A stretch of DNA of 57,565 nucleotides from a virus: positions 1 to 57,565 of the IMG/VR virus record IMGVR_UViG_3300042898_002638; one strand, written 5' to 3'. Of the stretch, positions 1-57,565 are shown one piece after another. Numbering within the stretch: position 1 is the stretch's first letter; every line of letters starts with the position of its first letter. The position numbers were made by a program, and so were the translations under genes. Under the pieces are notes generated by a model. That model was given only the letters and a program-made list of their open reading frames with translations. It was not told the origin of the DNA and ran no database searches.

Positions 1-596
1 GGACAATTACTTTTACTCACACTATAACCTGGGCCAGTGCCAATGCTGCTCGTTATTTCTTCAACGCTGGCGGCCGTATCAAGTGGGAAACAAGCAAGAC
101 TTCAACAGGTAACTTGGCTGATGCTGAGTGGAATGACTTGGCAACCACACTGGTTGGGGATCTATTCATCACTGCCGGCGGCGTACTAAGCCCACAAACA
201 ATTGTTGGCACCTCATACACCGGCACAACTAAATCAGGTGGAACTGGTACACCTAACACTTTGGCTACCACAACTGGATGGTATGACTTATCAACAAGTG
301 ATACACAATTGTATCGCCAATATGCTGACACTGCTCCGTACACAGGACAGTACATTTCCTTGAATGCCAAAACAGCAGGTTCTGGAACACAATTGGTATT
401 AACCACAACCTGGGTTGATCCAGGTGGTTCTGGTGTAGGTTCCAGTGACGTTATCACTGGTGGAACTGCAACTACATCACCATTCTCAGCATTTGGCACA
501 GCACCTGCCACAGTGGTCACACTGTTCGTTCCAAGCTCAACTTACTTGACCAGCGCCGCTTGGGGAACACCAACTATTGCAGCCGCAGTTGCTTGA
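1..596 (+). CDS. Phage virion (tail/fibre-like) protein, 3' part
   Basis: The reading frame is open from the window edge (codons from base 3), so the N-terminus is missing; about 197 residues are visible. Near the visible start is the motif AARYFFNAGGRIKW, which I associate with tail/fibre-type structural proteins of marine myoviruses. The rest is rich in Gly, Thr, Ser and Val with few charged residues, as expected of a beta-rich virion protein. No transmembrane segment or signal peptide is visible in this part. The gene is followed at once by an intrinsic terminator, so it probably closes a structural operon lying to the left. The exact structural role is inferred. Confidence 0.6.
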   Translation, partial: TITFTHTITWASANAARYFFNAGGRIKWETSKTSTGNLADAEWNDLATTLVGDLFITAGGVLSPQTIVGTSYTGTTKSGGTGTPNTLATTTGWYDLSTSDTQLYRQYADTAPYTGQYISLNAKTAGSGTQLVLTTTWVDPGGSGVGSSDVITGGTATTSPFSAFGTAPATVVTLFVPSSTYLTSAAWGTPTIAAAVA

Positions 597-617
597 TTGA
601 ACTGTAGCGGTTTACCA

Positions 618-645
618 AAAGGGCCTCCGGGCCCTTTACTTTTAT
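618..645 (+). terminator. Intrinsic terminator after virion gene
   Basis: Perfect 8-bp stem AAAGGGCC / GGCCCTTT (618-625 and 630-637) with a TCCG tetraloop, followed by the T-rich tail ACTTTTAT. It lies 21 bases after the stop codon. Confidence 0.85.
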
Positions 646-663
646 CTACATTTCCTGTATAAT
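635..663 (+). promoter_or_regulatory. Sigma70-like promoter without leader
   Basis: TATAAT at 658-663 with TTTACT (4 of 6 to TTGACA) at 635-640 and a 17-base spacer. Transcription would start at about 670, one base before the ATG at 671, and no Shine-Dalgarno sequence precedes that ATG. The -35 overlaps the terminator stem and tail. Confidence 0.5.
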
Positions 664-670
664 AAACAAT

Positions 671-979
671 ATGAATACTGAACAATTGATTGCACACGGT
701 CGTGCCCGTTTTGATCACGTGGCCGCCCGACGACTGCTAAAAGAAAAATATCAAGCCCGAATGTTATTTGCTTATGCTGGTGGTATGTGGTGTGCCGGGC
801 CCGAGTTACATAATATGATATTTACTAGTGGCCGTATAGGTGAAATTGTACTGCCAGACTTGTACGAAAACCCAGTTAAAATTGATTCAAAAGAATTAAT
901 GACATTGAGTCAACAACGTTGGCAAGAACAGATGAATGCCTGGTTGATTGAATACGAAGAACTTAACAAACAAAGATGA
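671..979 (+). CDS. Conserved phage hypothetical protein (102 aa)
   Basis: Small soluble protein of 102 residues with no signal peptide or membrane segment. The middle (LLKEKYQARMLFAYAGGMW) resembles short proteins I associate with T4-like marine phages, but no function is known to me. It is the first gene of the long rightward run, follows a TATAAT box with essentially no leader, and its stop overlaps the next ATG (ATGA), so it is translationally coupled to the glycosyltransferase behind it. Confidence 0.75.
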   Translation: MNTEQLIAHGRARFDHVAARRLLKEKYQARMLFAYAGGMWCAGPELHNMIFTSGRIGEIVLPDLYENPVKIDSKELMTLSQQRWQEQMNAWLIEYEELNKQR

Positions 980-1773
980 CCACTGGCGCACTGATATTTG
1001 CATTTAACAACGAGCAAACTGATTATCTTTCTATGGCAGCATGGTCTGCCAAAAACATACACAGGCATCTTGGAATCCCTGTGGCTGTTGTAACTGATTA
1101 TGAAAACCCGCTAGGCGACTTTGATTATGTTATAAACGCCCAAGCACAAAGTGGTGGTCAGCGTTATTTTTCAGATTATGATACCAATGTAACTTGGCAT
1201 AACACCAATCGTATGGATGCGTACACACTAAGCCCCTGGGATCAAACACTTGTGTTAGACGCTGACTATGTTGTAGCAAGCAATCACTTGTCTAGTATAT
1301 TAAAAAGCCGTCAAGATTTCATGTGCTATCGCTGGGCCAATGATGTAACGGGATTGCAAACGTTTGAAGATTTAAACTACTTTGGCAATCATCGCATGCC
1401 CATGTGGTGGGCCACTGTAATGATGTTCCGTCGTAGTGCCAGCACAGAATTGTTATTTGACACTATGCAAATGGTACGAGACAACTGGACACACTACAGG
1501 AACTTGTACAAGAATCCCGTTGCCACTTATAGAAATGATCACGCACTTAGCATTGCGTTAAATACTTTAAATGGACACACATTGTGTGTTGATGAGATTC
1601 CTGGAACACTGGCAAGCCTTACCCCAGAACATCGATTGACCCAACTTGATGCGGATTCTTACAGAGTAGACTTTTTGACACCCGACAAAAAAGCACGATG
1701 GATTACACTAACACAAGATTTCCATGCCATGGGCAAACAGCAACTAGGAGCAATCGTTGCCAATAGTCTCTGA
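976..1773 (+). CDS. Glycosyltransferase, GT-A fold (GT8-like)
   Basis: 265 residues. The early beta strand reads ALIFAFNNEQTDYL, and a DxD-type motif sits in TLVLDADYVV (about residue 95), the usual nucleotide-sugar/metal site of GT-A enzymes. A His-rich C-terminal part (TQDFHAMGKQQ) is compatible with the metal ligand of GT8-like proteins. No membrane segment. It overlaps the gene before by 4 bases and the gene after by 17. The following gene has the same organisation and looks like a diverged paralogue. Donor and acceptor cannot be predicted; context suggests glycan assembly. Confidence 0.7.
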   Translation: MTTGALIFAFNNEQTDYLSMAAWSAKNIHRHLGIPVAVVTDYENPLGDFDYVINAQAQSGGQRYFSDYDTNVTWHNTNRMDAYTLSPWDQTLVLDADYVVASNHLSSILKSRQDFMCYRWANDVTGLQTFEDLNYFGNHRMPMWWATVMMFRRSASTELLFDTMQMVRDNWTHYRNLYKNPVATYRNDHALSIALNTLNGHTLCVDEIPGTLASLTPEHRLTQLDADSYRVDFLTPDKKARWITLTQDFHAMGKQQLGAIVANSL

Positions 1774-2497
1774 ACGTGGATATCTAATCCCTGCTGTTAA
1801 CACAGACACAGTAGATTATGTTGCTTGCGCCGAGCAGTTGGCCGATAGCATACGAGCATGGCATCCAGATGCCAACATAACAATACTGACAAAAGAAATG
1901 TTGCCATATGGCGACCTTGGCGGCTATGCCAATGACTGGCAGGTGTTTCGTGCCAGTCCTTATAGACAAACAATCAAACTAGAAGCAGACATGATTGCTG
2001 CCAGCTCTATCGATCATTGGTGGACACTATTTGAGCATCGTGATGTTGTGATCAGTCAAGGTTGTAGAGACTTTTATGATCAACCTAGTACCAGTAGATA
2101 TTATCGTCGACTGTTTGACGAAAACAATTTGCCAGATGTATACAACGCAATAACTTATTGGCGTTTAAGTAAAACAGCACAGGATTTTTTTAATCTAGTA
2201 GAGAAAATTTTTTCAAACTGGAGTTCCTACAAGACTTTGTTGAAGTTTCCAGAAGAAGTTCCCAGTACAGATGTGGTGTATGCTATGGCCGCACAGATCA
2301 TTGGTCCAGAACTGGTCACACTGCCCGCAGGCCTTGGTCCAACTATTGTACACATGAAACAACATATAATCAGTACCCACACTGATGATTGGACCGAAGA
2401 ACTAGTATGGGAAAATACCAAGCCGGGTGTGCGGATCAACACAGTAGCACAATGGGGACTTGTGCATTATCATAATAAAGATTGGAGATTGCTTTGA
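1757..2497 (+). CDS. Glycosyltransferase paralogue, TTG start
   Basis: 246 residues. The start is TTG at 1757: a clear AGGAG (1746-1750) lies six bases upstream and no ATG fits. The protein parallels the preceding gene: SRGY-like N-terminus, a segment on searching by weight of Trp/Tyr, and QTIKLEADMIAAS in the place where the neighbour has TLVLDADYVVAS, so the DxD of the neighbour is ExD here. The late segment TIVHMKQHIIS may supply the metal His. Probably a GT-A glycosyltransferase working in tandem with its neighbour; catalytic competence is less certain because of the altered DxD. Confidence 0.65.
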   Translation: MPIVSERGYLIPAVNTDTVDYVACAEQLADSIRAWHPDANITILTKEMLPYGDLGGYANDWQVFRASPYRQTIKLEADMIAASSIDHWWTLFEHRDVVISQGCRDFYDQPSTSRYYRRLFDENNLPDVYNAITYWRLSKTAQDFFNLVEKIFSNWSSYKTLLKFPEEVPSTDVVYAMAAQIIGPELVTLPAGLGPTIVHMKQHIISTHTDDWTEELVWENTKPGVRINTVAQWGLVHYHNKDWRLL

Positions 2498-2796
2498 GTA
2501 AAGAAGAAGATAAATTTAAAAAAAGTAAACGTCTATTAAAAGATGAAAATGCAGTGGCCCGACAAGTTAAGATTGCTAAAGCACACGGCATGACCGACAA
2601 AGATCTAGCAGTAAAAGAACCACACCGATTGGCCAAGCATCATGTCATGGATTGTGGTAATCCACAATGTCCATTGTGCGGTAATCCTCGCAGAACACAC
2701 AAAGACACACTGACAGCACAGGAAAAACGACTTTTCCAAGATGTTGACAAAACAACAGACCGACACTCAAACGGTATTCCGCCTACAGATGAATGA
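2494..2796 (+). CDS. Small Cys-motif phage protein (100 aa)
   Basis: Start chosen as TTG at 2494, overlapping the previous stop by 4 bases with GGAG at 2484-2487 six bases upstream; an in-frame TTG at 2482 is less well placed. The lysine-rich N-terminal half is followed by a histidine and a compact cysteine cluster (HHVMDCGNPQCPLCGNPRR) that could hold zinc. The CGNP..C..CGNPR signature recurs in small proteins of large phages, function unknown. Its C-terminus overlaps the next start by 8 bases. Confidence 0.75.
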   Translation: MSKEEDKFKKSKRLLKDENAVARQVKIAKAHGMTDKDLAVKEPHRLAKHHVMDCGNPQCPLCGNPRRTHKDTLTAQEKRLFQDVDKTTDRHSNGIPPTDE

Positions 2797-3136
2797 AACA
2801 ACTGAAAATTTTTGGCTGGCACTAGCAGAGCCTGTGCCAGAACCTGTGCCTATCTTTTTTAGGTTGTACTACAATGAGCGAGGCGAGCCAGTATCTTACA
2901 GCATGGAACACTTGCCAGGTAATTATATAGAGATTGATGCAGAAACATATCAACGCAGTAGGTCCAATGTTCGAGTTGTTGACGGCAAACTAGTGCCTGT
3001 TGTGTACAAAAGACCCGTCAGCAAGTTAAAACCCAGCACAACCGGAACACCATGTTCAATTGACAATGTTTCTGTTGTTGTTGCAGAAGACCAACCGCAT
3101 ATTAAATGGAGTTTAAAATCAAATGAATCAAATTGA
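2789..3136 (+). CDS. Conserved phage hypothetical protein (115 aa)
   Basis: The ATG at 2789 was chosen over an upstream in-frame ATG at 2741 because the latter would run 56 bases into the previous gene. The core YNERGEPVSYSMEHLPGNY, followed by VRVVDGKLVPV and a C-terminal PHIKWSLK, is a layout I recognise from short proteins of marine phages and a few bacteria. No catalytic motif is evident. It overlaps the following gene by 14 bases. Confidence 0.7.
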   Translation: MNETTENFWLALAEPVPEPVPIFFRLYYNERGEPVSYSMEHLPGNYIEIDAETYQRSRSNVRVVDGKLVPVVYKRPVSKLKPSTTGTPCSIDNVSVVVAEDQPHIKWSLKSNESN

Positions 3137-4049
3137 TGTAGCAGACTTAGACTGCATCTACTTAACATACGACGAACCACAGAAGGAAGAGTTTTGGGTA
3201 AAGATTCGCAACATGGTGCCTTGGGCAAAACGTGTTGACGGAGTTAAGGGCAGTGATGCCGCACACAAAGCTGCCGCAGCCGCAAGTGAAACAGAACGTT
3301 TTATTTTGATCGACGGCGATAACATGCCGTACCCAGAGTTCTTTAATCAAACACTAACGTTTCCCACCGCCGACTATGAACGTGCTGTGTTCCGTTGGAG
3401 AGCGTGTAACAACATCAACGGACTCATGTATGGCAATGGTGGCATGAGTTCGTGGACACGTACATTTGTCAATGAAATGAAAACACATGAGAACACAGAT
3501 GGCACAGCAGCCACTGAAGTAGAGTTTTGTTTTGATCCTTTATACTGGGCCATGCACGACTGTTATAGTACAACATATCCCAATGGTTCAGCGTTCCATG
3601 CATGGCGTGCCGGTTTCCGTGAAGGTGTTAAGATGTGTTTAAACAAAGGTGTGCGTCCCACTGTGGTAGAGTTCAAGGACCGTGTGCACCAACGCAACCT
3701 AGACAACTTGACTGTGTGGCACAATGTAGGACGTGATGCCGAACACGGAGTTTGGGCCATCGCCGGTGCAAGAATGGGCACATACATGACCATGCTGACC
3801 AATTGGGATCACAAACAAGTGCAATGGTTTGATTCGTTAAATGAGTTGTGGGATACAGTTAAAGACACTGAGCCGGAACTATTGTTAGGTCGAGTAGCTG
3901 AGGAGTTAAGCACACAGTTAGACTTGCCGATGGTCTGGTATGAAGAAGAAGCCAGTAAATTTTTCAAACATCACTATCGTAGCGGCTGGCACAATCAAGG
4001 TGTCATGACACGTGAAATTGATGTGATTAGAAAGCAAGAAGGCTGGTAA
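3123..4049 (+). CDS. GT-A-like glycosyltransferase with DGDN motif
   Basis: 308 residues. The N-terminal half follows a nucleotide-sugar transferase plan: LDCIYLTYDEPQ strand, PWAKRVDGVKG, an Ala-rich helix, then RFILIDGDNMPY with DGDN as the DxD-type site (about residues 62-67). The later segment HAWRAGFREGVKM matches HAWRTAFRE-like sequence in the C-terminal domain of the 943-residue protein at 20479, so the two share a domain; that copy has lost the DGDN. TAA and ATG overlap by one base with the next gene. Donor and acceptor unknown. Confidence 0.65.
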   Translation: MNQIDVADLDCIYLTYDEPQKEEFWVKIRNMVPWAKRVDGVKGSDAAHKAAAAASETERFILIDGDNMPYPEFFNQTLTFPTADYERAVFRWRACNNINGLMYGNGGMSSWTRTFVNEMKTHENTDGTAATEVEFCFDPLYWAMHDCYSTTYPNGSAFHAWRAGFREGVKMCLNKGVRPTVVEFKDRVHQRNLDNLTVWHNVGRDAEHGVWAIAGARMGTYMTMLTNWDHKQVQWFDSLNELWDTVKDTEPELLLGRVAEELSTQLDLPMVWYEEEASKFFKHHYRSGWHNQGVMTREIDVIRKQEGW

Positions 4050-4624
4050 TGCGAAAAAGATTGCTGTTAGATGGGTGTAGTTTTACCTATGGACTTAATT
4101 TGCTACAAAATCAAACACTAGAGCAACACTTTGTTGAGTCTGGGTATGAAGTAGTTAATTTGTCACGCCCAGGCAAAAGCAATTTGGCTATTTCGTTAGA
4201 CCTATACAACAACATAGATTCTTGCGACTTATTAGTAGTAGGATGGACCTTTAGTTCGCGGTGGCACTTAAAATACCACAATCTTGACATTGATTTACTA
4301 GCCACCAGAGAACATGTAGAATTGCCACACACTTTAGACAGCAGATTAATAGAACAAAGTTATCAAGATTTACATCGGTCCCTCTACAGTTTATTTGATG
4401 TAACATATTGGAATCAACAAAGTGATATGTTAATAGACAATACTGCGGCATTGGCAGCACAGCGCGGCAAACAAACAGTATTCTTCAGTTGGGAATCTAG
4501 AAAAGTTGCCTGTGATATGCATTACCCGCACGTAATATCTTCACATCGGTTGCCATGTGGACACTTAAATGCGGACGGCACAACTAATCTATATAATACC
4601 TTAACACATCTAATAGAACAATGA
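4049..4624 (+). CDS. SGNH/GDSL-type hydrolase-like protein
   Basis: 191 residues. The N-terminus LLLDGCSFTYG is the block I signature of SGNH hydrolases with Ser in GCSFT. NLSRPGKSNLAI fits block II (Gly), VVGWTFSSRWH lies where block III occurs, and the C-terminal GHLNADGTTN places a His two residues before Asn-Ala-Asp, near the expected DxxH position. Such enzymes remove or transfer acyl groups on sugars, so it may edit acyl decorations made by this island. The missing canonical Asp before the His makes activity uncertain. Confidence 0.6.
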   Translation: MRKRLLLDGCSFTYGLNLLQNQTLEQHFVESGYEVVNLSRPGKSNLAISLDLYNNIDSCDLLVVGWTFSSRWHLKYHNLDIDLLATREHVELPHTLDSRLIEQSYQDLHRSLYSLFDVTYWNQQSDMLIDNTAALAAQRGKQTVFFSWESRKVACDMHYPHVISSHRLPCGHLNADGTTNLYNTLTHLIEQ

Positions 4625-6006
4625 GCAACGGCGATCAAAGTAAATTTATGAGTCTGGCAGAGCAGATGAAAGAGGATCTTGGTCCTTCGTTGTGCTTGGC
4701 TAAATGGAAACAGGTAAGTCTACATCTACCCACCGGTCTTAATAATTCGTGTTATCATCCGCCACTACATCCGATCTCTGCCAACGATTTGCAACGCCCA
4801 GGCGGCATACATAACACTGAGCATAAAAAGCAACAACGCATGATGATGATTCGCGGCGAAAAGCCCACTGAGTGTCAGTATTGTTGGAACATGGAAGACT
4901 TAGGCAAACTGAGTGACCGGCATTATCGTTCCGGCGAGGCCTGGGCCGCAGTAGACTTTGAAAAAATTAAAAATAGCACTGGAAACGAAGATGATGTTGT
5001 TCCTAGTTATGTAGAAGTTAATTTTAATCACGCTTGTAATTTAAAATGTAGTTATTGTTCACCGCAGTTTAGTTCTAGCTGGGGCGAGGAAGTGGAGCGA
5101 CACGGCGCCTTTCCTACCTCCAAGCCGCACAATGCTCCGGAGCATTTTATAGGCAATCGCAAACCAATACCGGTACGCGATGACAATCCTTATGTAGATG
5201 CGTTCTGGGACTGGTGGCCTACGCTGTATCCACAGCTAGAACATTTCCGTATGACCGGTGGCGAGCCACTGATGGACAAGAATACATACAGAGTGTTTGA
5301 TTATGTATTAGAGCATCCTAGTCCCAAACTACACTTAAATGTAACATCAAACTTTAGTGTAGAAGATCAACTGTTTAAAAAGTACATATCCTATGTAAAG
5401 CGTTTGTGTACACCCAACATCGAACACTTCATGCAGTATGTTAGTTTAGACTCTGGAGTAGCACCACAAGCAGAATACATACGTCACGGATTAGATTACA
5501 ATCGTATGGCTCGAAACGTTGTGGAGTTCCTACAAGATATTCCTTATCGTAATAGTTTGACGTTTATTGTTACAATGAATAATTTAACAGTAACAGGATT
5601 ACAACCTTTGTTGGAGTGGATACTAAACTTACGCAAACTATATTCCAAAACATACCAGCGTGTGTGGTTTGACACCCCTGTGTTACGTGAGCCTGCTTGG
5701 CAAAGTTTACAAATACTTCCAGAAAGCTATGCTCAACAATTAGAACATGCACGTGATTATATGTTGGCCAACATGGTGTCTGACAGTAATCTGTTGCACG
5801 GATTTAAAGACTACGAAGTGCAACGTATTGAACGTGATATTGCCTGGATGCGTGAAGGACAACGAAAGGATAATTCAATTGCTAAAGCAGATTTTTATCG
5901 ATTCTTCAATGAACATGATCGGCGTAGAGGAACAGACTTTTTAACTGCTTTTCCTGAAATGCGTGCCTGGTGGGCAGAATGTGAGTATCATGCTCGGCAA
6001 TCGTAA
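4621..6006 (+). CDS. Radical SAM protein 1 (twitch/SPASM-like, N-terminal cluster)
   Basis: 461 residues. The [4Fe-4S]-SAM motif CNLKCSYC has C139, C143 and C146, and the SAM-binding MTGGEPLM is at 211-218. Ahead of the core is a second Cys group (C44, C85, C88; CQYCWNMED), reminiscent of a SPASM/twitch auxiliary cluster but lying N-terminal to the barrel. DSG/YIRHGLDY in the barrel is shared with the neighbours. It starts with an ATGA overlap. Together with the proteins at 7110 and 14896 it forms one subfamily (N-terminal HHPP or CHR block). It is a one-electron chemistry enzyme; substrate not predictable. Confidence 0.85.
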   Translation: MSNGDQSKFMSLAEQMKEDLGPSLCLAKWKQVSLHLPTGLNNSCYHPPLHPISANDLQRPGGIHNTEHKKQQRMMMIRGEKPTECQYCWNMEDLGKLSDRHYRSGEAWAAVDFEKIKNSTGNEDDVVPSYVEVNFNHACNLKCSYCSPQFSSSWGEEVERHGAFPTSKPHNAPEHFIGNRKPIPVRDDNPYVDAFWDWWPTLYPQLEHFRMTGGEPLMDKNTYRVFDYVLEHPSPKLHLNVTSNFSVEDQLFKKYISYVKRLCTPNIEHFMQYVSLDSGVAPQAEYIRHGLDYNRMARNVVEFLQDIPYRNSLTFIVTMNNLTVTGLQPLLEWILNLRKLYSKTYQRVWFDTPVLREPAWQSLQILPESYAQQLEHARDYMLANMVSDSNLLHGFKDYEVQRIERDIAWMREGQRKDNSIAKADFYRFFNEHDRRRGTDFLTAFPEMRAWWAECEYHARQS

Positions 6007-7129
6007 ATTTATTATCGACACAATGAGCGAGGTTTACAACATAATGAAACCTTACTCGGATGATGAATTCTGGGATTTGGGCCTGCACGAAACGCAGTCC
6101 AATTCAATCTATCTATTAGGCCGTAAGCAAATGGTAGAACACACAGACCGTGTCAGAACAATGACACAGGATCCAACCATAACTGTGATATTTGGCAACA
6201 GCGCCGAAGGTTCTAAGACTATACTGGATCAATTGCATGTGCTAAAGATTGAGGACCTGGTACTGTCAGGTCAACTATTGTTGCTGACTGGAGGCGAGAT
6301 GGAATCTCGATATCCATATCTATTGCACGAACATTTTATTACACACATCTTGGACTATGATGAAAACATTCAGGCACAACAACGTACTGATGAAATCTTT
6401 ACTAAACACAACAAACCCTACAAATTTTTATTTCTAAATGGACGAGCAAGATCACATAGAAAATATCTGCTTGAAAGATTTCGACAAATGAATCTGTTGG
6501 ATCATGCACTTTGGACACTGTTAGATGGCCGTGGCGGTGGCAGCAGGCATTTTACACTAACAGAACACAGGCAAGATCTATTGGGAAAAACTGCATCTAT
6601 TAAACACTTGCCTTCAGAATATGAATTTGAATCATTCAAAGATAATAGTATTGTGCTCGACTACCCACACAAATTTGCCAAGAACGAACTGTTTGGCAGT
6701 AAATGGGGCGAAATTTATTTAGAACCTGCTCCGTATATTGACACCTACTTTAGTTTGGTAACTGAGACTGTGTTTGAATATCCTTATAGTTTTAGAACAG
6801 AAAAAATTGCCAAACCATTGGCCATGGGGCATCCGTGGATCTGTGCCACCAGTGTGGGATTTTATCGAGATATACACAAGTTGGGATTTCAAACATTTGG
6901 ACATGTGATTGATGAAAGTTTTGATTCTATTGATAATCATCAAGATCGAATGGAACGAATAGCAATGATAGTTGACGATTTATGCCAACAAGATCTTGCA
7001 AGTTTTCTAAATGAATGCTATAATGTGTGTAAATACAATCAACAACATCTTGCAGAAGTGCGCACACAAACTCGCAAAGAATTCCCTGACCGTTTCCAAC
7101 AATTTATCAATGAACGATTTAGATTTTAA
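5990..7129 (+). CDS. GT10/exostosin-like glycosyltransferase 1
   Basis: 379 residues from the ATG at 5990, preferred over 5963 because it limits the overlap with the previous gene to 17 bases and has GAG just upstream. The C-terminal half carries the block SFRTEKIAKPLAMGHPW, then LGFQTFGHVIDESFD. This resembles the TEK...A..G..P nucleotide-sugar region of fucosyltransferase-type (GT-B) enzymes and recurs in five other proteins of this window. FLNGRARSHRKYLL matches the K/R-rich loop before that region. Probably soluble. Sandwiched between two radical SAM genes, which suggests action on the same product. Confidence 0.65.
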   Translation: MLGNRKFIIDTMSEVYNIMKPYSDDEFWDLGLHETQSNSIYLLGRKQMVEHTDRVRTMTQDPTITVIFGNSAEGSKTILDQLHVLKIEDLVLSGQLLLLTGGEMESRYPYLLHEHFITHILDYDENIQAQQRTDEIFTKHNKPYKFLFLNGRARSHRKYLLERFRQMNLLDHALWTLLDGRGGGSRHFTLTEHRQDLLGKTASIKHLPSEYEFESFKDNSIVLDYPHKFAKNELFGSKWGEIYLEPAPYIDTYFSLVTETVFEYPYSFRTEKIAKPLAMGHPWICATSVGFYRDIHKLGFQTFGHVIDESFDSIDNHQDRMERIAMIVDDLCQQDLASFLNECYNVCKYNQQHLAEVRTQTRKEFPDRFQQFINERFRF

Positions 7130-8468
7130 ACATGAAATTTTAGACACCAAGAGTGCAAGTTTTTGTGCGGCCAAATGGTACAATGCCACCATATGGCTAG
7201 GTTCGGGCCAGACCACCAGCTGTCATCATCCTCCAGCACACGCAATCGATGTTGAACAATTAAAAATTAATCCATCTGCATTACATAACACTGCAAAGAA
7301 AAAAGATGATCGACGACTGATGCTGGAAGGAAAACGTCCCACAGGTTGTGAATACTGTTGGAAGATAGAAGACATGGGCAAGGATGCAGTATCTGACCGT
7401 GTATACAAAAGTAAAATTTATCCTATAGAGGCATTGAATGAAGCACACCAAACCCCACACACAGAAGATGTCAATCTTCGCACACTTGAAATTGCGTTCG
7501 ACCGCACTTGCCAATTTGCTTGTAGCTACTGTAACCCTGCTTTCAGTAGCACATGGGTTAATGATATCAAGCGAAACGGACCATATGTCGGCCTGGTGTC
7601 TGATGGGCGTAACCATTTTACTCATGCTCACGCTAGCAGTCAACTATACCGGCTTGGCGAAACGAATCCCTATGTTGAAGCGTTTTTTAAATGGTGGGAA
7701 ACTGATCTCCACCGCACACTCCAAGAACTGAGAATCACCGGCGGTGAACCGCTAATGAGTGCGGAAACATGGAAATTAATTGATTGGTTTAAGAACAATC
7801 CCGGTAGATCAACTACGCGACTAGCAATCAATTCAAATCTTGGTGCCGATGTTGATGTAGATAGACTTATTGAAAGCACTCAAGGACTAGATGTAGAAAT
7901 TTATACATCCATGGAAGCAGTTGGCGCTGCCGCTGAATATATTCGCGATGGATTAGATTATCCTGCCTGGGAAAAAAATGTAGTTAAATTGCTAGACAGT
8001 CACGTGGGTGCTGTACACGTAATGGCCACCATTAATGCACTGTGCTTGACCACGTTGCCAATATTACTGCATTATGTAGTACAACTTAAATCAAAGTATG
8101 GTCGTGAACGTGTTAACTTTACATTAAATATATTGAGATTTCCCAGTTTTCAAAGTCCACTGGTACTGCCCCGGGCGTTGCTTACACGTCATATGCTTGA
8201 CTTATCTAATTTCTTACAGCGTTGGAAAACGGTTCCAGACATACTGCACGAACACGAGATTAATCACCTACAGCGATTAATTGATTATTTAGATGTGGTA
8301 AAAACTCCGCATTCCGACGCATTTGATATGCCTAAGTTACACAATGACTTTAAGCAGTTTTACACTCAGTACGACCAACGCCGCGGAAAAAGTTTTAAAG
8401 ATACATTTAAAGACAGTTATCCGATAGACGTAACATTATCAACATGGTATGACTCAATACAAATATAA
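7110..8468 (+). CDS. Radical SAM protein 2 (subfamily of 4621)
   Basis: 452 residues from the ATG at 7110, which overlaps the preceding gene by 20 bases; longer in-frame starts would run deep into it. CxxxCxxC is CQFACSYC with C134, C138 and C141; ITGGEPLM follows about 80 residues later. N-terminal extra cysteines C19, C38, C80 and C83 (CEYCWKIED) parallel protein 1, as do EYIRDGLDY and the C-terminal DQRRGKSF. Likely a duplicate of the 4621 gene that has diverged in substrate. It overlaps the next gene by 20 bases. Confidence 0.85.
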   Translation: MNDLDFKHEILDTKSASFCAAKWYNATIWLGSGQTTSCHHPPAHAIDVEQLKINPSALHNTAKKKDDRRLMLEGKRPTGCEYCWKIEDMGKDAVSDRVYKSKIYPIEALNEAHQTPHTEDVNLRTLEIAFDRTCQFACSYCNPAFSSTWVNDIKRNGPYVGLVSDGRNHFTHAHASSQLYRLGETNPYVEAFFKWWETDLHRTLQELRITGGEPLMSAETWKLIDWFKNNPGRSTTRLAINSNLGADVDVDRLIESTQGLDVEIYTSMEAVGAAAEYIRDGLDYPAWEKNVVKLLDSHVGAVHVMATINALCLTTLPILLHYVVQLKSKYGRERVNFTLNILRFPSFQSPLVLPRALLTRHMLDLSNFLQRWKTVPDILHEHEINHLQRLIDYLDVVKTPHSDAFDMPKLHNDFKQFYTQYDQRRGKSFKDTFKDSYPIDVTLSTWYDSIQI

Positions 8469-9732
8469 TTCAACAGATTTAGTACATCCAACAGAACTTT
8501 CAGAACGTGAAGAATTTTTATTAAAAGATTCCAAAACATTTTGTATCTACCCTTGGATACACTTACACGCATATCCCACAGGCGAAACATATCCTTGCTG
8601 TCATGCCGAAATGGGTGTGGGCCAAATTGGCAACTGCAGATCAAACACACTGGCAGAAATATGGAACAGTCCCAAACAAAAACAACTCAGAGTTGACATG
8701 TTGACCGAAACGTCCAATCCTACCTGCGGCCGTTGTTACGAACAGGAAGAATCCGGATTTTTCAGTGGGCGTAAAAGTGCCAACAAGCACCACGGGCATC
8801 ATATCGATCGAGTAGGCAATACCAATGACATTGGGCAGGTTGATCAATTTGAAATGACCTATTGGGATCTGCGGTTTAGCAATTTGTGCAATTTAAGTTG
8901 CCGTAGTTGTGGGCATATCTTTAGTTCAAGTTGGTACAAAGATCAAACAGAATTAGCAGGACCTGCATGGGCAAGCCAGAATAAACCACTTAACTATGCT
9001 GGACGTTATGCTACTGACCTGTGGGAACAACTGGTTGAGCATATCGATCATGTAGAGCAAATTTACTTTGCTGGCGGCGAGCCCTTGATGATGGAAGAGC
9101 ACTACTTAATTCTAGAAGAACTAGAACGTCGTGGACGTTTTGATGTTAGACTAATATACAATACTAACTTTACACAGACACGTCTTAAAGACCGTACAGT
9201 GTTTGATTACTGGCGCAAGTTCGACAGTGTAGCAGTTGGTGCCAGCTTAGATGCTTCTGGACCTCGTGGCGAGTACATACGCAAAGGTACAGACTGGGCT
9301 GTAGTAGAATCAAATCGCAGACAAATGATGGAAATATGTCCTAAAGTAGACTTTTATATTAGTCCTACACTTAGTATTATGAATGCATTGCATCTTCCTG
9401 ACTTCCACAAAGACTGGGTAGAGAAAGGTCTGTTAACGCCTCAAGATCTTAATGTAAACATATTACAAGATCCTGAATATTTGCGTATCGACATTGCACC
9501 TGCAGAGTACAAACAACGAATACAACACAAGTATGAACAGCATTTAGAATGGCTACGACCATTGGACCATTTAAATCGTGCCACTGTGGGATTTGAAAGT
9601 GCCATTACATTTATGAACAGCACTGATAACACACATTTGCTTGACACTTTCTGGCGCAAGACACACGAACTTGACAGCCTCAGAAAAGAAAATGTAATTG
9701 ACATACTACCAGAATTAAGAGCGATTAAATGA
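8449..9732 (+). CDS. Radical SAM protein 3 (IWNS/SPASM-like N-terminus)
   Basis: 427 residues. Core motif CNLSCRSC has C147, C151 and C154; the GGEPLM region follows. The N-terminus FCIYPWIHLHAYPTGETY, a CC pair at 50-51, TLAEIWNS and CGRCYEQE (C93, C96) reproduce the order of a SPASM-type Fe-S domain, which in classical maturases lies after the radical SAM core, not before it. With the genes at 9729 and 10930 it forms a second subfamily, likely from tandem duplication. Confidence 0.85.
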   Translation: MTQYKYNSTDLVHPTELSEREEFLLKDSKTFCIYPWIHLHAYPTGETYPCCHAEMGVGQIGNCRSNTLAEIWNSPKQKQLRVDMLTETSNPTCGRCYEQEESGFFSGRKSANKHHGHHIDRVGNTNDIGQVDQFEMTYWDLRFSNLCNLSCRSCGHIFSSSWYKDQTELAGPAWASQNKPLNYAGRYATDLWEQLVEHIDHVEQIYFAGGEPLMMEEHYLILEELERRGRFDVRLIYNTNFTQTRLKDRTVFDYWRKFDSVAVGASLDASGPRGEYIRKGTDWAVVESNRRQMMEICPKVDFYISPTLSIMNALHLPDFHKDWVEKGLLTPQDLNVNILQDPEYLRIDIAPAEYKQRIQHKYEQHLEWLRPLDHLNRATVGFESAITFMNSTDNTHLLDTFWRKTHELDSLRKENVIDILPELRAIK

Positions 9733-10949
9733 ACATACCACATGACACTTTTTGTGTGTTACCTTGGATCTCACTAGAGGCTAGTCCCATCGGAACTGTA
9801 CGTCCTTGCTGTTTGGCCATGGACGAAGTTACCGATGATAACGGAAACAAATATAAACTAGCGTCAACTGGATTGATTGAAATACAGAATAGCAACGCAA
9901 TGAAAAAGTTACGTGAAGACTTTCTTGCTGGTAAAAAGCCTCAGAATTGCCGTCGTTGCTGGAACGAAGAACGTGCAGGACGCACTAGCAAACGTATGCA
10001 CACGCTAGATAGGCTCAAGCACATGATTGATGCTGATGTTTCGTGGAGCACGGATGCAATGCCATTAATGTTCCTTGATCTTAAACTAGGCAACATTTGT
10101 AATTTAAAATGTCGAATTTGTGGATCGTGGAGCAGTAGCCAGTTTGCCGCAGAAGAAATCAAATACAATCGTGCAGAAGACACTCGTGGCAATTTTGCTT
10201 ATCAAATGCTCAAGGACGGTGCATGGCCAAGAGAAAGTGCAGAGTTCTGGACAGACCTAGATCAGCACCTGGACAACATACGCTACATTGAGTTTACCGG
10301 CGGCGAGCCCTTTATGATTCGAGAGCATTTCCAACTGCTACAAAAACTAGTAGACACAGGTCGTGCGGCACAAGTTGAAATACATTACAATACCAATGGC
10401 ACACAGTACCCAGACGACGGCGAAGAGATCTGGAAACATTTTAAAAATGTTGAAATTGCCATCAGCATTGACGACGTCAAAGAACGGTTTGAATACCAGC
10501 GTACCAATGCTGTGTGGTCGGAAGTGGTTGAAAATGTAGAGCGTTTTCGTCAACTGCGCAGTCGTAACAGTAATATTACGCTACAGGCCTGTTGCACCAT
10601 CAATGTATTCAATGTGTACTATCTCGAAACAGTGGCCAATTGGTTAATACAACAGGGATTTGATTTTATCTATTGGAACATGATGCACGATGCCTATTAC
10701 TTTAGCATCAGTACATTGCCAGAGTCGGCCAAAGCAGAAATTACTACAAAACTAACAACAGCAAATGTTCCGCCTAAGGTACTTAAAGAGTTTGTTAGTG
10801 CGGCAGAATTTATGAATCGTGGCAACAGTCTAGACGGACAGTTGTTGCGCATGAACCTGCGCGACCTTGATTACAAACGAAAACAAAACTTAGCACAGAT
10901 AGCACCGGAGTTTGCGGCATTGATTGACTATGACTACAACAAAGCCTGA
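9729..10949 (+). CDS. Radical SAM protein 4 (IWNS/SPASM-like N-terminus)
   Basis: 406 residues, ATGA overlap with the previous gene. CNLKCRIC has C124, C128 and C131; FTGGEPFM lies further on. The N-terminal Fe-S module has C9 (FCVLPW), CC at 27-28 and CRRCWNEE (C74, C77). The helix before it ends EIQNSNAMKKLR, matching EIWNS..K.LR of its neighbours. It lacks the long insert between module and core seen in protein 3. Confidence 0.85.
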   Translation: MNIPHDTFCVLPWISLEASPIGTVRPCCLAMDEVTDDNGNKYKLASTGLIEIQNSNAMKKLREDFLAGKKPQNCRRCWNEERAGRTSKRMHTLDRLKHMIDADVSWSTDAMPLMFLDLKLGNICNLKCRICGSWSSSQFAAEEIKYNRAEDTRGNFAYQMLKDGAWPRESAEFWTDLDQHLDNIRYIEFTGGEPFMIREHFQLLQKLVDTGRAAQVEIHYNTNGTQYPDDGEEIWKHFKNVEIAISIDDVKERFEYQRTNAVWSEVVENVERFRQLRSRNSNITLQACCTINVFNVYYLETVANWLIQQGFDFIYWNMMHDAYYFSISTLPESAKAEITTKLTTANVPPKVLKEFVSAAEFMNRGNSLDGQLLRMNLRDLDYKRKQNLAQIAPEFAALIDYDYNKA

Positions 10950-12228
10950 CACACTATGCATGGCGCCGTGGACACACACATATCTAAGTCCGCAAACAGA
11001 ACGGCGCATGTGTTGTGCGTCAAGAGAACCTGCGCAGAGTTTTGAACAGTATATCGACACATCTGCAGGCTCTGGCAAATATACTCCCGTTACATTAGAT
11101 CAACATTGGAACAGTGATCACATGCGATCAGTAAGACGCAGAATGATAGCTGGCGAAACCCTGCCCGAATGTGATGTTTGCAACAGTCAACTGCTGAACA
11201 CTGATGTTTATCGCAGTTACTTTAATCAACTGTTTGGGCACAAGTACGAAGCAGCCATGGCCGCTACTGACGACACCGGGTTCACCACAGTAAAACCTGT
11301 GAGTTGGGACTATAGATTCAGCAATCTTTGCAACTTCAAATGTAGAACCTGTGGTGACATGCTGAGTTCGGCTTGGGAAAGTGAACAACGGCAGCACGAT
11401 ATGATCAACTGGTCCAATCCCAAAAACAACTGGATGAAACCCGACGTCAGAAAAGACATTGCCCAGTTTCAAGACCAACAGGTGGAAGCAGAATTTGCTC
11501 AAGCAGTGGAAGAACATCGCGTAGAAGAAGTGTACTGGGTCGGTGGTGAACCACTCATGTACGAACAGCACTGGCGTTATATGAAACGTATTGTGGATCT
11601 CGGCGATGGCCACCAAGTGTATGCACGATACAACACCAATCTGTCTCGCATCAATTACAAAGGCATTGATCTATTTGATAATATTTTGGCCGGCCTGCGT
11701 GATTGGCAGATCTGTGCCAGTATTGACGGCACAGGTGAAATTGGTGAGTACATTAGAACTGGACTTGACTATACCGCTTGGTTAAATAACTATCACCGAG
11801 CATCGGCAGCTGGTAAACATAGACGTCAAGTAAGAATTGATTTCACACTGACTCTGCCCGGCATGTTTGAAGTGGAAAACATTGTGCGACTTGCCCAGGA
11901 AACTGACACAGATATCTTGGCCAAGGTAATTTTCAGCTTCACCCCGGACATTGTGATGAGTCCACTTGCACTGCCACGTGAGCTGTTGTATCCTTGGGTA
12001 GACGAATTGTTAGCAAAGTGTCCTGCCGGAGCAATGTACGATGTGCTGGCACAGTTAAAAAATCGTCCCACATTCGACGAACAATGGCCTAGTCAGTACT
12101 TGGAAGGTCTTGCAAAAGGCAAGTCTCGTGTGTTACAATTGGAACAGATACGCACTCAAAAAGTCACAATGACAGACATATTGAGCACAAGAAAAGATAT
12201 ACTAGAATGGTGGTTAAAAATTGCTTGA
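10930..12228 (+). CDS. Radical SAM protein 5 (IWNS/SPASM-like N-terminus)
   Basis: 432 residues from ATG 10930 (a TTG two codons earlier is possible); 20-base overlap with the gene before. CNFKCRTC has C134, C138 and C141; WVGGEPLMYE follows, so the usual GGEP is preserved. The N-terminal module has C10 (LCMAPW), CC at 28-29, HWNSDHMRSVR and CDVCNSQ (C81, C84). EYIRTGLDYTAW is shared with proteins 1-3. Closest in plan to proteins 3 and 4. Confidence 0.85.
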   Translation: MTTTKPDTLCMAPWTHTYLSPQTERRMCCASREPAQSFEQYIDTSAGSGKYTPVTLDQHWNSDHMRSVRRRMIAGETLPECDVCNSQLLNTDVYRSYFNQLFGHKYEAAMAATDDTGFTTVKPVSWDYRFSNLCNFKCRTCGDMLSSAWESEQRQHDMINWSNPKNNWMKPDVRKDIAQFQDQQVEAEFAQAVEEHRVEEVYWVGGEPLMYEQHWRYMKRIVDLGDGHQVYARYNTNLSRINYKGIDLFDNILAGLRDWQICASIDGTGEIGEYIRTGLDYTAWLNNYHRASAAGKHRRQVRIDFTLTLPGMFEVENIVRLAQETDTDILAKVIFSFTPDIVMSPLALPRELLYPWVDELLAKCPAGAMYDVLAQLKNRPTFDEQWPSQYLEGLAKGKSRVLQLEQIRTQKVTMTDILSTRKDILEWWLKIA

Positions 12229-13288
12229 TCATATAGAAATAGACCTACGCGGAAATGATAGTCTGCTCACTGTACACATCGATGTAGATGACACTACACT
12301 AAGCCGTCGTTGGATGGCTGCACTAAATGACATCATAAAAAATGATTTGCATTTAGAAAAGAATTACTGTTGGTTAGGATGGACTGAAAGTGAACGTAAT
12401 GCACGATACCTTTGTGAGCAAATTAATTCTAGTATTGATTGTATTAATCAAAGTGGCATTGGTTATCAAATTGACTGCAATCCTTTCACTGTAGAAAATA
12501 CCATTGAGCCAGGAGTGATTGGATCCAGTCATACTGCTGGTGATGTGGTACATGAAAAGATGAACAATCTGCACAGGTATTTTGAAGACCTGCAAGGATG
12601 GAGTGGTGGCATTAGTAATTACTACACACAAGCAGATCCTACCACACGCTGGCACATACGTCAGTTAAACTTGCTGTGTCACGAATATGAAAGCCTAGTG
12701 TTGAGCATGCGCAAGGCTGTACGTGCTCCAGACTGGCGCCGGCCCAGTCAATTGATGTGTTGGTTAAATGCACCTCGTTTTGCATTGGAACCCGAAGACT
12801 ACGAACTGTTTGGCATTGAAACTATTAACAGAAAGCTAGGTGGTGTTTATTTGGGCGTAAATAAAGCGGTTGGCAAACATCACTGGGAAGTGTTCAATGA
12901 TGAAGGTAAGGATTCGCGTGTTAGCGAGCTGGTTACTACAGGACTGCGCACACAAACTGAAGCCGCTGGCGACTTTGATATCGAATGGGGCCGTGACCCA
13001 GGATCATATGATTGGCAAATTAAAAAATTACAAGAGTTCCGTACCTGGTTACTGGCGAATGGGTTTGATCCAGAGGACAAAAGTCTTACTATCGGTCACC
13101 CACAAGTGGCACAGGTAGATTTGATCCGTAGTTTTGGAACAGATAACTATGTAGACATTTGGGCTCAATTAGGAAGCCATCTTGATGTGTATAAAATACG
13201 CACAAGTGATGCAACAGCTACATACAGTTATAACTGGACAGATGCAGATTATGCAGATCAACAAATTAAAATAATACAAAGGACATGA
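12221..13288 (+). CDS. Unrecognised 355-aa protein of the radical SAM operon
   Basis: TTG start at 12221, overlapping the previous stop by 8 bases. I do not recognise the family. The N-terminal segment has HIEIDLRGNDSLLTVHIDVD, then a Trp/Tyr/His-rich middle (DWRRPSQLMCW, APRFALEPEDYELFG) and a C-terminal half with IGHPQVAQVDLIRSFG. There are no Cys clusters, Walker motif, signal peptide or membrane segments. Its place between five radical SAM genes and the carbamoyltransferase suggests a partner or substrate-handling role, which is inference from position only. Confidence 0.7.
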   Translation: MLDHIEIDLRGNDSLLTVHIDVDDTTLSRRWMAALNDIIKNDLHLEKNYCWLGWTESERNARYLCEQINSSIDCINQSGIGYQIDCNPFTVENTIEPGVIGSSHTAGDVVHEKMNNLHRYFEDLQGWSGGISNYYTQADPTTRWHIRQLNLLCHEYESLVLSMRKAVRAPDWRRPSQLMCWLNAPRFALEPEDYELFGIETINRKLGGVYLGVNKAVGKHHWEVFNDEGKDSRVSELVTTGLRTQTEAAGDFDIEWGRDPGSYDWQIKKLQEFRTWLLANGFDPEDKSLTIGHPQVAQVDLIRSFGTDNYVDIWAQLGSHLDVYKIRTSDATATYSYNWTDADYADQQIKIIQRT

Positions 13289-13289
13289 T

Positions 13290-13391
13290 ATGAACTGGAT
13301 TAAAAATTTATACAATCGTATTCGTTTAGAAATACGCTATCGTAAGAAACTAAAAGAACTACGCAAGCGAGATCCATTTATCTACAAATGA
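13290..13391 (+). CDS. 33-residue basic peptide
   Basis: ATG at 13290 with AAGGAC a few bases upstream; the stop overlaps the next ATG (ATGA). The peptide begins MNWIKNLYNRIRLEIR and ends KRDPFIYK; roughly a third of its residues are Lys or Arg, spaced like an amphipathic helix. Short RYRKKLKELRKRDPFIY-type proteins occur in phages as far as I recall. No leader/core boundary, Cys or Gly-rich segment is visible, so although it lies inside a radical SAM operon, evidence that it is a modified precursor is weak. Confidence 0.7.
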   Translation: MNWIKNLYNRIRLEIRYRKKLKELRKRDPFIYK

Positions 13392-14899
13392 ACTTGAAAA
13401 CATATTTGGGTATCAGTGCTGGGTTTCACGATGCCGCTGTTAGTGTAATTCAGTCTGACGGCAGTGTACTTTTTGCTGGCCATGCTGAACGCTACAGCAA
13501 AAACAAAAACGATGCACACCTAAATGATTCGATCATTGCAGAAGCAATGTCATACGCAACTCCGGATGTGATTGCATACTATGAACGTCCGTGGGTCAAA
13601 AAACTACAACAACTATATTCGGGACAATATGAGGAAGCCTTTGATTTTGGGAATTTTACTTTGGATCAGTATTTGCATAAACATCTATCTGATACTGTTC
13701 ATCGGCAGCAACTACTACGATGCCCTAGAAAATATATGTCCCATCATCATAGTCACGCCGCCGCAGGATTCCAATCCAGCCCCTATAACAGGGCCACAGT
13801 GGTTGTAATTGATGCCATCGGCGAATTAGACACCGTAACTATCTGGGGAGCAGAATATGATCGATCAGGCATGGCAAAGTATAAAAAACTTTGGACACAA
13901 CATTATCCACATTCAATTGGATTGTTCTACTCTGCGGCTACTGGCAGCGTTGGCCTACGCCCACTAGACGAAGAATATATCTTGATGGGCATGGCCGCAT
14001 ATGGCAATGCTGGTCACGCTGTTAAAATGCAAGCATTGGTAGAAGATGTAGACACCATACGCTTTTGTGAAAATCTACACACAGGAATAGACAGTCAATA
14101 CCTGCAAGATTTAACTGAGTTTGATATTGCCGCAGGTGCACAGGCCATAGCAGAACAGCTGATCAACAGTGTGATGCGCAGAGCTAGAGACTTTGGCTGG
14201 AGTAACAATTTAGTCTACATGGGCGGTGTTGCTCTCAACTGTAGTGCTAACCGCAACCTGGGAGAATACTTTGATAATATTTGGATTATGCCTTGTCCTG
14301 GTGACGCTGGCAGTAGTTTGGGCGCGGCAGCACTTGCATACGGAAAACAGATACATTGGAAAAACGCCTATTTGGGTTGTCTTATTCCAGGTGCTTATCC
14401 TGTTGCTGATATTGTATCTTGCTTACTACGCGATAAAATTGTTGGTGTTGCTAGTGGTCGTGCTGAGTTTGGCCCTAGGGCTCTCGGCAATAGGAGTTTA
14501 TTAGCAGACCCGCGTGGTGCAGACATAAAGGACCGTGTAAATGATATTAAAAGACGACAGCAATTCAGACCATTTGCGCCAGTCATTTTGGAGGAGCATG
14601 TTGATATGTATTTTGATATGCCTTGTGGTTTCCATAACAGTAGGTATATGCAAGTCATCGCTCGCTGTAGGCATCCTCACATATTTCCTGCTATCGTTCA
14701 TAGGGATGGCACTAGTAGGGTACAGACTGTTCCCAAGGATGGCTCCGGAATAAGACAACTGCTAGAAGAATGGTACAAGAACACAGGTTGTCCCATGTTG
14801 CTTAACACAAGTCTTAACATACGTGGTGAACCCATGGTAAATGATCGTGCAGACGCAGATAGATTTGAACAATTATACGGAGTAAAAGTCTGCTCATGA
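13388..14899 (+). CDS. O-carbamoyltransferase (NodU/TobZ family)
   Basis: 503 residues, a little shorter than typical NodU/TobZ proteins. LGISAGFHDAAVSV at the N-terminus and the metal/carbamoyl site HHHSHAA (about residues 119-125) mark the Kae1-like domain. GGVALNCSANR and PGDAGSSLGAA are the ATP-binding loops, and GRAEFGPRALGNRSLLADPR (from about residue 357) is the YrdC-like signature region. Such enzymes transfer the carbamoyl group of carbamoyl phosphate, via carbamoyl-adenylate, to a hydroxyl of a sugar or antibiotic. It supports the view that this island builds a decorated glycan or small molecule. Confidence 0.9.
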   Translation: MNLKTYLGISAGFHDAAVSVIQSDGSVLFAGHAERYSKNKNDAHLNDSIIAEAMSYATPDVIAYYERPWVKKLQQLYSGQYEEAFDFGNFTLDQYLHKHLSDTVHRQQLLRCPRKYMSHHHSHAAAGFQSSPYNRATVVVIDAIGELDTVTIWGAEYDRSGMAKYKKLWTQHYPHSIGLFYSAATGSVGLRPLDEEYILMGMAAYGNAGHAVKMQALVEDVDTIRFCENLHTGIDSQYLQDLTEFDIAAGAQAIAEQLINSVMRRARDFGWSNNLVYMGGVALNCSANRNLGEYFDNIWIMPCPGDAGSSLGAAALAYGKQIHWKNAYLGCLIPGAYPVADIVSCLLRDKIVGVASGRAEFGPRALGNRSLLADPRGADIKDRVNDIKRRQQFRPFAPVILEEHVDMYFDMPCGFHNSRYMQVIARCRHPHIFPAIVHRDGTSRVQTVPKDGSGIRQLLEEWYKNTGCPMLLNTSLNIRGEPMVNDRADADRFEQLYGVKVCS

Positions 14900-16164
14900 C
14901 TGATAAACAAGTATTTCCAATCAAAACAGACACAGGATGCTTGCTCAAGTGGGCATGGAGTACTGTGTACTTAAATCAAGGCACAAGTGCTAGTTGCCAT
15001 CGCACAGACCAACAACCCATACCTCCGGATAATTTTGAAAGTTTTCATAACCTGCCAAACAAAATAGAAGCCAGGCAAATGATGTTGCGTGGCGAATGGC
15101 CACAAGGTGGTTGTCAATACTGTGAGAAAATTGAAACAGCCGGCGGCATGAGCGATAGACAATATCAATTGCATGCTCGTCATGACCATGATCGTACTCC
15201 GCATGAGTTGTTTGAAGATCCAACCACGTTGGAAGTTGTACCTACCATATTAGAAGTATATTTCAACAATGTATGCAACATGGCCTGCTTGTATTGCGGC
15301 AGTCACTTTAGTACAAAATGGGAAGAAGAGAACCGACGATTTGGTGTGTTTACACAAGGCAATGTAAACTTTGGGCACAACACACAATCTAATCCCAACT
15401 ATGAGCGCATGTTAGCAGACTTTTGGCGCTACCTTGAAGAGAAAGATCGTTACAAACACATACGCTATTATCAAATACTGGGTGGCGAGCCTTTCTTCCA
15501 GGATGAGTTTGACATCAGCATGGACTTCTGGGAAAGTCATCCCAATCCAGAACTCACATTTAACATTATTACCAATCTAAAGGTACCTCCTAAAAAGTTC
15601 CGAGCCTACATTGATCGATTTGGCAAGATGGTAGAAGCCGGCGCACTAAAAAGATTGCAGATTACAGGATCAATTGATGCCTGGGGACCACAAGAAGAGT
15701 ATGTGCGGTGGGGACTAGACTTGGCTGAGTGGACAGAAAACTGGGAATATCTACTGGATAAAGACTGGGTTGTGATGTGCGTGAACAGTGCAGTGTCAGC
15801 ATTGACAATTAAAACAGCACCTGAGCTAGTGGAAAAGATAAACGAATGGAACGATCGTCGCAATCCATGGAATCCTATCAGTTACAGTTTTATGAGTGTA
15901 ATGACCCCGCCCGAAATGGTTCCAGACATATTTGGACCAGGTGTATTTGACCAGGACTTTACACGTTTACTGGCTGCAATGCGAGAAGGCAATCCCAGCG
16001 AAGTCAGTGCTAAAGAACACATGCGTGGCATTATGAAACAGATTGTGGCAGGACCGCGCAACGCAGAACGTATTGCTGATTTGAAAGTTTATCTGACTGA
16101 AATAGATCGCCGGCGCGGAACTAACTGGCCGGAGTTATTTCCGTGGCTAGCATTGATAGACTAG
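14896..16164 (+). CDS. Radical SAM protein 6 (subfamily of 4621)
   Basis: 422 residues, ATGA overlap with the carbamoyltransferase. CNMACLYC has C127, C131 and C134; LGGEPFFQDEF carries GGEP. N-terminal extra cysteines are C15, C34, C73 and C76 (CQYCEKIE), then GMSDRQYQ, as in the proteins at 4621 and 7110. EEYVRWGLDL and the closing DRRRGTNWPELFPW are also shared. Its end overlaps the convergent seventh radical SAM gene by 44 bases, so the two 3' ends are mutually antisense. Confidence 0.85.
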   Translation: MTDKQVFPIKTDTGCLLKWAWSTVYLNQGTSASCHRTDQQPIPPDNFESFHNLPNKIEARQMMLRGEWPQGGCQYCEKIETAGGMSDRQYQLHARHDHDRTPHELFEDPTTLEVVPTILEVYFNNVCNMACLYCGSHFSTKWEEENRRFGVFTQGNVNFGHNTQSNPNYERMLADFWRYLEEKDRYKHIRYYQILGGEPFFQDEFDISMDFWESHPNPELTFNIITNLKVPPKKFRAYIDRFGKMVEAGALKRLQITGSIDAWGPQEEYVRWGLDLAEWTENWEYLLDKDWVVMCVNSAVSALTIKTAPELVEKINEWNDRRNPWNPISYSFMSVMTPPEMVPDIFGPGVFDQDFTRLLAAMREGNPSEVSAKEHMRGIMKQIVAGPRNAERIADLKVYLTEIDRRRGTNWPELFPWLALID

Positions 16165-17164
16165 GATTAAACTGTATACGTCCTGCATACTTGTTGTAAG
16201 TATTAGACAAGCAGTGCATGGCTGCTGAATGGTCTGGATGAGAGATATTGCTGATCACATCATGTTCAGCATAATTGACCCATGTGCCCCAATCCTCCAA
16301 ACGATTAACAACACCATCAAACCCCATATCAACACATAGTCGACAGAAGTTCTGCATGTCTTGATAGTTGTCTTGTTGTAGCACAAACTTTAACAGTACT
16401 TCTGCACCTGTACGTTTAGCAGTGTCTTGCAACCAAGTTAAGTTGGCAATCAACTGAGACCACTGTCCTCCTAGACGCACACGTTCATATACATCAGCAG
16501 AGCCTGCATCTATGCTGATAAAATACTGTGTAATGTGATCAAGTATGGGAGAATCATTTAATTGTTTTTTTAATAACAGGCCATTGGTAAACAACCGAAT
16601 AGTTTGATTGGGCCCAGGACGAAATTCTCGTATCAATGGACGCATAATAGCACTGGCCAGTGGATCACCGTTGCCACTCATTACAATGTGACAGGGTTCT
16701 TTGAATTCTTCTAACAAACGACGTATGTGTTGTACCTGTGCTAGTTTTCGATCGTACTCGTCGCCAGAGTTGATCATTATTGCCGCAGGCCTGCAACTTG
16801 GGCAACGTAGATTACAACTTTCGTCAACGTTGATGCTGATCACATGTGTGTTATCTATCTTACTAGCATGTACTACACCGCACCGATCAACCGCACAATG
16901 TGTATATGCTTTTGAATCAATGTCTGCTTGTAATGCCGCCGCTGTATTACTGTTCCATACACTGGCCAATGAATCAAAGTCTGAAATTTGTCCTACACTG
17001 ATTGGCAACCATGCTTCACAACCGCATACAAAACAATCACCTTTCCAGTCTATAACCAACTGGCGACTGGGCGCATTGCAGTGATTGTCAATTTTTAATT
17101 TTAAATCTGCATTGCGCGGTATTGAATTGTAGGAGTGCTGATTAGCAATTGGTATAACAAACAT
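16121..17164 (-). CDS. Radical SAM protein 7 (divergent)
   Basis: 347 residues from the ATG at 17164, which overlaps the upstream stop by one base (TAATG). CNLRCPSC has C117, C121 and C124. In place of GGEP there is MSGNGDPLAS, the GNGDP variant of the SAM-binding turn. N-terminal cysteines C44, C47, C49, C90 and C95 with SLASVWNSNT again place a SPASM-like module before the core. It lies downstream of the amidinotransferase gene on the opposite strand to the other six. Confidence 0.85.
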   Translation of the reverse strand: MFVIPIANQHSYNSIPRNADLKLKIDNHCNAPSRQLVIDWKGDCFVCGCEAWLPISVGQISDFDSLASVWNSNTAAALQADIDSKAYTHCAVDRCGVVHASKIDNTHVISINVDESCNLRCPSCRPAAIMINSGDEYDRKLAQVQHIRRLLEEFKEPCHIVMSGNGDPLASAIMRPLIREFRPGPNQTIRLFTNGLLLKKQLNDSPILDHITQYFISIDAGSADVYERVRLGGQWSQLIANLTWLQDTAKRTGAEVLLKFVLQQDNYQDMQNFCRLCVDMGFDGVVNRLEDWGTWVNYAEHDVISNISHPDHSAAMHCLSNTYNKYAGRIQFNPSLSMLATEITPAS

Positions 17165-18183
17165 TATAGATATGTTTCTAAGCCGCCCCGGCGTGTCAAG
17201 TCCTGTGTACAGCAACTGATGCCGCCGTCCCAGAAATAACTATGTCGCAGTTCACTAATGATTGGATTGATACGATGCCGTTTACAGAAATCAAACACAT
17301 CTCTGTTGTACGCACTGAAGATAACGTTTTCTTCGTCCAGCACTAAACAATTGACATCAAACACTGTTTCGGCAACAAAGCCGGTCCACTTGTTCAAGTA
17401 TGTGTCAACAAACTTTGTAAACTCCTGTGTGGGGGTTTGTCCTTGCACATACCATGCTCCTGGACTTTGTTCGTACTTGAACTTGCCTATTTCCATGGCT
17501 GCCCAGATACTGCTATCCCAAATCTTTAGCACTTCCCATCCTGGAAAGTCCTTGGCAAGATCTAAGTTGACATCGTGCTTGCTAGACAAGATAACACCGG
17601 GCTTGAGAATAGCAAACACAGCATCGCCGTGCCCGTCTGTCACTGCTTCGTGGATGCGATACTCTGGACCTAAACAATTGTCCACAATCCAACGTGTTTG
17701 TTCTGGCTTTAGATAATCACTGTTGTCAAAGAATATGTCACGCCCTACACGCACAATACAACTGGCACTTGCTTGATTTAAGATACAGTCAGCATCCCAA
17801 CGTCCATTATGGGGACTGACAACCTGGTCAGCATAATCTGCACAAATATCATCAAGTTCTTCCATTGGTAACACACGCAGTAACTTTTGACCCAGACTGA
17901 TTTGCCAGTCACGTGGAGTCAACGGAGGCAAAGGTGCACCACCGTTTTCTGTTTGCCACCACACAAATTGATCCTTAGGAGGCAAATTAGGACGACGTAC
18001 ACGGGCACCATAGGTTTCGATGGTCTTTTGCAGGTTGTTTAAATCTTCCTCAGTCTCGGCTAGAATTTGTTGTAGTTGATTGCGCACCTGCGGATTGTCA
18101 ATAAAGTCAAAATAGTCTGGACTGTAAGCACGACCCACAATAACTTCTTCTAAGGGTTGCCAACTGGTGTAGGAATTAATCAT
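17164..18183 (-). CDS. Glycine amidinotransferase-like enzyme
   Basis: 339 residues. The N-terminus SYTSWQPLEEVIVGRAY matches the opening strand of arginine:glycine amidinotransferases and related guanidino-modifying enzymes. DGHGDAVFAIL (H185) supplies the catalytic His, and WDADCILNQ is near the expected acidic residue. The C-terminal DGGISCCTQDL carries the nucleophile Cys (C324 or C325). The family moves an amidino group from arginine to an amine, or hydrolyses guanidines. Here it probably modifies an amino sugar or similar acceptor of the island; the acceptor is inference. Confidence 0.75.
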   Translation of the reverse strand: MINSYTSWQPLEEVIVGRAYSPDYFDFIDNPQVRNQLQQILAETEEDLNNLQKTIETYGARVRRPNLPPKDQFVWWQTENGGAPLPPLTPRDWQISLGQKLLRVLPMEELDDICADYADQVVSPHNGRWDADCILNQASASCIVRVGRDIFFDNSDYLKPEQTRWIVDNCLGPEYRIHEAVTDGHGDAVFAILKPGVILSSKHDVNLDLAKDFPGWEVLKIWDSSIWAAMEIGKFKYEQSPGAWYVQGQTPTQEFTKFVDTYLNKWTGFVAETVFDVNCLVLDEENVIFSAYNRDVFDFCKRHRINPIISELRHSYFWDGGISCCTQDLTRRGGLETYL

Positions 18184-19363
18184 TGTGTATTCTTTCTAAT
18201 AGAGTATTTAATCTGTGGGCTTTTGTGCTACAAAATAACTGTTGGTTGTGTTCAACATCTGATCGGCAAGATTCAAACCATGTGTGTAGGTCTTGTGACT
18301 TTAGTTGTGCTATTACTGATCGTACCGCAATCCACCGTTCTGTGTTGTTTTGTATTGTATCGTAACTGTTGTCTACGACATGATCAAATGTACGATAACC
18401 CAACTCTCTCAATGCGGACAAGGATCCTGGGCATCCTACTACAACAAAAGGTTGACCGTGTTTGATGGCTTTGAATGTTTTTTCAGTTAAAAACGCACCA
18501 CCTGATCCGTCTGCATCAAAATGTGTTTCCAATACTATATTACAGTAACTATCTGTAAAATGATTGGTTTCTATTAGGTGATGATCGTTGTGTTGTTCGT
18601 GTGTAAGTGCATCGCAACTGTATGGACCGTTGCTTAAAAACTGGTTGATATCTGTCCTGATTTCAAGTGTGTCAACTTCGATGGGATTGTCAGTTTCGGC
18701 TTCGTCTGTAGTAACGTCTGTCCTATAACTCCAGTAACTGTTGTTCAACAACCCTGTACGATGTAGGTCTGTCATCGCAGTGGCCCGCCACCATTTGTGT
18801 GTTCTGCTTAATACGGTAAAGTCACGCAATCGCCGATTGGTGTGTACAGGTGTTGGGGGTATTGCTTGATTACGATGCCAGTATAGAAGTTCGTGATCTG
18901 GAAAATATGCAAAGCCAGGAATACCTTCGGCCGCAGTATTGCCACTGACAAACCGATAGCAGCAGGGTGGCAGCAAATGATTTTGACACAGTTCATCTAG
19001 TCGATCTTTAATACGGAATGGATTGTCACCTTCGTGATAGTAAAACAGCACAGTCAGTTCTTCTCGCCGTAATTGACGTCGTACTACCTCAGTCATTAAG
19101 GCAAAGTAATCAACATCAAAGTTAAAAAAGCCTAGTCCTACTGTGTAGTAAGCACCACTTGTAAGATTGCTAAGGTCAGATAACTTGTACTTGATGCCGT
19201 GTGTGTTGAAATGTTCATACAACTCAGCAGGAACTGTGTTGGGCCAATGCTGTACAAATTCACGCCATTCTGCAGTGTAAGGTTGTGCCTGCCAACGTGC
19301 CAGTGCAGGATATGCTTTGTTACGAACTACGCGGTCAGCAACGAAGTTATTTGCGTAGTCCAT
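18176..19363 (-). CDS. GT10/exostosin-like glycosyltransferase 2
   Basis: 395 residues. The C-terminal signature FLTEKTFKAIKHGQPF is followed by LRELGYRTFDHVVDNSYD. The upstream VLSRTHKWWRATAM parallels the basic loop of its homologues. No membrane segment. It overlaps its neighbours by 8 and 17 bases, so it is co-transcribed with the gene at 19347 and the amidinotransferase. The paired homologous genes may add consecutive sugars. Confidence 0.65.
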   Translation of the reverse strand: MDYANNFVADRVVRNKAYPALARWQAQPYTAEWREFVQHWPNTVPAELYEHFNTHGIKYKLSDLSNLTSGAYYTVGLGFFNFDVDYFALMTEVVRRQLRREELTVLFYYHEGDNPFRIKDRLDELCQNHLLPPCCYRFVSGNTAAEGIPGFAYFPDHELLYWHRNQAIPPTPVHTNRRLRDFTVLSRTHKWWRATAMTDLHRTGLLNNSYWSYRTDVTTDEAETDNPIEVDTLEIRTDINQFLSNGPYSCDALTHEQHNDHHLIETNHFTDSYCNIVLETHFDADGSGGAFLTEKTFKAIKHGQPFVVVGCPGSLSALRELGYRTFDHVVDNSYDTIQNNTERWIAVRSVIAQLKSQDLHTWFESCRSDVEHNQQLFCSTKAHRLNTLLERIHND

Positions 19364-20480
19364 GGAGCATGCCAGTTAGTTCTGGCCATAATACGTTTGT
19401 CAGGCCACCCCTGTAAAAATGGCGGAAGTTGTGTTCCACAATAGGTAAACACGCACGATGTATTGATTGGCGCTCTCGCTCGCTTTGATTGTCTAGATCT
19501 TTTAGTAATTGAGCGACCTTTTCCACACGTAGTACGTCGTTAGTTTCAGTATCATATGTCTCATCAAATATGTCATCAAAAGTTTTAAATCCGTAACTGC
19601 GCATATACTCTAAACTGTTCACAGGTGCAACCAATACAAATGGCATTTCTAATGCAATTGCTTTGAATGTTTTTTCTGTTATGTGTGTTCTGCGTCCAAA
19701 GTATACAGTTTCGGTAGGAACATATACCAAACTGTCTTGTGCTTCTGCATAGTTACCTAGCCAGCAACTGGTCATTTGTTGCGATTCTTCTCCTGCAAAC
19801 AATCTTGGTAATGCGGCCTGTTCAAACACTTGCGAAATGTCTGGATATGTGTTACAATACTTGTTGGCCACAACACTTATGTCAACGTTTTCGTATTGGC
19901 ATACTCGTGGCACACTGATATAGTTATGTTCTAAACCTTGTTTGAATACATTATACAAAAACAACACACGATGATCACGCTTGCCGCCTACAATACGATT
20001 GGGACTCATAAAAGTCCGGGTGGGCGCACGATCTCTTGCACGAGGAATCAAGAATGACTTATCATACCCACGGAACCAGTCTTGACAAGCCCACCCGTGG
20101 TAAAAATAATAGTGACTTTTCCATCCGTATGTTTCACACAGACGTTCAACATACTCGCCATGTTCGCTTACAATTATGTGCCCTACTGATTTAGGAAATA
20201 CTTCAGTCCATTTAGTTTTGTCTTCATTCCAGCGTCTGCCTATGTCGACATTGCGCATTTTTACCTCGTCGAACAATGGTTTATATTCATCTATCCAACA
20301 CGGTTCTTGATCATGCATCCACACATAGTCGGTTTCTACAATGTCATCACTGCCCAAGTTAAATAAAGCATCCGGGTTGGTTCTTCCCGGTGGATCACAA
20401 AAAAACAATCTCGTACCTGGTAGATTTTTTTCTATCCAAGGCCAAAAAGTATTATTATAAATCTCGTCTATTCTTATCAT
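19347..20480 (-). CDS. GT10/exostosin-like glycosyltransferase 3
   Basis: 377 residues. YVWMHDQEPCW (about residue 52) matches VVVHDQEPLN in the protein at 42711. HITEKTFKAIALEMPFV and YGFKTFDDIFDETYD are the family signature. FLYNVFKQGLEHNYI fills the middle. The ATG (20480) shares the tetranucleotide CATG with the ATG of the divergent repeat-protein gene, so there is no intergenic space between them. Confidence 0.65.
   Translation of the reverse strand: MIRIDEIYNNTFWPWIEKNLPGTRLFFCDPPGRTNPDALFNLGSDDIVETDYVWMHDQEPCWIDEYKPLFDEVKMRNVDIGRRWNEDKTKWTEVFPKSVGHIIVSEHGEYVERLCETYGWKSHYYFYHGWACQDWFRGYDKSFLIPRARDRAPTRTFMSPNRIVGGKRDHRVLFLYNVFKQGLEHNYISVPRVCQYENVDISVVANKYCNTYPDISQVFEQAALPRLFAGEESQQMTSCWLGNYAEAQDSLVYVPTETVYFGRRTHITEKTFKAIALEMPFVLVAPVNSLEYMRSYGFKTFDDIFDETYDTETNDVLRVEKVAQLLKDLDNQSERERQSIHRACLPIVEHNFRHFYRGGLTNVLWPELTGMLHGLRK
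20456..20463 (+). promoter_or_regulatory. Late-promoter-like TATAAATC
   Basis: Seven of eight matches to TATAAATA, on the + strand inside the divergent glycosyltransferase gene, 15 bases before the ATG of the repeat protein. Predicted start about 20469. Confidence 0.4.
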
Positions 20481-23310
20481 GTTTGATGTATTTTATTCTG
20501 GAAAAAAGCCCAATTTGTTTGCGCATGAGCAGGCAGTAGATACCATTGAACAAGCGCAACAGCAGAGTCGTACACGTTTCTTTTGGTTTGTAAATTACTT
20601 ATCGGACTACGCTGGCTTTGATTTTCTTTGGGAGCCAGTGCCCTGGCAAGCACATCAACGTCATGCTTGGGCAAGTCAACACCAACCAGACTCGGGCACA
20701 TACCTTGTGCCTACAGTAGGCTACACAGACACAAACTATCACACCGATGTAGTATTGCATAGAATCAACAATGAAGAGTCATGGAAAATACACGAAGCGA
20801 TAGATCAAGAGTCTTGGGACTGGTCCTGGCATCCAGATCCAGCAGAGCCGCCCTACATTTATGTGTTTGGTAATCAATGGAACTTTCCTGAATACAAAGC
20901 CAGTGTAGAGTATGTTGTTCCTGGAGCGACAGAACGCAAGTACATGGATCTAAAAACAACTAGACTATCGCAGCCACAGTTGTTTGCACATAATCTAGCA
21001 GTGAGCAAGTTTGATTATTCGTGGGAACCTAATCCTTTTGATCCTCCTTATGTGTATGTTTTTGGTAATCAATGGAATTCTGGAGTATTAGAACCCACGA
21101 TAGTTTATACAGTACCCGGCGCAACAGAAATCAAGTATGTAGATGACATTGTGGCTACAGTAGCATCTAGCCCTGCAGACTTTGATGTGTTGCATGATGT
21201 TGCTGACTTTGATTATTCCTGGAGACCCGACCCCACGGATCCAGATTACATATACGTGTTTGGCAACGAATGGCACACAGCAGAGATCATGCCCACAGTA
21301 GAATATCGTGTGGGCAATGCCACTGAACGCAAATACGTAGACTATCCTCGAGCCAGATTACCTGTACGTCAAGACAATAAATGGCACACAGTAGAAGATT
21401 GTGATTGGGATTATTCCTGGATTCCTGACCCAGGTGATCCGCCCTACATCTATGTGTTTGGCAATCAGTGGCATTCAGCAGAGATCATGCCCACTGTTAC
21501 CTACACTGTTCTGGGTGCCACTGAACGCAAGTATATGGATTACCCACGTGCTCAACTGCGGGCAACACAGCTACACTGGGACAATATTACACATCACGAC
21601 TACGAGTTTGATTACTCCTGGCAGCCAGAACCAGGAGAGCCACCCATGATATATGTGTTTGGAAATCAACACTGGCCAGCAGAAAAGATGCCCATGTTGC
21701 GCTACTGTGCAGAACCCGAGGACGAAGGTTTGCCTGTCAAATATGTAGACTATCCTAGAGCCACGCTAGTACCCAACAAAACAATGTGGGTGCTACCTGA
21801 GGGTGTGCGTGAAGAACACGTGGACTTCACTTGGGTTCCCGATCCTGGCGAACCTGCTTACATCTATCAGTTTGCTACACAATGGCAAAAGACCGGTGGC
21901 CCACAGTATCATGTACCTGGTGCAACTGAAACCAAGTACCTGGAGCATGTAGAGATCAAAATTGAAACTGCTACAGTTCCTATTGTGGAGATTGATCACT
22001 TGGATGGTGGTGCAGGTAACATTCCCAATACCGTCAAACGCATACGTTACTTTGACAACTATAAAGATACACTTGTACGTTTAGCCAAAAGTCTTGTCGG
22101 TGAGCATGAGTTTGTATGGGTATGTAGCAGTATTTGTGACTACACTGACTTTGACTTTTCGTGGCACCCAGAAAAATGGCAAAGCACAATGTTGCATGTG
22201 TTTGCCAGCAATGAACAAAAGTTTGGAGATACATTCTACATGCACGTTCCTACATTTGCGGCTCGTGCAGAAAAGAAAGCCTTGTTGGAATGGTATTCAG
22301 TAAACTATGTGCCCAAGATTCGTGTTCCACGCAGGCCCATGCCTGTGATACAGCACACAGAAGACAGTCATGTAGATGCAGTCAAGAACGCAACATGGTC
22401 AGGTCCATTGGCCACATTCACCACAACTGATTATGTTCCGGACAATGTAGTCACAGTTCCACTATGGCGCACCGAAACCAAAACTATTGTGCCATTGAGT
22501 AAAGGTGCTGCCAGTGTGATTGTTCCGCGAGTAGCAGTAGGTGATATTCGTACACAGTTATATGATTACCCGTACATTAATAAAACACAACGTGTAGGTA
22601 AGGAACATCCGTTAGACGTTGTGTTTATCAGCAATGGCGAAAAGTATGCTGGTTTTCATGAACAACAGTTATATCAATCAGTACAAAGAGACGGGCTTGA
22701 CTGCAATCACATACATCATTCTGCAGGCGTAAACGGTCGAGTGGCAGCATACCAAGCAGCCGCCAGGTCAAGCACAACACCTTGGTTCTTTGCTGTGTTT
22801 GCCAAGCTAGAAGTTGATCCCAAGTTTGACTGGACATGGCAACCTGATCGTATGCAACAGGCCAAGCACTACATCTTCCACGCATACAATCCTGTGAATG
22901 GATTGACATATGGTCACCAAGCTATGATTGCCTACAATAAGAAAATGGTGTTGGAGAATGTTGGAACAGGATTAGACTTTACACTGGATCAACCACATGA
23001 AGTTGTGCCCGTGCTCAGTGGTGTAGCCAACTATAATGAAACACCTTGGATGGCCTGGCGCACTGCATTCCGCGAAGTGCTTAAACTAAAGGCCAGTCTG
23101 CCAGATGTAGAAAGTGAATACCGACTCCGTATGTGGCTCAGTAATTCTGGCGAAGTCCCAAATGCAGAATGGAGTCAGTGGGGTGCAGAAGATGCAGTAG
23201 AGTACTACGACGAAGTAGGCGGCGACTTTGCGGCTCTAAAGAAAAGTTACGAGTGGTCTTGGCTGGCCAGTTATGCGTTTATGCGACGCAGTCTACAACC
23301 TGATCGCTAA
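20479..23310 (+). CDS. 943-aa repeat protein with degenerate GT-A-like domain
   Basis: A recurring unit of the form F(D/W)YSWxPDPxxPPYIYVFGNQW then VPGATExKYxD appears with its WxP Trp region near residues 47, 114, 178, 244, 310, 377, 450, 558 and 783. The period is 64-67 residues for the first six and then widens. The last unit lies inside a C-terminal domain (DVVFISNGEKY, TPWFFAVF, WMAWRTAFREVLKL) that matches the 308-residue glycosyltransferase at 3123, but without its DGDN. The repeats thus look like amplified copies of the middle of that domain. No signal peptide or membrane segment. Function unknown; binding scaffold or fibre-like role are both possible. Confidence 0.8.
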   Translation: MFDVFYSGKKPNLFAHEQAVDTIEQAQQQSRTRFFWFVNYLSDYAGFDFLWEPVPWQAHQRHAWASQHQPDSGTYLVPTVGYTDTNYHTDVVLHRINNEESWKIHEAIDQESWDWSWHPDPAEPPYIYVFGNQWNFPEYKASVEYVVPGATERKYMDLKTTRLSQPQLFAHNLAVSKFDYSWEPNPFDPPYVYVFGNQWNSGVLEPTIVYTVPGATEIKYVDDIVATVASSPADFDVLHDVADFDYSWRPDPTDPDYIYVFGNEWHTAEIMPTVEYRVGNATERKYVDYPRARLPVRQDNKWHTVEDCDWDYSWIPDPGDPPYIYVFGNQWHSAEIMPTVTYTVLGATERKYMDYPRAQLRATQLHWDNITHHDYEFDYSWQPEPGEPPMIYVFGNQHWPAEKMPMLRYCAEPEDEGLPVKYVDYPRATLVPNKTMWVLPEGVREEHVDFTWVPDPGEPAYIYQFATQWQKTGGPQYHVPGATETKYLEHVEIKIETATVPIVEIDHLDGGAGNIPNTVKRIRYFDNYKDTLVRLAKSLVGEHEFVWVCSSICDYTDFDFSWHPEKWQSTMLHVFASNEQKFGDTFYMHVPTFAARAEKKALLEWYSVNYVPKIRVPRRPMPVIQHTEDSHVDAVKNATWSGPLATFTTTDYVPDNVVTVPLWRTETKTIVPLSKGAASVIVPRVAVGDIRTQLYDYPYINKTQRVGKEHPLDVVFISNGEKYAGFHEQQLYQSVQRDGLDCNHIHHSAGVNGRVAAYQAAARSSTTPWFFAVFAKLEVDPKFDWTWQPDRMQQAKHYIFHAYNPVNGLTYGHQAMIAYNKKMVLENVGTGLDFTLDQPHEVVPVLSGVANYNETPWMAWRTAFREVLKLKASLPDVESEYRLRMWLSNSGEVPNAEWSQWGAEDAVEYYDEVGGDFAALKKSYEWSWLASYAFMRRSLQPDR
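20600..22900 (+). repeat. Nine degenerate in-frame protein repeats
   Basis: Coding repeats inside the 943-residue protein. Units 2-6 (about 20810-21750) are the most alike, also at DNA level (for example TATGTGTTTGGCAATCAGTGG-like stretches recur). Outer units keep mainly the FDxxWxP and YxFxxxW positions. Confidence 0.8.
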
Positions 23311-24385
23311 TGTATTCAACTTCTAAGTCTGTTAGTTCGGGATAGATAGGCAGACTTAGCACACGACGAGCAAGACTAGAACTTGCGGCCAACATGTCTG
23401 GGCCAGGATATGCTCTATACAACGGTAGTTCGTGCAATGGGTTTATATAATGTACTCGTGTATCAATCTTACGCAGTGCAAGATTTGCTCGTAACGTATC
23501 ACGCCCATCGACATCTATAACAAACTTATGAACAGCATGATTGTGTGCATTGGTATCGTTGATCAAACACCGTATGTCTGTGTGTTTAAAACGATCACGC
23601 CAATGATCTGCAATCTTTTGTCTACGTGCTTGCCAGCGATCAATATGTCGAGATTTAACCAGCATGTGCGCACAGTCCAGTTCGCTCATGCGACTGTTAG
23701 TTCCTGGATTGCGATGTGTAGGTTTACCATTGTCTCTCCATGCTCGGGCATATTCTGCTAGATCTAAATTGTCTGTAACAACAGCACCACCATTGCCATA
23801 GCAAGCCAAGTTTTTCATAGGATCAAAACTAATTGCCGCACCACCTTTGCCTATTCTTGTGCAGTCAGCCGATAACCAATGTTGTGCGGCATCTTCGATT
23901 ATAAGAGTATCATGTTGTATCCATTGATTCCAAGAGCGAACATCACCGTGATGCGTAACTGCGGCACCGTACAACCCAACCATTGCAATTGCCTGATAAC
24001 TTAGTCCTGCTGGTATTGAATTAGTGTTTAATAAACCCTGCGCATCTGTATCAATGATGTGTATATCCCAGCCTGCACGTACGAATGCATTGGCAGTGGC
24101 CACATAGGTCATTGACGGTATCAGCACAGTAGGAGGATGCGGCACAGGAGATTCCATGGCCCAGTAATTGGCTAAGATTTCAAGTGCATGTGTGCCTGAA
24201 TGGCAAGTTACAGCATAGCGCACATGATTCTTTCGAGCAAGCCATGCTTCAAACTCCACAGTGTTGTTGCCGTTCATGAGTTGACCACTGCGAAGAACTT
24301 CGTCAGTCACATCTAGAATTTCTGTGCGGAGATTGCTATACTGTTTTTTTAAACCAGTAAACGGGATTGTAAGTCCGGTATTCAT
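23279..24385 (-). CDS. DegT/DnrJ/EryC1-type sugar aminotransferase
   Basis: 368 residues from the ATG at 24385 (ATGA overlap with the small gene upstream). Fold-type I PLP enzyme: CHSGTHALEI binds the phosphate, EDAAQHW (D165) contacts the pyridine nitrogen, and SFDPMKNLACYGNGG contains the Schiff-base lysine K191. GNxxM..L.CA and the C-terminal NPLHELPLY are typical. It would aminate a 3- or 4-keto nucleotide sugar, consistent with the epimerase gene in the same operon. Its end overlaps the convergent repeat-protein gene by 32 bases. Confidence 0.9.
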   Translation of the reverse strand: MNTGLTIPFTGLKKQYSNLRTEILDVTDEVLRSGQLMNGNNTVEFEAWLARKNHVRYAVTCHSGTHALEILANYWAMESPVPHPPTVLIPSMTYVATANAFVRAGWDIHIIDTDAQGLLNTNSIPAGLSYQAIAMVGLYGAAVTHHGDVRSWNQWIQHDTLIIEDAAQHWLSADCTRIGKGGAAISFDPMKNLACYGNGGAVVTDNLDLAEYARAWRDNGKPTHRNPGTNSRMSELDCAHMLVKSRHIDRWQARRQKIADHWRDRFKHTDIRCLINDTNAHNHAVHKFVIDVDGRDTLRANLALRKIDTRVHYINPLHELPLYRAYPGPDMLAASSSLARRVLSLPIYPELTDLEVEYISDQVVDCVA

Positions 24386-24561
24386 GCATTCTTTGCCCAG
24401 GCAATATACCCACCATTGGCATTGCTCCACGGGCAATACTGTTCCCACAATACGGTTGCTTGCTCTGGATTCTCTTTCATCAAGAGATCTAGACTATGCC
24501 GGGTCTTGTATCCTGCAAGACTCCAGTCATGATTTTTCAATGCAGTTTCTAAGTCATTCAT
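24382..24561 (-). CDS. Small hypothetical protein (59 aa)
   Basis: ATG at 24561, stop overlapping the aminotransferase ATG by 4 bases. Contains HDWSLAGYKTRHSLDLLM and ends CPWSNANGGYIAWAKNA; soluble, no known motif. No good Shine-Dalgarno is visible. The tight packing between epimerase and aminotransferase genes and the ATGA junction support it as a real gene. Confidence 0.65.
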   Translation of the reverse strand: MNDLETALKNHDWSLAGYKTRHSLDLLMKENPEQATVLWEQYCPWSNANGGYIAWAKNA

Positions 24562-24572
24562 TTTGTTTATCT

Positions 24573-25538
24573 TTAAAAAGTAGTTTGCCAGTATGAAGAT
24601 TCACTTAGCCACTTGTAGTAATTTTGGAATCCTTCTTCTACATCCACTTGGGGATCATATCCAAGCACAGTCCTTGCCTTCGTGATATTTAATGCACCGC
24701 GACTGGGAAAGTCTGCATCCTTGTCACAACATTCGATAGTACCTTGGCCCACAATCTTCACAATCATTTCTGCGGCTTCTAACAAACTCACTGAATGTGA
24801 TTTGGTAATGTTATATGTAGCATTACGTGCTGATTCAAGAATTGCGGCAGCCACAATACCATCAGCGGCATCATCTACATAGGTAAAATCTAACGTCTCC
24901 CCTGCCCCATTAACTCGGAGAACGCCACCTCGCATTGCTGTGAGCATAAATTTTGCAACAACTCGGTCCTCCACATCCAAGGGGCCGTATACAGCACTAG
25001 GCCTAATAATAGCGTAATCAAAAGCGCCGCGACGATGGTAGTCTTTGACAATGTCTTCTCCTGTTAATTTTAAGATGCCGTATTGGCCAATGGGTCGGCA
25101 ATTGTAGTCCTCTTCAACTTGATCTTCAAAGTCGCCATACACCATTGAACTACTAATGTACACAACACGACCGACATGATGTTTTTTGGCACTCTCACAA
25201 ACATTGATCAAGCCTTCACTCATTACACGACTGCCCCAAGCAGGGTTAGCATTGACAACTTTCTGCCGGGGAAAACTAGCCATGTGAATGACGACTTCGG
25301 GCCGGTGTTTATTTACTAACCAATCAAGATTGTCAGCATCAGTGATATCAATGTGATAGATGTTGTTGCCGGATATCTTTTTCAAACGTTCTGACATCAA
25401 GTAGTCAATTTCAGTGTGCGGAATGATTCCATAGTCGGTGCGTGTGTCAGTAACAACAACATCGTGTCCTTGTGATTCTAATCGTTGTACAACATTGTGT
25501 CCAATCAGCCCTAGTCCACCTGTTACTAATATTTTCAT
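24573..25538 (-). CDS. NAD-dependent nucleotide-sugar epimerase/dehydratase
   Basis: 321 residues from ATG 25538. Extended short-chain dehydrogenase: GGLGLIG (7-13) binds NAD, the catalytic set is S130/S131 with Y153 and K157 (YGILK), and RPSAVYGP and the C-terminal YDPQVDVEEGFQNY fit nucleotide-sugar epimerases. It likely prepares the sugar nucleotide that the aminotransferase then uses. It overlaps the upstream gene by 4 bases. Confidence 0.9.
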   Translation of the reverse strand: MKILVTGGLGLIGHNVVQRLESQGHDVVVTDTRTDYGIIPHTEIDYLMSERLKKISGNNIYHIDITDADNLDWLVNKHRPEVVIHMASFPRQKVVNANPAWGSRVMSEGLINVCESAKKHHVGRVVYISSSMVYGDFEDQVEEDYNCRPIGQYGILKLTGEDIVKDYHRRGAFDYAIIRPSAVYGPLDVEDRVVAKFMLTAMRGGVLRVNGAGETLDFTYVDDAADGIVAAAILESARNATYNITKSHSVSLLEAAEMIVKIVGQGTIECCDKDADFPSRGALNITKARTVLGYDPQVDVEEGFQNYYKWLSESSYWQTTF

Positions 25539-25864
25539 CTGTTGCCCCATTTCAATGTCCAAAAAGTTTGATCCTGTTCACTTAGTCTTGCCATTATACG
25601 ATACAAGTGCCCGTAACTAGCAATATCTGCTTGACGAGTCCAATAAGGTTTTTCTACCGCATGTTCCATGATGAACTTACCAGCATCTGATTCCTGCCAT
25701 TCATATATAGGTTGTGCTACATACAAATCAGGATCGTCTACATCGCCCATACGTATCTGGTGTACGCACACGTCACAAAACTTTACAGCCTTGCCTCCAA
25801 TGATTTTAACCTGTTCGGGTTGCCATTGTTTGTATTCGTCTGGATAAGTGCTTGTTATTGCCAT
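25535..25864 (-). CDS. Hypothetical protein (109 aa)
   Basis: 109 residues with FCDVCVHQIRMGDVDDPD, a CxxC that could bind metal, and a Trp-rich C-terminus. Family not recognised. First gene of the leftward epimerase/aminotransferase unit, with a TTGCTA-N17-TATACT promoter just upstream and almost no leader. Confidence 0.7.
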   Translation of the reverse strand: MAITSTYPDEYKQWQPEQVKIIGGKAVKFCDVCVHQIRMGDVDDPDLYVAQPIYEWQESDAGKFIMEHAVEKPYWTRQADIASYGHLYRIMARLSEQDQTFWTLKWGNR

Positions 25865-25869
25865 ACACT

Positions 25870-25898
25870 AGTATAGCATGAGGATTAGTTTTTAGCAA
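25870..25898 (-). promoter_or_regulatory. Sigma70-type promoter
   Basis: On the minus strand TTGCTA (25893-25898), 17-base spacer, TATACT (25870-25875); the ATG at 25864 is only six bases beyond. It overlaps the end of the thyX gene region. Confidence 0.5.
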
Positions 25899-26577
25899 CC
25901 AAGTCGGCTACCATTGGAAAGATTGCTGTGATGGCTATAGCGCAAGCTCTTGCAATTTCCATATGCTCTTTTTGTGTGCCATTGGCCGCACGTAGTTCAA
26001 TGTAATGAATCCATGAACGTAGTGTACCATTCATGTACATACGGCTAATAGTAAGTCCTTCGGGTAGCACAGCACGTGCCTGTTCTTTGGCAATGCCATT
26101 TTTAATTGCCCAAGAGTATTCTTGTTTGACACTAAACAGCACACGCCGCTGAGCACGTTCCCATTCAAATGCAATCAACCGTTGCTGTTCATCTGACAGA
26201 TCTAGTTCTACACTGTTCTGACGATTTTTTGCGTCTTGGAATCGTGCTTCACGCAGAACAAACGCTTCATCGAGTTCTTGTGTAGGATCAGCATAACGCT
26301 GAGAGAACTCTTGAAAACTAAAACTACGATGACGTAAGATCTGTCTTGCAATATCACGTGTGGTTGTAATTTCCATACAGGCCGAAACCATTTCCAGTGG
26401 GCTCCAGTGTTGGTGTCGAACTAGATATCGGATTAGTTTTTCACTGGTTTCTGTGTTGAGTTGATTGGCAGGATTGCTGACACGGGCGCAGTACGCAATT
26501 AGTTCTTGCGCATCTGCAACACCCTGGTCAGCAAACTCCTGGGTTGGTTGGCTGTAAGATACAAGTTGTATTTTCAT
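25885..26577 (-). CDS. thyX: Flavin-dependent thymidylate synthase
   Basis: 230 residues. The ThyX signature RHRSFSFQEFSQRY (R82 to Y95) binds FAD and dUMP, and the C-terminal LRSWIHYIELRAANGTQKE is the second dUMP-binding helix. It makes dTMP from dUMP using methylene-tetrahydrofolate and NADPH, feeding phage DNA synthesis. It overlaps the preceding gene by 4 bases (ATGA). Confidence 0.97.
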   Translation of the reverse strand: MKIQLVSYSQPTQEFADQGVADAQELIAYCARVSNPANQLNTETSEKLIRYLVRHQHWSPLEMVSACMEITTTRDIARQILRHRSFSFQEFSQRYADPTQELDEAFVLREARFQDAKNRQNSVELDLSDEQQRLIAFEWERAQRRVLFSVKQEYSWAIKNGIAKEQARAVLPEGLTISRMYMNGTLRSWIHYIELRAANGTQKEHMEIARACAIAITAIFPMVADLVAKN

Positions 26578-26876
26578 AAACCGTTTAAGATTTTATTGGT
26601 TTCAGGTTGAACAAGATTGGCCACAGCACCAACATCTACCACAAAGTCTATGTCGCGAATTTCGTCATCTAATTCTGCAAGGGTACGAGTCAACATCACT
26701 TCAATTTCGTCCACACTCATACCTTGCTTTTGTAGTGTGGACAAGTTAAACGTCTTCTGACGACCGCCGTGAAATTTAAGAATTACTTTCTTGATACATT
26801 CTAACGGTACATCAGTTTTGGATACGTCGGCAATAATGTGTTCCCAAGCAGTCAGGAAGTCTTTATTGTGTTCCAT
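26574..26876 (-). CDS. Conserved phage hypothetical protein (100 aa)
   Basis: ATG at 26876 was chosen over GTG at 26909 because it reduces overlap with the upstream gene to 14 bases. Contains FLTAWEHIIADVSKTDVPLE, FHGGRQKTFNLSTL and a closing VQPETNKIL; I recall similar proteins in marine T4-like phages, without a function. Soluble, mixed alpha/beta in look. Coupled to thyX. Confidence 0.7.
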   Translation of the reverse strand: MEHNKDFLTAWEHIIADVSKTDVPLECIKKVILKFHGGRQKTFNLSTLQKQGMSVDEIEVMLTRTLAELDDEIRDIDFVVDVGAVANLVQPETNKILNGL

Positions 26877-27612
26877 CGGCAACAGCAGTCTTAACTTTGT
26901 TAGGGCCACGTGTGCGTTTTGCAGGCACGGCCGGCTCGGTTGCTACTGGTTTGCTTTTGCTTGGGCGACTAACAGTGGGATCCATGCGTTCAGCATCTTT
27001 CTTCATACGTGCCGCTTCTGCGATCATTGACTTGGCATTTGCTTCCATTACCTGTGCTTGTGACAACATGTTGGCAGCAATGTCGCGATCAGTCAACGCA
27101 CCACCTTCACCGGCTCGCAGTACTGGAGGAGCAACATAACCAGGTGCTGACTTGGCAGCCTGTCCGGCTTTGTATTCTGCTTCTGCTTTGCGTTTGACTT
27201 CTGGCGCTACCATTCCGCGGCTGGCATCATTTTGTGCCATACGCTTGATGGCTTCTTCGCCTTGCTTCATTTCATTCAACATCTTGTTGAGTTCATCTAG
27301 GCGAATTCTTGCATCGCCGGAAGGTGTAACAATGATGTCACTAGAACGTACCTTCTTGATCATGCGCTCTTGGTGCAGAGTTTCCAAGATAGGACGACCA
27401 TCTGGGAAGTAACTGCGATGCAGCGCATCGGCAAATTCTTCTGCTGATTGACCAATTGTACTTTCCAATACCTTTTGCACAGAATCTTGCCAGTGTGCCT
27501 GTAGCGTTTCGGGATAGACAACTAGACTCATGTGATCTTCTCCGGGTACCTGACGGAACAAAATGCAGACCTTACGGTCACCGTGTTTACCAACGTGTTT
27601 CATAAATGCCAT
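26863..27612 (-). CDS. Conserved phage hypothetical protein (249 aa)
   Basis: N-terminal globular half (MKHVGKHGDRKVCILFRQVP, HMSLVVYPETL, ALHRSYFPDGR). A helical, charged linker follows, and the C-terminal 40 residues are rich in Pro, Lys, Ala and Thr (SRPSKSKPVATEPAVPAKR), probably disordered. No enzymatic motif. Such a head plus basic tail is typical of nucleic-acid or virion-associated accessory proteins, but function is unknown. Confidence 0.7.
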   Translation of the reverse strand: MAFMKHVGKHGDRKVCILFRQVPGEDHMSLVVYPETLQAHWQDSVQKVLESTIGQSAEEFADALHRSYFPDGRPILETLHQERMIKKVRSSDIIVTPSGDARIRLDELNKMLNEMKQGEEAIKRMAQNDASRGMVAPEVKRKAEAEYKAGQAAKSAPGYVAPPVLRAGEGGALTDRDIAANMLSQAQVMEANAKSMIAEAARMKKDAERMDPTVSRPSKSKPVATEPAVPAKRTRGPNKVKTAVADGTQ

Positions 27613-27614
27613 TG

Positions 27615-27818
27615 TTACTCTCCTTGTGTGTTACTGGCCGCAGATTCTTCCTGGGCCTTGGCTTGTACTACTACTGCTTCAAGGAAACTGGTTAGTTTGT
27701 TGTAAACTTCTCCAATCTCCTTCATTTCTGCGGCACGGAACGCACCGCGTGTGCTTGCTAAGTCAACGATATCTTTTAACAGATTTAAATCGGCGATAGT
27801 AATTTCTTTGTTTTCCAT
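27615..27818 (-). CDS. Small conserved phage protein (67 aa)
   Basis: Helical 67-residue protein: LLKDIVDLASTRGAFRAAEM then IGEVYNKLTSFLEA, with a short Gln/Glu tail. Function unknown. The start is preceded by ATTAAATA exactly five bases before the ATG, the spacing seen at several TATAAATA late promoters here, and no Shine-Dalgarno is present. Confidence 0.7.
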   Translation of the reverse strand: MENKEITIADLNLLKDIVDLASTRGAFRAAEMKEIGEVYNKLTSFLEAVVVQAKAQEESAASNTQGE

Positions 27819-27823
27819 ATAGA

Positions 27824-27831
27824 TATTTAAT
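27824..27831 (-). promoter_or_regulatory. Degenerate late promoter ATTAAATA, leaderless
   Basis: Octamer with two mismatches to TATAAATA on the minus strand, five bases before the ATG at 27818. Confidence 0.4.
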
Positions 27832-27916
27832 AAAAAAATGTGCAGTGCAAAAGTTTTTTACTGTGGATTACACTCAAAACTGGTCACTTAGGACAAATTG
27901 ATCATCCTAAACTAGA

Positions 27917-28150
27917 TTAAAATTCTACCAATTGCTTTACATCTTTTGTTGGAACCCACATGACATTGTGAATGTCTTGTTTGACTTTTACCGGAAGATC
28001 GGCATGCACCAGCACACGTTTTTCCTGTTCTCTTACTACAGTACCGATAAATGGCACTCCAGCAAAACGGCCAAATACTCTAGTTCCAAGATCAAACTTG
28101 GGCCGTGGAGTATCTTTGTTTTTGTCGGCAAAGTATTCGGCATAGCCCAT
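27917..28150 (-). CDS. Hypothetical protein (77 aa)
   Basis: 77 residues. The region FDLGTRVFGRFAGVPFIGTVV followed by VLVHADLPVKV looks like a small beta barrel (SH3/KOW-like spacing of Gly and hydrophobics), a guess from pattern only. Start overlaps the upstream stop by one base (TAATG). No function known. Confidence 0.65.
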   Translation of the reverse strand: MGYAEYFADKNKDTPRPKFDLGTRVFGRFAGVPFIGTVVREQEKRVLVHADLPVKVKQDIHNVMWVPTKDVKQLVEF

Positions 28151-28377
28151 TATTCAAAATGCTCTTTCAATGTTTTTACACTTTCACTAATTGTGCATTT
28201 AACAATGCCTTGTTGGAATGTGGTCATGGCACAATGCATAGGTGTTGCATCTACAACTTGAATGCATTCTTCAATTAACAATTCTGCAAATTTTTCCAAT
28301 GGAATATACACATTGTCGGGTAAGTTGTCTATTTTTAATCCTGCCTGCAATGCAAGATTGTGTAGTTTTTGTTTCAT
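28150..28377 (-). CDS. Hypothetical protein (75 aa)
   Basis: 75 residues, helix-rich: KLHNLALQAGLKIDNLP, EKFAELLIEECIQVVD, then TFQQGIVKCTISESVKTL. The segment FAELLIEECI resembles short phage proteins of unknown role. One-base overlap with the following gene. Confidence 0.65.
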   Translation of the reverse strand: MKQKLHNLALQAGLKIDNLPDNVYIPLEKFAELLIEECIQVVDATPMHCAMTTFQQGIVKCTISESVKTLKEHFE

Positions 28378-28379
28378 TT

Positions 28380-28736
28380 TTAAAATCTCATTTTAATATC
28401 AAGACGAATATTGCGATTTACTACTTCTAGTCTACCTAATGTTACTCCAACCATGAATCCCAACCGATTTTCATTAAGGTAATCAAACAAATAATATTGT
28501 CCTATTAGTTGTCCTATGAAAAATATATCAATTTTTTGAGTTGATGGATGCGTTCCTAATATAGGATTAGTTTCGTAGTATACAGGGTTTCTAGAAAGGT
28601 ATCTAGTCTGGCTCCAGTCCATTGTAGTAAGCACAGTATTGGCAACAAACACTCCTTTTTCCACATCCGTCCAAGGCCTATTTTCTGCGTTAACATTGGT
28701 AAAGAATAATAGTAACAGTGATAGAATAAATTTCAT
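28380..28736 (-). CDS. Secreted/membrane protein with signal peptide (118 aa)
   Basis: N-terminal MKFILSLLLLFFTNVNAEN is a classic signal peptide with a probable Ala cleavage site. The mature part has WSQTRYLSRNP, ETNPILGTHPS and two moderately hydrophobic stretches (IDIFFIGQLIGQYYLFDY, LGFMVGVTLG), so it may sit in or on a membrane. The TNPILG.HPS motif occurs in small membrane proteins of unknown function. It overlaps the 31-residue membrane peptide gene by 4 bases; the pair might act on the host envelope, which is inference. Confidence 0.75.
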   Translation of the reverse strand: MKFILSLLLLFFTNVNAENRPWTDVEKGVFVANTVLTTMDWSQTRYLSRNPVYYETNPILGTHPSTQKIDIFFIGQLIGQYYLFDYLNENRLGFMVGVTLGRLEVVNRNIRLDIKMRF

Positions 28737-28828
28737 TCTTTACACATTTCCATTAAAATTATTACTGCCACATAACCAACTATAACAATCATAGTAATAA
28801 ATTGCAACCAGAATAATGATGTCATCAT
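28733..28828 (-). CDS. 31-residue single-span membrane peptide
   Basis: ATG at 28828 with a strong AGGAG seven bases upstream; the stop overlaps the next ATG (ATGA). The peptide starts MMTSLFWLQFITMIVIVG, continues hydrophobic to about residue 26, and ends MEMCKE, so it is one transmembrane helix with a short charged tail. It is too short for most gene callers. Function unknown. Confidence 0.75.
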   Translation of the reverse strand: MMTSLFWLQFITMIVIVGYVAVIILMEMCKE

Positions 28829-28837
28829 TGGCACTCC

Positions 28838-30142
28838 TCAATTTTCTTCTTCACCATAGTAGGCATATTGCCCGAATGGTGGAACAATAGATCTGGTACC
28901 GTGCAAGATGAACACTGTTTCTGTGTAGTTCTCGTCGCCCCAACTACCATATGGGTATCCGTCTGTAAACATGACCAATCTCTTGGGCTCAATTTCGTTG
29001 TGTTTCAAGTACTGGTACACGCAATCGAAGTCTGTGCCGCCGCCACCTGCTGGCTCGTAGTCGCAGATGGTATCCAAGTTGTCACTATCGTATTGCACAG
29101 GATTGTAAGTCTCTGTATCAAAGCTAACCACATGGATCTTGTATGCCGGGAACGATTCCATAATGCCTTGGATCTCACTTAAGAAGTCCTTTAACATGGC
29201 CTCGCCAATAGAACCCGATGTGTCGATTGCCACTGCAATATCGATCATGGGCTCCAGCTTCATACCAGGCATAATAGCATCCATGTCCCAACCTTTACGG
29301 CCGGTTCGCATCCAGGTATAGTCACTCTTAATAGTGCTTTCTAACTGCATACGGAGCAGTTCGCGCCAGTTCATTTTGGGCTCAGTCAAGTCCTTTAAGA
29401 TACGACGAACACCTGCGGGCAAGTTACCTGCGCCATCTGCGTCTGCGGCCACAGCCGACAACATGGCTTCTTTAATCTCGTCTTTGATCTGTTGACGATC
29501 TTCTGGGCTCAATGTAGGGCGACCCTTGCCTTTTTTGTCGCCTTCTTCACCTTCCTCACCAGAGCCGCCACTGTCATCATCGCCTTCGCCATCCAAGTGC
29601 TCGTCGATCATCTGGTCCATCAACTTACCAATGTCGATCTTGTCGGCTTTCTCATACAAGATATCGTACACTTCCTCGGCACAGAGACCTTCATATTTTT
29701 TGTCGTACAAGCAAGGAACACTGGTAATGAACTCGCCAACACCGTGCTTCTTCAAGTCTCCATTTACACAATAGTCGTCTGCAATATTCCACAACATGGG
29801 ATCTCGCTCACCTCTGCGTCCAAAGTGGTCATACACACAATGCAACACCTCGTGTCCAAACAGGAACTCTACTTCTTTGGGTTTCAGCAGTTTAATAAAC
29901 TTGCAATTATAATAAAAATTACGGCCATCTGTTGCGGCAGTAGCACACCATTCGTCAGCGTTTACTAACTTCAAACGAGTAGCAAGGTTGCCAAAGAAAC
30001 TGGCCTTCAGCAACAGGCCCACACGGGCTGTGGTCAAGATTTCTCGTACTTCTCGATCCAGTTTGGGATCCATTTTACCAATGAGATCTTTAAACTTGTC
30101 GTTCTCTTTAGAATCTGCGGTGGTACCTTTTTTGGCGCTCAT
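28838..30142 (-). CDS. VWA-like metallopeptidase (MoxR partner)
   Basis: 434 residues. Zinc motif HEVLH at 97-101 in LFGHEVLHCVYDH. The middle acidic Asp/Glu/Gly-rich linker spans about 180-206. The C-terminal von Willebrand A domain has the MIDAS motif DTSGS (307-311), a later TDF and the FTDGYPYG loop. The architecture (metallopeptidase-like plus VWA) normally pairs with a MoxR AAA+ ATPase, which is the next gene. The ATPase would remodel substrates bound through the MIDAS metal. Known from bacteria and several large phages; substrate unknown. Confidence 0.85.
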   Translation of the reverse strand: MSAKKGTTADSKENDKFKDLIGKMDPKLDREVREILTTARVGLLLKASFFGNLATRLKLVNADEWCATAATDGRNFYYNCKFIKLLKPKEVEFLFGHEVLHCVYDHFGRRGERDPMLWNIADDYCVNGDLKKHGVGEFITSVPCLYDKKYEGLCAEEVYDILYEKADKIDIGKLMDQMIDEHLDGEGDDDSGGSGEEGEEGDKKGKGRPTLSPEDRQQIKDEIKEAMLSAVAADADGAGNLPAGVRRILKDLTEPKMNWRELLRMQLESTIKSDYTWMRTGRKGWDMDAIMPGMKLEPMIDIAVAIDTSGSIGEAMLKDFLSEIQGIMESFPAYKIHVVSFDTETYNPVQYDSDNLDTICDYEPAGGGGTDFDCVYQYLKHNEIEPKRLVMFTDGYPYGSWGDENYTETVFILHGTRSIVPPFGQYAYYGEEEN

Positions 30143-30154
30143 AACATTCCTTAA

Positions 30155-31240
30155 TTAAGATCTGGCTTGCAAAATGTACTTGCCGTACTTCTGGTGGAAC
30201 TCGTCAAAGTTTTTCAGCTTGGTAGGCTGGAATGGCAAGTCGTATGTGGTAAGAGCAATACGAGCACCCATAACAACTAGTTCTGTCTCAAAGTTCTTCA
30301 TCATGTAGCCCAGGAAGTTGTCAGACATGGTATGGAACTCTTTGTCTGGCACTTTACGGGCCACTGCATCTTTGAGCTCGTAGCACATACTGATAACCAA
30401 ACTGTACATGGCACTGACTTCTTTGACTGACAGGTCAGTTACCTTGCCGCTTAAGATATCCTCGGGCTTGGGCAGTTTAGAACTAATCTTACGATGAGCC
30501 ATAAACTTAACAGCAAGGCCCTCACCAATTGTACCGGCAATTAAGTTGGTCAAAGTATCGTTGTCTGTGTCCTCGTCATCCAACAACTGGCTCACAAAAG
30601 TCCATGAGCGTGGAGTAGCAAAGGCACGGCTGGCACTCTTAGCGTCAAAGTCGTACAGGTCCTGTTTGGCAAAACTCAAATAACCCACAACATCTTTGTG
30701 GATATCGTGTTGAACAGCCCAGGCCTGGTAACTGGCAAAGTCCACCTTCATCTCTTGGTGGATGAAACGATTGGCAAGCGGAGTGGGCATACGATAGGTA
30801 ACGCCTTTGTCGCTTTCTCTGTTGCCAGCGGCCACCATCACAACATTGTCCGGCAGTTTATACTTGCCTACACGGCGATTCAAAATAAGTTGGTAAGCGG
30901 CTGCCTGCACGTTGCCTGCGGCACTGTTCATCTCGTCCAGGAATAGCACTACAATAGGATACTGGCTGGCAGTTTCCTCGTCCGGCAAGTCGATAGGCGG
31001 AGCCCAGTCCATTTTACCAATTTCTTTATTGTAAAAAGGAATGCCTCGAATGTCGGTGGGCTCCATCTGTCCCAGTCGGCAGTCGTACATAATGCCACCT
31101 AGTTCGTTTGCAAGTTCCTCTACCAGTTCACTTTTACCAATGCCAGGAGGACCCCAGAGGAACAATGGACGTTTAACTTTAAATGCCTTGAGCAGACTCT
31201 TACGAGCCTGTGTAGAGGTAACTGTACGGGTATCTGACAT
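30155..31240 (-). CDS. MoxR-family AAA+ ATPase
   Basis: 361 residues. Walker A GPPGIGKS (30-37), Walker B VVLFLDEMN (about 97-105), sensor 1 in VVMVAAGNRES, and a helical C-terminal lid. MoxR proteins are chaperone-like and act with a VWA protein, here the downstream gene at 28838. A TTGACG-N17-TATAAT promoter lies just upstream, so the pair may be made separately from the gene at 31276. Confidence 0.9.
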   Translation of the reverse strand: MSDTRTVTSTQARKSLLKAFKVKRPLFLWGPPGIGKSELVEELANELGGIMYDCRLGQMEPTDIRGIPFYNKEIGKMDWAPPIDLPDEETASQYPIVVLFLDEMNSAAGNVQAAAYQLILNRRVGKYKLPDNVVMVAAGNRESDKGVTYRMPTPLANRFIHQEMKVDFASYQAWAVQHDIHKDVVGYLSFAKQDLYDFDAKSASRAFATPRSWTFVSQLLDDEDTDNDTLTNLIAGTIGEGLAVKFMAHRKISSKLPKPEDILSGKVTDLSVKEVSAMYSLVISMCYELKDAVARKVPDKEFHTMSDNFLGYMMKNFETELVVMGARIALTTYDLPFQPTKLKNFDEFHQKYGKYILQARS

Positions 31241-31266
31241 AGTGTTTCCTTGTTGCTAATGTATGT

Positions 31267-31295
31267 ATTATACGTTTAAACTGTTTTTCCGTCAA
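31267..31295 (-). promoter_or_regulatory. Sigma70 promoter for MoxR/VWA pair
   Basis: Minus strand TTGACG (31290-31295), 17-base spacer, TATAAT (31267-31272). The -35 lies in the end of the upstream gene. Confidence 0.7.
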
Positions 31296-31662
31296 CCAGT
31301 CTACGGATTCGTACACCCATATCCTCGGGTGTGTCGCCTTTGCCTGTGAGCATGTAGGCAGTGTACTCCACCATGTCGGCCTGTTTGAACTCTAAGGCAA
31401 TACCCAAGTTCCGGAACACAAGGTTAACTTGTTTAAGTGTTTCTTCTACTGTTTTTTGCACAATGTCTAAGTGATCGGGGTCAACTTCGTCTTGCTCGTA
31501 GCCCATGTCACCCAACACGTCGTGAAAGGCTATTTGGTCGTCCATAATGCAGAACTTGCCAAACGCCTTGTTTAGGGTTTCGTCACCAAAGTCCTCAATG
31601 TGCTCACCAATGTCGTTGCTGTCGATCCAGGCAAGTTCTGTCTGTTTTGTATATGTGTGCAT
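31276..31662 (-). CDS. Hypothetical acidic protein (128 aa)
   Basis: 128 residues, strongly acidic, helical. Contains IGEHIEDFGDETLNKAFGKF and ELKQVNLVFRNLGIALEF-like segments ending in MGVRIRRLVDGKTV. No known motif. First gene after a consensus sigma70 promoter, followed by the MoxR/VWA genes, so it could be an accessory of that system. Confidence 0.7.
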   Translation of the reverse strand: MHTYTKQTELAWIDSNDIGEHIEDFGDETLNKAFGKFCIMDDQIAFHDVLGDMGYEQDEVDPDHLDIVQKTVEETLKQVNLVFRNLGIALEFKQADMVEYTAYMLTGKGDTPEDMGVRIRRLVDGKTV

Positions 31663-31692
31663 TAGTTGGCTCCTTTTAGTTACTATACAAGT

Positions 31693-31721
31693 ATTATAGC
31701 AAAATGGGAATTATGGGTCAA
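31693..31721 (-). promoter_or_regulatory. Consensus sigma70 promoter
   Basis: Minus strand TTGACC (31716-31721), 17-base spacer, TATAAT (31693-31698), about 25 bases before the start region of the 128-residue gene, which has AAGGAGCC as ribosome site. Confidence 0.8.
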
Positions 31722-31751
31722 CCAGGCCAAAAGTGTCTATTTTTTAAGCAA

Positions 31752-31783
31752 AATGCAGTGTTGTATAAAAACAACACTGCATT
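31752..31783. other. Intergenic 13-bp perfect hairpin
   Basis: Arms AATGCAGTGTTGT and ACAACACTGCATT (52-64, 71-83 of the local hundred) with a six-base AT loop, upstream of the promoter at 31693. Neither side is followed by a strong T-run, so it could be a regulator site or RNA element rather than a simple terminator. Confidence 0.6.
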
Positions 31784-31789
31784 GTAAGG

Positions 31790-31815
31790 TTTAAAAGGTA
31801 ATACTTGAGTATTAC
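31790..31815 (-). terminator. Intrinsic terminator of the 31817 gene
   Basis: Minus strand GTAATACT-CA-AGTATTAC followed by CTTTTAAA. The stem directly abuts the stop codon. Confidence 0.65.
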
Positions 31816-31816
31816 T

Positions 31817-32554
31817 TTATTGTATAGCTACTAAATGCTCCAATTCTTCTTGCCCATGCACATCCACAATAAGATGCAGTCGTGCTAGATCACTATTGTT
31901 TTTGACCCAATGTTTGAATCCAGCATTGAAAAAATAAACGCGGCCGTCTGCTGGCAGATACTGCTCGTGTTGATGACTTTGTTTTTCAATGTACATTTTG
32001 ACATCAGGATTGGTTAATACTGGAATGTGATACCTAGTAATAAAACTAGGATCATAGTCAATGTGTGGTTTGATCTCGTGCCCACCAGCCAGGTAATTGA
32101 ATCTGGCTCTTGTGATTCTGCTGGTAAATTTGTCAAATACTTTTTCAATCTCGCCCACAACCAATGGACCTCTACGCCCGTAATTGAGTTCATCCGCTTC
32201 GGCCACATACTTAGGATGTGATGGATCTAATCTGCGTACACGTTCCACAAAACTGGATGATTCAATCTTAACTGCCTGGTCGCTATGAACTCCTACAAAT
32301 TCAGTAAGCTGGATTTGCCTAAACTTTTCGCTTTCAAGAGTGTCAGCTTGATCTTCTTTGAAATATTGATTGTATGTGATATGACTGGCAGCAATCAATC
32401 CTTGATAGTTGTCATCAGCAGTAGAGTACCTGCAACAATTGTAAGAATTCCAGTCTAACAATTTGTGTTTGAGCAAATGATCTACCAACGCATCAATGTC
32501 AATTTGTATATGGTCAAGGTACCCAAATGCAGGAAGTTGTTTTCTTGTTTTCAT
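31817..32554 (-). CDS. 2OG-Fe(II) oxygenase-like (Asp/Asn hydroxylase type)
   Basis: 245 residues. C-terminal jelly-roll pattern: HIDYD with the metal pair H164 and D166, strand YHIPVLTNPDVKMYI, the distal H215 in FKHWVKN, and R225 in LARLHLIVDVHG that would grip 2-oxoglutarate. This resembles aspartyl/asparaginyl beta-hydroxylase-type proteins. Such enzymes hydroxylate protein side chains or small molecules. It overlaps the desaturase gene upstream by 4 bases. Confidence 0.75.
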   Translation of the reverse strand: MKTRKQLPAFGYLDHIQIDIDALVDHLLKHKLLDWNSYNCCRYSTADDNYQGLIAASHITYNQYFKEDQADTLESEKFRQIQLTEFVGVHSDQAVKIESSSFVERVRRLDPSHPKYVAEADELNYGRRGPLVVGEIEKVFDKFTSRITRARFNYLAGGHEIKPHIDYDPSFITRYHIPVLTNPDVKMYIEKQSHQHEQYLPADGRVYFFNAGFKHWVKNNSDLARLHLIVDVHGQEELEHLVAIQ

Positions 32555-33282
32555 TTTTTAATCATCCTAATTAAATATCCGGCAACATCAATTTGCCACC
32601 ACTTTAGTCCAAAGCGCCAGTCGTTAGGATTGGCATGATGGTTGTTGTGCCAGCCCTCGCCCCACACAAACACCCCCAAAAGAGGATTGTTAACACTGGT
32701 ATCTTTGCCAGGATAGTCTTGCCAACCTATAGTATGACCAACGTTATTGATCAGTCCACCTGCATGGAACAAAAACAATGCCGGAACCAAATGTGCATAG
32801 ATCACAGCCATTGGATCTATAGCGTATAGTATCATGGCATACGCACCGTGTATGGCCCAATAGTAATTATGCATAAACGCATGAAAACGACTGCGCATGA
32901 GATCGGTGACCATTCTAAGACTGGGCTGGTTAAACATGATTAAAAATTGCACACGGAAGAATCCTTTGTGCAAGGGACTATGAGGATCACGCTCAGTGTC
33001 TACAAACCTATGATGTTCTCTATGTATGGCAACCCAAGCAATGCTGGACCCCACACCGCCGATAGTGCCAATCACAGTGCCAAAATACTCCCACCATGCA
33101 GGCGCTTTATAACTTCTATGACTTAATAGTCTATGAAAAGTTGCACTGGCACCAATGCTTCCAGTTACAGCGTATACACCAAAGGCCATAGCCCAGTGCC
33201 ACCACTCGCCGACGGCGATCAAGTACACTAATGCAACTAAGCACACAGTTTGAAAAACAAATAACCAATTAACTCTCTTCAT
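32551..33282 (-). CDS. Membrane fatty-acid desaturase (delta-9 type) 1
   Basis: 243 residues. The three histidine boxes of di-iron acyl desaturases are present: HRLLSHRSY (H50, H55), HREHHRFVD (H87, H90, H91) and GEGWHNNHH (H212, H215, H216). Four hydrophobic spans fit the usual topology. It would introduce a double bond into an acyl chain using O2. Neighbours are an oxygenase and a PglD-like acetyltransferase. A second desaturase lies at 35821 on the other strand. Confidence 0.92.
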   Translation of the reverse strand: MKRVNWLFVFQTVCLVALVYLIAVGEWWHWAMAFGVYAVTGSIGASATFHRLLSHRSYKAPAWWEYFGTVIGTIGGVGSSIAWVAIHREHHRFVDTERDPHSPLHKGFFRVQFLIMFNQPSLRMVTDLMRSRFHAFMHNYYWAIHGAYAMILYAIDPMAVIYAHLVPALFLFHAGGLINNVGHTIGWQDYPGKDTSVNNPLLGVFVWGEGWHNNHHANPNDWRFGLKWWQIDVAGYLIRMIKK

Positions 33283-33962
33283 AGACGAATTATTTCTCCA
33301 TAAATTCTTCTTGTATTGGTACCTGCCAATGATACTATTTCCCCAGGGTCAACATCTCTTGCCACAGTGACTTTGGGATAGATAATTGCATCGTTGCCGA
33401 CCACTGTGTGATTTTTTCCAGTTCGCAAAATTACCGCGCCTGGCATGGTCACTACATTGTCTTTGACAGTAGTATGACTAGAAATCATACTATACGAGTG
33501 TATAGTACAATTATCTCCTATTTCTACATGGTGCCCGATCATTGAAAAACTGTCAAGGCGAGAGTGAGCGCCAATGGTAACATGATGAGAAATTCCAGCA
33601 CAAAACCCAATTAAACATCCTGGTCCTATTTCTACCCCATCATATATTTCGCTACCGGGATGAATCAATGTTGCACAGTTTAATAAATGTCGATTTACTA
33701 TCTCTATGTATTGTAATCTTTTTTTTCTTGATCTAATATCCTGTGTGGAACTCGACTGCCCAATAAAAAAATCAAACTTGTCTCTAACAGCATCAAAGTC
33801 AAATGTTTCCTCACTACCGATGATTTCTACCCCATTTTTTTTGTCGGTATTTCCGTAATAATCACTGTCGATAATTCCGGCTACTGGTATATTGCACAGT
33901 TGACATATCCTTATTGGGACTTCTAAATTTGCACTGGTCCCTAAAAAAATTACAGGCTTCAT
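33279..33962 (-). CDS. PglD-like acyltransferase (left-handed beta helix)
   Basis: 227 residues. An N-terminal Rossmann-like part (VIFLGTSANLEVPIRICQLC, GIIDSDYYG) is followed by hexapeptide repeats (IGPGCLIGFCAGIS, VTIGAHSRLDSF, VEIGDNCTIHSY), the plan of sugar O/N-acetyltransferases such as PglD. The catalytic His would be in ISHHVTIG or IGHHVEIG. It would acylate an amino sugar, linking it to the aminotransferase/epimerase genes. 4-base overlaps on both sides. Confidence 0.8.
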   Translation of the reverse strand: MKPVIFLGTSANLEVPIRICQLCNIPVAGIIDSDYYGNTDKKNGVEIIGSEETFDFDAVRDKFDFFIGQSSSTQDIRSRKKRLQYIEIVNRHLLNCATLIHPGSEIYDGVEIGPGCLIGFCAGISHHVTIGAHSRLDSFSMIGHHVEIGDNCTIHSYSMISSHTTVKDNVVTMPGAVILRTGKNHTVVGNDAIIYPKVTVARDVDPGEIVSLAGTNTRRIYGEIIRL

Positions 33963-34870
33963 GATCGTTGATACACAGGCAACTCGCCTAGATTCACACT
34001 AGTACCGTCAAATGCCTCAACAACTCCCATTACCCGCCAAAGCAATCGTTCATGTATTTTAGTAAACGGAAGTCTAGCATGTTGACCGAGCAATTGACAA
34101 TTCATTGTCATTTCGTTGTTTTTCCAGGCATGTCCATACACATATTTTTTTTGCGTTAAAAATTTACATAGGTAATTGTGCCACAATTGATAGATTTCTT
34201 TGGAGATCTTGACATCGTCGATATAGAATGATTCGGTGGTCTGGTTGCTGAACAAAATACCATCGATCCCGGCTTTATTTTTAATAACCAATGGATGTTT
34301 GCCTTGCGGTCCATTGTAGTTTGTGTTCGATGTATCCTCGTCTAAATCAATACTGTAAGAATAATAAACATTAAGTTTGTCAAGGTTTTCCAATAACCCT
34401 TCGGGTGCGTTAGTTGCAACTCTTAAGTCTTTAAGAGCTAACACACTATTGGTATACGCAGTTACACTACCTTTGCACCCTTCTACGCTATACAATGTAA
34501 GACAATCTGGGCGGCGATCAAACGGCAGGCCTGGCTGATTACAATGCCAAGGTAAAAATTCAGGCATCCCAAATATTCCTATGATTTCTCCGCTTTCGTT
34601 GCGTCGACCGGTTACTTGTAAAATTTCACGATTATGTCCTGGCAGGAACCTACGATCGTGAACACTGAGATCATTTTGTACTTGATAAAAAACCTTGTGG
34701 CAAAACTCCTGATATTCTTCGGACGTTAATGCAGGCAAGTCGTGTATTGCTACTAATACATTAGTATATGGCAATGTGCGCAATAACTCAAGCTCGTCTT
34801 GTGTGACAATCCTTGGGTCAAAGTTGTCGATATGTACAGTCCATCCATTTTGATCAATGTATAGATTCAT
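33959..34870 (-). CDS. TauD/TfdA-like protein, HxN variant 1
   Basis: 303 residues, paralogue of the next gene. PEFLPWHCNQPG aligns with the WHxD of TauD-type 2OG oxygenases, but Asn stands where the metal-binding Asp is expected. The distal part QLLGQHARLPF..HERLLWRVMG fits the second His and the 2OG Arg. VTGRRNESGEIIGIFGMPE is shared. Either a pseudo-oxygenase or one with an altered metal centre. Overlaps the paralogue by 17 bases. Confidence 0.65.
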   Translation of the reverse strand: MNLYIDQNGWTVHIDNFDPRIVTQDELELLRTLPYTNVLVAIHDLPALTSEEYQEFCHKVFYQVQNDLSVHDRRFLPGHNREILQVTGRRNESGEIIGIFGMPEFLPWHCNQPGLPFDRRPDCLTLYSVEGCKGSVTAYTNSVLALKDLRVATNAPEGLLENLDKLNVYYSYSIDLDEDTSNTNYNGPQGKHPLVIKNKAGIDGILFSNQTTESFYIDDVKISKEIYQLWHNYLCKFLTQKKYVYGHAWKNNEMTMNCQLLGQHARLPFTKIHERLLWRVMGVVEAFDGTSVNLGELPVYQRS

Positions 34871-35780
34871 GAGTGTAAACTCCTAGGTTGTTAGTTGATA
34901 CGTCAGATGCATTAAACGGCAATGTATATCCCATGATACGCCATAACAATCGATCTTGAATGTGTTCAAACGGATCTCTAGCATGCATGCTCAGCCACTG
35001 ACAATTTATAATAATTTCGTTATCGACCCAATTTTGAGAATAGCAGTATTTGGGTTGAGTTAAAAACTCTAATAAAAAATGATGCCACAGAATTTGCTGA
35101 CGGTTAGAAACGGGTTGCTGATCTATATAAAATTTAGGATATTGCATTGGGCTCCAGTGTATCCCTTGCTGTCCGGACTTGTTGGAATTAACCAGTTTGT
35201 TAAAACCCACACGACCTTGATAATTCACATCGGCAGCATCTGGTCCATTGTCGGTGCTGCCTTGATAGTTGTAATAGCAATAAATTTTATCTAAGTTTTC
35301 AAGTAAACCACTGGGCGCATTATCTGCTGATCTCAAATCTTTTAGTGCCGCTATGCTGTTGCTAAAAAGCGTGGCACTACCTTTTGTATGCTCAACTGCA
35401 TACAAGCACAAAGCATCGGGCCGTTCATCGGCAGTTCTACCTGGTTCGTTACAATGCCACGGCAAGTGTTCGGGCATACCAAATAGTCCTACCATCTCTC
35501 CAGTTTCGTCTCTACGACCAGTAACACGAATCACTTCTTTGTTAGTGCCTTCGACAAACACTTTCTCTTTGGCCGGGAGATCATTATTAAGACCTTCAAA
35601 CACCTGTTGCGAAAAATGATGGTATTGTTCCAGTGTCAACTTTTCTTTGTTATGAATCACTGTTAACAAATTCATGTAAGGTAGTTTTTTCAAGACGTTG
35701 GCATCTGCTGTATCAATATTAAAAATGTCAAAATCAGTAACATGAATCACCCAGCCGTTTGGATCGATTGATAATTTCAT
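34854..35780 (-). CDS. TauD/TfdA-like protein, HxN variant 2
   Basis: 308 residues. PEHLPWHCNEPG carries the same Asp-to-Asn change as its paralogue; WLSMHARDPFEHIQDRLLWR gives the distal His and Arg. ALCLYAVEHTKGSATLFSNS matches the strand and Gly turn after the HxD of TauD. The ATG at 35780 lies exactly five bases after a TATAAATA late promoter, so its mRNA should be leaderless. Confidence 0.65.
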   Translation of the reverse strand: MKLSIDPNGWVIHVTDFDIFNIDTADANVLKKLPYMNLLTVIHNKEKLTLEQYHHFSQQVFEGLNNDLPAKEKVFVEGTNKEVIRVTGRRDETGEMVGLFGMPEHLPWHCNEPGRTADERPDALCLYAVEHTKGSATLFSNSIAALKDLRSADNAPSGLLENLDKIYCYYNYQGSTDNGPDAADVNYQGRVGFNKLVNSNKSGQQGIHWSPMQYPKFYIDQQPVSNRQQILWHHFLLEFLTQPKYCYSQNWVDNEIIINCQWLSMHARDPFEHIQDRLLWRIMGYTLPFNASDVSTNNLGVYTHESIH

Positions 35781-35785
35781 ATAAA

Positions 35786-35793
35786 TATTTATA
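35786..35793 (-). promoter_or_regulatory. T4-type late promoter, leaderless (leftward)
   Basis: TATAAATA on the minus strand, five bases before the ATG at 35780; it is part of the palindrome TATAAATATTTATA at 35780-35793. Confidence 0.8.
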
Positions 35794-35807
35794 GAAATAC
35801 AACAGTC

Positions 35808-35815
35808 TATAAATA
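35808..35815 (+). promoter_or_regulatory. T4-type late promoter, leaderless (rightward)
   Basis: TATAAATA on the + strand, five bases before the ATG at 35821; part of a second TATAAATATTTATA palindrome at 35808-35821, a mirror image of the one serving the divergent gene. Confidence 0.8.
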
Positions 35816-35820
35816 TTTAT

Positions 35821-36609
35821 ATGAAAATTACCCGTTCTGCAATTGATCCAATCCTACTCAGCGCCGCTGGAATCATTTTTCCAATTTGGACTGTAACTTG
35901 GCTTTGGATGAATTGGTCCTGGACCAATTTTGCAACCATAGTGATAATCAATTGGATATTAGGTGCAAATATCTCATTGTTTGCACATCGCGCTTGGTGC
36001 CACAGAGCCTGGCAACCTCATCCAGTGGTAAACATGTTGGGACTGATAATTTTTCATCTCACCATGGTGGGTAATAGTATAGGGTGGGCAGGTGTGCATC
36101 GAGAACATCATAAGTTTTGTGACACAGACAAAGATCCACACAGTCCCTATCACAAAAGCCGCTTGAGCATTCAATTCTTGAGTTATTTCAACAAAATAAA
36201 ACCTCAATACATTTTGGACTTAGCAAGAGATAAAAAGCATCAATGGTTTTATCAAAATTATTGGTGGCTAAATCTAGTTTGTTTTGTGTTGCTATTGATA
36301 TTCGATCCTGCAATTCTTCAATTGTGGATAGCTGCCTTGGGTCTTACTATTTTTAAGTTACATACTATTAATTCACTTTGCCATCGCACACCGACAATTC
36401 TATTGCCCATTAAAAATACAGACACTAGCTCAAACAGTGTAGTAATGGTATTATTGAATTTAAACAACGGTGAAGCTTGGCATAAGAATCATCATCAAAA
36501 TGCCAGCAATTGGTCGTTTAGACAACGATGGTATGAAATTGACCCGCCTGCTATGGCAATATGGACGCTGACTAAATTAGGATTAGCCAAAGCACCGGGC
36601 CTTGACTAA
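35821..36609 (+). CDS. Membrane fatty-acid desaturase (delta-9 type) 2
   Basis: 262 residues. Histidine boxes HRAWCHRAW (H56, H61), HREHHKFCD (H93, H96, H97) and GEAWHKNHH (H221, H224, H225); four hydrophobic spans. It is clearly diverged from the desaturase at 32551, sharing the boxes and DPHSP motif. Divergent from the TauD-like gene, with mirrored late promoters. Together the two desaturases suggest deliberate change of host lipid unsaturation late in infection. Confidence 0.92.
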   Translation: MKITRSAIDPILLSAAGIIFPIWTVTWLWMNWSWTNFATIVIINWILGANISLFAHRAWCHRAWQPHPVVNMLGLIIFHLTMVGNSIGWAGVHREHHKFCDTDKDPHSPYHKSRLSIQFLSYFNKIKPQYILDLARDKKHQWFYQNYWWLNLVCFVLLLIFDPAILQLWIAALGLTIFKLHTINSLCHRTPTILLPIKNTDTSSNSVVMVLLNLNNGEAWHKNHHQNASNWSFRQRWYEIDPPAMAIWTLTKLGLAKAPGLD

Positions 36610-37215
36610 TCACATAGTAGGACCGTTGCCGTTCCTAAATCCAATTTCGCCACCTTCTGCTGTGATACGTTTGTACACATCCTCTAACAAGATAGGTGCA
36701 AAATCTGTTTGTTCCACACATACACAATGGTACCGCGGGTCAATCTCGTTACTATATAACACCGTTCCGGTCTTGGCATCAACACCACGAGCCTGCTTTA
36801 CACGACTGGCATGCAAGTGTCCGTGAATGTTGGTACCAAATCGACCCAAGCTGGCTTCATGCACAGGGATATGACTCAAGATCATTCCGTTCATCACATG
36901 ATATGCACGTAATTCACGGAAGTGTTCTCTGTATTCTTCATCGCGGAAGATGTCGTGGTTGCCACGGATCAACACTTTGTCACCGTTCAAACGATGCAAT
37001 GTCTTTAATGCTTTACGATTGATAACAACATCTCCCAAGTGGTAGACCTTGTCGTTAGGACGCACACGATCGTTCCAACGTTGGATCATTTCTTCATCCA
37101 TTTCGTCAGGATCCGTCCACGGACGCAATTTCACTTCGGGATCGTCTGGGTGTGTGAAGCGACAGACACCGGCATGACCAAAGTGCGTGTCGCTAACTAA
37201 AAATACTGCTGGCAT
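36610..37215 (-). CDS. Calcineurin-like metallophosphoesterase
   Basis: 201 residues. Metal ligands in order: SDTHFGH (D9, H11), YHLGDVV, RGNHD, LSHIPVHE and IHGHLH. Such proteins cleave phosphodiesters or phosphomonoesters using two metals; T4-like phages often carry one. Its stop abuts the stop of the convergent desaturase. Transcribed from a TTGACC-N17-TATACT promoter with AAGGAGC as ribosome site. Confidence 0.9.
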   Translation of the reverse strand: MPAVFLVSDTHFGHAGVCRFTHPDDPEVKLRPWTDPDEMDEEMIQRWNDRVRPNDKVYHLGDVVINRKALKTLHRLNGDKVLIRGNHDIFRDEEYREHFRELRAYHVMNGMILSHIPVHEASLGRFGTNIHGHLHASRVKQARGVDAKTGTVLYSNEIDPRYHCVCVEQTDFAPILLEDVYKRITAEGGEIGFRNGNGPTM

Positions 37216-37240
37216 CTTGTGCTCCTTTCTTTAAACAACA

Positions 37241-37269
37241 AGTATAGCACAAGATGATTTTTTGGTCAA
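37241..37269 (-). promoter_or_regulatory. Sigma70 promoter for metallophosphoesterase
   Basis: Minus strand TTGACC (37264-37269), 17-base spacer, TATACT (37241-37246). Confidence 0.75.
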
Positions 37270-37271
37270 TC

Positions 37272-38558
37272 TCAGTATCTATACGTTTCTGGCTTGTATG
37301 GACCTGCAACAGTGACGCCAATGTATGAGGCCTGCTTTTCAGTCATAGTAGTGAGTTCTGCACCAATCTGCTCTAAGTGCAGTCGTGCAACTTTTTCATC
37401 CAGGTGCTTGGGCAACAAATACAGTCGACCTGTTTCGTACTTACTGGTGTTGTTGTACAGGTCAATCTGCGCCATCACTTGGTTGGTAAAGCTGTTTGAC
37501 ATCACAAAGCTGGGATGACCAGTTCCACACCCCAAGTTAACCAAGCGACCTTCGGCCAACAAGATAATGCGCTTGCCACCGGGGAAGATAATATGATCTA
37601 CCTGCGGCTTGATGTTCTCCCACTCACAATCCTTGATGCTGGCAACATCAATCTCTGTATCAAAATGACCAATGTTACACACAATAGCATTGTTCTTCAT
37701 TTGATCCATGTGCCGGCGTGTGATGACATCCACATTACCTGTGGCAGTTACAAAGATGTCAGCTTTGTCTGCGGCATACTCCATTGTGACCACACGGAAG
37801 CCTTCCATAGCGGCTTGTAAGGCACAGATAGGATCTGCTTCGGTAACCCAGACTTGGGCCGAAAGTGCTCGCAGAGCTTGTGCAGAGCCCTTGCCCACAT
37901 CACCATAGCCAGCTACCACAGCAACCTTGCCTGCAATCATAACGTCAGTGGCACGCTTGATAGCATCCACTAGACTTTCTCTGCAACCATACAAGTTGTC
38001 AAACTTGGTCTTGGTTACAGAATCGTTTACGTTGATAGCAGGCATCCGCAGTGTGCCTGCGGCAATGCGTTCCAACAACTTGTGAATGCCTGTTGTGGTT
38101 TCTTCTGTAACGCCTTTAATGCCAGGCACAAGATCAGGGTGCCGATCATGGATATAACCAGTCAAGTCATGTCCGTCATCAAGAATCATGTTTGGTGTCC
38201 AACCATCTGGTCCGCGCACAGTTTGCTCAATACACCACCAGTACTCCGCTTCTGTTTCGCCCTTCCAAGCAAACACAGGAATGCCTTTGACTGCCAACGC
38301 CGCGGCTGCTTGATCTTGCGTAGAGAAGATGTTGCACGAACTCCAACGCACACTGGCACCCAGTTCAATCAGTGTTTCGACCAGCACAGCCGTTTGAATG
38401 GTCATGTGCAAACTACCCACAATACGTGCACCAGCGAGTGGTTTAGATCCTGCGTATTCGCGACGAATGGCCATAAGGCCAGGCATCTCGTGTTCGGCAA
38501 TGGCAATTTCTTTACGACCCCAATCAGCCAGGCTGATATCTTTAACTTTGTAATCCAT
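37272..38558 (-). CDS. ahcY: S-adenosylhomocysteinase
   Basis: 428 residues from ATG 38558 (AAGGAAAAT upstream), the usual length for the bacterial enzyme. NAD-binding GYGDVGKG in the middle, FCNIGHFD-like [28 protein letters not shown] for the substrate side, and the C-terminal YKPETYRY that closes the active site of the next subunit. It cleaves S-adenosylhomocysteine to adenosine and homocysteine, relieving product inhibition of methyltransferases such as FkbM at 47608. It is a rare gene in phages as far as I know. Confidence 0.97.
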
Positions 38559-38566
38559 ATTTTCCT

Positions 38567-38773
38567 TTAACATTCTATGTCTATGTGTCGACCTTTGTCT
38601 AAATCTAACCGAAGATTTCTACTAGTTCGATCTGCAATAATTTGTTCAAATCTACGTTGTTCAATAACACGGCTATAATCTTCAGACCGCTGTTTTTCTA
38701 ACCGAGACTGATCCAAACGATACTGTTCTTGATTGTATTTTATGACGCTTTGTTCTGCTCTTGATATTTGCAT
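38567..38773 (-). CDS. Small charged coiled-coil-like protein (68 aa)
   Basis: 68 residues, rich in Gln, Arg and Glu: [19 protein letters not shown] then [14 protein letters not shown], with heptad-like spacing. AAAGGAAT precedes the ATG. It ends nine bases before ahcY and is probably cotranscribed. No function known. Confidence 0.65.
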
Positions 38774-38798
38774 ATCGATTCCTTTAACATATTAAAAC

Positions 38799-38872
38799 TG
38801 GAGCGGGGTAACAGAATCGAACTGTCAGCATTAGCTTGGAAGGCTAAGGTATTACCACTATACGAACCCCGC
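38799..38872 (-). tRNA. tRNA-Gly(TCC)
   Basis: CCA encoded. Seven-bp acceptor, T arm with loop TTCGATT, anticodon TCC at 38838-38840 between 5-bp arms TTAGC/GCTAA. Lies downstream of the tRNA-Cys below in transcription order. Confidence 0.9.
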
Positions 38873-38883
38873 ATATACTTGAT

Positions 38884-38953
38884 AGGACGTGACAGGCTCG
38901 AACCTGCATTATACGGATTTGCAATCCGGCGCTCGGCCATTCGTCACACACCT
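38884..38953 (-). tRNA. tRNA-Cys(GCA), degenerate T arm
   Basis: Anticodon GCA at 38920-38922, U73 as usual for Cys. T stem closes on a six-base loop instead of seven, and the acceptor has an A1-C72 mismatch plus two G-U pairs. CCA not encoded. The 5' end touches the stop codon of the CDS at 38952. It may be weakly functional or decaying; a better tRNA-Cys lies at 50951. Confidence 0.65.
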
Positions 38954-39551
38954 ACATTAAATTCTTGTACTTCAAAGAAAATTCTTCTATTGAAGGATTG
39001 GTGGTTTTCAACACTATTGAAAACAAAAATCTATCTGTTTCTACATCATTGACACTGTGAAAAGTTTGAACATCATAACAATGCCAAGTTTTTTCAGGAA
39101 TTATTTCTTTAAAATTAACTGTGAGATCTTTGTAATATCTATTCTCAGCGGCTTCCAAGGTTGGGGTCGATCTACGTTCGTTATAAAAACAAGTTGCAAC
39201 TTGTTGGCCGCCGGTTTTTAAAAGATAGTTAATGGCCAGTTTTCTTTTGCGATCACAGTGTGGCGGAGATGTGCTTTTTTGTCCAACTACATTGCTGATT
39301 CTTCCAGTAATAAAAACAAGTTCTTCGTCGGGAAAAAAATCTTTGTAAATTAAATTTAAATCTTTTGCTAAAGAGTCATCTAATGAAACTGTACCGTATT
39401 CGTGTCCGGCAACCACCAACTCACCACGATGAAAATCGTGTGTCCAAAGACGAGATTGCTCATTTAGCACAGTTGAATAACAAGTTTCGATTAATTTATT
39501 ATAAATTTTGTCTGGAACTTGAGGTAGATTGAGATAAAATACTTTTGCCAT
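38952..39551 (-). CDS. 2OG-Fe(II) oxygenase-like protein (199 aa)
   Basis: 199 residues. STSPPHCDRKRKLAINYLL gives the HxD pair; VQTFHSVNDVETDRFLFSIV gives the distal His and the 2OG-binding Arg. The middle has GGQQVATCFYNERRS. It resembles small hydroxylases acting on proteins. GAGGAG precedes the ATG, and a TCTAAATA late-like octamer (39563-39570) would start transcription just ahead of it. Its stop overlaps the tRNA-Cys gene by two bases. Confidence 0.7.
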   Translation of the reverse strand: MAKVFYLNLPQVPDKIYNKLIETCYSTVLNEQSRLWTHDFHRGELVVAGHEYGTVSLDDSLAKDLNLIYKDFFPDEELVFITGRISNVVGQKSTSPPHCDRKRKLAINYLLKTGGQQVATCFYNERRSTPTLEAAENRYYKDLTVNFKEIIPEKTWHCYDVQTFHSVNDVETDRFLFSIVLKTTNPSIEEFSLKYKNLM

Positions 39552-39573
39552 GGCTACTCCTCTATTTAGAAAT

Positions 39574-39649
39574 TGGTAGGACGTGACGGGCTCGAACCGC
39601 CGACAGCTTCGGTGTAAGCGAAGAACTCTACCAACTGAGTTAACGTCCT
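39574..39649 (-). tRNA. tRNA-Val(TAC)
   Basis: CCA encoded, acceptor AGGACGT/ACGTCCT, T loop TTCGAGC, anticodon TAC at 39614-39616 on a perfect CTTCG/CGAAG stem. Confidence 0.92.
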
Positions 39650-39662
39650 AAAAATTCTTTAC

Positions 39663-39736
39663 TGGTCTCGGTAGCAGGAATCGAACCTACGCTCGAACGT
39701 CCCAAACGTTCAGTGATACCATTTCACCATACCGAG
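39663..39736 (-). tRNA. tRNA-Pro(TGG)
   Basis: CCA encoded, acceptor CTCGGTA/TACCGAG, T loop TTCGATT, anticodon TGG at 39702-39704 on stem GAACG/CGTTC. Confidence 0.92.
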
Positions 39737-39742
39737 AAAAAC

Positions 39743-39895
39743 TTAACTGGGAATTATATGAGGCAAATAAGGAACTGCTCTGGGACCGTGCAGTTGTTGC
39801 AACAACTTACGAGCCTCTTCTGCAGAGTCAGCACCCACACGAGCCTTAAACTCTCGACCGTCGGGTCCTCTAACTGTTGCTTCGTATAATTTCAT
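39743..39895 (-). CDS. Small conserved phage protein (50 aa)
   Basis: 50 residues between tRNA-Thr and tRNA-Pro. Begins MKLYEATVRGPDGREFKARV, then an alpha helix (SAEEARKLLQQLHG), ending YLPHIIPS. Looks like a compact strand-strand-helix domain. I recall near-identical short proteins from marine phages; function unknown. Confidence 0.75.
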   Translation of the reverse strand: MKLYEATVRGPDGREFKARVGADSAEEARKLLQQLHGPRAVPYLPHIIPS

Positions 39896-39910
39896 TTTGT
39901 AACTTTAAAA

Positions 39911-39985
39911 TGGTGCCCAATGTCTGATTCGAACAGACGACCTACCGCTTACAAGGCGGTTGCTCTACCCCTGAGCCAATCGGGC
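39911..39985 (-). tRNA. tRNA-Thr(TGT)
   Basis: CCA encoded, T loop TTCGAAT, anticodon TGT at 39951-39953 on ACCGC/GCGGT. Its 5' end lies two bases after the start site predicted for the late promoter at 39993. Confidence 0.92.
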
Positions 39986-39992
39986 GTGTTTC

Positions 39993-40000
39993 TATTTATA
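39993..40000 (-). promoter_or_regulatory. T4-type late promoter in front of tRNA-Thr
   Basis: TATAAATA on the minus strand between tRNA-Leu and tRNA-Thr; predicted start 39987, two bases before the mature tRNA 5' end. Confidence 0.7.
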
Positions 40001-40003
40001 TCG

Positions 40004-40090
40004 TGGTGCGAGTGGCCGGAATCGAACCGGCACGCCTTTTAAAGCGAGAGATTTTAAGTCTCTTGTGTCTACCTATTTCACCACACTCGC
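40004..40090 (-). tRNA. tRNA-Leu(TAA)
   Basis: CCA encoded, class II with a long variable arm, acceptor GCGAGTG/CACTCGC, T loop TTCGATT, anticodon TAA at 40054-40056 on AGAGA/TCTCT. Confidence 0.92.
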
Positions 40091-40107
40091 ATTTCTAACT
40101 TGTATAT

Positions 40108-40136
40108 ATTATACAATAAATCGAGTTAATTGTCAA
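40108..40136 (-). promoter_or_regulatory. Consensus sigma70 promoter of tRNA cluster
   Basis: Minus strand TTGACA (40131-40136), 17-base spacer, TATAAT (40108-40113); perfect match to both hexamers, about 10-15 bases ahead of tRNA-Leu(TAA). Confidence 0.9.
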
Positions 40137-40146
40137 CCAGAAATGT

Positions 40147-40653
40147 TTAACTGTTTAACACTTTTGCCACTGAATTCATCACTGCGGCAATACGACCAAT
40201 GTCACGAAGTTGTTCTACTGTGTAGCCTTCTTGCTTGAGCGTTTCGTAATGTGCCTTAACACAGAAGTGACACCGGCCAACAATGCTTGCGGCCAAGCTA
40301 AACGCTTCAAAGTTACTCTTAGTAGTTCCACCATGTGACGCAATAGCATTCATGCGTAACTGTGCTGGCAATCCTTTTAGACTAGGATCATCGGCCATTT
40401 CAACAAAAGGATACCACACATTGTTCTGTGCCATGATGCTGGCGGCAGTCATTGCTGACTCTGCGTGTACTGGAGCATCTGCTAACATTACTGATAGGAT
40501 TTTACCGTTGCCGGTTGCAGCCAATGCGGCTACAGCACAACCCATAGCAACATCTGCATCCAGTGTGCTACGGAGCAGTACAGCATCCAGATTTAATTTT
40601 GTGTCCTTGGCGTAATCTGGCAAAGCACCTTTTACTGATTCAATAAAAGCCAT
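40147..40653 (-). CDS. ahpD: AhpD-like alkylhydroperoxidase
   Basis: 168 residues. NFEAFSLAASIVGRCHFCVKAH has the CxxC pair C128 and C131, the upstream Glu (E116) and the downstream His (H135) of the AhpD proton relay. AhpD reduces AhpC by thiol-disulfide exchange. The operon upstream encodes AhpC, so the pair forms a self-contained peroxide-reducing system. One-base overlap with the BI-1 gene. Confidence 0.88.
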   Translation of the reverse strand: MAFIESVKGALPDYAKDTKLNLDAVLLRSTLDADVAMGCAVAALAATGNGKILSVMLADAPVHAESAMTAASIMAQNNVWYPFVEMADDPSLKGLPAQLRMNAIASHGGTTKSNFEAFSLAASIVGRCHFCVKAHYETLKQEGYTVEQLRDIGRIAAVMNSVAKVLNS

Positions 40654-41342
40654 TATTTTCTATCACCAAATAACTGTAACAGATTAATGAACAGGTTGAT
40701 AAAGTCCATATACAAAGTCAATGCTCCACGAATTTCTGCACTGTCACTGGTTTCTACTGAAAGTTCTTCACGAATCTTCTGCGTGTCGTAAGCAGTTAGT
40801 CCAAGGAAGATAATGATAGCCAGTGCGGAGATCACCATCTGCATTACGGTTGAGCCAATAAAGATATTGACAATACTGGCAATAACAATAGCAATCAATC
40901 CTACAAACATAAACTTGCCCATGCTGTCTAAACTTTGTTTGGTAAAGTAGCCATAGCCACTCATAACGCCAAACAAGATGCCTGCACCCATAAATGCTGA
41001 CACAATACTGCCCATGGTAAACACAGCAAAGATTGTGGCAAAACTCAGACCCATAAGCGCCGCAAATCCATGCAAGCATAACTGTGCAGTACCTTTGCTA
41101 GGGTTGTTACCCAGCACATAGCTGACACCAAAGATTGCTGCCAGCGGAGCAAAGATCACAATCCACTTCAGTACACCTGTAAAAAAGAATGCCAGCAACT
41201 CTGGACTAGAGCCCACAAAGTAACTGACCAGCATTGATACTATAACAGCAAGGCTCATATGTCCATACACACGACCCATTGCTGAGTTTATTTCGCTTGC
41301 AGAACGATATGCGATTCCGCCTGTATAACTTGTTCCAAACAT
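40653..41342 (-). CDS. Bax inhibitor-1/YccA family membrane protein
   Basis: 229 residues with about seven hydrophobic spans and the family hallmarks YRSASEINSAMGRVYGHMSL at the N-terminus and LTAYDTQKIREEL near the C-terminus, ending YMDFINLFINLLQLFG. Bacterial members are inner-membrane calcium-leak or protease-modulating proteins. In a phage it might protect the membrane or regulate lysis; that role is inference. It lies between the aldolase and ahpD genes. Confidence 0.9.
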   Translation of the reverse strand: MFGTSYTGGIAYRSASEINSAMGRVYGHMSLAVIVSMLVSYFVGSSPELLAFFFTGVLKWIVIFAPLAAIFGVSYVLGNNPSKGTAQLCLHGFAALMGLSFATIFAVFTMGSIVSAFMGAGILFGVMSGYGYFTKQSLDSMGKFMFVGLIAIVIASIVNIFIGSTVMQMVISALAIIIFLGLTAYDTQKIREELSVETSDSAEIRGALTLYMDFINLFINLLQLFGDRK

Positions 41343-41352
41343 AATTTTCTCC

Positions 41353-41976
41353 TTAAAATTTACCTGATGCTAGTACGATTTGACAAATATGTTCTAATCG
41401 TTCGATGTGTTCAAATGCCCGCCACGGACTGGTGTCAATGGCCACAACACCGTGTCCTCTAATGCCCACAATGTCAAAACCAACAGTGCCATCTTTTCGC
41501 AGCCACAAATTTTCATGACACCGATCAGCAAGTTCTTGGCTGATCGGTGGCACATCGCCTACGTTCTTGGCCACTTTTGTATAGCGACTAAGTTCAGGAA
41601 AGCTGTCAGCAAGACTACTTAGTTCAATACCACGATGCATGGCAGCCACGCAGTAGGTAGGGTGTAGGTGAACTACGACCCTGACATCAGTACTGTGCTG
41701 ACCCATTGCTCGTTGTAGGCCAAAATGTAGGGGAATTTCTCCACTGGGCTTGAGATTAGCACTGATATCAGAGTAAGGCTCTTCTCTCCATGCCAAACTA
41801 CTTACGATCTTGATCTTTTTAAACTGATCGGGTTGCATGGTCTGCTTACGGACGCCACTGGGTGTGATATAAAAGTGATCACGGTCGTGATGACGAATGC
41901 TCACATTGCCATCACGACTGGTAATCCAGTTGCGTCTATATGCTTCAACCAGTGTGTCGCATATAGTTTCTAACAT
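41353..41976 (-). CDS. Class II aldolase/epimerase family protein
   Basis: 207 residues. Zn ligands HLHP (H103, H105) and RGHGVV (H175), catalytic Glu in KPSGEIP (E80), N-terminal TSRDGNVSIR and ITPSGVRK for phosphate. The family includes L-fuculose-phosphate aldolase, ribulose-phosphate epimerase and MtnB dehydratase; motifs do not decide between them. One-base overlap with ahpC and cotranscribed, so possibly linked to stress or sugar metabolism. Confidence 0.85.
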   Translation of the reverse strand: MLETICDTLVEAYRRNWITSRDGNVSIRHHDRDHFYITPSGVRKQTMQPDQFKKIKIVSSLAWREEPYSDISANLKPSGEIPLHFGLQRAMGQHSTDVRVVVHLHPTYCVAAMHRGIELSSLADSFPELSRYTKVAKNVGDVPPISQELADRCHENLWLRKDGTVGFDIVGIRGHGVVAIDTSPWRAFEHIERLEHICQIVLASGKF

Positions 41977-42515
41977 TACAGAGTCTCGCCGCCGACTGTA
42001 CGGTTACAGGCACAGAGTTCGCCAGTTTGTAATGCATCCAATACACGAAGTGTTTCTTCTGGGCTACGACCAACGTTCAAGTTGTTGACAGTAACGTGTT
42101 GGATAACGTTCTCTGGGTCAACAATGAATGTTGCACGTAATGCCGCACCTGCAGGAGCATAGAACACACCTAGTTGTTCAATCAAGCTCAACTCGCCACG
42201 CTGTGTGTCAGCAAACTGGTGATGGGTGATCTTCTTTAGATCTGCGTGTGCTGTTTGCCAAGCAACTTTACAGAACTCATTGTCTGTGCTACCTGTAAGC
42301 AATACAGCATCACGATCAGCAAAGTCTGATGCCAACTTGTCATAGGCCACAATCTCTGTTGGGCATACAAACGTAAAATCTTTTGGATAGTAAACAATTA
42401 CTTTCCATTTGCCAGCAAATGACTCGTCTGTAATTGTATAGAAAGCATCTTCTGGTTGTCCTGGACGGACACCTGTGACTGCGAATGGGGCTAATTTGTC
42501 GCCAACTGTTTTCAT
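41976..42515 (-). CDS. ahpC: AhpC-type peroxiredoxin
   Basis: 179 residues. Peroxidatic Cys in YYPKDFTFVCPTEIVAYDK (C51), resolving Cys in the C-terminal GELCACNRTVGG (C168 or C170). It reduces hydroperoxides and is recycled by AhpD (40147). First gene of the four-gene unit, with AAGGAGATAAC as ribosome site and a short leader containing a hairpin behind a TTGATT-N17-TACAAT promoter. Confidence 0.93.
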   Translation of the reverse strand: MKTVGDKLAPFAVTGVRPGQPEDAFYTITDESFAGKWKVIVYYPKDFTFVCPTEIVAYDKLASDFADRDAVLLTGSTDNEFCKVAWQTAHADLKKITHHQFADTQRGELSLIEQLGVFYAPAGAALRATFIVDPENVIQHVTVNNLNVGRSPEETLRVLDALQTGELCACNRTVGGETL

Positions 42516-42545
42516 GTTATCTCCTTTGTGCTAAATGAAAATGTT

Positions 42546-42563
42546 TGCAGAAGTTTTTCTGCA
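42546..42563 (-). other. Hairpin in ahpC leader
   Basis: TGCAGAA-AAAC-TTCTGCA, a 7-bp stem in the transcribed leader between promoter and ribosome site of ahpC. Confidence 0.6.
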
Positions 42564-42570
42564 TGTGTGT

Positions 42571-42599
42571 ATTGTACAGTTATTTACATGAGAAATCAA
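42571..42599 (-). promoter_or_regulatory. Sigma70 promoter of ahpC operon
   Basis: Minus strand TTGATT (42594-42599), 17-base spacer, TACAAT (42571-42576). Confidence 0.75.
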
Positions 42600-42710
42600 C
42601 CATCTCTAGTGGTTTCTACTGAATATATTTCTATGGCAACAATAGAAAAAATCAATAAAGAAACGGGGTTGGGTGGGTATTTTAAACTAGCTCAAAAGCG
42701 TGGGTGTTGC

Positions 42711-44003
42711 TCATTGAGATCTCAGCAACCGAATCATTTTGCAATAATAATCATAATAATATTTTGTAATCAGACTGGGATCTGCTTTTAATATTTTTTT
42801 CCTCACTGCTCTTAGAAATATGCCACGTGGTTTTTTAATGTGTTGAATTGTATGTGTTAAATTAGTTTTTAATTCTTCAATTACTTGTTGTTGAAATGCA
42901 TCGCTGAAAAAATGTTTTTTGTTAAATTCGGCTATGTGTCTGATTTCTACTAGAAAGTGATCGAACTCCTTGGCATTAAGCAAATTAATTTTATTCATGC
43001 TGTTGATAATTTTTTCAAGTCTTAGTAAACTATCTGTCTCTTGATCATAACTTTCGTCAATCCAAGGAGCAAATGTTCGAAATCCGTAACTTCTAAGATA
43101 CTCTAAACTGTGTGGCCCTGCTGCCAATACAAATGGATGACCACATGCAATTGGTCTCAATATCTTTTCTGTCAAGTGAATTCTTGAGTCGTCAAACATG
43201 GTTTCTAAAACTACACTCATTGCAGTTGAATTAAAATCATCATGATTGTACTGTGCGCTTTCGTTGCTGTCGCATTGATTGTCTTTGAGCAGATCTAATA
43301 CAGTGCTATCTTTGAGCGCAAAATTGACATTTTTAAATTTATGATCATAATAATGATACCCTTGATCACCTTCGGACCTAGCTGATATACTGGTTTTACT
43401 TGATTCATGCAACCCATGTTCAATTAATAACTCCATGAACTTTAATCTGTATTCTCTAGTATTACCCCAGGCGCGATTATATATAAGGAATTTTTCTTGT
43501 ATATGAGATTGCGGAACAAGCCGAGCATCTATTTCAGCAAATCTATACCAGTCACGAGCAATAATTGCATGACACCAATAGTAAACCGGCAAAAAATTAT
43601 CTTGAGAATACTGTTCTAAGTCAACAGAATTTTTTTCAGAATGCAGTAAAATTGCCTGGTCACGTGGCATGCCATATGTCAATGGTATTGCTAATAAATT
43701 TTTATCAACTAATTCCTGAGATCTTATTTCTGTGGCAGTGGAAGTGCCCGACGCCGGGTCGTGCAAATTCTGAATAAAAACATGCAATGATGCTGGATCA
43801 ATATTTGTATACAAATTATAATTCAGTGGTTCTTGGTCGTGGACAACAACTGGAATGTCAACATAATGTCCCCCTATTAGGGGAGTCAGTGGAGTGAGAT
43901 CAAAAATGTTTTTACTGCCATGCGGATAAAATCTATAGATTACTACAGGAACAGGTATAATCGATTGCACCCAGTGGTACAAATAGTCTAAGGGAATGTT
44001 CAT
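42711..44003 (-). CDS. GT10/exostosin-like glycosyltransferase 4
   Basis: 430 residues, the longest of the group. PVVVHDQEPLNYNL (about residue 53) pairs with WMHDQEPC of the 19347 protein. IHLTEKILRPIACGHPFV then LEYLRSYGFRTFAPWIDESYD is the common signature. The C-terminal 60 residues are basic and may touch membrane or RNA. It lies alone between the ahpC operon and the tmRNA; the intergenic 42600-42710 shows no clear gene. Confidence 0.65.
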   Translation of the reverse strand: MNIPLDYLYHWVQSIIPVPVVIYRFYPHGSKNIFDLTPLTPLIGGHYVDIPVVVHDQEPLNYNLYTNIDPASLHVFIQNLHDPASGTSTATEIRSQELVDKNLLAIPLTYGMPRDQAILLHSEKNSVDLEQYSQDNFLPVYYWCHAIIARDWYRFAEIDARLVPQSHIQEKFLIYNRAWGNTREYRLKFMELLIEHGLHESSKTSISARSEGDQGYHYYDHKFKNVNFALKDSTVLDLLKDNQCDSNESAQYNHDDFNSTAMSVVLETMFDDSRIHLTEKILRPIACGHPFVLAAGPHSLEYLRSYGFRTFAPWIDESYDQETDSLLRLEKIINSMNKINLLNAKEFDHFLVEIRHIAEFNKKHFFSDAFQQQVIEELKTNLTHTIQHIKKPRGIFLRAVRKKILKADPSLITKYYYDYYCKMIRLLRSQ

Positions 44004-44030
44004 TCGGGGGAATTGTATTTGTTAATGAAT

Positions 44031-44068
44031 AAAAAGGTAATTTAATTCTGTTACGAGGATAAATTACC
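44031..44068 (-). terminator. Intrinsic terminator of tmRNA
   Basis: Minus strand GGTAATTTA ... TAAATTACC (9-bp stem, arms 44060-44068 and 44036-44044) followed by TTTTTATTC. Confidence 0.8.
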
Positions 44069-44366
44069 AAAAACCCTAGGCGGTGTTTAGACTGCCAATG
44101 CTTCCTTGGCTGAACGAGCAGAGAACTTGACATTCTTGCCTGATACAGTTACGGTTTTGTTTACGTTTGCATTTACGTTTTTTGCGTCTACGACCGGGTC
44201 TCCCCTGTCCTACGGCTTCTGCATTGCCGTGCTGTCCACTTCAATACTTCTGACCCAATCGATAGCCTGGTCACCCCCACCTAAATATACCTTATACACT
44301 TAGGTGGAGGTGGCGGGAGTCGAACCCGCGTCTTGAATCCATTTTTATCGGCTTCATACAGCAATA
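44069..44366 (-). ncRNA. ssrA: Circularly permuted two-piece tmRNA
   Basis: In transcript order the acceptor piece comes first: GACGCGGG, T loop TTCGACT, CCCGC, then CACCTCC-ACC ending at 44303. A 24-base spacer follows, then the coding piece from 44278. Its 5' GGGGGTG pairs over 7 bp with CACCTCC, and TTGGGTC (44252-44258) pairs with GATTCAA (44333-44339) as helix P2. The tag frame resumes at GCA (44185) after GTAGAC and runs 32 codons to TAA (44087), beginning AKNVNANVNK and ending KEALAV. A stalled ribosome would be rescued and the product tagged for proteolysis. Confidence 0.85.
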
Positions 44367-44371
44367 ACACT

Positions 44372-44379
44372 TATTTATA
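44372..44379 (-). promoter_or_regulatory. T4-type late promoter of tmRNA
   Basis: TATAAATA on the minus strand; predicted start 44366, just before the acceptor piece. Confidence 0.75.
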
Positions 44380-44389
44380 ATTGTTAAGT

Positions 44390-44929
44390 TTAGGAGTACC
44401 ACAATTCTGTGGGCTCGGGCTTAAATCTAATAGATAAAATTACTCTTTCATGCTCTTGCGGATTAATCGCATTGTGCGGAACATTGATTTGGACCAACGC
44501 CGGAGTTGTTAACGAACAAGTATGTGTTGGTGGCAACCCATTGGAATCATACATGTCTGTTGTGGCCCCATAGTACCTTCCGGTATTTAGAGTCTCTGTA
44601 TAACTGGCATGTTCCCACCAATTCATAGTTGAATTTTCACATCCAACTATTGGAAGATTTAATGCTAAAAATTTAGGATATTGTTTGTCACCATCAATAT
44701 GAATTGGTAGTTGGTCATTTGGTGCTGTCATAAAAAATCTAGCAATATCCCACACTAAAGAATTTTTTTCAAAGAATTCTTTAAGAGCCGGACAAGCAGA
44801 TAGTACTACATTTGACTCAACCACATACGCACTGGTTTTAATTTCTTTAAATACCTTAGGTAACAACAAAATCAGTTGTTGTTGTATTTCATCAAATTTT
44901 GGGATATTGATAAATTTATATGGAAGCAT
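44390..44929 (-). CDS. 2OG-Fe(II) oxygenase-like protein (179 aa), leaderless
   Basis: 179 residues. LPIHIDGDKQYPKFLALNLPI gives HxD; QINVPHNAINPQEHERVILSIRF gives distal His and Arg. The middle NWWEHASYTETLNTGRYYG is unlike the other oxygenases here. The ATG at 44929 is five bases after TATAAATA, with no Shine-Dalgarno, so a leaderless mRNA is predicted. It lies directly before the tmRNA in the same direction. Confidence 0.7.
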   Translation of the reverse strand: MLPYKFINIPKFDEIQQQLILLLPKVFKEIKTSAYVVESNVVLSACPALKEFFEKNSLVWDIARFFMTAPNDQLPIHIDGDKQYPKFLALNLPIVGCENSTMNWWEHASYTETLNTGRYYGATTDMYDSNGLPPTHTCSLTTPALVQINVPHNAINPQEHERVILSIRFKPEPTELWYS

Positions 44930-44934
44930 ACATT

Positions 44935-44942
44935 TATTTATA
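44935..44942 (-). promoter_or_regulatory. T4-type late promoter, leaderless
   Basis: TATAAATA on the minus strand, five bases before ATG 44929. Confidence 0.8.
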
Positions 44943-44944
44943 AT

Positions 44945-45019
44945 TGGTTGCGGGGGAAGGACTCGAACCTCCGGCTTCCAGGTTATGAGCCTGGCGGTCT
45001 ACCACTGACGTACCCCGCG
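44945..45019 (-). tRNA. Initiator tRNA-fMet(CAT)
   Basis: CCA encoded, anticodon CAT at 44985-44987, and the C1-A72 mismatch that marks bacterial initiators. The anticodon stem has CCAGG/CCTGG rather than the full three G-C pairs. T loop TTCGAGT. Confidence 0.85.
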
Positions 45020-45025
45020 ATAAAT

Positions 45026-45115
45026 TGGCGGAAGCGGTGAGATTCGAACTCACGAGGGACGTTAATCCCTGCTGGGTTAGTAATCCAGTGCCATCGGCCA
45101 CTCGGCCACGCTTCC
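45026..45115 (-). tRNA. tRNA-Ser with unusual anticodon ACT
   Basis: Well-formed class II tRNA: CCA, G73, acceptor GGAAGCG/CGCTTCC, long variable arm, T loop TTCGAAT. The anticodon loop is TTACTAA with ACT at 45079-45081 and an A31-C39 mismatch, where a tRNA-Ser(GCT) would have CTGCTAA. Confidence 0.8.
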
Positions 45116-45125
45116 TATATTTGTA

Positions 45126-45153
45126 ATTATAACAGAAAAAAATTAAAAGTCAA
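45126..45153 (-). promoter_or_regulatory. Sigma70 promoter of tRNA-Ser/fMet
   Basis: Minus strand TTGACT (45148-45153), 16-base T-rich spacer, TATAAT (45126-45131), ending 11 bases before tRNA-Ser. Confidence 0.8.
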
Positions 45154-45160
45154 TGGCTTT

Positions 45161-45661
45161 TTAAAATCTTTCGTTAACTCTGGCTCTATAACTTGCAGTT
45201 GACAATCCTTTAAAACGGTCTGCCGCATAACTGGCAGCAAATGCATTGGGTTTAACTGATGGGGTCACATTGCAAGTGCCTTTGATGTAGCCCACAGCCT
45301 GTGATATCACACAGCTGGATCCGTAACGATCATCTGGATTAATATCCAAATGCACTTCAACATGACGATTTTCTAATACTTCGCCCAATTTCAAATACAG
45401 TTCCGATACTTTGTAAACTTCATTCATTAGACGCATACTAGGACGTGATGTTTTTTGATCAAAGTCTCGTTCGCGGTGCACTTCTCCAAATAGTTTACAG
45501 CCGCTATTACCGTTGATATGCACCACAACTGCCAACACATAATCAGCATACCAAACACCGTTTACACGATGCCGCTCAGAATCGCACCCAAGATAAATCT
45601 TAGTCTCAGGAGTTTGTTCTTCAATGAACTTTTTTACTTTAACAAGATTGATCTTTTCCAT
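45161..45661 (-). CDS. RNase H-like protein (YkuK/DUF458-like)
   Basis: 166 residues. TKIYLGCDSERHRVNGVWYADY is the first strand of an RNase H-like fold with Asp in GCDSE; EVHLDINPDDRYGSS holds more acidic residues; the C-terminal VKPNAFAASYAADRF is typical of the YkuK-type family as I recall. Could be a nuclease or nucleic-acid binding protein. Located between tRNA genes. Confidence 0.7.
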   Translation of the reverse strand: MEKINLVKVKKFIEEQTPETKIYLGCDSERHRVNGVWYADYVLAVVVHINGNSGCKLFGEVHRERDFDQKTSRPSMRLMNEVYKVSELYLKLGEVLENRHVEVHLDINPDDRYGSSCVISQAVGYIKGTCNVTPSVKPNAFAASYAADRFKGLSTASYRARVNERF

Positions 45662-45673
45662 AATGTTCTATGT

Positions 45674-45758
45674 TGGTGGGGATGGAGAGACTCGAACTCT
45701 CACGATTTTACTCGCTGGAACCTAAATCCAGTGCGGCTACCAATTACGCCACATCCCC
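45674..45758 (-). tRNA. tRNA-Leu(TAG)
   Basis: CCA encoded, class II variable arm, acceptor GGGGATG/CATCCCC, anticodon TAG at 45722-45724 on CTGGA/TCCAG. Confidence 0.92.
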
Positions 45759-45765
45759 TTTTAAT

Positions 45766-45841
45766 TGGCTCCCCAACGTGGGCTCGAACCACGGACCAAC
45801 AGATTAACAGTCTGCTACTCTACCGACTGAGCTATTGGGGA
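45766..45841 (-). tRNA. tRNA-Asn(GTT)
   Basis: CCA encoded, G73, acceptor TCCCCAA/TTGGGGA, T loop TTCGAGC, anticodon GTT at 45806-45808. Confidence 0.92.
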
Positions 45842-45847
45842 ATAATC

Positions 45848-46003
45848 TTACTTGCGTTCTTTAGACGAGAATGACGCAGGTGTTGCCTGTGCGTCAATCA
45901 TGGCTCTTTTAAATCCGTTGCGATCGTGTTGATCTTTAAACTTTAACAATGCCATCAATGTTTTTGTACGTTTGCTGAGTTTGAATGCTGATGTTGTTTT
46001 CAT
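45848..46003 (-). CDS. Small basic phage protein (51 aa)
   Basis: 51 residues starting MKTTSAFKLSKRTKTLMALL, then FKDQHDRNGFKRAMIDAQ. Basic, helical. AAAGGAAAC precedes the ATG. The FKRAMIDAQ segment recalls short proteins in T4-like marine phages. Function unknown. Confidence 0.7.
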   Translation of the reverse strand: MKTTSAFKLSKRTKTLMALLKFKDQHDRNGFKRAMIDAQATPASFSSKERK

Positions 46004-46041
46004 TTGTTTCCTTTGGGGTATTTATTTGGGTAAAATTGTGA

Positions 46042-46049
46042 TATAAATA
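46042..46049 (+). promoter_or_regulatory. T4-type late promoter, leaderless
   Basis: TATAAATA on the + strand, five bases before the ATG at 46055. Confidence 0.8.
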
Positions 46050-46054
46050 TCTGT

Positions 46055-46240
46055 ATGCAAACGCAAACACAAGATTTTATTTCAGTTAGTGGACATCTAC
46101 AAGTGCATCTGTCACTTAGTGAGTATAACACATCTTATATTTTTGTCAATGATATTTTCAATGATCGGCTAATTATGCGTTACTTTAGTGATCACGAAAC
46201 TGCAGTCAATTGGATCAAGACTCTTAAAGATCACTATTGA
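46055..46240 (+). CDS. Small hypothetical protein (61 aa), leaderless
   Basis: 61 residues: FISVSGHLQVHLSLSEYN, then IFNDRLIMRYFSDHETAVNW; a small alpha/beta protein without known motif. No Shine-Dalgarno; TATAAATA sits exactly five bases before the ATG. It runs against the flanking tRNA genes. Confidence 0.75.
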   Translation: MQTQTQDFISVSGHLQVHLSLSEYNTSYIFVNDIFNDRLIMRYFSDHETAVNWIKTLKDHY

Positions 46241-46248
46241 TCACATGC

Positions 46249-46324
46249 TGGGGAGAAGTATGGGAATCGAACCCATATTAACGGAATCACAATCCGTGGT
46301 GTTGACCTTTACACTAACTACTCC
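46249..46324 (-). tRNA. tRNA-His(GTG)
   Basis: CCA encoded; C73 with an encoded G at position -1, the His identity pair; anticodon GTG at 46288-46290 on ACGGA/TCCGT. One U-U mismatch in the acceptor. Confidence 0.9.
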
Positions 46325-46330
46325 ATAATA

Positions 46331-46405
46331 TGGTCTCGCCTGCAAGAATCGAACTCACATTCAAGAGGTAGAAGCTCTTTGTATTATCCATTATACTAAG
46401 GCGAG
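46331..46405 (-). tRNA. tRNA-Arg(TCT)
   Basis: CCA encoded, acceptor CTCGCCT/AGGCGAG, anticodon TCT at 46370-46372 on AAGAG/CTCTT. T stem has two G-U pairs. Confidence 0.9.
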
Positions 46406-46408
46406 AAC

Positions 46409-46485
46409 TGGCAAAAGGGTACAAGAATTGAACTCTGATAGACTGGTTAACAGCCAGCTACTTTGGCCGTTAATTTATGCCCCTT
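46409..46485 (-). tRNA. tRNA-Asn(GTT)-like, probably degenerate
   Basis: CCA and G73 present and anticodon GTT at 46449-46451 on a good stem, but the T stem keeps only about three pairs and the acceptor has a C-C mismatch and G-U pairs. T loop TTCAATT. An intact tRNA-Asn lies at 45766, so this is likely a decaying copy. Confidence 0.5.
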
Positions 46486-46510
46486 AAAATTAATTGTTAA
46501 ATAACAGATC

Positions 46511-47314
46511 ATGAGTGACTGGCGTCAATTTTATCAAGCAGTAAGAGATCCTTTGTGGCCTGACTGTGCCACTGAAGATTCTTATCCGCTTCTACCTGAT
46601 TTCATACGCCAGGAATGCGAAACCGTACATGGTTATGTACCAGGTAGTTTCAAGCATGCCGCCCGCCCACCGCAGTTAGTGCATCCAATCAGCCAAGTAC
46701 CTGAATCTATACTGAATGCGGCCATAGCCGAAATAGACAACATAGATTGGACGCAGCCACAAATAGATTCATATATCAGAACTTACCAAAAAGTTGAATC
46801 TCGTGGCGTTACTGACACTACTCCACCAAACCGCCGGCATTTTATAAATCAAAACCTACCAATTTTTCTGCGCACTTACAAAGAAGCATTAACTGATAAT
46901 AATATAACTGACTGGCTAGATTATCACAAAAATATTGACTCGGTGGACACTGAATGGCAAGCGAAACTGCCCGATGTGACCAAACTTTTACACTGGGTAC
47001 AACAAAAAATGAATGCCCAGGCCACCGGTAACAGTGTTTTAAACTGCATGCTACCAGGTGGCAGTATTATTCCACATACTGACTCAGGTCGTTATTTTAC
47101 CACCTACTGTAGATTTCACATACCACTGCAAACCAACAGTCAGGTAATTTTTTCTGGGGCATCTGACATTCAAGAACACATGCCTTTAGGTTGGCTGTAT
47201 AGATTCAATAATCGAATGCTACATCAAGTCCAAAATCAAGGAACAACTAATCGTGTGCATTTGGTTGTTGATCTGTTGTTGGATCAACCCAACAGCATTG
47301 TTGATATCACCTGA
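46511..47314 (+). CDS. 2OG-Fe(II) oxygenase-like (Asp/Asn hydroxylase type)
   Basis: 267 residues. GGSIIPHTDSGRYFTTYCRF gives HxD, RMLHQVQNQGTTNRVHLVVD gives distal His and Arg, with the conserved strands of aspartyl/asparaginyl beta-hydroxylases between (FHIPLQTNSQVIF). The N-terminal half has no known domain. It is one of four oxygenase-like genes here with an intact HxD..H..R set. A GTTAAATA late-like octamer lies seven bases before the ATG. Confidence 0.78.
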   Translation: MSDWRQFYQAVRDPLWPDCATEDSYPLLPDFIRQECETVHGYVPGSFKHAARPPQLVHPISQVPESILNAAIAEIDNIDWTQPQIDSYIRTYQKVESRGVTDTTPPNRRHFINQNLPIFLRTYKEALTDNNITDWLDYHKNIDSVDTEWQAKLPDVTKLLHWVQQKMNAQATGNSVLNCMLPGGSIIPHTDSGRYFTTYCRFHIPLQTNSQVIFSGASDIQEHMPLGWLYRFNNRMLHQVQNQGTTNRVHLVVDLLLDQPNSIVDIT

Positions 47315-47364
47315 GAGATTCTAACTCACGACCTTATTTAGGCCAAGAATACGCTTCAGAGCTA
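47308..47364 (-). pseudogene. tRNA remnant (Ala-like), truncated
   Basis: A T arm with loop TTAGAAT and an anticodon-arm-like hairpin whose loop TTGGCCT would give GGC. The D arm is collapsed and no acceptor partner exists, because the 5' side runs into the 3' end of tRNA-Gln. Best read as the 3' half of a lost tRNA. Confidence 0.35.
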
Positions 47365-47442
47365 TGGCAGAGGGTACTGGATTCGAACCAGTGATCATGG
47401 AGTCAAAGTCCAATGCTTTAGGCCAAACTAAGCTAACCCCCA
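47365..47442 (-). tRNA. tRNA-Gln(TTG)
   Basis: CCA encoded, T loop TTCGAAT, anticodon TTG at 47404-47406; weak 1-72 pair (U-U), tolerable because tRNA-Gln has a weak first pair. Confidence 0.88.
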
Positions 47443-47453
47443 GTAATAATTGT

Positions 47454-47527
47454 TGGAGCGGGATAGGAGAATCGAACTCCTGACTAAACCTTGGCAAGGT
47501 TTCGTTTGACCATTAAACTAATCCCGC
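47454..47527 (-). tRNA. tRNA-Gly(GCC)
   Basis: CCA encoded, acceptor GCGGGAT/ATCCCGC, anticodon GCC at 47493-47495 on AAACC/GGTTT. Confidence 0.93.
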
Positions 47528-47530
47528 ATG

Positions 47531-47605
47531 TGGTGGTGATGAGTAGAATCGAACTACCACTGGACTCCGTATGAAGGAGGCGCACTACCGTTATGCTACA
47601 TCACC
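47531..47605 (-). tRNA. tRNA-Met(CAT), elongator type
   Basis: CCA encoded, acceptor GGTGATG/CATCACC fully paired (so not an initiator), anticodon CAT at 47571-47573. It could be an Ile2 tRNA if C34 is lysidinylated; sequence alone does not decide. Confidence 0.85.
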
Positions 47606-47607
47606 AA

Positions 47608-48342
47608 TCAGTCGAAGTAGTATTCAAGATCAGATAATCCGGCCACGTTAGAATAATCTAAGCCGTGTATGTAAGACTCGCGACGCAAGTCATTTCCGGG
47701 CACCAAGTCTCGGCGAATGTGTGTTAATTCCATACATCCAAAAACGCCATCAGTGTCATAGCCCACGTGATTGTTGCCGTGTACGTGTACAATGGCATAG
47801 TGCTCTTGCCACCGTTCTACAGCCTGGTGCCATTGTTTGCTACGATTGGCACAGTTGTGCCATTCCATTGCAACGCCTACAATGCGATCGCGATGTTGTA
47901 CGATGCTTTCAATCAAACTGTATTCACCACCTTCGATGTCCATCTTGATGAACACCTGGTCTACACCCATTCTGTCTAGTGCTCGTGCAAAGTTTTCTGG
48001 CCCAATAAACTCTGGCCAATGTTTTACGTTACCTTGAAAGAATTCATCGTACATGGCTCGAATATCCAAGTGTCCACGAACAGGTGTGTTGATGCTGATA
48101 CGCATGGTATCTCTGGTAACACTGGCGTCATACATCTGAATTGGATCCTGGGGCTTGAGATCATGCCAGTCTTGGTCAAATGTAAAATCGTCACCTAGAC
48201 CAAAACTCAGCAGGCCCTGTGCTTGTTCCACTGCTGAACGTGGCACAATGTAGCCGCCATCCATTTTTCCACCTAATCTAATTAGGTCAGGCACTGCAAC
48301 GGGGCAGAGCCAATGTAGTTCTTGGGGTAGTTTAATTTTCAT
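47608..48342 (-). CDS. FkbM-family methyltransferase
   Basis: 244 residues. GLLSFGLGDDFTFDQDW begins the SAM-binding Rossmann part, QVFIKMDIEGGEYSLIESI is the FkbM hallmark, and VAMEWHNCANR follows. FkbM proteins O-methylate sugars and related hydroxyls, so it may finish the glycan. Its product SAH is the substrate of AhcY (37272). The ATG at 48342 is five bases after AATAAATA, the leaderless late pattern. Confidence 0.9.
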   Translation of the reverse strand: MKIKLPQELHWLCPVAVPDLIRLGGKMDGGYIVPRSAVEQAQGLLSFGLGDDFTFDQDWHDLKPQDPIQMYDASVTRDTMRISINTPVRGHLDIRAMYDEFFQGNVKHWPEFIGPENFARALDRMGVDQVFIKMDIEGGEYSLIESIVQHRDRIVGVAMEWHNCANRSKQWHQAVERWQEHYAIVHVHGNNHVGYDTDGVFGCMELTHIRRDLVPGNDLRRESYIHGLDYSNVAGLSDLEYYFD

Positions 48343-48347
48343 AATTT

Positions 48348-48355
48348 TATTTATT
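48348..48355 (-). promoter_or_regulatory. Late-promoter-like AATAAATA, leaderless
   Basis: Seven of eight matches to TATAAATA, five bases before ATG 48342 on the minus strand. Confidence 0.6.
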
Positions 48356-48370
48356 GACTGGTTTTACACA

Positions 48371-48463
48371 CCATATAAAAGCACACTATATGCGCCCTGG
48401 TTGTCAAGCGCCACTAACAGCCTGCAACCACGCAGGGTAGCCGTGTAATGTGCTTTTATATGG
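48371..48463 (-). ncRNA. Structured RNA closed by a 15-bp stem
   Basis: Perfect 15-bp terminal helix (arms 48449-48463 and 48371-48385). The first arm begins with the CCA of tRNA-Lys. Inside is a hairpin CCTGC-GTGGTT-GCAGG. About 93 bases, lying between tRNA-Lys and the FkbM gene. No coding potential. Confidence 0.6.
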
Positions 48464-48534
48464 TAGGGGTGCAGGGGAACGATCCCTGTTTTACGGATTA
48501 AAAGTCCGTTACTTCACCTTAAAGTTTCACCCCC
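48461..48534 (-). tRNA. tRNA-Lys(TTT) with variant T loop
   Basis: CCA encoded, T stem CAGGG/CCCTG, anticodon TTT at 48500-48502 on ACGGA/TCCGT. The T loop is ATCGTTC instead of TTCGANN: position 54 is A and 58 is U. Confidence 0.85.
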
Positions 48535-48657
48535 TAATGGTTCTTGTTTTTGTGCTCGTCGCAACGCCTTGTTGGTCTTGCGATGCGCACCTGCTTTGCG
48601 AAATAGTGCAAGACGAACGAAGCAGTTACGTTCGCGCACGATCGGTTTACGTGTCAT
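48514..48657 (-). CDS. Small basic phage protein (47 aa)
   Basis: 47 residues from ATG 48657 with AAGGA seven bases upstream. Starts MTRKPIVRERNCFVRLALFR, then KAGAHRKTNKALRRAQKQE; highly basic, like a small nucleic-acid-binding protein. Its last codons overlap the 5' part of tRNA-Lys by 21 bases. Confidence 0.65.
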   Translation of the reverse strand: MTRKPIVRERNCFVRLALFRKAGAHRKTNKALRRAQKQEPLGGETLR

Positions 48658-48676
48658 ACAATTTCCTTTTATAAAA

Positions 48677-48752
48677 TGGTGGAGGAGACAGGGATCGAAC
48701 CTGCGACCTATTGCTTGCAAAGCAACCGCTCTCCCAACTGAGCTACACCCCC
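48677..48752 (-). tRNA. tRNA-Ala(TGC)
   Basis: CCA encoded, T loop TTCGATC, anticodon TGC at 48717-48719 on ATTGC/GCAAC; one U-U mismatch in the acceptor. Confidence 0.9.
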
Positions 48753-48764
48753 AAATGCTCTGCA

Positions 48765-48955
48765 TCCCCCGGCGGTAATTATAGAGTATCAAGATATGAC
48801 GCTATCATACCCATCACACACTCCTTCCACCCGCTTCCCGACAGGGACCGTTCTCGCATTGCCAGCGGCCTTTAGGTTTAAAGACTACCACCCGTAGTTG
48901 TCACACTACTTCTCATCCTGCGGGTCACAGTATCCGGAGACACCCGGAACGTTCA
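48765..48955 (-). ncRNA. Structured GC-rich RNA between tRNA-Tyr and tRNA-Ala
   Basis: About 190 bases with no ORF. In transcript order: TCCGG..CCGGA hairpin, a closing helix ACCCGC/GCGGGT, hairpins GTAGT-GTGACA-ACTAC, CTTTA-AACC-TAAAG, GGCCG..CGGTC and TCCC-TGTC-GGGA, then TATGA-TAGCG-TCATA. Markedly more GC-rich than surrounding intergenic DNA. Family not recognised. Confidence 0.55.
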
Positions 48956-48956
48956 T

Positions 48957-49041
48957 TGGTGGAGATGATAGGGATCGAACCTATTGTGACCGAAGTCGGA
49001 AGATTTACAGTCTCCTGCCATACCATTACGGCGGCATCTCC
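48957..49041 (-). tRNA. tRNA-Tyr(GTA)
   Basis: CCA encoded, class II variable arm, acceptor GGAGATG/CATCTCC, anticodon GTA at 49006-49008. Confidence 0.92.
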
Positions 49042-49046
49042 ATGTC

Positions 49047-49121
49047 TGGTACTCGATAGCGGAGTCGAACCGCTCTTGCCTGGATGAAAACCAGATGTCC
49101 TAACCGATAGACGAATCGAGC
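49047..49121 (-). tRNA. tRNA-Glu(TTC)
   Basis: CCA encoded, T loop TTCGACT, anticodon TTC at 49086-49088. Confidence 0.92.
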
Positions 49122-49129
49122 AAAAAGAG

Positions 49130-49194
49130 GAGAGCCACGGTTGCAGGACCTAGTGTCTCGTTGCCGAGAGAAGTGTCCAGGCGATGTGGCTCTC
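49130..49194 (-). ncRNA. 65-base structured RNA between tRNA-Asp and tRNA-Glu
   Basis: Terminal 9-bp stem GAGAGCCAC/GTGGCTCTC, inner stem GGAC/GTCC, and apical hairpin TCTC-GGCAAC-GAGA. Followed on the minus strand by CTCTTTTTG, a terminator-like T run. Not tRNA-shaped (no T loop). Confidence 0.6.
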
Positions 49195-49200
49195 AAAACT

Positions 49201-49275
49201 TGGCGGTCTGTGGGGGAATCGAACCCCCGTAAGTGGATAGACAATCCACAGTAATAACCTCTATACGAACAGACC
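49201..49275 (-). tRNA. tRNA-Asp(GTC)
   Basis: CCA encoded, G73, acceptor GGTCTGT/ACAGACC, anticodon GTC at 49240-49242 on GTGGA/TCCAC. Confidence 0.93.
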
Positions 49276-49283
49276 AAAATCTA

Positions 49284-49498
49284 CTATTTTAAAACATACT
49301 AAAGGAACCATTGTGCATCTATGTCTACCTATAGGACCGTCTCCTATAGACCTGCACGGTCATTACTGCCTACATGCTCCGCCGCTTTTCTGGACATTTC
49401 TGCCCGGTTTCATGGACCTAGCTTGAGCGTGGGCGGCCCCACAGTCCTCGCCTTAGATCCCTAACGGTGTAGGTAACCTTTAATACGTTTTAAAATAG
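49284..49498 (-). ncRNA. 215-base structured RNA closed by a 22-bp stem
   Basis: Arms 49477-49498 and 49284-49305 pair over 22 positions, with only two G-U pairs. The interior (about 170 bases) is GC-rich with hairpins such as GACGGTCC-type CCTATAG repeats (TCTATAGGAGACGGTCCTATAGG) and GGGGCC/GGCCCC-like complementarity. No ORF. Lies directly downstream of two sigma70 promoters and upstream of tRNA-Asp. Confidence 0.65.
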
Positions 49499-49567
49499 CA
49501 ACCCTTACGGGTTACCAAAAACAACAACTTTTTAAAGAACGTCTAGTTAATTTCCTAACTAGTCTCT

Positions 49568-49596
49568 AGTATAACACAATGGCTATATCTAGTCAA
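49568..49596 (-). promoter_or_regulatory. Sigma70 promoter P2 of RNA array
   Basis: Minus strand TTGACT (49591-49596), 17-base spacer, TATACT (49568-49573). A palindrome CCCTACA-CTG-TGTAGGG lies 15 bases upstream of the -35. Confidence 0.85.
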
Positions 49597-49611
49597 TTTG
49601 TTTTGCAAAGT

Positions 49612-49628
49612 CCCTACACTGTGTAGGG
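49612..49628. promoter_or_regulatory. Palindrome upstream of P2 (possible operator)
   Basis: CCCTACA/TGTAGGG with a three-base centre. Confidence 0.5.
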
Positions 49629-49665
49629 TTATTTGCAGATCCAGCTAATTTCTTAACTTGTTTCT

Positions 49666-49694
49666 ATTGTAGCAAAATGGCGTTTAATTGTCAA
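49666..49694 (-). promoter_or_regulatory. Sigma70 promoter P1 of RNA array
   Basis: Minus strand TTGACA (49689-49694), 17-base spacer, TACAAT (49666-49671). A palindrome CCCTAC-N5-GTAGGG lies 17 bases upstream of the -35. Confidence 0.85.
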
Positions 49695-49711
49695 CTTAGT
49701 ACTTTAGTATA

Positions 49712-49728
49712 CCCTACGCACTGTAGGG
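49712..49728. promoter_or_regulatory. Palindrome upstream of P1 (possible operator)
   Basis: CCCTAC/GTAGGG with a five-base centre, same geometry as the one near P2. Confidence 0.5.
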
Positions 49729-49735
49729 TTATTAT

Positions 49736-49809
49736 TGGCGTACCTCCAAGGACTCGAACCTTGACTGACGGTTTTGGAGACCGCGGTGCTGCCATTACAC
49801 CAGAGATAC
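49736..49809 (-). tRNA. tRNA-Trp(CCA)
   Basis: 3' CCA encoded, G73, T loop TTCGAGT, anticodon CCA at 49775-49777 on ACGGT/ACCGC. Confidence 0.92.
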
Positions 49810-49816
49810 ATTAAAT

Positions 49817-49890
49817 TGGTAGCCTGTCAAGGTAACGATCCTCGGTCGCTCGATTATCAGTCGAGTGCTCTACCTTTGAGCTAACGGGCT
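49817..49890 (-). tRNA. tRNA-Ile(GAT) with variant T loop
   Basis: CCA encoded, anticodon GAT at 49856-49858 on CTCGA/TCGAG. T loop ATCGTTA with A54 and U58, as in tRNA-Lys here. One C-A mismatch in the acceptor. Confidence 0.85.
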
Positions 49891-49895
49891 ATGAT

Positions 49896-49970
49896 TGGCG
49901 GGTCCTGCAGGAATCGAACCCACACCGCTTGGTTCGAAGCCAAGCATGATATCCATTTCACCAAGGACCC
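49896..49970 (-). tRNA. tRNA-Arg(TCG)
   Basis: CCA encoded, acceptor GGGTCCT/AGGACCC, anticodon TCG at 49935-49937 on CTTGG/CCAAG. Confidence 0.93.
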
Positions 49971-49975
49971 TTAAC

Positions 49976-50065
49976 TGGCGGTGCGACTCGGACTCGAACC
50001 GAGAACCCAGATTACGCCGAGCGACAGATTAGCAATCTGCTCTAATACCATTATAGGACCGCACC
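49976..50065 (-). tRNA. tRNA-Ser(GCT)
   Basis: CCA encoded, G73, long variable arm, anticodon GCT at 50031-50033 on ACAGA/TCTGC. Same codon box as the ACT tRNA at 45026. Confidence 0.92.
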
Positions 50066-50069
50066 ATGT

Positions 50070-50161
50070 TGGCGGAAGACGGAGGAGTCGAACCCCATCC
50101 CTGTTAAGGGAACCTGGTTTTCAAGGCCAGTCGCAGGACCAGCCCCGCTGCATCATCTTCC
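50070..50161 (-). tRNA. tRNA-Ser(TGA)
   Basis: CCA encoded, G73, long variable arm with TCCCTGTTAAGGGA hairpin, anticodon TGA at 50121-50123; C31-A39 and one T-stem mismatch. Confidence 0.87.
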
Positions 50162-50170
50162 TAAAATTTG

Positions 50171-50932
50171 TTAAAGATTTTTAAAAACTTTTTTTATAAT
50201 TGCACTGCGATCCAGTTTGGAACTGGCACCCAGCACAACGACCACATACTGTTGTTTGTTGTGTTCTACCAGCATGGCCACACACCATCCAGCAAGATTG
50301 GTAAATCCAGTCTTGCTCACGTCTACACGGTCAAACTCTGCCAACAGTGGACGGGATGTGTGAACTAGATTCACAGAGCTGCCGCCTATTTTGTCAAGTT
50401 TTTTCAACAGCACAGTTGACTGCCCACTGGCTTCTTGTATAAACCAATAGCTGGCAGCAATCTGTACCATTTCTACTAGATCCCGTGCAGTGGTCACATT
50501 GAACACACCTAGCCCCGAAGGATCTACAAATTTAGTATCTCGAAGATCCCACATTCTAGCATGCCGATTCATCTCAGCTACAAAGGCAGATCGGCCGCCA
50601 GGATAGTTCTGTGCAATGGTTTCGGCTGCTCCGTTGTCACTGCTGACCAGCATGGCCAACAACAACTGTTCTCTGGTGTATCTGCCAGGCGGCAATCGAC
50701 TGCCGGTGTTTTTTCTCAGCACCAACTGCTGTTGAAGATCTCTGTTGTGATCCAATGCAACCATGGCAGTCATCAACTTGGTCACACTGGCCATTGATCT
50801 GATTTGATCACTATTTTGGCTCAGTTCCGTGCGCTGTGCATTGATGTTGTAGACCAACACAGTGGGCTCACGTGCGTGGGCCGCCGCATTGGATAAGACT
50901 GTACAAAAAAACACTGTGGCAAATAGTTTCAT
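50171..50932 (-). CDS. D-alanyl-D-alanine carboxypeptidase (S11 family)
   Basis: 253 residues. Signal peptide (MKLFATVFFCTVLSNAAAHA). Penicillin-binding motifs SVTK (S49, K52), SDN in VSSDNGA (98-100) and KTG (207-209 in DVSKTGF). Acts in the periplasm on peptidoglycan stem peptides. No C-terminal amphipathic anchor domain as in DacA, so it is a minimal soluble form. A phage might use it to remodel peptidoglycan during lysis or exclusion; that is inference. It sits inside the tRNA array. Confidence 0.92.
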   Translation of the reverse strand: MKLFATVFFCTVLSNAAAHAREPTVLVYNINAQRTELSQNSDQIRSMASVTKLMTAMVALDHNRDLQQQLVLRKNTGSRLPPGRYTREQLLLAMLVSSDNGAAETIAQNYPGGRSAFVAEMNRHARMWDLRDTKFVDPSGLGVFNVTTARDLVEMVQIAASYWFIQEASGQSTVLLKKLDKIGGSSVNLVHTSRPLLAEFDRVDVSKTGFTNLAGWCVAMLVEHNKQQYVVVVLGASSKLDRSAIIKKVFKNL

Positions 50933-50950
50933 ATCTTTATTTTGTAAAAT

Positions 50951-51025
50951 TGGAACACAGGACAGGACTCAAACCTGCATAATACGGATTTGCAATCCGT
51001 TGCGTAATCATTCCGCCACCTGTGC
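50951..51025 (-). tRNA. tRNA-Cys(GCA)
   Basis: CCA encoded, U73, anticodon GCA at 50991-50993 on ACGGA/TCCGT. T loop TTTGAGT (U56 instead of C56); 1-72 is a G-U pair. Confidence 0.87.
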
Positions 51026-51056
51026 ATATACGTCAAACACACTGTTTCCAATGTGT

Positions 51057-51112
51057 GTATTAAAGCATTCTAAAATACTTAGGCTGCCTGTTCTTAAAGA
51101 ATGCTTTAATAC
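51057..51112 (-). ncRNA. 56-base RNA with perfect 15-bp closing stem
   Basis: Arms 51098-51112 and 51057-51071 (GTATTAAAGCATTCT type) pair perfectly around a 26-base loop with AGG-CTG-CCT. It lies in the leader between a sigma70 promoter and tRNA-Cys, so it could be a processing stem or a control element. Confidence 0.5.
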
Positions 51113-51176
51113 GAACTAATTTTTAGTCCCACAAGAGGGATTCCATCCTAGTCGCCGCCCGTTTGTGCTTGTTTAT

Positions 51177-51206
51177 AGTGTAGCACAGGACCTCGTTTCC
51201 TGTCAA
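51177..51206 (-). promoter_or_regulatory. Sigma70 promoter upstream of tRNA-Cys
   Basis: Minus strand TTGACA (51201-51206), 18-base spacer, TACACT (51177-51182). The 150-base leader to tRNA-Cys holds no gene. Confidence 0.65.
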
Positions 51207-51217
51207 CACTTTAGGAT

Positions 51218-51379
51218 CTATGCTGGAAGTTGATTCTTGACTCGCATGCGAGTTTCGAGCATCAACCTAGCACGTTCCAACTTTTCCCGAATCAACTTTT
51301 CACGTTGTTCCGGTGTCAGCGTGTGCTCTGTTGTGTACTTTACTTCACGCATTCGTTGTTTTAAATCTAATTTCTTCAT
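51218..51379 (-). CDS. Small charged helical protein (53 aa)
   Basis: 53 residues from ATG 51379 with AAGGAAA upstream. Starts MKKLDLKQRMREVKYTTEH, then TPEQREKLIREKLERARLM; one long charged helix, DNA/RNA-binding or coiled-coil in look. Function unknown. Confidence 0.7.
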   Translation of the reverse strand: MKKLDLKQRMREVKYTTEHTLTPEQREKLIREKLERARLMLETRMRVKNQLPA

Positions 51380-51391
51380 TTTTCCTTTTCT

Positions 51392-51427
51392 AAAAACAAA
51401 AAACCCTAGGGTTTTTAATCCTAGGGT
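51392..51427 (-). terminator. Strong intrinsic terminator
   Basis: Minus strand ACCCTAGG (51420-51427) pairs with CCTAGGGT (51403-51410) and is followed by TTTTTGTTTTT. Confidence 0.85.
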
Positions 51428-51454
51428 CCTTGGAGTTTGTGTGTAAACTTTTAT

Positions 51455-51595
51455 TTACGACATGGTCTCCTGGACCCTGGTACCCTCTGGTGTGCGATCA
51501 TATGACATGCTATTGATTGCCGACCAAATAGAGGGCACGAAGCCGGCTTGTTTGGCTGAACAATTTGATATAGAATGTAATACGTTTGTTTGCAT
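51455..51595 (-). CDS. Possible small protein (46 aa)
   Basis: ATG at 51595, 46 codons, between a consensus promoter (51644) and the terminator at 51392. Contains KQAGFVPSIWSAINSM and ends RVQETMS. The ribosome site is weak (AAAGAAA). The transcript may instead be a non-coding RNA. Confidence 0.45.
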   Translation of the reverse strand: MQTNVLHSISNCSAKQAGFVPSIWSAINSMSYDRTPEGTRVQETMS

Positions 51596-51643
51596 TTTTG
51601 TTTCTTTAAATTTACATACACCTTTTTATTGGCGCATGTGTGT

Positions 51644-51672
51644 ATTGTATAGGTTTATTTATACAATGTCAA
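51644..51672 (-). promoter_or_regulatory. Consensus sigma70 promoter
   Basis: Minus strand TTGACA (51667-51672), 17-base spacer, TACAAT (51644-51649); the spacer contains TATAAATA (51656-51663). Confidence 0.8.
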
Positions 51673-51730
51673 CCCTTTGGTTGTCCAAAATGCAAATTTT
51701 TTTCAAGATATTTGCCTTAATAAGTACACT

Positions 51731-52804
51731 ATGCAACAGGCATTCAACGGAGTACACAGCGGCGAGATTTGGAATCAAAGCCAATGTCTAGTACACGAAT
51801 ACAACATCAATAACACAATATATCAAATACTACGCGATACTGGGTTTAGTGTAACCGACAATCCACGGATATGGAAAAAAGGTACCCAAATAGTGATCGT
51901 CTGCCTGGTTGACGATATACGAAGTTGTAGTACAGACTATCACAGTGACTTGCCTTACTTGTTTGATACCAATACCACGGTCATAACCGACAACTATATC
52001 ACTTGTCCCACGCAGTACCGTGTGGTCAGATTGCCTGCTAGTTTCTTGGGAATCTATCACTATGTGCCCAGCAACCAAACATGGCAGCCAGAACGAGATT
52101 TTTCTTTTGCAGTAAATCGGATTGACCAACGTAGATTTATGCTGATGTTGGAAATTGGACTTAGAGTACATCTACATAAAGGCCATGTAAATTTCAACTG
52201 TTATCGCCCAGGGAATTCTGTAGTGTCAGACCCTGCTCTTATTTCCACAACCAGTGCATTGGAGTACTGGAACGAACATTGGTCTCATGCCAGTGATGAA
52301 GATAAATTAAAATATCAAAAAAGTTATGAATTGTTAACAGCACAAATGCCTGTGCGCAATTATGAAATAGATCACGATGAAATCTTCAATCGATCATATG
52401 TCAATGTTGTGGCCGAAACCTACAGCAGTGATAATAACATATCACTGAGTGAAAAAATATTTCGAGCACTGGTAACACCTGCTCCGTGGACCGTGTCGTC
52501 GGGCCGATACACAGTAGCCTATCTAAACAGTTTGGGATTTGATACTGTGTCGGACCTGATAGATCACAATCACTACGACAGACTAATAGAAGTGCAAGAG
52601 AAGCAACGTATATTTGTATGGAAAAGTCTTGAAACTGTTCGAGCAATAAAGTCTCAAGATCTGGCTGTATTACAAAGCAGATGTCAACGTGCTGCCACAC
52701 ATAACCAAACACTGCTGGCAGAAATGGCTGATCAGTGGCCCAATGACTTTGCTCAGTGGACCAACCTGCTTACACAAACGTTAACCAATCTACAGGTGAC
52801 CTAA
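51731..52804 (+). CDS. GT10/exostosin-like glycosyltransferase 5
   Basis: 357 residues from ATG 51731 (an upstream TTG at 51677 is possible). VNVVAETYSSDNNISLSEKI then LNSLGFDTVSDLIDHNHYD is the group signature with SEK in place of TEK. The middle FAVNRIDQRRFMLMLEIG is the basic loop. Its end overlaps the convergent gene at 52770 by 35 bases. Confidence 0.62.
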   Translation: MQQAFNGVHSGEIWNQSQCLVHEYNINNTIYQILRDTGFSVTDNPRIWKKGTQIVIVCLVDDIRSCSTDYHSDLPYLFDTNTTVITDNYITCPTQYRVVRLPASFLGIYHYVPSNQTWQPERDFSFAVNRIDQRRFMLMLEIGLRVHLHKGHVNFNCYRPGNSVVSDPALISTTSALEYWNEHWSHASDEDKLKYQKSYELLTAQMPVRNYEIDHDEIFNRSYVNVVAETYSSDNNISLSEKIFRALVTPAPWTVSSGRYTVAYLNSLGFDTVSDLIDHNHYDRLIEVQEKQRIFVWKSLETVRAIKSQDLAVLQSRCQRAATHNQTLLAEMADQWPNDFAQWTNLLTQTLTNLQVT

Positions 52805-53423
52805 CCCACTCGGTGTTGAATTTAAAATTCCTAACCTGTGCATCAAGATAGTTTTGCATCATTGCTAATCTAAGATCAACACTGTGCAAATGATGTCCAG
52901 TGCTGTGATCGCCAATTTCTAACCACTCAAGCCCATAGTCAGCACCTGGTGGTGTGGTAGTAACTAATATTGTTGTATGGTTGATATCAAACTGGGTCAA
53001 TCGTATCAAGTCTGAATCAGAGGTAATCTGTTGCCAGTCCTGATACTGAACAGCATTGGATACAGTACATGTTGTAACAACACTGACTGTGGTTATTTCA
53101 GGATTCAGTTGCAGTGTCATCAAGCGTGTGTCACCACAGTCAACTATGTACTGTTCCTGTTGCCGGTGTATTAACAACGGCTTGCGTATGGGTTCTTTGT
53201 GTAAATTTTGATAAAATTGGTTGACCCACAGTAATCTTGTGATTTCGTCTTGCAGTCCTGCTGGCCAAGACAATAAATCAGTACCATGCAAATCCAATGC
53301 TTGGTTTACCACAGAACAAGATCCTGTCAGTGTCTGCACTGGAGTTAGTTGTGCAATGGGAAATGCTGGATGGTAAAACATACAGTATGTTGACCCCAGT
53401 GCTGTTTTTATTATATCTGTCAT
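52770..53423 (-). CDS. Hypothetical protein (217 aa)
   Basis: 217 residues from ATG 53423, which lies five bases after AGTAAATA (late-like). STYCMFYHPAFPIAQL at the start, several His-rich strands (STGHHLHSVDLRL), ending FNTEWVRSPVDWLTFV. Family not recognised. Divergent from the glycosyltransferase at 53451, with 27 bases between the ATGs. Confidence 0.65.
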   Translation of the reverse strand: MTDIIKTALGSTYCMFYHPAFPIAQLTPVQTLTGSCSVVNQALDLHGTDLLSWPAGLQDEITRLLWVNQFYQNLHKEPIRKPLLIHRQQEQYIVDCGDTRLMTLQLNPEITTVSVVTTCTVSNAVQYQDWQQITSDSDLIRLTQFDINHTTILVTTTPPGADYGLEWLEIGDHSTGHHLHSVDLRLAMMQNYLDAQVRNFKFNTEWVRSPVDWLTFV

Positions 53424-53428
53424 AGCAA

Positions 53429-53444
53429 TATTTACTTGTAAATA
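53429..53444. promoter_or_regulatory. Divergent late-like octamers
   Basis: AGTAAATA (minus, 53429-53436) five bases from ATG 53423, and TGTAAATA (plus, 53437-53444) six bases from ATG 53451, back to back. Confidence 0.5.
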
Positions 53445-53450
53445 CAGGCC

Positions 53451-54383
53451 ATGATTGAAATACACGGTCCTACTTACACCTACTCGGGTGAGATTCTGTC
53501 TAGCCCTGAAATTATTTTGGTTCGAGATCACCACTATAATCCCTATGAACACTGTTATCATGTGAAAAAATTATTGGAAAACAGTTCATGTGATCCTCGA
53601 CAACATCTGCTGGTATTTGATCATGTAACAGTACAAGAAGGATTGACCGAATATCCGTATGTGTGTTTACCTATGTTTTTGGCCCGAGAAAATAGAGAAT
53701 TTGTACAGCAGAATATACAACCGGATTGGTGCCGTAAGACAGCCACATTTAATTTTATGATCAACAAACCCAGACCCAATAGACGTCGGTTGCTGGCACT
53801 GATTGAACAGCACCGGTTAACCAACTACTGTCATTCTCTTGCATGGAAAACAAATGACATTAATACCATACCTGTTACCAACTATGTGTTTGGACCCGAA
53901 GTTGCAATGGATCAAGGAGTGCGTAATGGTTCATTTAAAAATGCACACACATATAATAAATTGTTGCAGACCACAGTGTTTGAGCCTGCTTGTGTTTCTT
54001 TGATAACTGAACCTGCTTACTATGAACGAGAAACCATTGTAACAGAAAAGACACTGATGGCGCTGTACGCCGGAACCATTCCAATCTGGGTTGGTGGATG
54101 GCGTATAGCAGACTATATGGCCAGCATGGGATTTGATGTATTTGATGATATTGTTGATCACAGTTACCAAACAGAGTCGGATCCTGGTCGCAGATGTGAT
54201 CTTGCAGTGGAACTTAATCTTGGATTGCTGACCAACTTTGATCTGGCACACCGCAGTCTTGATTTAGTACGTGTACAACACAATTATGATCTGTTGCAAC
54301 AAAATTTGTTTTTAAAAGATGTGTTAGAAAAAGCCCAACAGCGACCAGAGTTGCAGTCAATAGTTACGCAGGAACTTTTCTAA
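53451..54383 (+). CDS. GT10 fucosyltransferase-like protein 6
   Basis: 310 residues, the closest of the group to classical GT10: ETIVTEKTLMALYAGTIPIW with the TEK...A..G..P nucleotide-sugar site, then YMASMGFDVFDDIVDHSYQ. FNFMINKPRPNRRRLLALI is the preceding basic loop. N-terminal half has ILVRDHHYNPYEH. Its stop region overlaps the convergent gene at 54357 by 27 bases. Confidence 0.7.
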   Translation: MIEIHGPTYTYSGEILSSPEIILVRDHHYNPYEHCYHVKKLLENSSCDPRQHLLVFDHVTVQEGLTEYPYVCLPMFLARENREFVQQNIQPDWCRKTATFNFMINKPRPNRRRLLALIEQHRLTNYCHSLAWKTNDINTIPVTNYVFGPEVAMDQGVRNGSFKNAHTYNKLLQTTVFEPACVSLITEPAYYERETIVTEKTLMALYAGTIPIWVGGWRIADYMASMGFDVFDDIVDHSYQTESDPGRRCDLAVELNLGLLTNFDLAHRSLDLVRVQHNYDLLQQNLFLKDVLEKAQQRPELQSIVTQELF

Positions 54384-54722
54384 ATCACCATACAGTTGAG
54401 CTACTACTGCTTCTCGACTGCCAAACATATAAACACTGACTGGTATACGTTTGTCTATTCTAATGTAATACGGACTTTGCAGTTTACGGTCAAGAGTTAG
54501 CACAATGCGTCGGTTGCCCGGTGTTGGTTTAATTTCTAGTTCATAATGTGCCAGATCTAACACACGACTGAATACATAAAATCCATGTTCAGTGAGGCGC
54601 AGGCCACCGGTCTTACGAATGTTTGCCCACCAGGTCTTGACAGCAACTTCAACAGGCTCGGCAAACTCCGCTGGTAGGTTGGCCACCAGTGCTTGAGTTA
54701 ATTTTAGTTTATCACGCACCAC
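54357..54722 (-). CDS. Conserved phage hypothetical protein (121 aa)
   Basis: GTG start (54722, or 54719), overlapping the upstream gene by about 10 bases. KTWWANIRKTGGLRLTEHGF then VFSRVLDLAHYELE and VYMFGSREAVVAQLYGD. The WWxNIRxTGGLRLTxxG block looks like a winged-helix-type segment and recurs in phages as I recall. Function unknown. Confidence 0.7.
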   Translation of the reverse strand: MVRDKLKLTQALVANLPAEFAEPVEVAVKTWWANIRKTGGLRLTEHGFYVFSRVLDLAHYELEIKPTPGNRRIVLTLDRKLQSPYYIRIDKRIPVSVYMFGSREAVVAQLYGDLEKFLRNY

Positions 54723-55008
54723 TGGGCTGAACTGTGTCGCCCTGGGTCAACAATACCACAGTGAACTTGTCGGTCTTGAACTGTGCGTTTAGTTTCTTTG
54801 AAAGATTGTGTGCATGTCCGGGATTGGAGAAACTGACTTTCTTGTACTTGGGTCCAGGGTGTTGCACCAACATGTTGCTGGTTTTGAGATTGATAGGAGA
54901 GTTGTTGTAGAACACAGCCCACACTCCAGCTGACGATAAAACCTGTTCAGTTTTGTACGTGGTTTTATTTGTCAGTTCTAGAATAACTTTGGGTTTTGGT
55001 CTTGACAT
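54712..55008 (-). CDS. Hypothetical protein (98 aa)
   Basis: 98 residues, basic. VILELTNKTTYKTEQVLSS, then FYNNSPINLKTSN and KVSFSNPGHAHNLSKKLN. AGGAG precedes the ATG, and CATAAATA (55027-55034) gives a late-like promoter with a short leader. Function unknown. Confidence 0.68.
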   Translation of the reverse strand: MSRPKPKVILELTNKTTYKTEQVLSSAGVWAVFYNNSPINLKTSNMLVQHPGPKYKKVSFSNPGHAHNLSKKLNAQFKTDKFTVVLLTQGDTVQPSGA

Positions 55009-55051
55009 TCATTAAACTCCTACATTTATTTATGACAAATATAGGGACTTT

Positions 55052-55258
55052 TTAAAATGCTCCGCCCTTCATTTCCACTGTAATTTCGCTTTCTTGTACG
55101 GCATTTACAGCAGATTCTCTTGCGGCCTGTAGTGTGATCAACAGCCTTGTGAGGTCAGCATGGAGATCCTTGGCATCTTTAATGGGCATGGTAAAGTCTC
55201 TGGCACCACGTGCTTCGAAGCCTTGTAGGCGTTCAATAAATTTTTGAATGTGTATCAT
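55052..55258 (-). CDS. Small helical protein (68 aa)
   Basis: ATG 55258 (ATGA overlap with the MazG-like gene). IHIQKFIERLQGFEARGARD, then LHADLTRLLITLQAARE; helical, probably coiled coil. Function unknown. Confidence 0.68.
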   Translation of the reverse strand: MIHIQKFIERLQGFEARGARDFTMPIKDAKDLHADLTRLLITLQAARESAVNAVQESEITVEMKGGAF

Positions 55259-55623
55259 CTTGTCAAGTATCCTTTTAAGTCTGGCGGAGTCCATCCTACA
55301 GGCTTGAGCACTTTGCCATCTTCTCGTTTACGCACCCGGCCTGTTTCGCGATCAACCTTGGCAAAGTTAGTTGCCATAACTTCTTTCCATGCACCTTCGC
55401 CATCAAACCCTGCTGAATGAATGGCACCAATTGTAACAACCAATATATCGATCAGCGCATCCAGTTGTTCCGTCAAGTCGTTGGCTTCAACAGCTTCTCG
55501 AAGTTCTCGATGCTCTTCGTCTATTAGATTCAAATACATCTTATATTGTGAAATAGAGTAGGCATCGACCTTTTGGTCACAGGCCTTCATGAACTTTTCT
55601 TGATCTCGGAATGGATTTGTCAT
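55255..55623 (-). CDS. MazG/PRA-PH-like NTP pyrophosphohydrolase
   Basis: 122 residues. The metal site LIDEEHRELREAVEANDLTE then QLDALIDILVVTIG gives the EExxE plus ExxD pattern of all-alpha NTP pyrophosphatases. The C-terminal KVDRETGRVRKREDGKVLKP is common in the phage members. It removes pyrophosphate from (d)NTPs, sanitising pools or tuning (p)ppGpp-like signals in phages. Confidence 0.82.
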   Translation of the reverse strand: MTNPFRDQEKFMKACDQKVDAYSISQYKMYLNLIDEEHRELREAVEANDLTEQLDALIDILVVTIGAIHSAGFDGEGAWKEVMATNFAKVDRETGRVRKREDGKVLKPVGWTPPDLKGYLTR

Positions 55624-56057
55624 AGTGTCACTTGTTCTTTGTTCTTAAATGGGCCTTGGTAAGGATAGCGTTGTAGTGCAATCAGTTTGGGATCCTGAAT
55701 GATCTTCCAATTTCGTCCACGCTTGATAGAATACCATCCTGCGGCAAACCAACTTTTGCTTTTGGCAGTCTTGGTATAAATTGGCAAGTGATGCACCACG
55801 TCCCACACAGGATTATAACAACGACCTGCTACCGGATATCCGTGTACCACGGTATTATCAGGTTTGGATGCTGTTTCTTCTTTGGCAAATACAATGTTTG
55901 ATTCTTTGGCCGCAAGTTTGATTGTTTTAAATTGCTTGACTTGATTGTTGATACGAACTTGATATCCGCCATTCCATGCTTCGATATTGCCAACTTTTCG
56001 ATCATCTTCTTGTAAGATCCAAAACTGCTTGTCTGCTACGACTTTAGCTACTAACAT
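55620..56057 (-). CDS. Conserved phage hypothetical protein (145 aa)
   Basis: 145 residues with VHGYPVAGRCYNPVWDVVH, KSKSWFAAGWYSIKRGRNW and ALQRYPYQGPFKN. Trp/Tyr-rich and basic; I recall near relatives in marine T4-like phages with no known role. It overlaps the exonuclease gene by 14 bases. Confidence 0.72.
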   Translation of the reverse strand: MLVAKVVADKQFWILQEDDRKVGNIEAWNGGYQVRINNQVKQFKTIKLAAKESNIVFAKEETASKPDNTVVHGYPVAGRCYNPVWDVVHHLPIYTKTAKSKSWFAAGWYSIKRGRNWKIIQDPKLIALQRYPYQGPFKNKEQVTL

Positions 56058-57051
56058 TTAAAACTCCTTTATATGTTTCATTCAACCAACGGCCAAACCC
56101 TTCAGCGTTCTCACTACACCGTACTAGATCATACTTGCCGCAAAATTGCATAAACCTTACGCCCACCTGCCCGATATCCTTGTGCGAGATCTGTTCAATG
56201 ATAGCAAGATCCACTGTGTCTTTTACTGCCTGTGGTTGATGTGTAAGATCAATCAACTGACGATTGCGTTCATAGTCATCCAACACACGGTGTTCTTCAC
56301 CGTTATGGTCTGTCCATCTTTGCAACATCATGTTGTTCCAGTTGTAGCCTTTGGTTGTACGGTCTGCAAATGCTTCTTGTAGACCCACCTTGTTCTTGGT
56401 GCCTTTTGTTCGCACACCAGGAAATGCAGAGAACACATTGTCGCTGGTATCGCCACGCATACATTTTTCGAACAACAACCATGCAGGATCAGGAATCTGT
56501 TTGGGTTCCTTGGTCTTCTTATCAACTACAGGTCGACCTTTGGCATCATAGATGCCTTCGGTGGTGATAAGTTCGTCTGTGATACCATTGTATTGTTTTA
56601 CGTTTGCGGCCAGCAACTGCACAAAATCTGTGTCGCTACTGATCACAATGTGTTCGTCTTGGGGATGTAGGGCAATCCAACGGGCAATAATGTCATCGCC
56701 CTCTGCAGTGGGACATCGAATCACACTGCAATTGGTTCTTTCTGACAAGTATTTAGTCAAATTATCATACGTTTCCCAGAACATTTTATCTTCTTCTGCT
56801 TCTGTTTCTGTAAGCGCGGCACGGGCTACCGCACGGTTCGCTTTGTAGGGTTTGTAATGATCTTTGCGCCAGCTACGACCCTCCAGTGCAAAAACAACAT
56901 GGTCTGCTTCAAAACGTTTAACAACCTTGTTGGCACTCATCAGCGTTGTGTGCAGTGCTACCCCAACTTTTTCCCATGGATCTGACGCACGAAATGCAGT
57001 GTGCCTTGCACGAAAAAACATATTAGCTGTGTCAATTAACACATAACGCAT
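56044..57051 (-). CDS. 5'-3' exonuclease (T4 RNase H/FEN-like)
   Basis: 335 residues from ATG 57051. N-terminal MRYVLIDTANMFFRARH supplies the first Asp; FALEGRSWRKDHYKPYKANR is the arch with Tyr/Lys/Arg; AEGDDIIARW and SSDTDFVQL hold the metal carboxylates; RGDTSDNVFSAFPGV is the helix-two-turn-helix entry. It removes RNA primers and 5' flaps on the lagging strand. Translationally linked to the small proteins after it. Confidence 0.92.
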   Translation of the reverse strand: MRYVLIDTANMFFRARHTAFRASDPWEKVGVALHTTLMSANKVVKRFEADHVVFALEGRSWRKDHYKPYKANRAVARAALTETEAEEDKMFWETYDNLTKYLSERTNCSVIRCPTAEGDDIIARWIALHPQDEHIVISSDTDFVQLLAANVKQYNGITDELITTEGIYDAKGRPVVDKKTKEPKQIPDPAWLLFEKCMRGDTSDNVFSAFPGVRTKGTKNKVGLQEAFADRTTKGYNWNNMMLQRWTDHNGEEHRVLDDYERNRQLIDLTHQPQAVKDTVDLAIIEQISHKDIGQVGVRFMQFCGKYDLVRCSENAEGFGRWLNETYKGVLNVSS

Positions 57052-57059
57052 AGAAAACC

Positions 57060-57565
57060 TTAGACTTTGTTGTGGGTATTGATATATTGTAACATAAAAC
57101 GATTCCAAAAGCTATGGCCATCCTTGCCAAAATGCCAAGAATTGGGCGCAACTGTTTCTATTCCAGCGGCTTTGATTCGAGCATTGTATGTGCCTTCTGA
57201 GCTATATGGGTCAATGTAACTGTTGCCCCATTTTTTTGGTTTTTTAATGCTACTAAAATCATTATTACCATTGAAGAAGATATGATTAACACCCAGTTTG
57301 TTTAGTTCGGTATGTAACTGCCAAATTTCATCGTGCGCTTGCTGGGTTTTTTCTTTCCAATCTACTCCAACCACAAACTCTTTGTAGCGTTGTTTATGCT
57401 CGTCAGGGACATCATCCTGTCCACTGGCACCAATTTGATAATACACCCCATCAATCAGCCACTCTTCTCGTTCCCACGTGCTCCATTGTATTACCATCAG
57501 CACCTCTTCAACATGATGTATTTTTTTTAACCAATCTCTAGTTGTGCGTAAAATTCTAGTATTGC
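57060..57565 (-). CDS. Conserved phage protein, N-terminus beyond window
   Basis: The frame stays open upstream of GTG 57503 to the window edge, reading ILRTTRDWLKKIHHVEEV, so the gene starts outside. VIQWSTWEREEWLIDGVYY, FVVGVDWKEKTQQAHDEIW, HIFFNGNNDFSSI and PNSWHFGKDGHSFW give the order of an SGNH/GDSL-like fold with a late H in FGKDGH. I recall such proteins in marine phages; activity untested. Confidence 0.72.
   Translation of the reverse strand, partial: NTRILRTTRDWLKKIHHVEEVLMVIQWSTWEREEWLIDGVYYQIGASGQDDVPDEHKQRYKEFVVGVDWKEKTQQAHDEIWQLHTELNKLGVNHIFFNGNNDFSSIKKPKKWGNSYIDPYSSEGTYNARIKAAGIETVAPNSWHFGKDGHSFWNRFMLQYINTHNKV

Follow-up and report, generated by a model that had tools for sequence, protein, structure and literature searches.

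Here we report that a large, freshwater-type jumbo phage carries a circularly permuted tmRNA gene whose tag belongs to a family of long phage tags ending in Ala-Val. The gene lies on a 57,565-nucleotide stretch of viral DNA that was analysed whole and is called the window below (IMG/VR record IMGVR_UViG_3300042898_002638, positions 1 to 57,565). What is new is this tag family, together with its possible pairing with phage ClpX, and not the tmRNA gene itself, which is a member of a known family. We are almost certain that the RNA, taken alone, is a functional phage permuted tmRNA. For the locus as a whole we favour, with a little less than even confidence, the reading that this RNA rescues ribosomes with host SmpB and adds a -LAV tag most likely meant for the phage's own ClpXP.

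An Infernal search with tmRNA models, as the sequence-only reading had suggested, matched positions 44363-44087 on the minus strand to RF04321 (Rfam tmRNA_permuted) over the full model length, with 99.1 bits against a gathering threshold of 47 (cmscan, E 4e-18). This match, covariation and orthologues in related records bear out the original claim of a circularly permuted tmRNA on a phage contig. RF04321 matches above the cut-off were found in 42 of 48 related viral records; since this set is non-random and partly picked by the tag (3 of the 42), the count shows that the gene is common and gives no rate. For covariation we used 76 distinct relatives with parsable acceptor and coding pieces. 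The G3-U70 pair is kept in all 76 and in the window despite a varying acceptor stem (GGGGGTG/CACCTCC, GGGCCTG/CAGGTCC, GGGGATG/CATCTCC, GGGCCAT/ATGGTCC and others), the acceptors in these relatives having been chosen partly by pairing. The P2 columns played no part in selection, and over 32 distinct haplotypes a mean of 6.2 of the 7 P2 pairs form, against 4.2 +/- 0.2 with shuffled partners; none of 5000 shuffles reached the observed pairing. Both sides of P2 change together among relatives; in a minority group the helix is bulged or shifted. In an alignment of close relatives, differing P2 haplotypes and differing PK1-like modules occur on the same tag, which indicates that the tmRNA gene recombines in pieces with its pairing kept. 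That the locus is a captured, decaying or chance tmRNA-like sequence is extremely improbable: ARAGORN does miss the window copy, though it calls the orthologues, but covariation, the full-model match, the conserved tag and the widespread orthologues contradict this explanation.

The acceptor stem GGGGGTG/CACCTCC, the P2 helix TTGGGTC/GATTCAA and the 24-base spacer described earlier were all located, and every element below is on the minus strand. The acceptor piece (44303..44363), delimited by the covariance match and element mapping, comprises the 5' outer-stem strand UGCUGU (44363-44358), the P2 5' strand GATTCAA (44339-44333), the T arm GCGGGTTCGACTCCCGC (44329-44313), the acceptor 3' strand CACCTCC (44312-44306) and the trinucleotide ACC (44305-44303), that is, A73 and two C, the full CCA not being encoded. 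A 24-nt intervening spacer (44302-44279) follows, whose removal by tRNA-processing enzymes would be expected from the behaviour of the family. The coding piece (44087..44278), supported in addition by covariation, contains the acceptor 5' strand GGGGGTG with G3-U70 (44278-44272), a D-like loop, the P2 3' strand TTGGGTC (44258-44252), the outer-stem strand ACAGCA, a PK1-like hairpin (44230-44212) and the resume codon GCA (44170-44168), which opens the tag reading frame of 27 codons plus TAA (ANVNKTVTVSGKNVKFSARSAKEALAV, 44087..44170; stop TAA at 44089-44087). The tmRNA sits inside a minus-strand cluster of 24 tRNA genes called by ARAGORN (38799..51025). A weak additional tRNA (46414-46484, 33 bits) was seen with Rfam only and has no ARAGORN call.

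Upstream of the acceptor piece lies the element TATAAATA (44372..44379, minus strand), a putative promoter. Conservation among close relatives starts at this element (ATAAATAAG(T/A)G), so that a promoter or transcript start is likely here; distant relatives carry, by eye, sigma-70-like TTGACA/TATACT boxes at the same position. Downstream, inspection revealed a low-GC 8-bp inverted repeat, GGTAATTT/AAATTACC (44068-44061/44043-44036), then TTTTTATT (TTTTTATTC); this minus-strand element (44027..44068) is a probable terminator and was not called by a generic terminator scan. The gene had been credited with its own promoter and terminator and hence with late viral transcription. The sequences are indeed present, but the late timing is unsupported: TATAAATA occurs 9 times in the window against 2.8 expected, a count inflated by two overlapping pairs, and 100 kb of contig G001, the closest relative, contain only 5 copies. 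The reading of TATAAATA as a late promoter of the T4 type was set aside, as neither the G001 count nor the boxes of the distant relatives support it.

The tag had been read as 32 residues long. That frame would start at an upstream GCA (44185) which is absent from several relatives, whereas the downstream GCA (44170), in the context TAAAT-GC, is present in nearly all of them, even those with 10-codon host-like tags such as ANDSQFALAA. Because the downstream GCA is shared with orthologues and the upstream one is unconserved, we assign the window tag 27 codons; among tags in the tmRNA database, a length of 10 is the commonest (PMC11915505). The ALAV end was correctly read, and the -AV end is conserved across the tag family, so that the window tag has Ala-Val in place of the C-terminal Ala-Ala of the ssrA degron. 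Related phages have three kinds of tag, namely host-like tags of 10-13 codons, which end mostly in AA, tags of 23-31 codons resembling ANADTFDFSAMSFTGNTVSGKSKVALAA, and the kind found in the window. The second, long class (ANADTFDFSAMSFTGNTVSGKSKVALAA and kin, 23-31 codons; L024, L040, L043 and others) keeps the -AA end. One 353-kb genome with a tag of this type (G004) encodes ClpA-like and ClpP proteins, and a ClpX zinc-finger match was looked for there and not found. Two further contigs (L436, L437) have a permuted tmRNA with an apparently non-GCA resume region (TAAAC-GAC) and a long tag ending -VLA; the ClpX of these phages has N199, I202 and KKH.

We scanned the 2.9 million viral contigs of IMG/VR with a degenerate pattern for V(S/T)GKNxKF(S/T)A from which the C-terminal end of the tag was excluded. 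The scan returned 74 contigs, with all 74 tags in a tmRNA context; since it returned tags only, we discarded the idea that the tag was captured from another phage protein. The -AV end is present in 73 of the 74, the remaining one (L309) ending -ALAA. The 33 distinct tags of 29 codons differ widely at residues 22-26, yet each has L or F at residue 27 and AV at residues 28-29. The conservation of residues 10-19 partly reflects data selection, as the scan pattern fixes them. The final codon is GTT in 32 of these tags and GTC in one, which made an attempt at dN/dS uninformative. The long -AV family had no match among 50,697 sequenced phage records, and an exact-pattern scan of genomes from 84,980 species of bacteria and archaea did not find the tag DNA of the window's clade. 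Such conservation bears on the proposal that the tmRNA acts mainly on host functions, for instance by competing for SmpB or by gauging stalled ribosomes to time lysis. A precedent exists in the tag-less tmRNA-like RNA of phage DS6A, whose expression in E. coli inhibits the host tmRNA, according to work cited in PMC11915505; a role of this sort would not require an intact, conserved reading frame, and we consider it very unlikely here.

The window is colinear, in reversed orientation, with contig G001 (346,856 bp), 49.7 of its 57.6 kb aligning at a mean identity of 87.7%, and the G001 tag differs from the window tag by a single conservative substitution (I for V). The Rnh-like exonuclease of the window has its nearest relatives in PA5oct-like and Erwinia jumbo phages, at ∼50% identity. 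A hint of a betaproteobacterial backbone comes from one relative, whose tmRNA exceeds the beta_tmRNA cut-off. We also sought the host through bacterial genomes. The sole genome contig matching a host-like phage tag (L129, CAIMDH010000093.1) is a 3-kb contig in a small-genome MAG, and only 2 of 60 genomes of the order of that MAG, itself included, have a permuted tmRNA above the cut-off; as the order mostly lacks one, this contig is probably a misbinned phage contig and was set aside. The window further contains a run of genes for a peroxiredoxin (AhpC/TSA), a CMD/AhpD-like protein, a class II aldolase and a Bax-inhibitor-1 family protein (40147-42515), the peroxiredoxin being at least 89% identical in at least 80 viral contigs, more conservation than is usual in an auxiliary gene. 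A large modification pathway is suggested by several radical-SAM-domain proteins together with a Nol-like carbamoyltransferase (4621-17215), and a fatty acid desaturase, an S-adenosylhomocysteine hydrolase and ThyX are encoded at 32551-33282, 37272-38573 and 25885-26577, respectively.

Four relatives of 317-347 kb with -AV tags encode ClpX, ClpA and ClpP (G001, and G063, G108 and G198 of 317-344 kb). The 57,565-nt window fragment itself has no clpX, clpA or clpP, and the source phage probably carries these genes, judging from the colinear G001. The G001 ClpX exceeds both NCBIfam ClpX cut-offs (509.6 against 359; 472.7 against 370.75), matches at equivalog level and has the zinc-finger domain, the GYVG pore-1 loop and the IGF loop; its RKH loop reads RKT. 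The G001 ClpP, at 251.4, is just above a subfamily cut-off of 249 yet below TIGR00493, and keeps the catalytic Ser, His and Asp. The same contig encodes a ClpA-like ATPase, at 782 bits under the ClpA cut-off of 993, and a second ClpP-like protein. No SmpB was detected in 12 records by profile search, nor in three further genomes by tblastn with the E. coli query, a weak test; since no phage SmpB was found, host SmpB must serve.

This gene content weighs against the explanation that the phage gains rescue but little proteolysis: host proteases would read the -AV end and long conserved body poorly, so that ribosomes are freed and tagged proteins live longer or retain a function. Mutation of the C-terminal alanine raises the KM of E. 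coli ClpXP (PMC7652416), and the body EVTVSGKNVKFSAR is conserved beyond the needs of a mere degron, its motif being partly fixed by the search pattern; both would be expected on this explanation. The presence of ClpX, ClpA and ClpP in four -AV genomes, with an intact IGF loop in the ClpX of G001 and intact catalytic residues in its ClpP, would not, and we regard this explanation as unlikely.

For the E. coli ssrA tag AANDENYALAA, the C-terminal dipeptide is read by the pore-2 and RKH loops of ClpX: contacts to the Ala-Ala end come from T199 in the first of these loops and from R228 and H230 in the second, and KM is strongly raised by H230A or T199A and mildly by T199S (PMC7652416). The ClpX of the phages with Ala-Val tags keeps Y153, V154 and R228 of the E. 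coli protein, but H230 is replaced and T199 is often S or A. We compared tag and ClpX encoded on single contigs, in 5 -AV genomes and 12 -AA or -VA genomes, omitting G209 (RKH region unalignable) and G214 and G215 (ambiguous tag start, end -LA, KKH). Residues 199/230 are S/T in G001, T/V in G063, A/S in G108, S/Q in G198 and S/T in G200, so that residue 230 is non-His in all five -AV genomes; it is His in 10 of the 12 others (G078, G083, G008, G043, G090, G091, G092, G093, G236 and G243) and Asn in the remaining two (G094 and G100), an association with Fisher p 0.0034, uncorrected for relatedness. A tree of 79 ClpX proteins places the five -AV genomes together in a single clade of 33 rows (support 100/99; H at site 230 in one row and N in two), which adjoins RKH clades with -AA tags. 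Given this single clade, we count a single co-transition, which common descent alone could explain. The loss of H230 and the switch to -AV thus appear to coincide once on the tree, which fits co-evolution as a correlation rather than as proof. With the single RKH member omitted from the count, site 230 is the 9th most variable of 340 in the nearest part of the clade, where Y153, V154, R228 and D201 are invariant. We counted two observations against the pairing: other phages of this ClpX clade, outside the compared pairs, also lack His230, and L309 belongs to the tag family with an ALAA end.

A rival explanation is an ordinary phage tmRNA: host ClpXP, ClpAP or Lon would tolerate the -AV end and degrade the tagged proteins, and the changes in ClpX would serve other phage substrates and have nothing to do with the tag. 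Permuted phage tmRNAs are widespread (PMC9004378), tag end and ClpX are linked by one phylogenetic switch only, and B. thuringiensis still degrades -AAV tags, with a GFP half-life of ∼15 min and cells brighter than with -LAA (PMC5732988), so a changed tag end need not mean a private route. We nevertheless think this explanation somewhat unlikely, because 73 of 74 contigs share a fixed [L/F]AV amid varying neighbour residues, and all 12 -AA/-VA pairs, but none of the 5 -AV pairs, have H or N at residue 230. The evidence suggests instead a private phage tagging-and-degradation route. The earlier proposal that host proteases read the tag differently is plausible and is strengthened by the phage ClpX; phage ClpXP would then read the -AV end, and host ClpXP would do so less well.

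Under our favoured reading, cleavage of the precursor would yield an acceptor piece and a coding piece, joined by the acceptor stem and P2, and the two-piece RNA would be charged with alanine through G3-U70. The charged tmRNA would use host SmpB to enter stalled ribosomes and add a phage-specific tag, the charged Ala plus 27 encoded residues ending -LAV. Spacer cleavage, CCA addition, alanylation and SmpB-dependent rescue are expected here by analogy with the tmRNA family, and we infer that the tmRNA is expressed, processed, charged and used for tagging. The tag would most likely send unfinished proteins to phage ClpXP, perhaps with help from ClpA, and the tag-reading pocket of phage ClpX, changed together with the tag end, would make the route partly separate from that of the host.

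The window gene shares with the RF04321 tmRNAs of Alpha- and Betaproteobacteria and Cyanobacteria the permuted order, the G3-U70 acceptor stem, T arm, P2, spacer, resume GCA and tag frame, and differs in being phage-borne and in its 27-codon tag ending -AV. Several components are already known: two-piece phage ssrA (PMC9004378), tmRNA and SmpB in huge phages (PMC7162821) and a jumbo phage that encodes both tmRNA and clpX (PMC11242549). The suspicion that some marine phages carry ssrA proved right (PMC9004378, a survey in which 53 of 133 distinct phage tmRNA structures were two-piece candidates). The two-piece ssrA described there, from Melnitz and other aquatic phages, is likewise permuted, but has a different tag; a glnA riboswitch is absent from the Rfam gathering-threshold matches in our window, and the survey, in the sections at hand, draws no link between ssrA and phage ClpX. 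Two cultured phages, Stenotrophomonas phage Marzo (Menderavirus) and Alcaligenes phage vB_Af_QDWS595, match RF04321 at 119 and 111 bits and both lie outside the long tag family, the tag of the latter being ANDNVYAAAA (10 aa). The Sinorhizobium jumbo phage AP-J-162 (PMC11242549), a large phage like ours, has a tmRNA, clpX and other Clp ORFs; the huge phages of PMC7162821 share the tmRNA but also have SmpB, which we did not find in our records. Neither report, in the sections at hand, compares the tag with the ClpX recognition loop. Our search of open-licence full text, which cannot exclude such a paper, found none tying a phage tag to a phage ClpX.

Phage tmRNAs have been catalogued for years with no demonstrated purpose. 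A phage-only tag with a non-bacterial end, together with the phage's own ClpX, ClpA and ClpP and an altered contact residue, provides a hypothesis that purified proteins can test. In its fullest form, which we put forward tentatively and hold to be possible but doubtful, a jumbo-phage lineage has an orthogonal tag-and-destroy system in which a long -AV tag and a ClpX pocket rebuilt to match it at residues 199 and 230 direct tagged proteins to phage rather than host ClpXP, a natural co-evolved degron-unfoldase pair. If true, such a natural orthogonal degron system would be of use wherever protein degradation is to be controlled, and it would add a new layer to host takeover.
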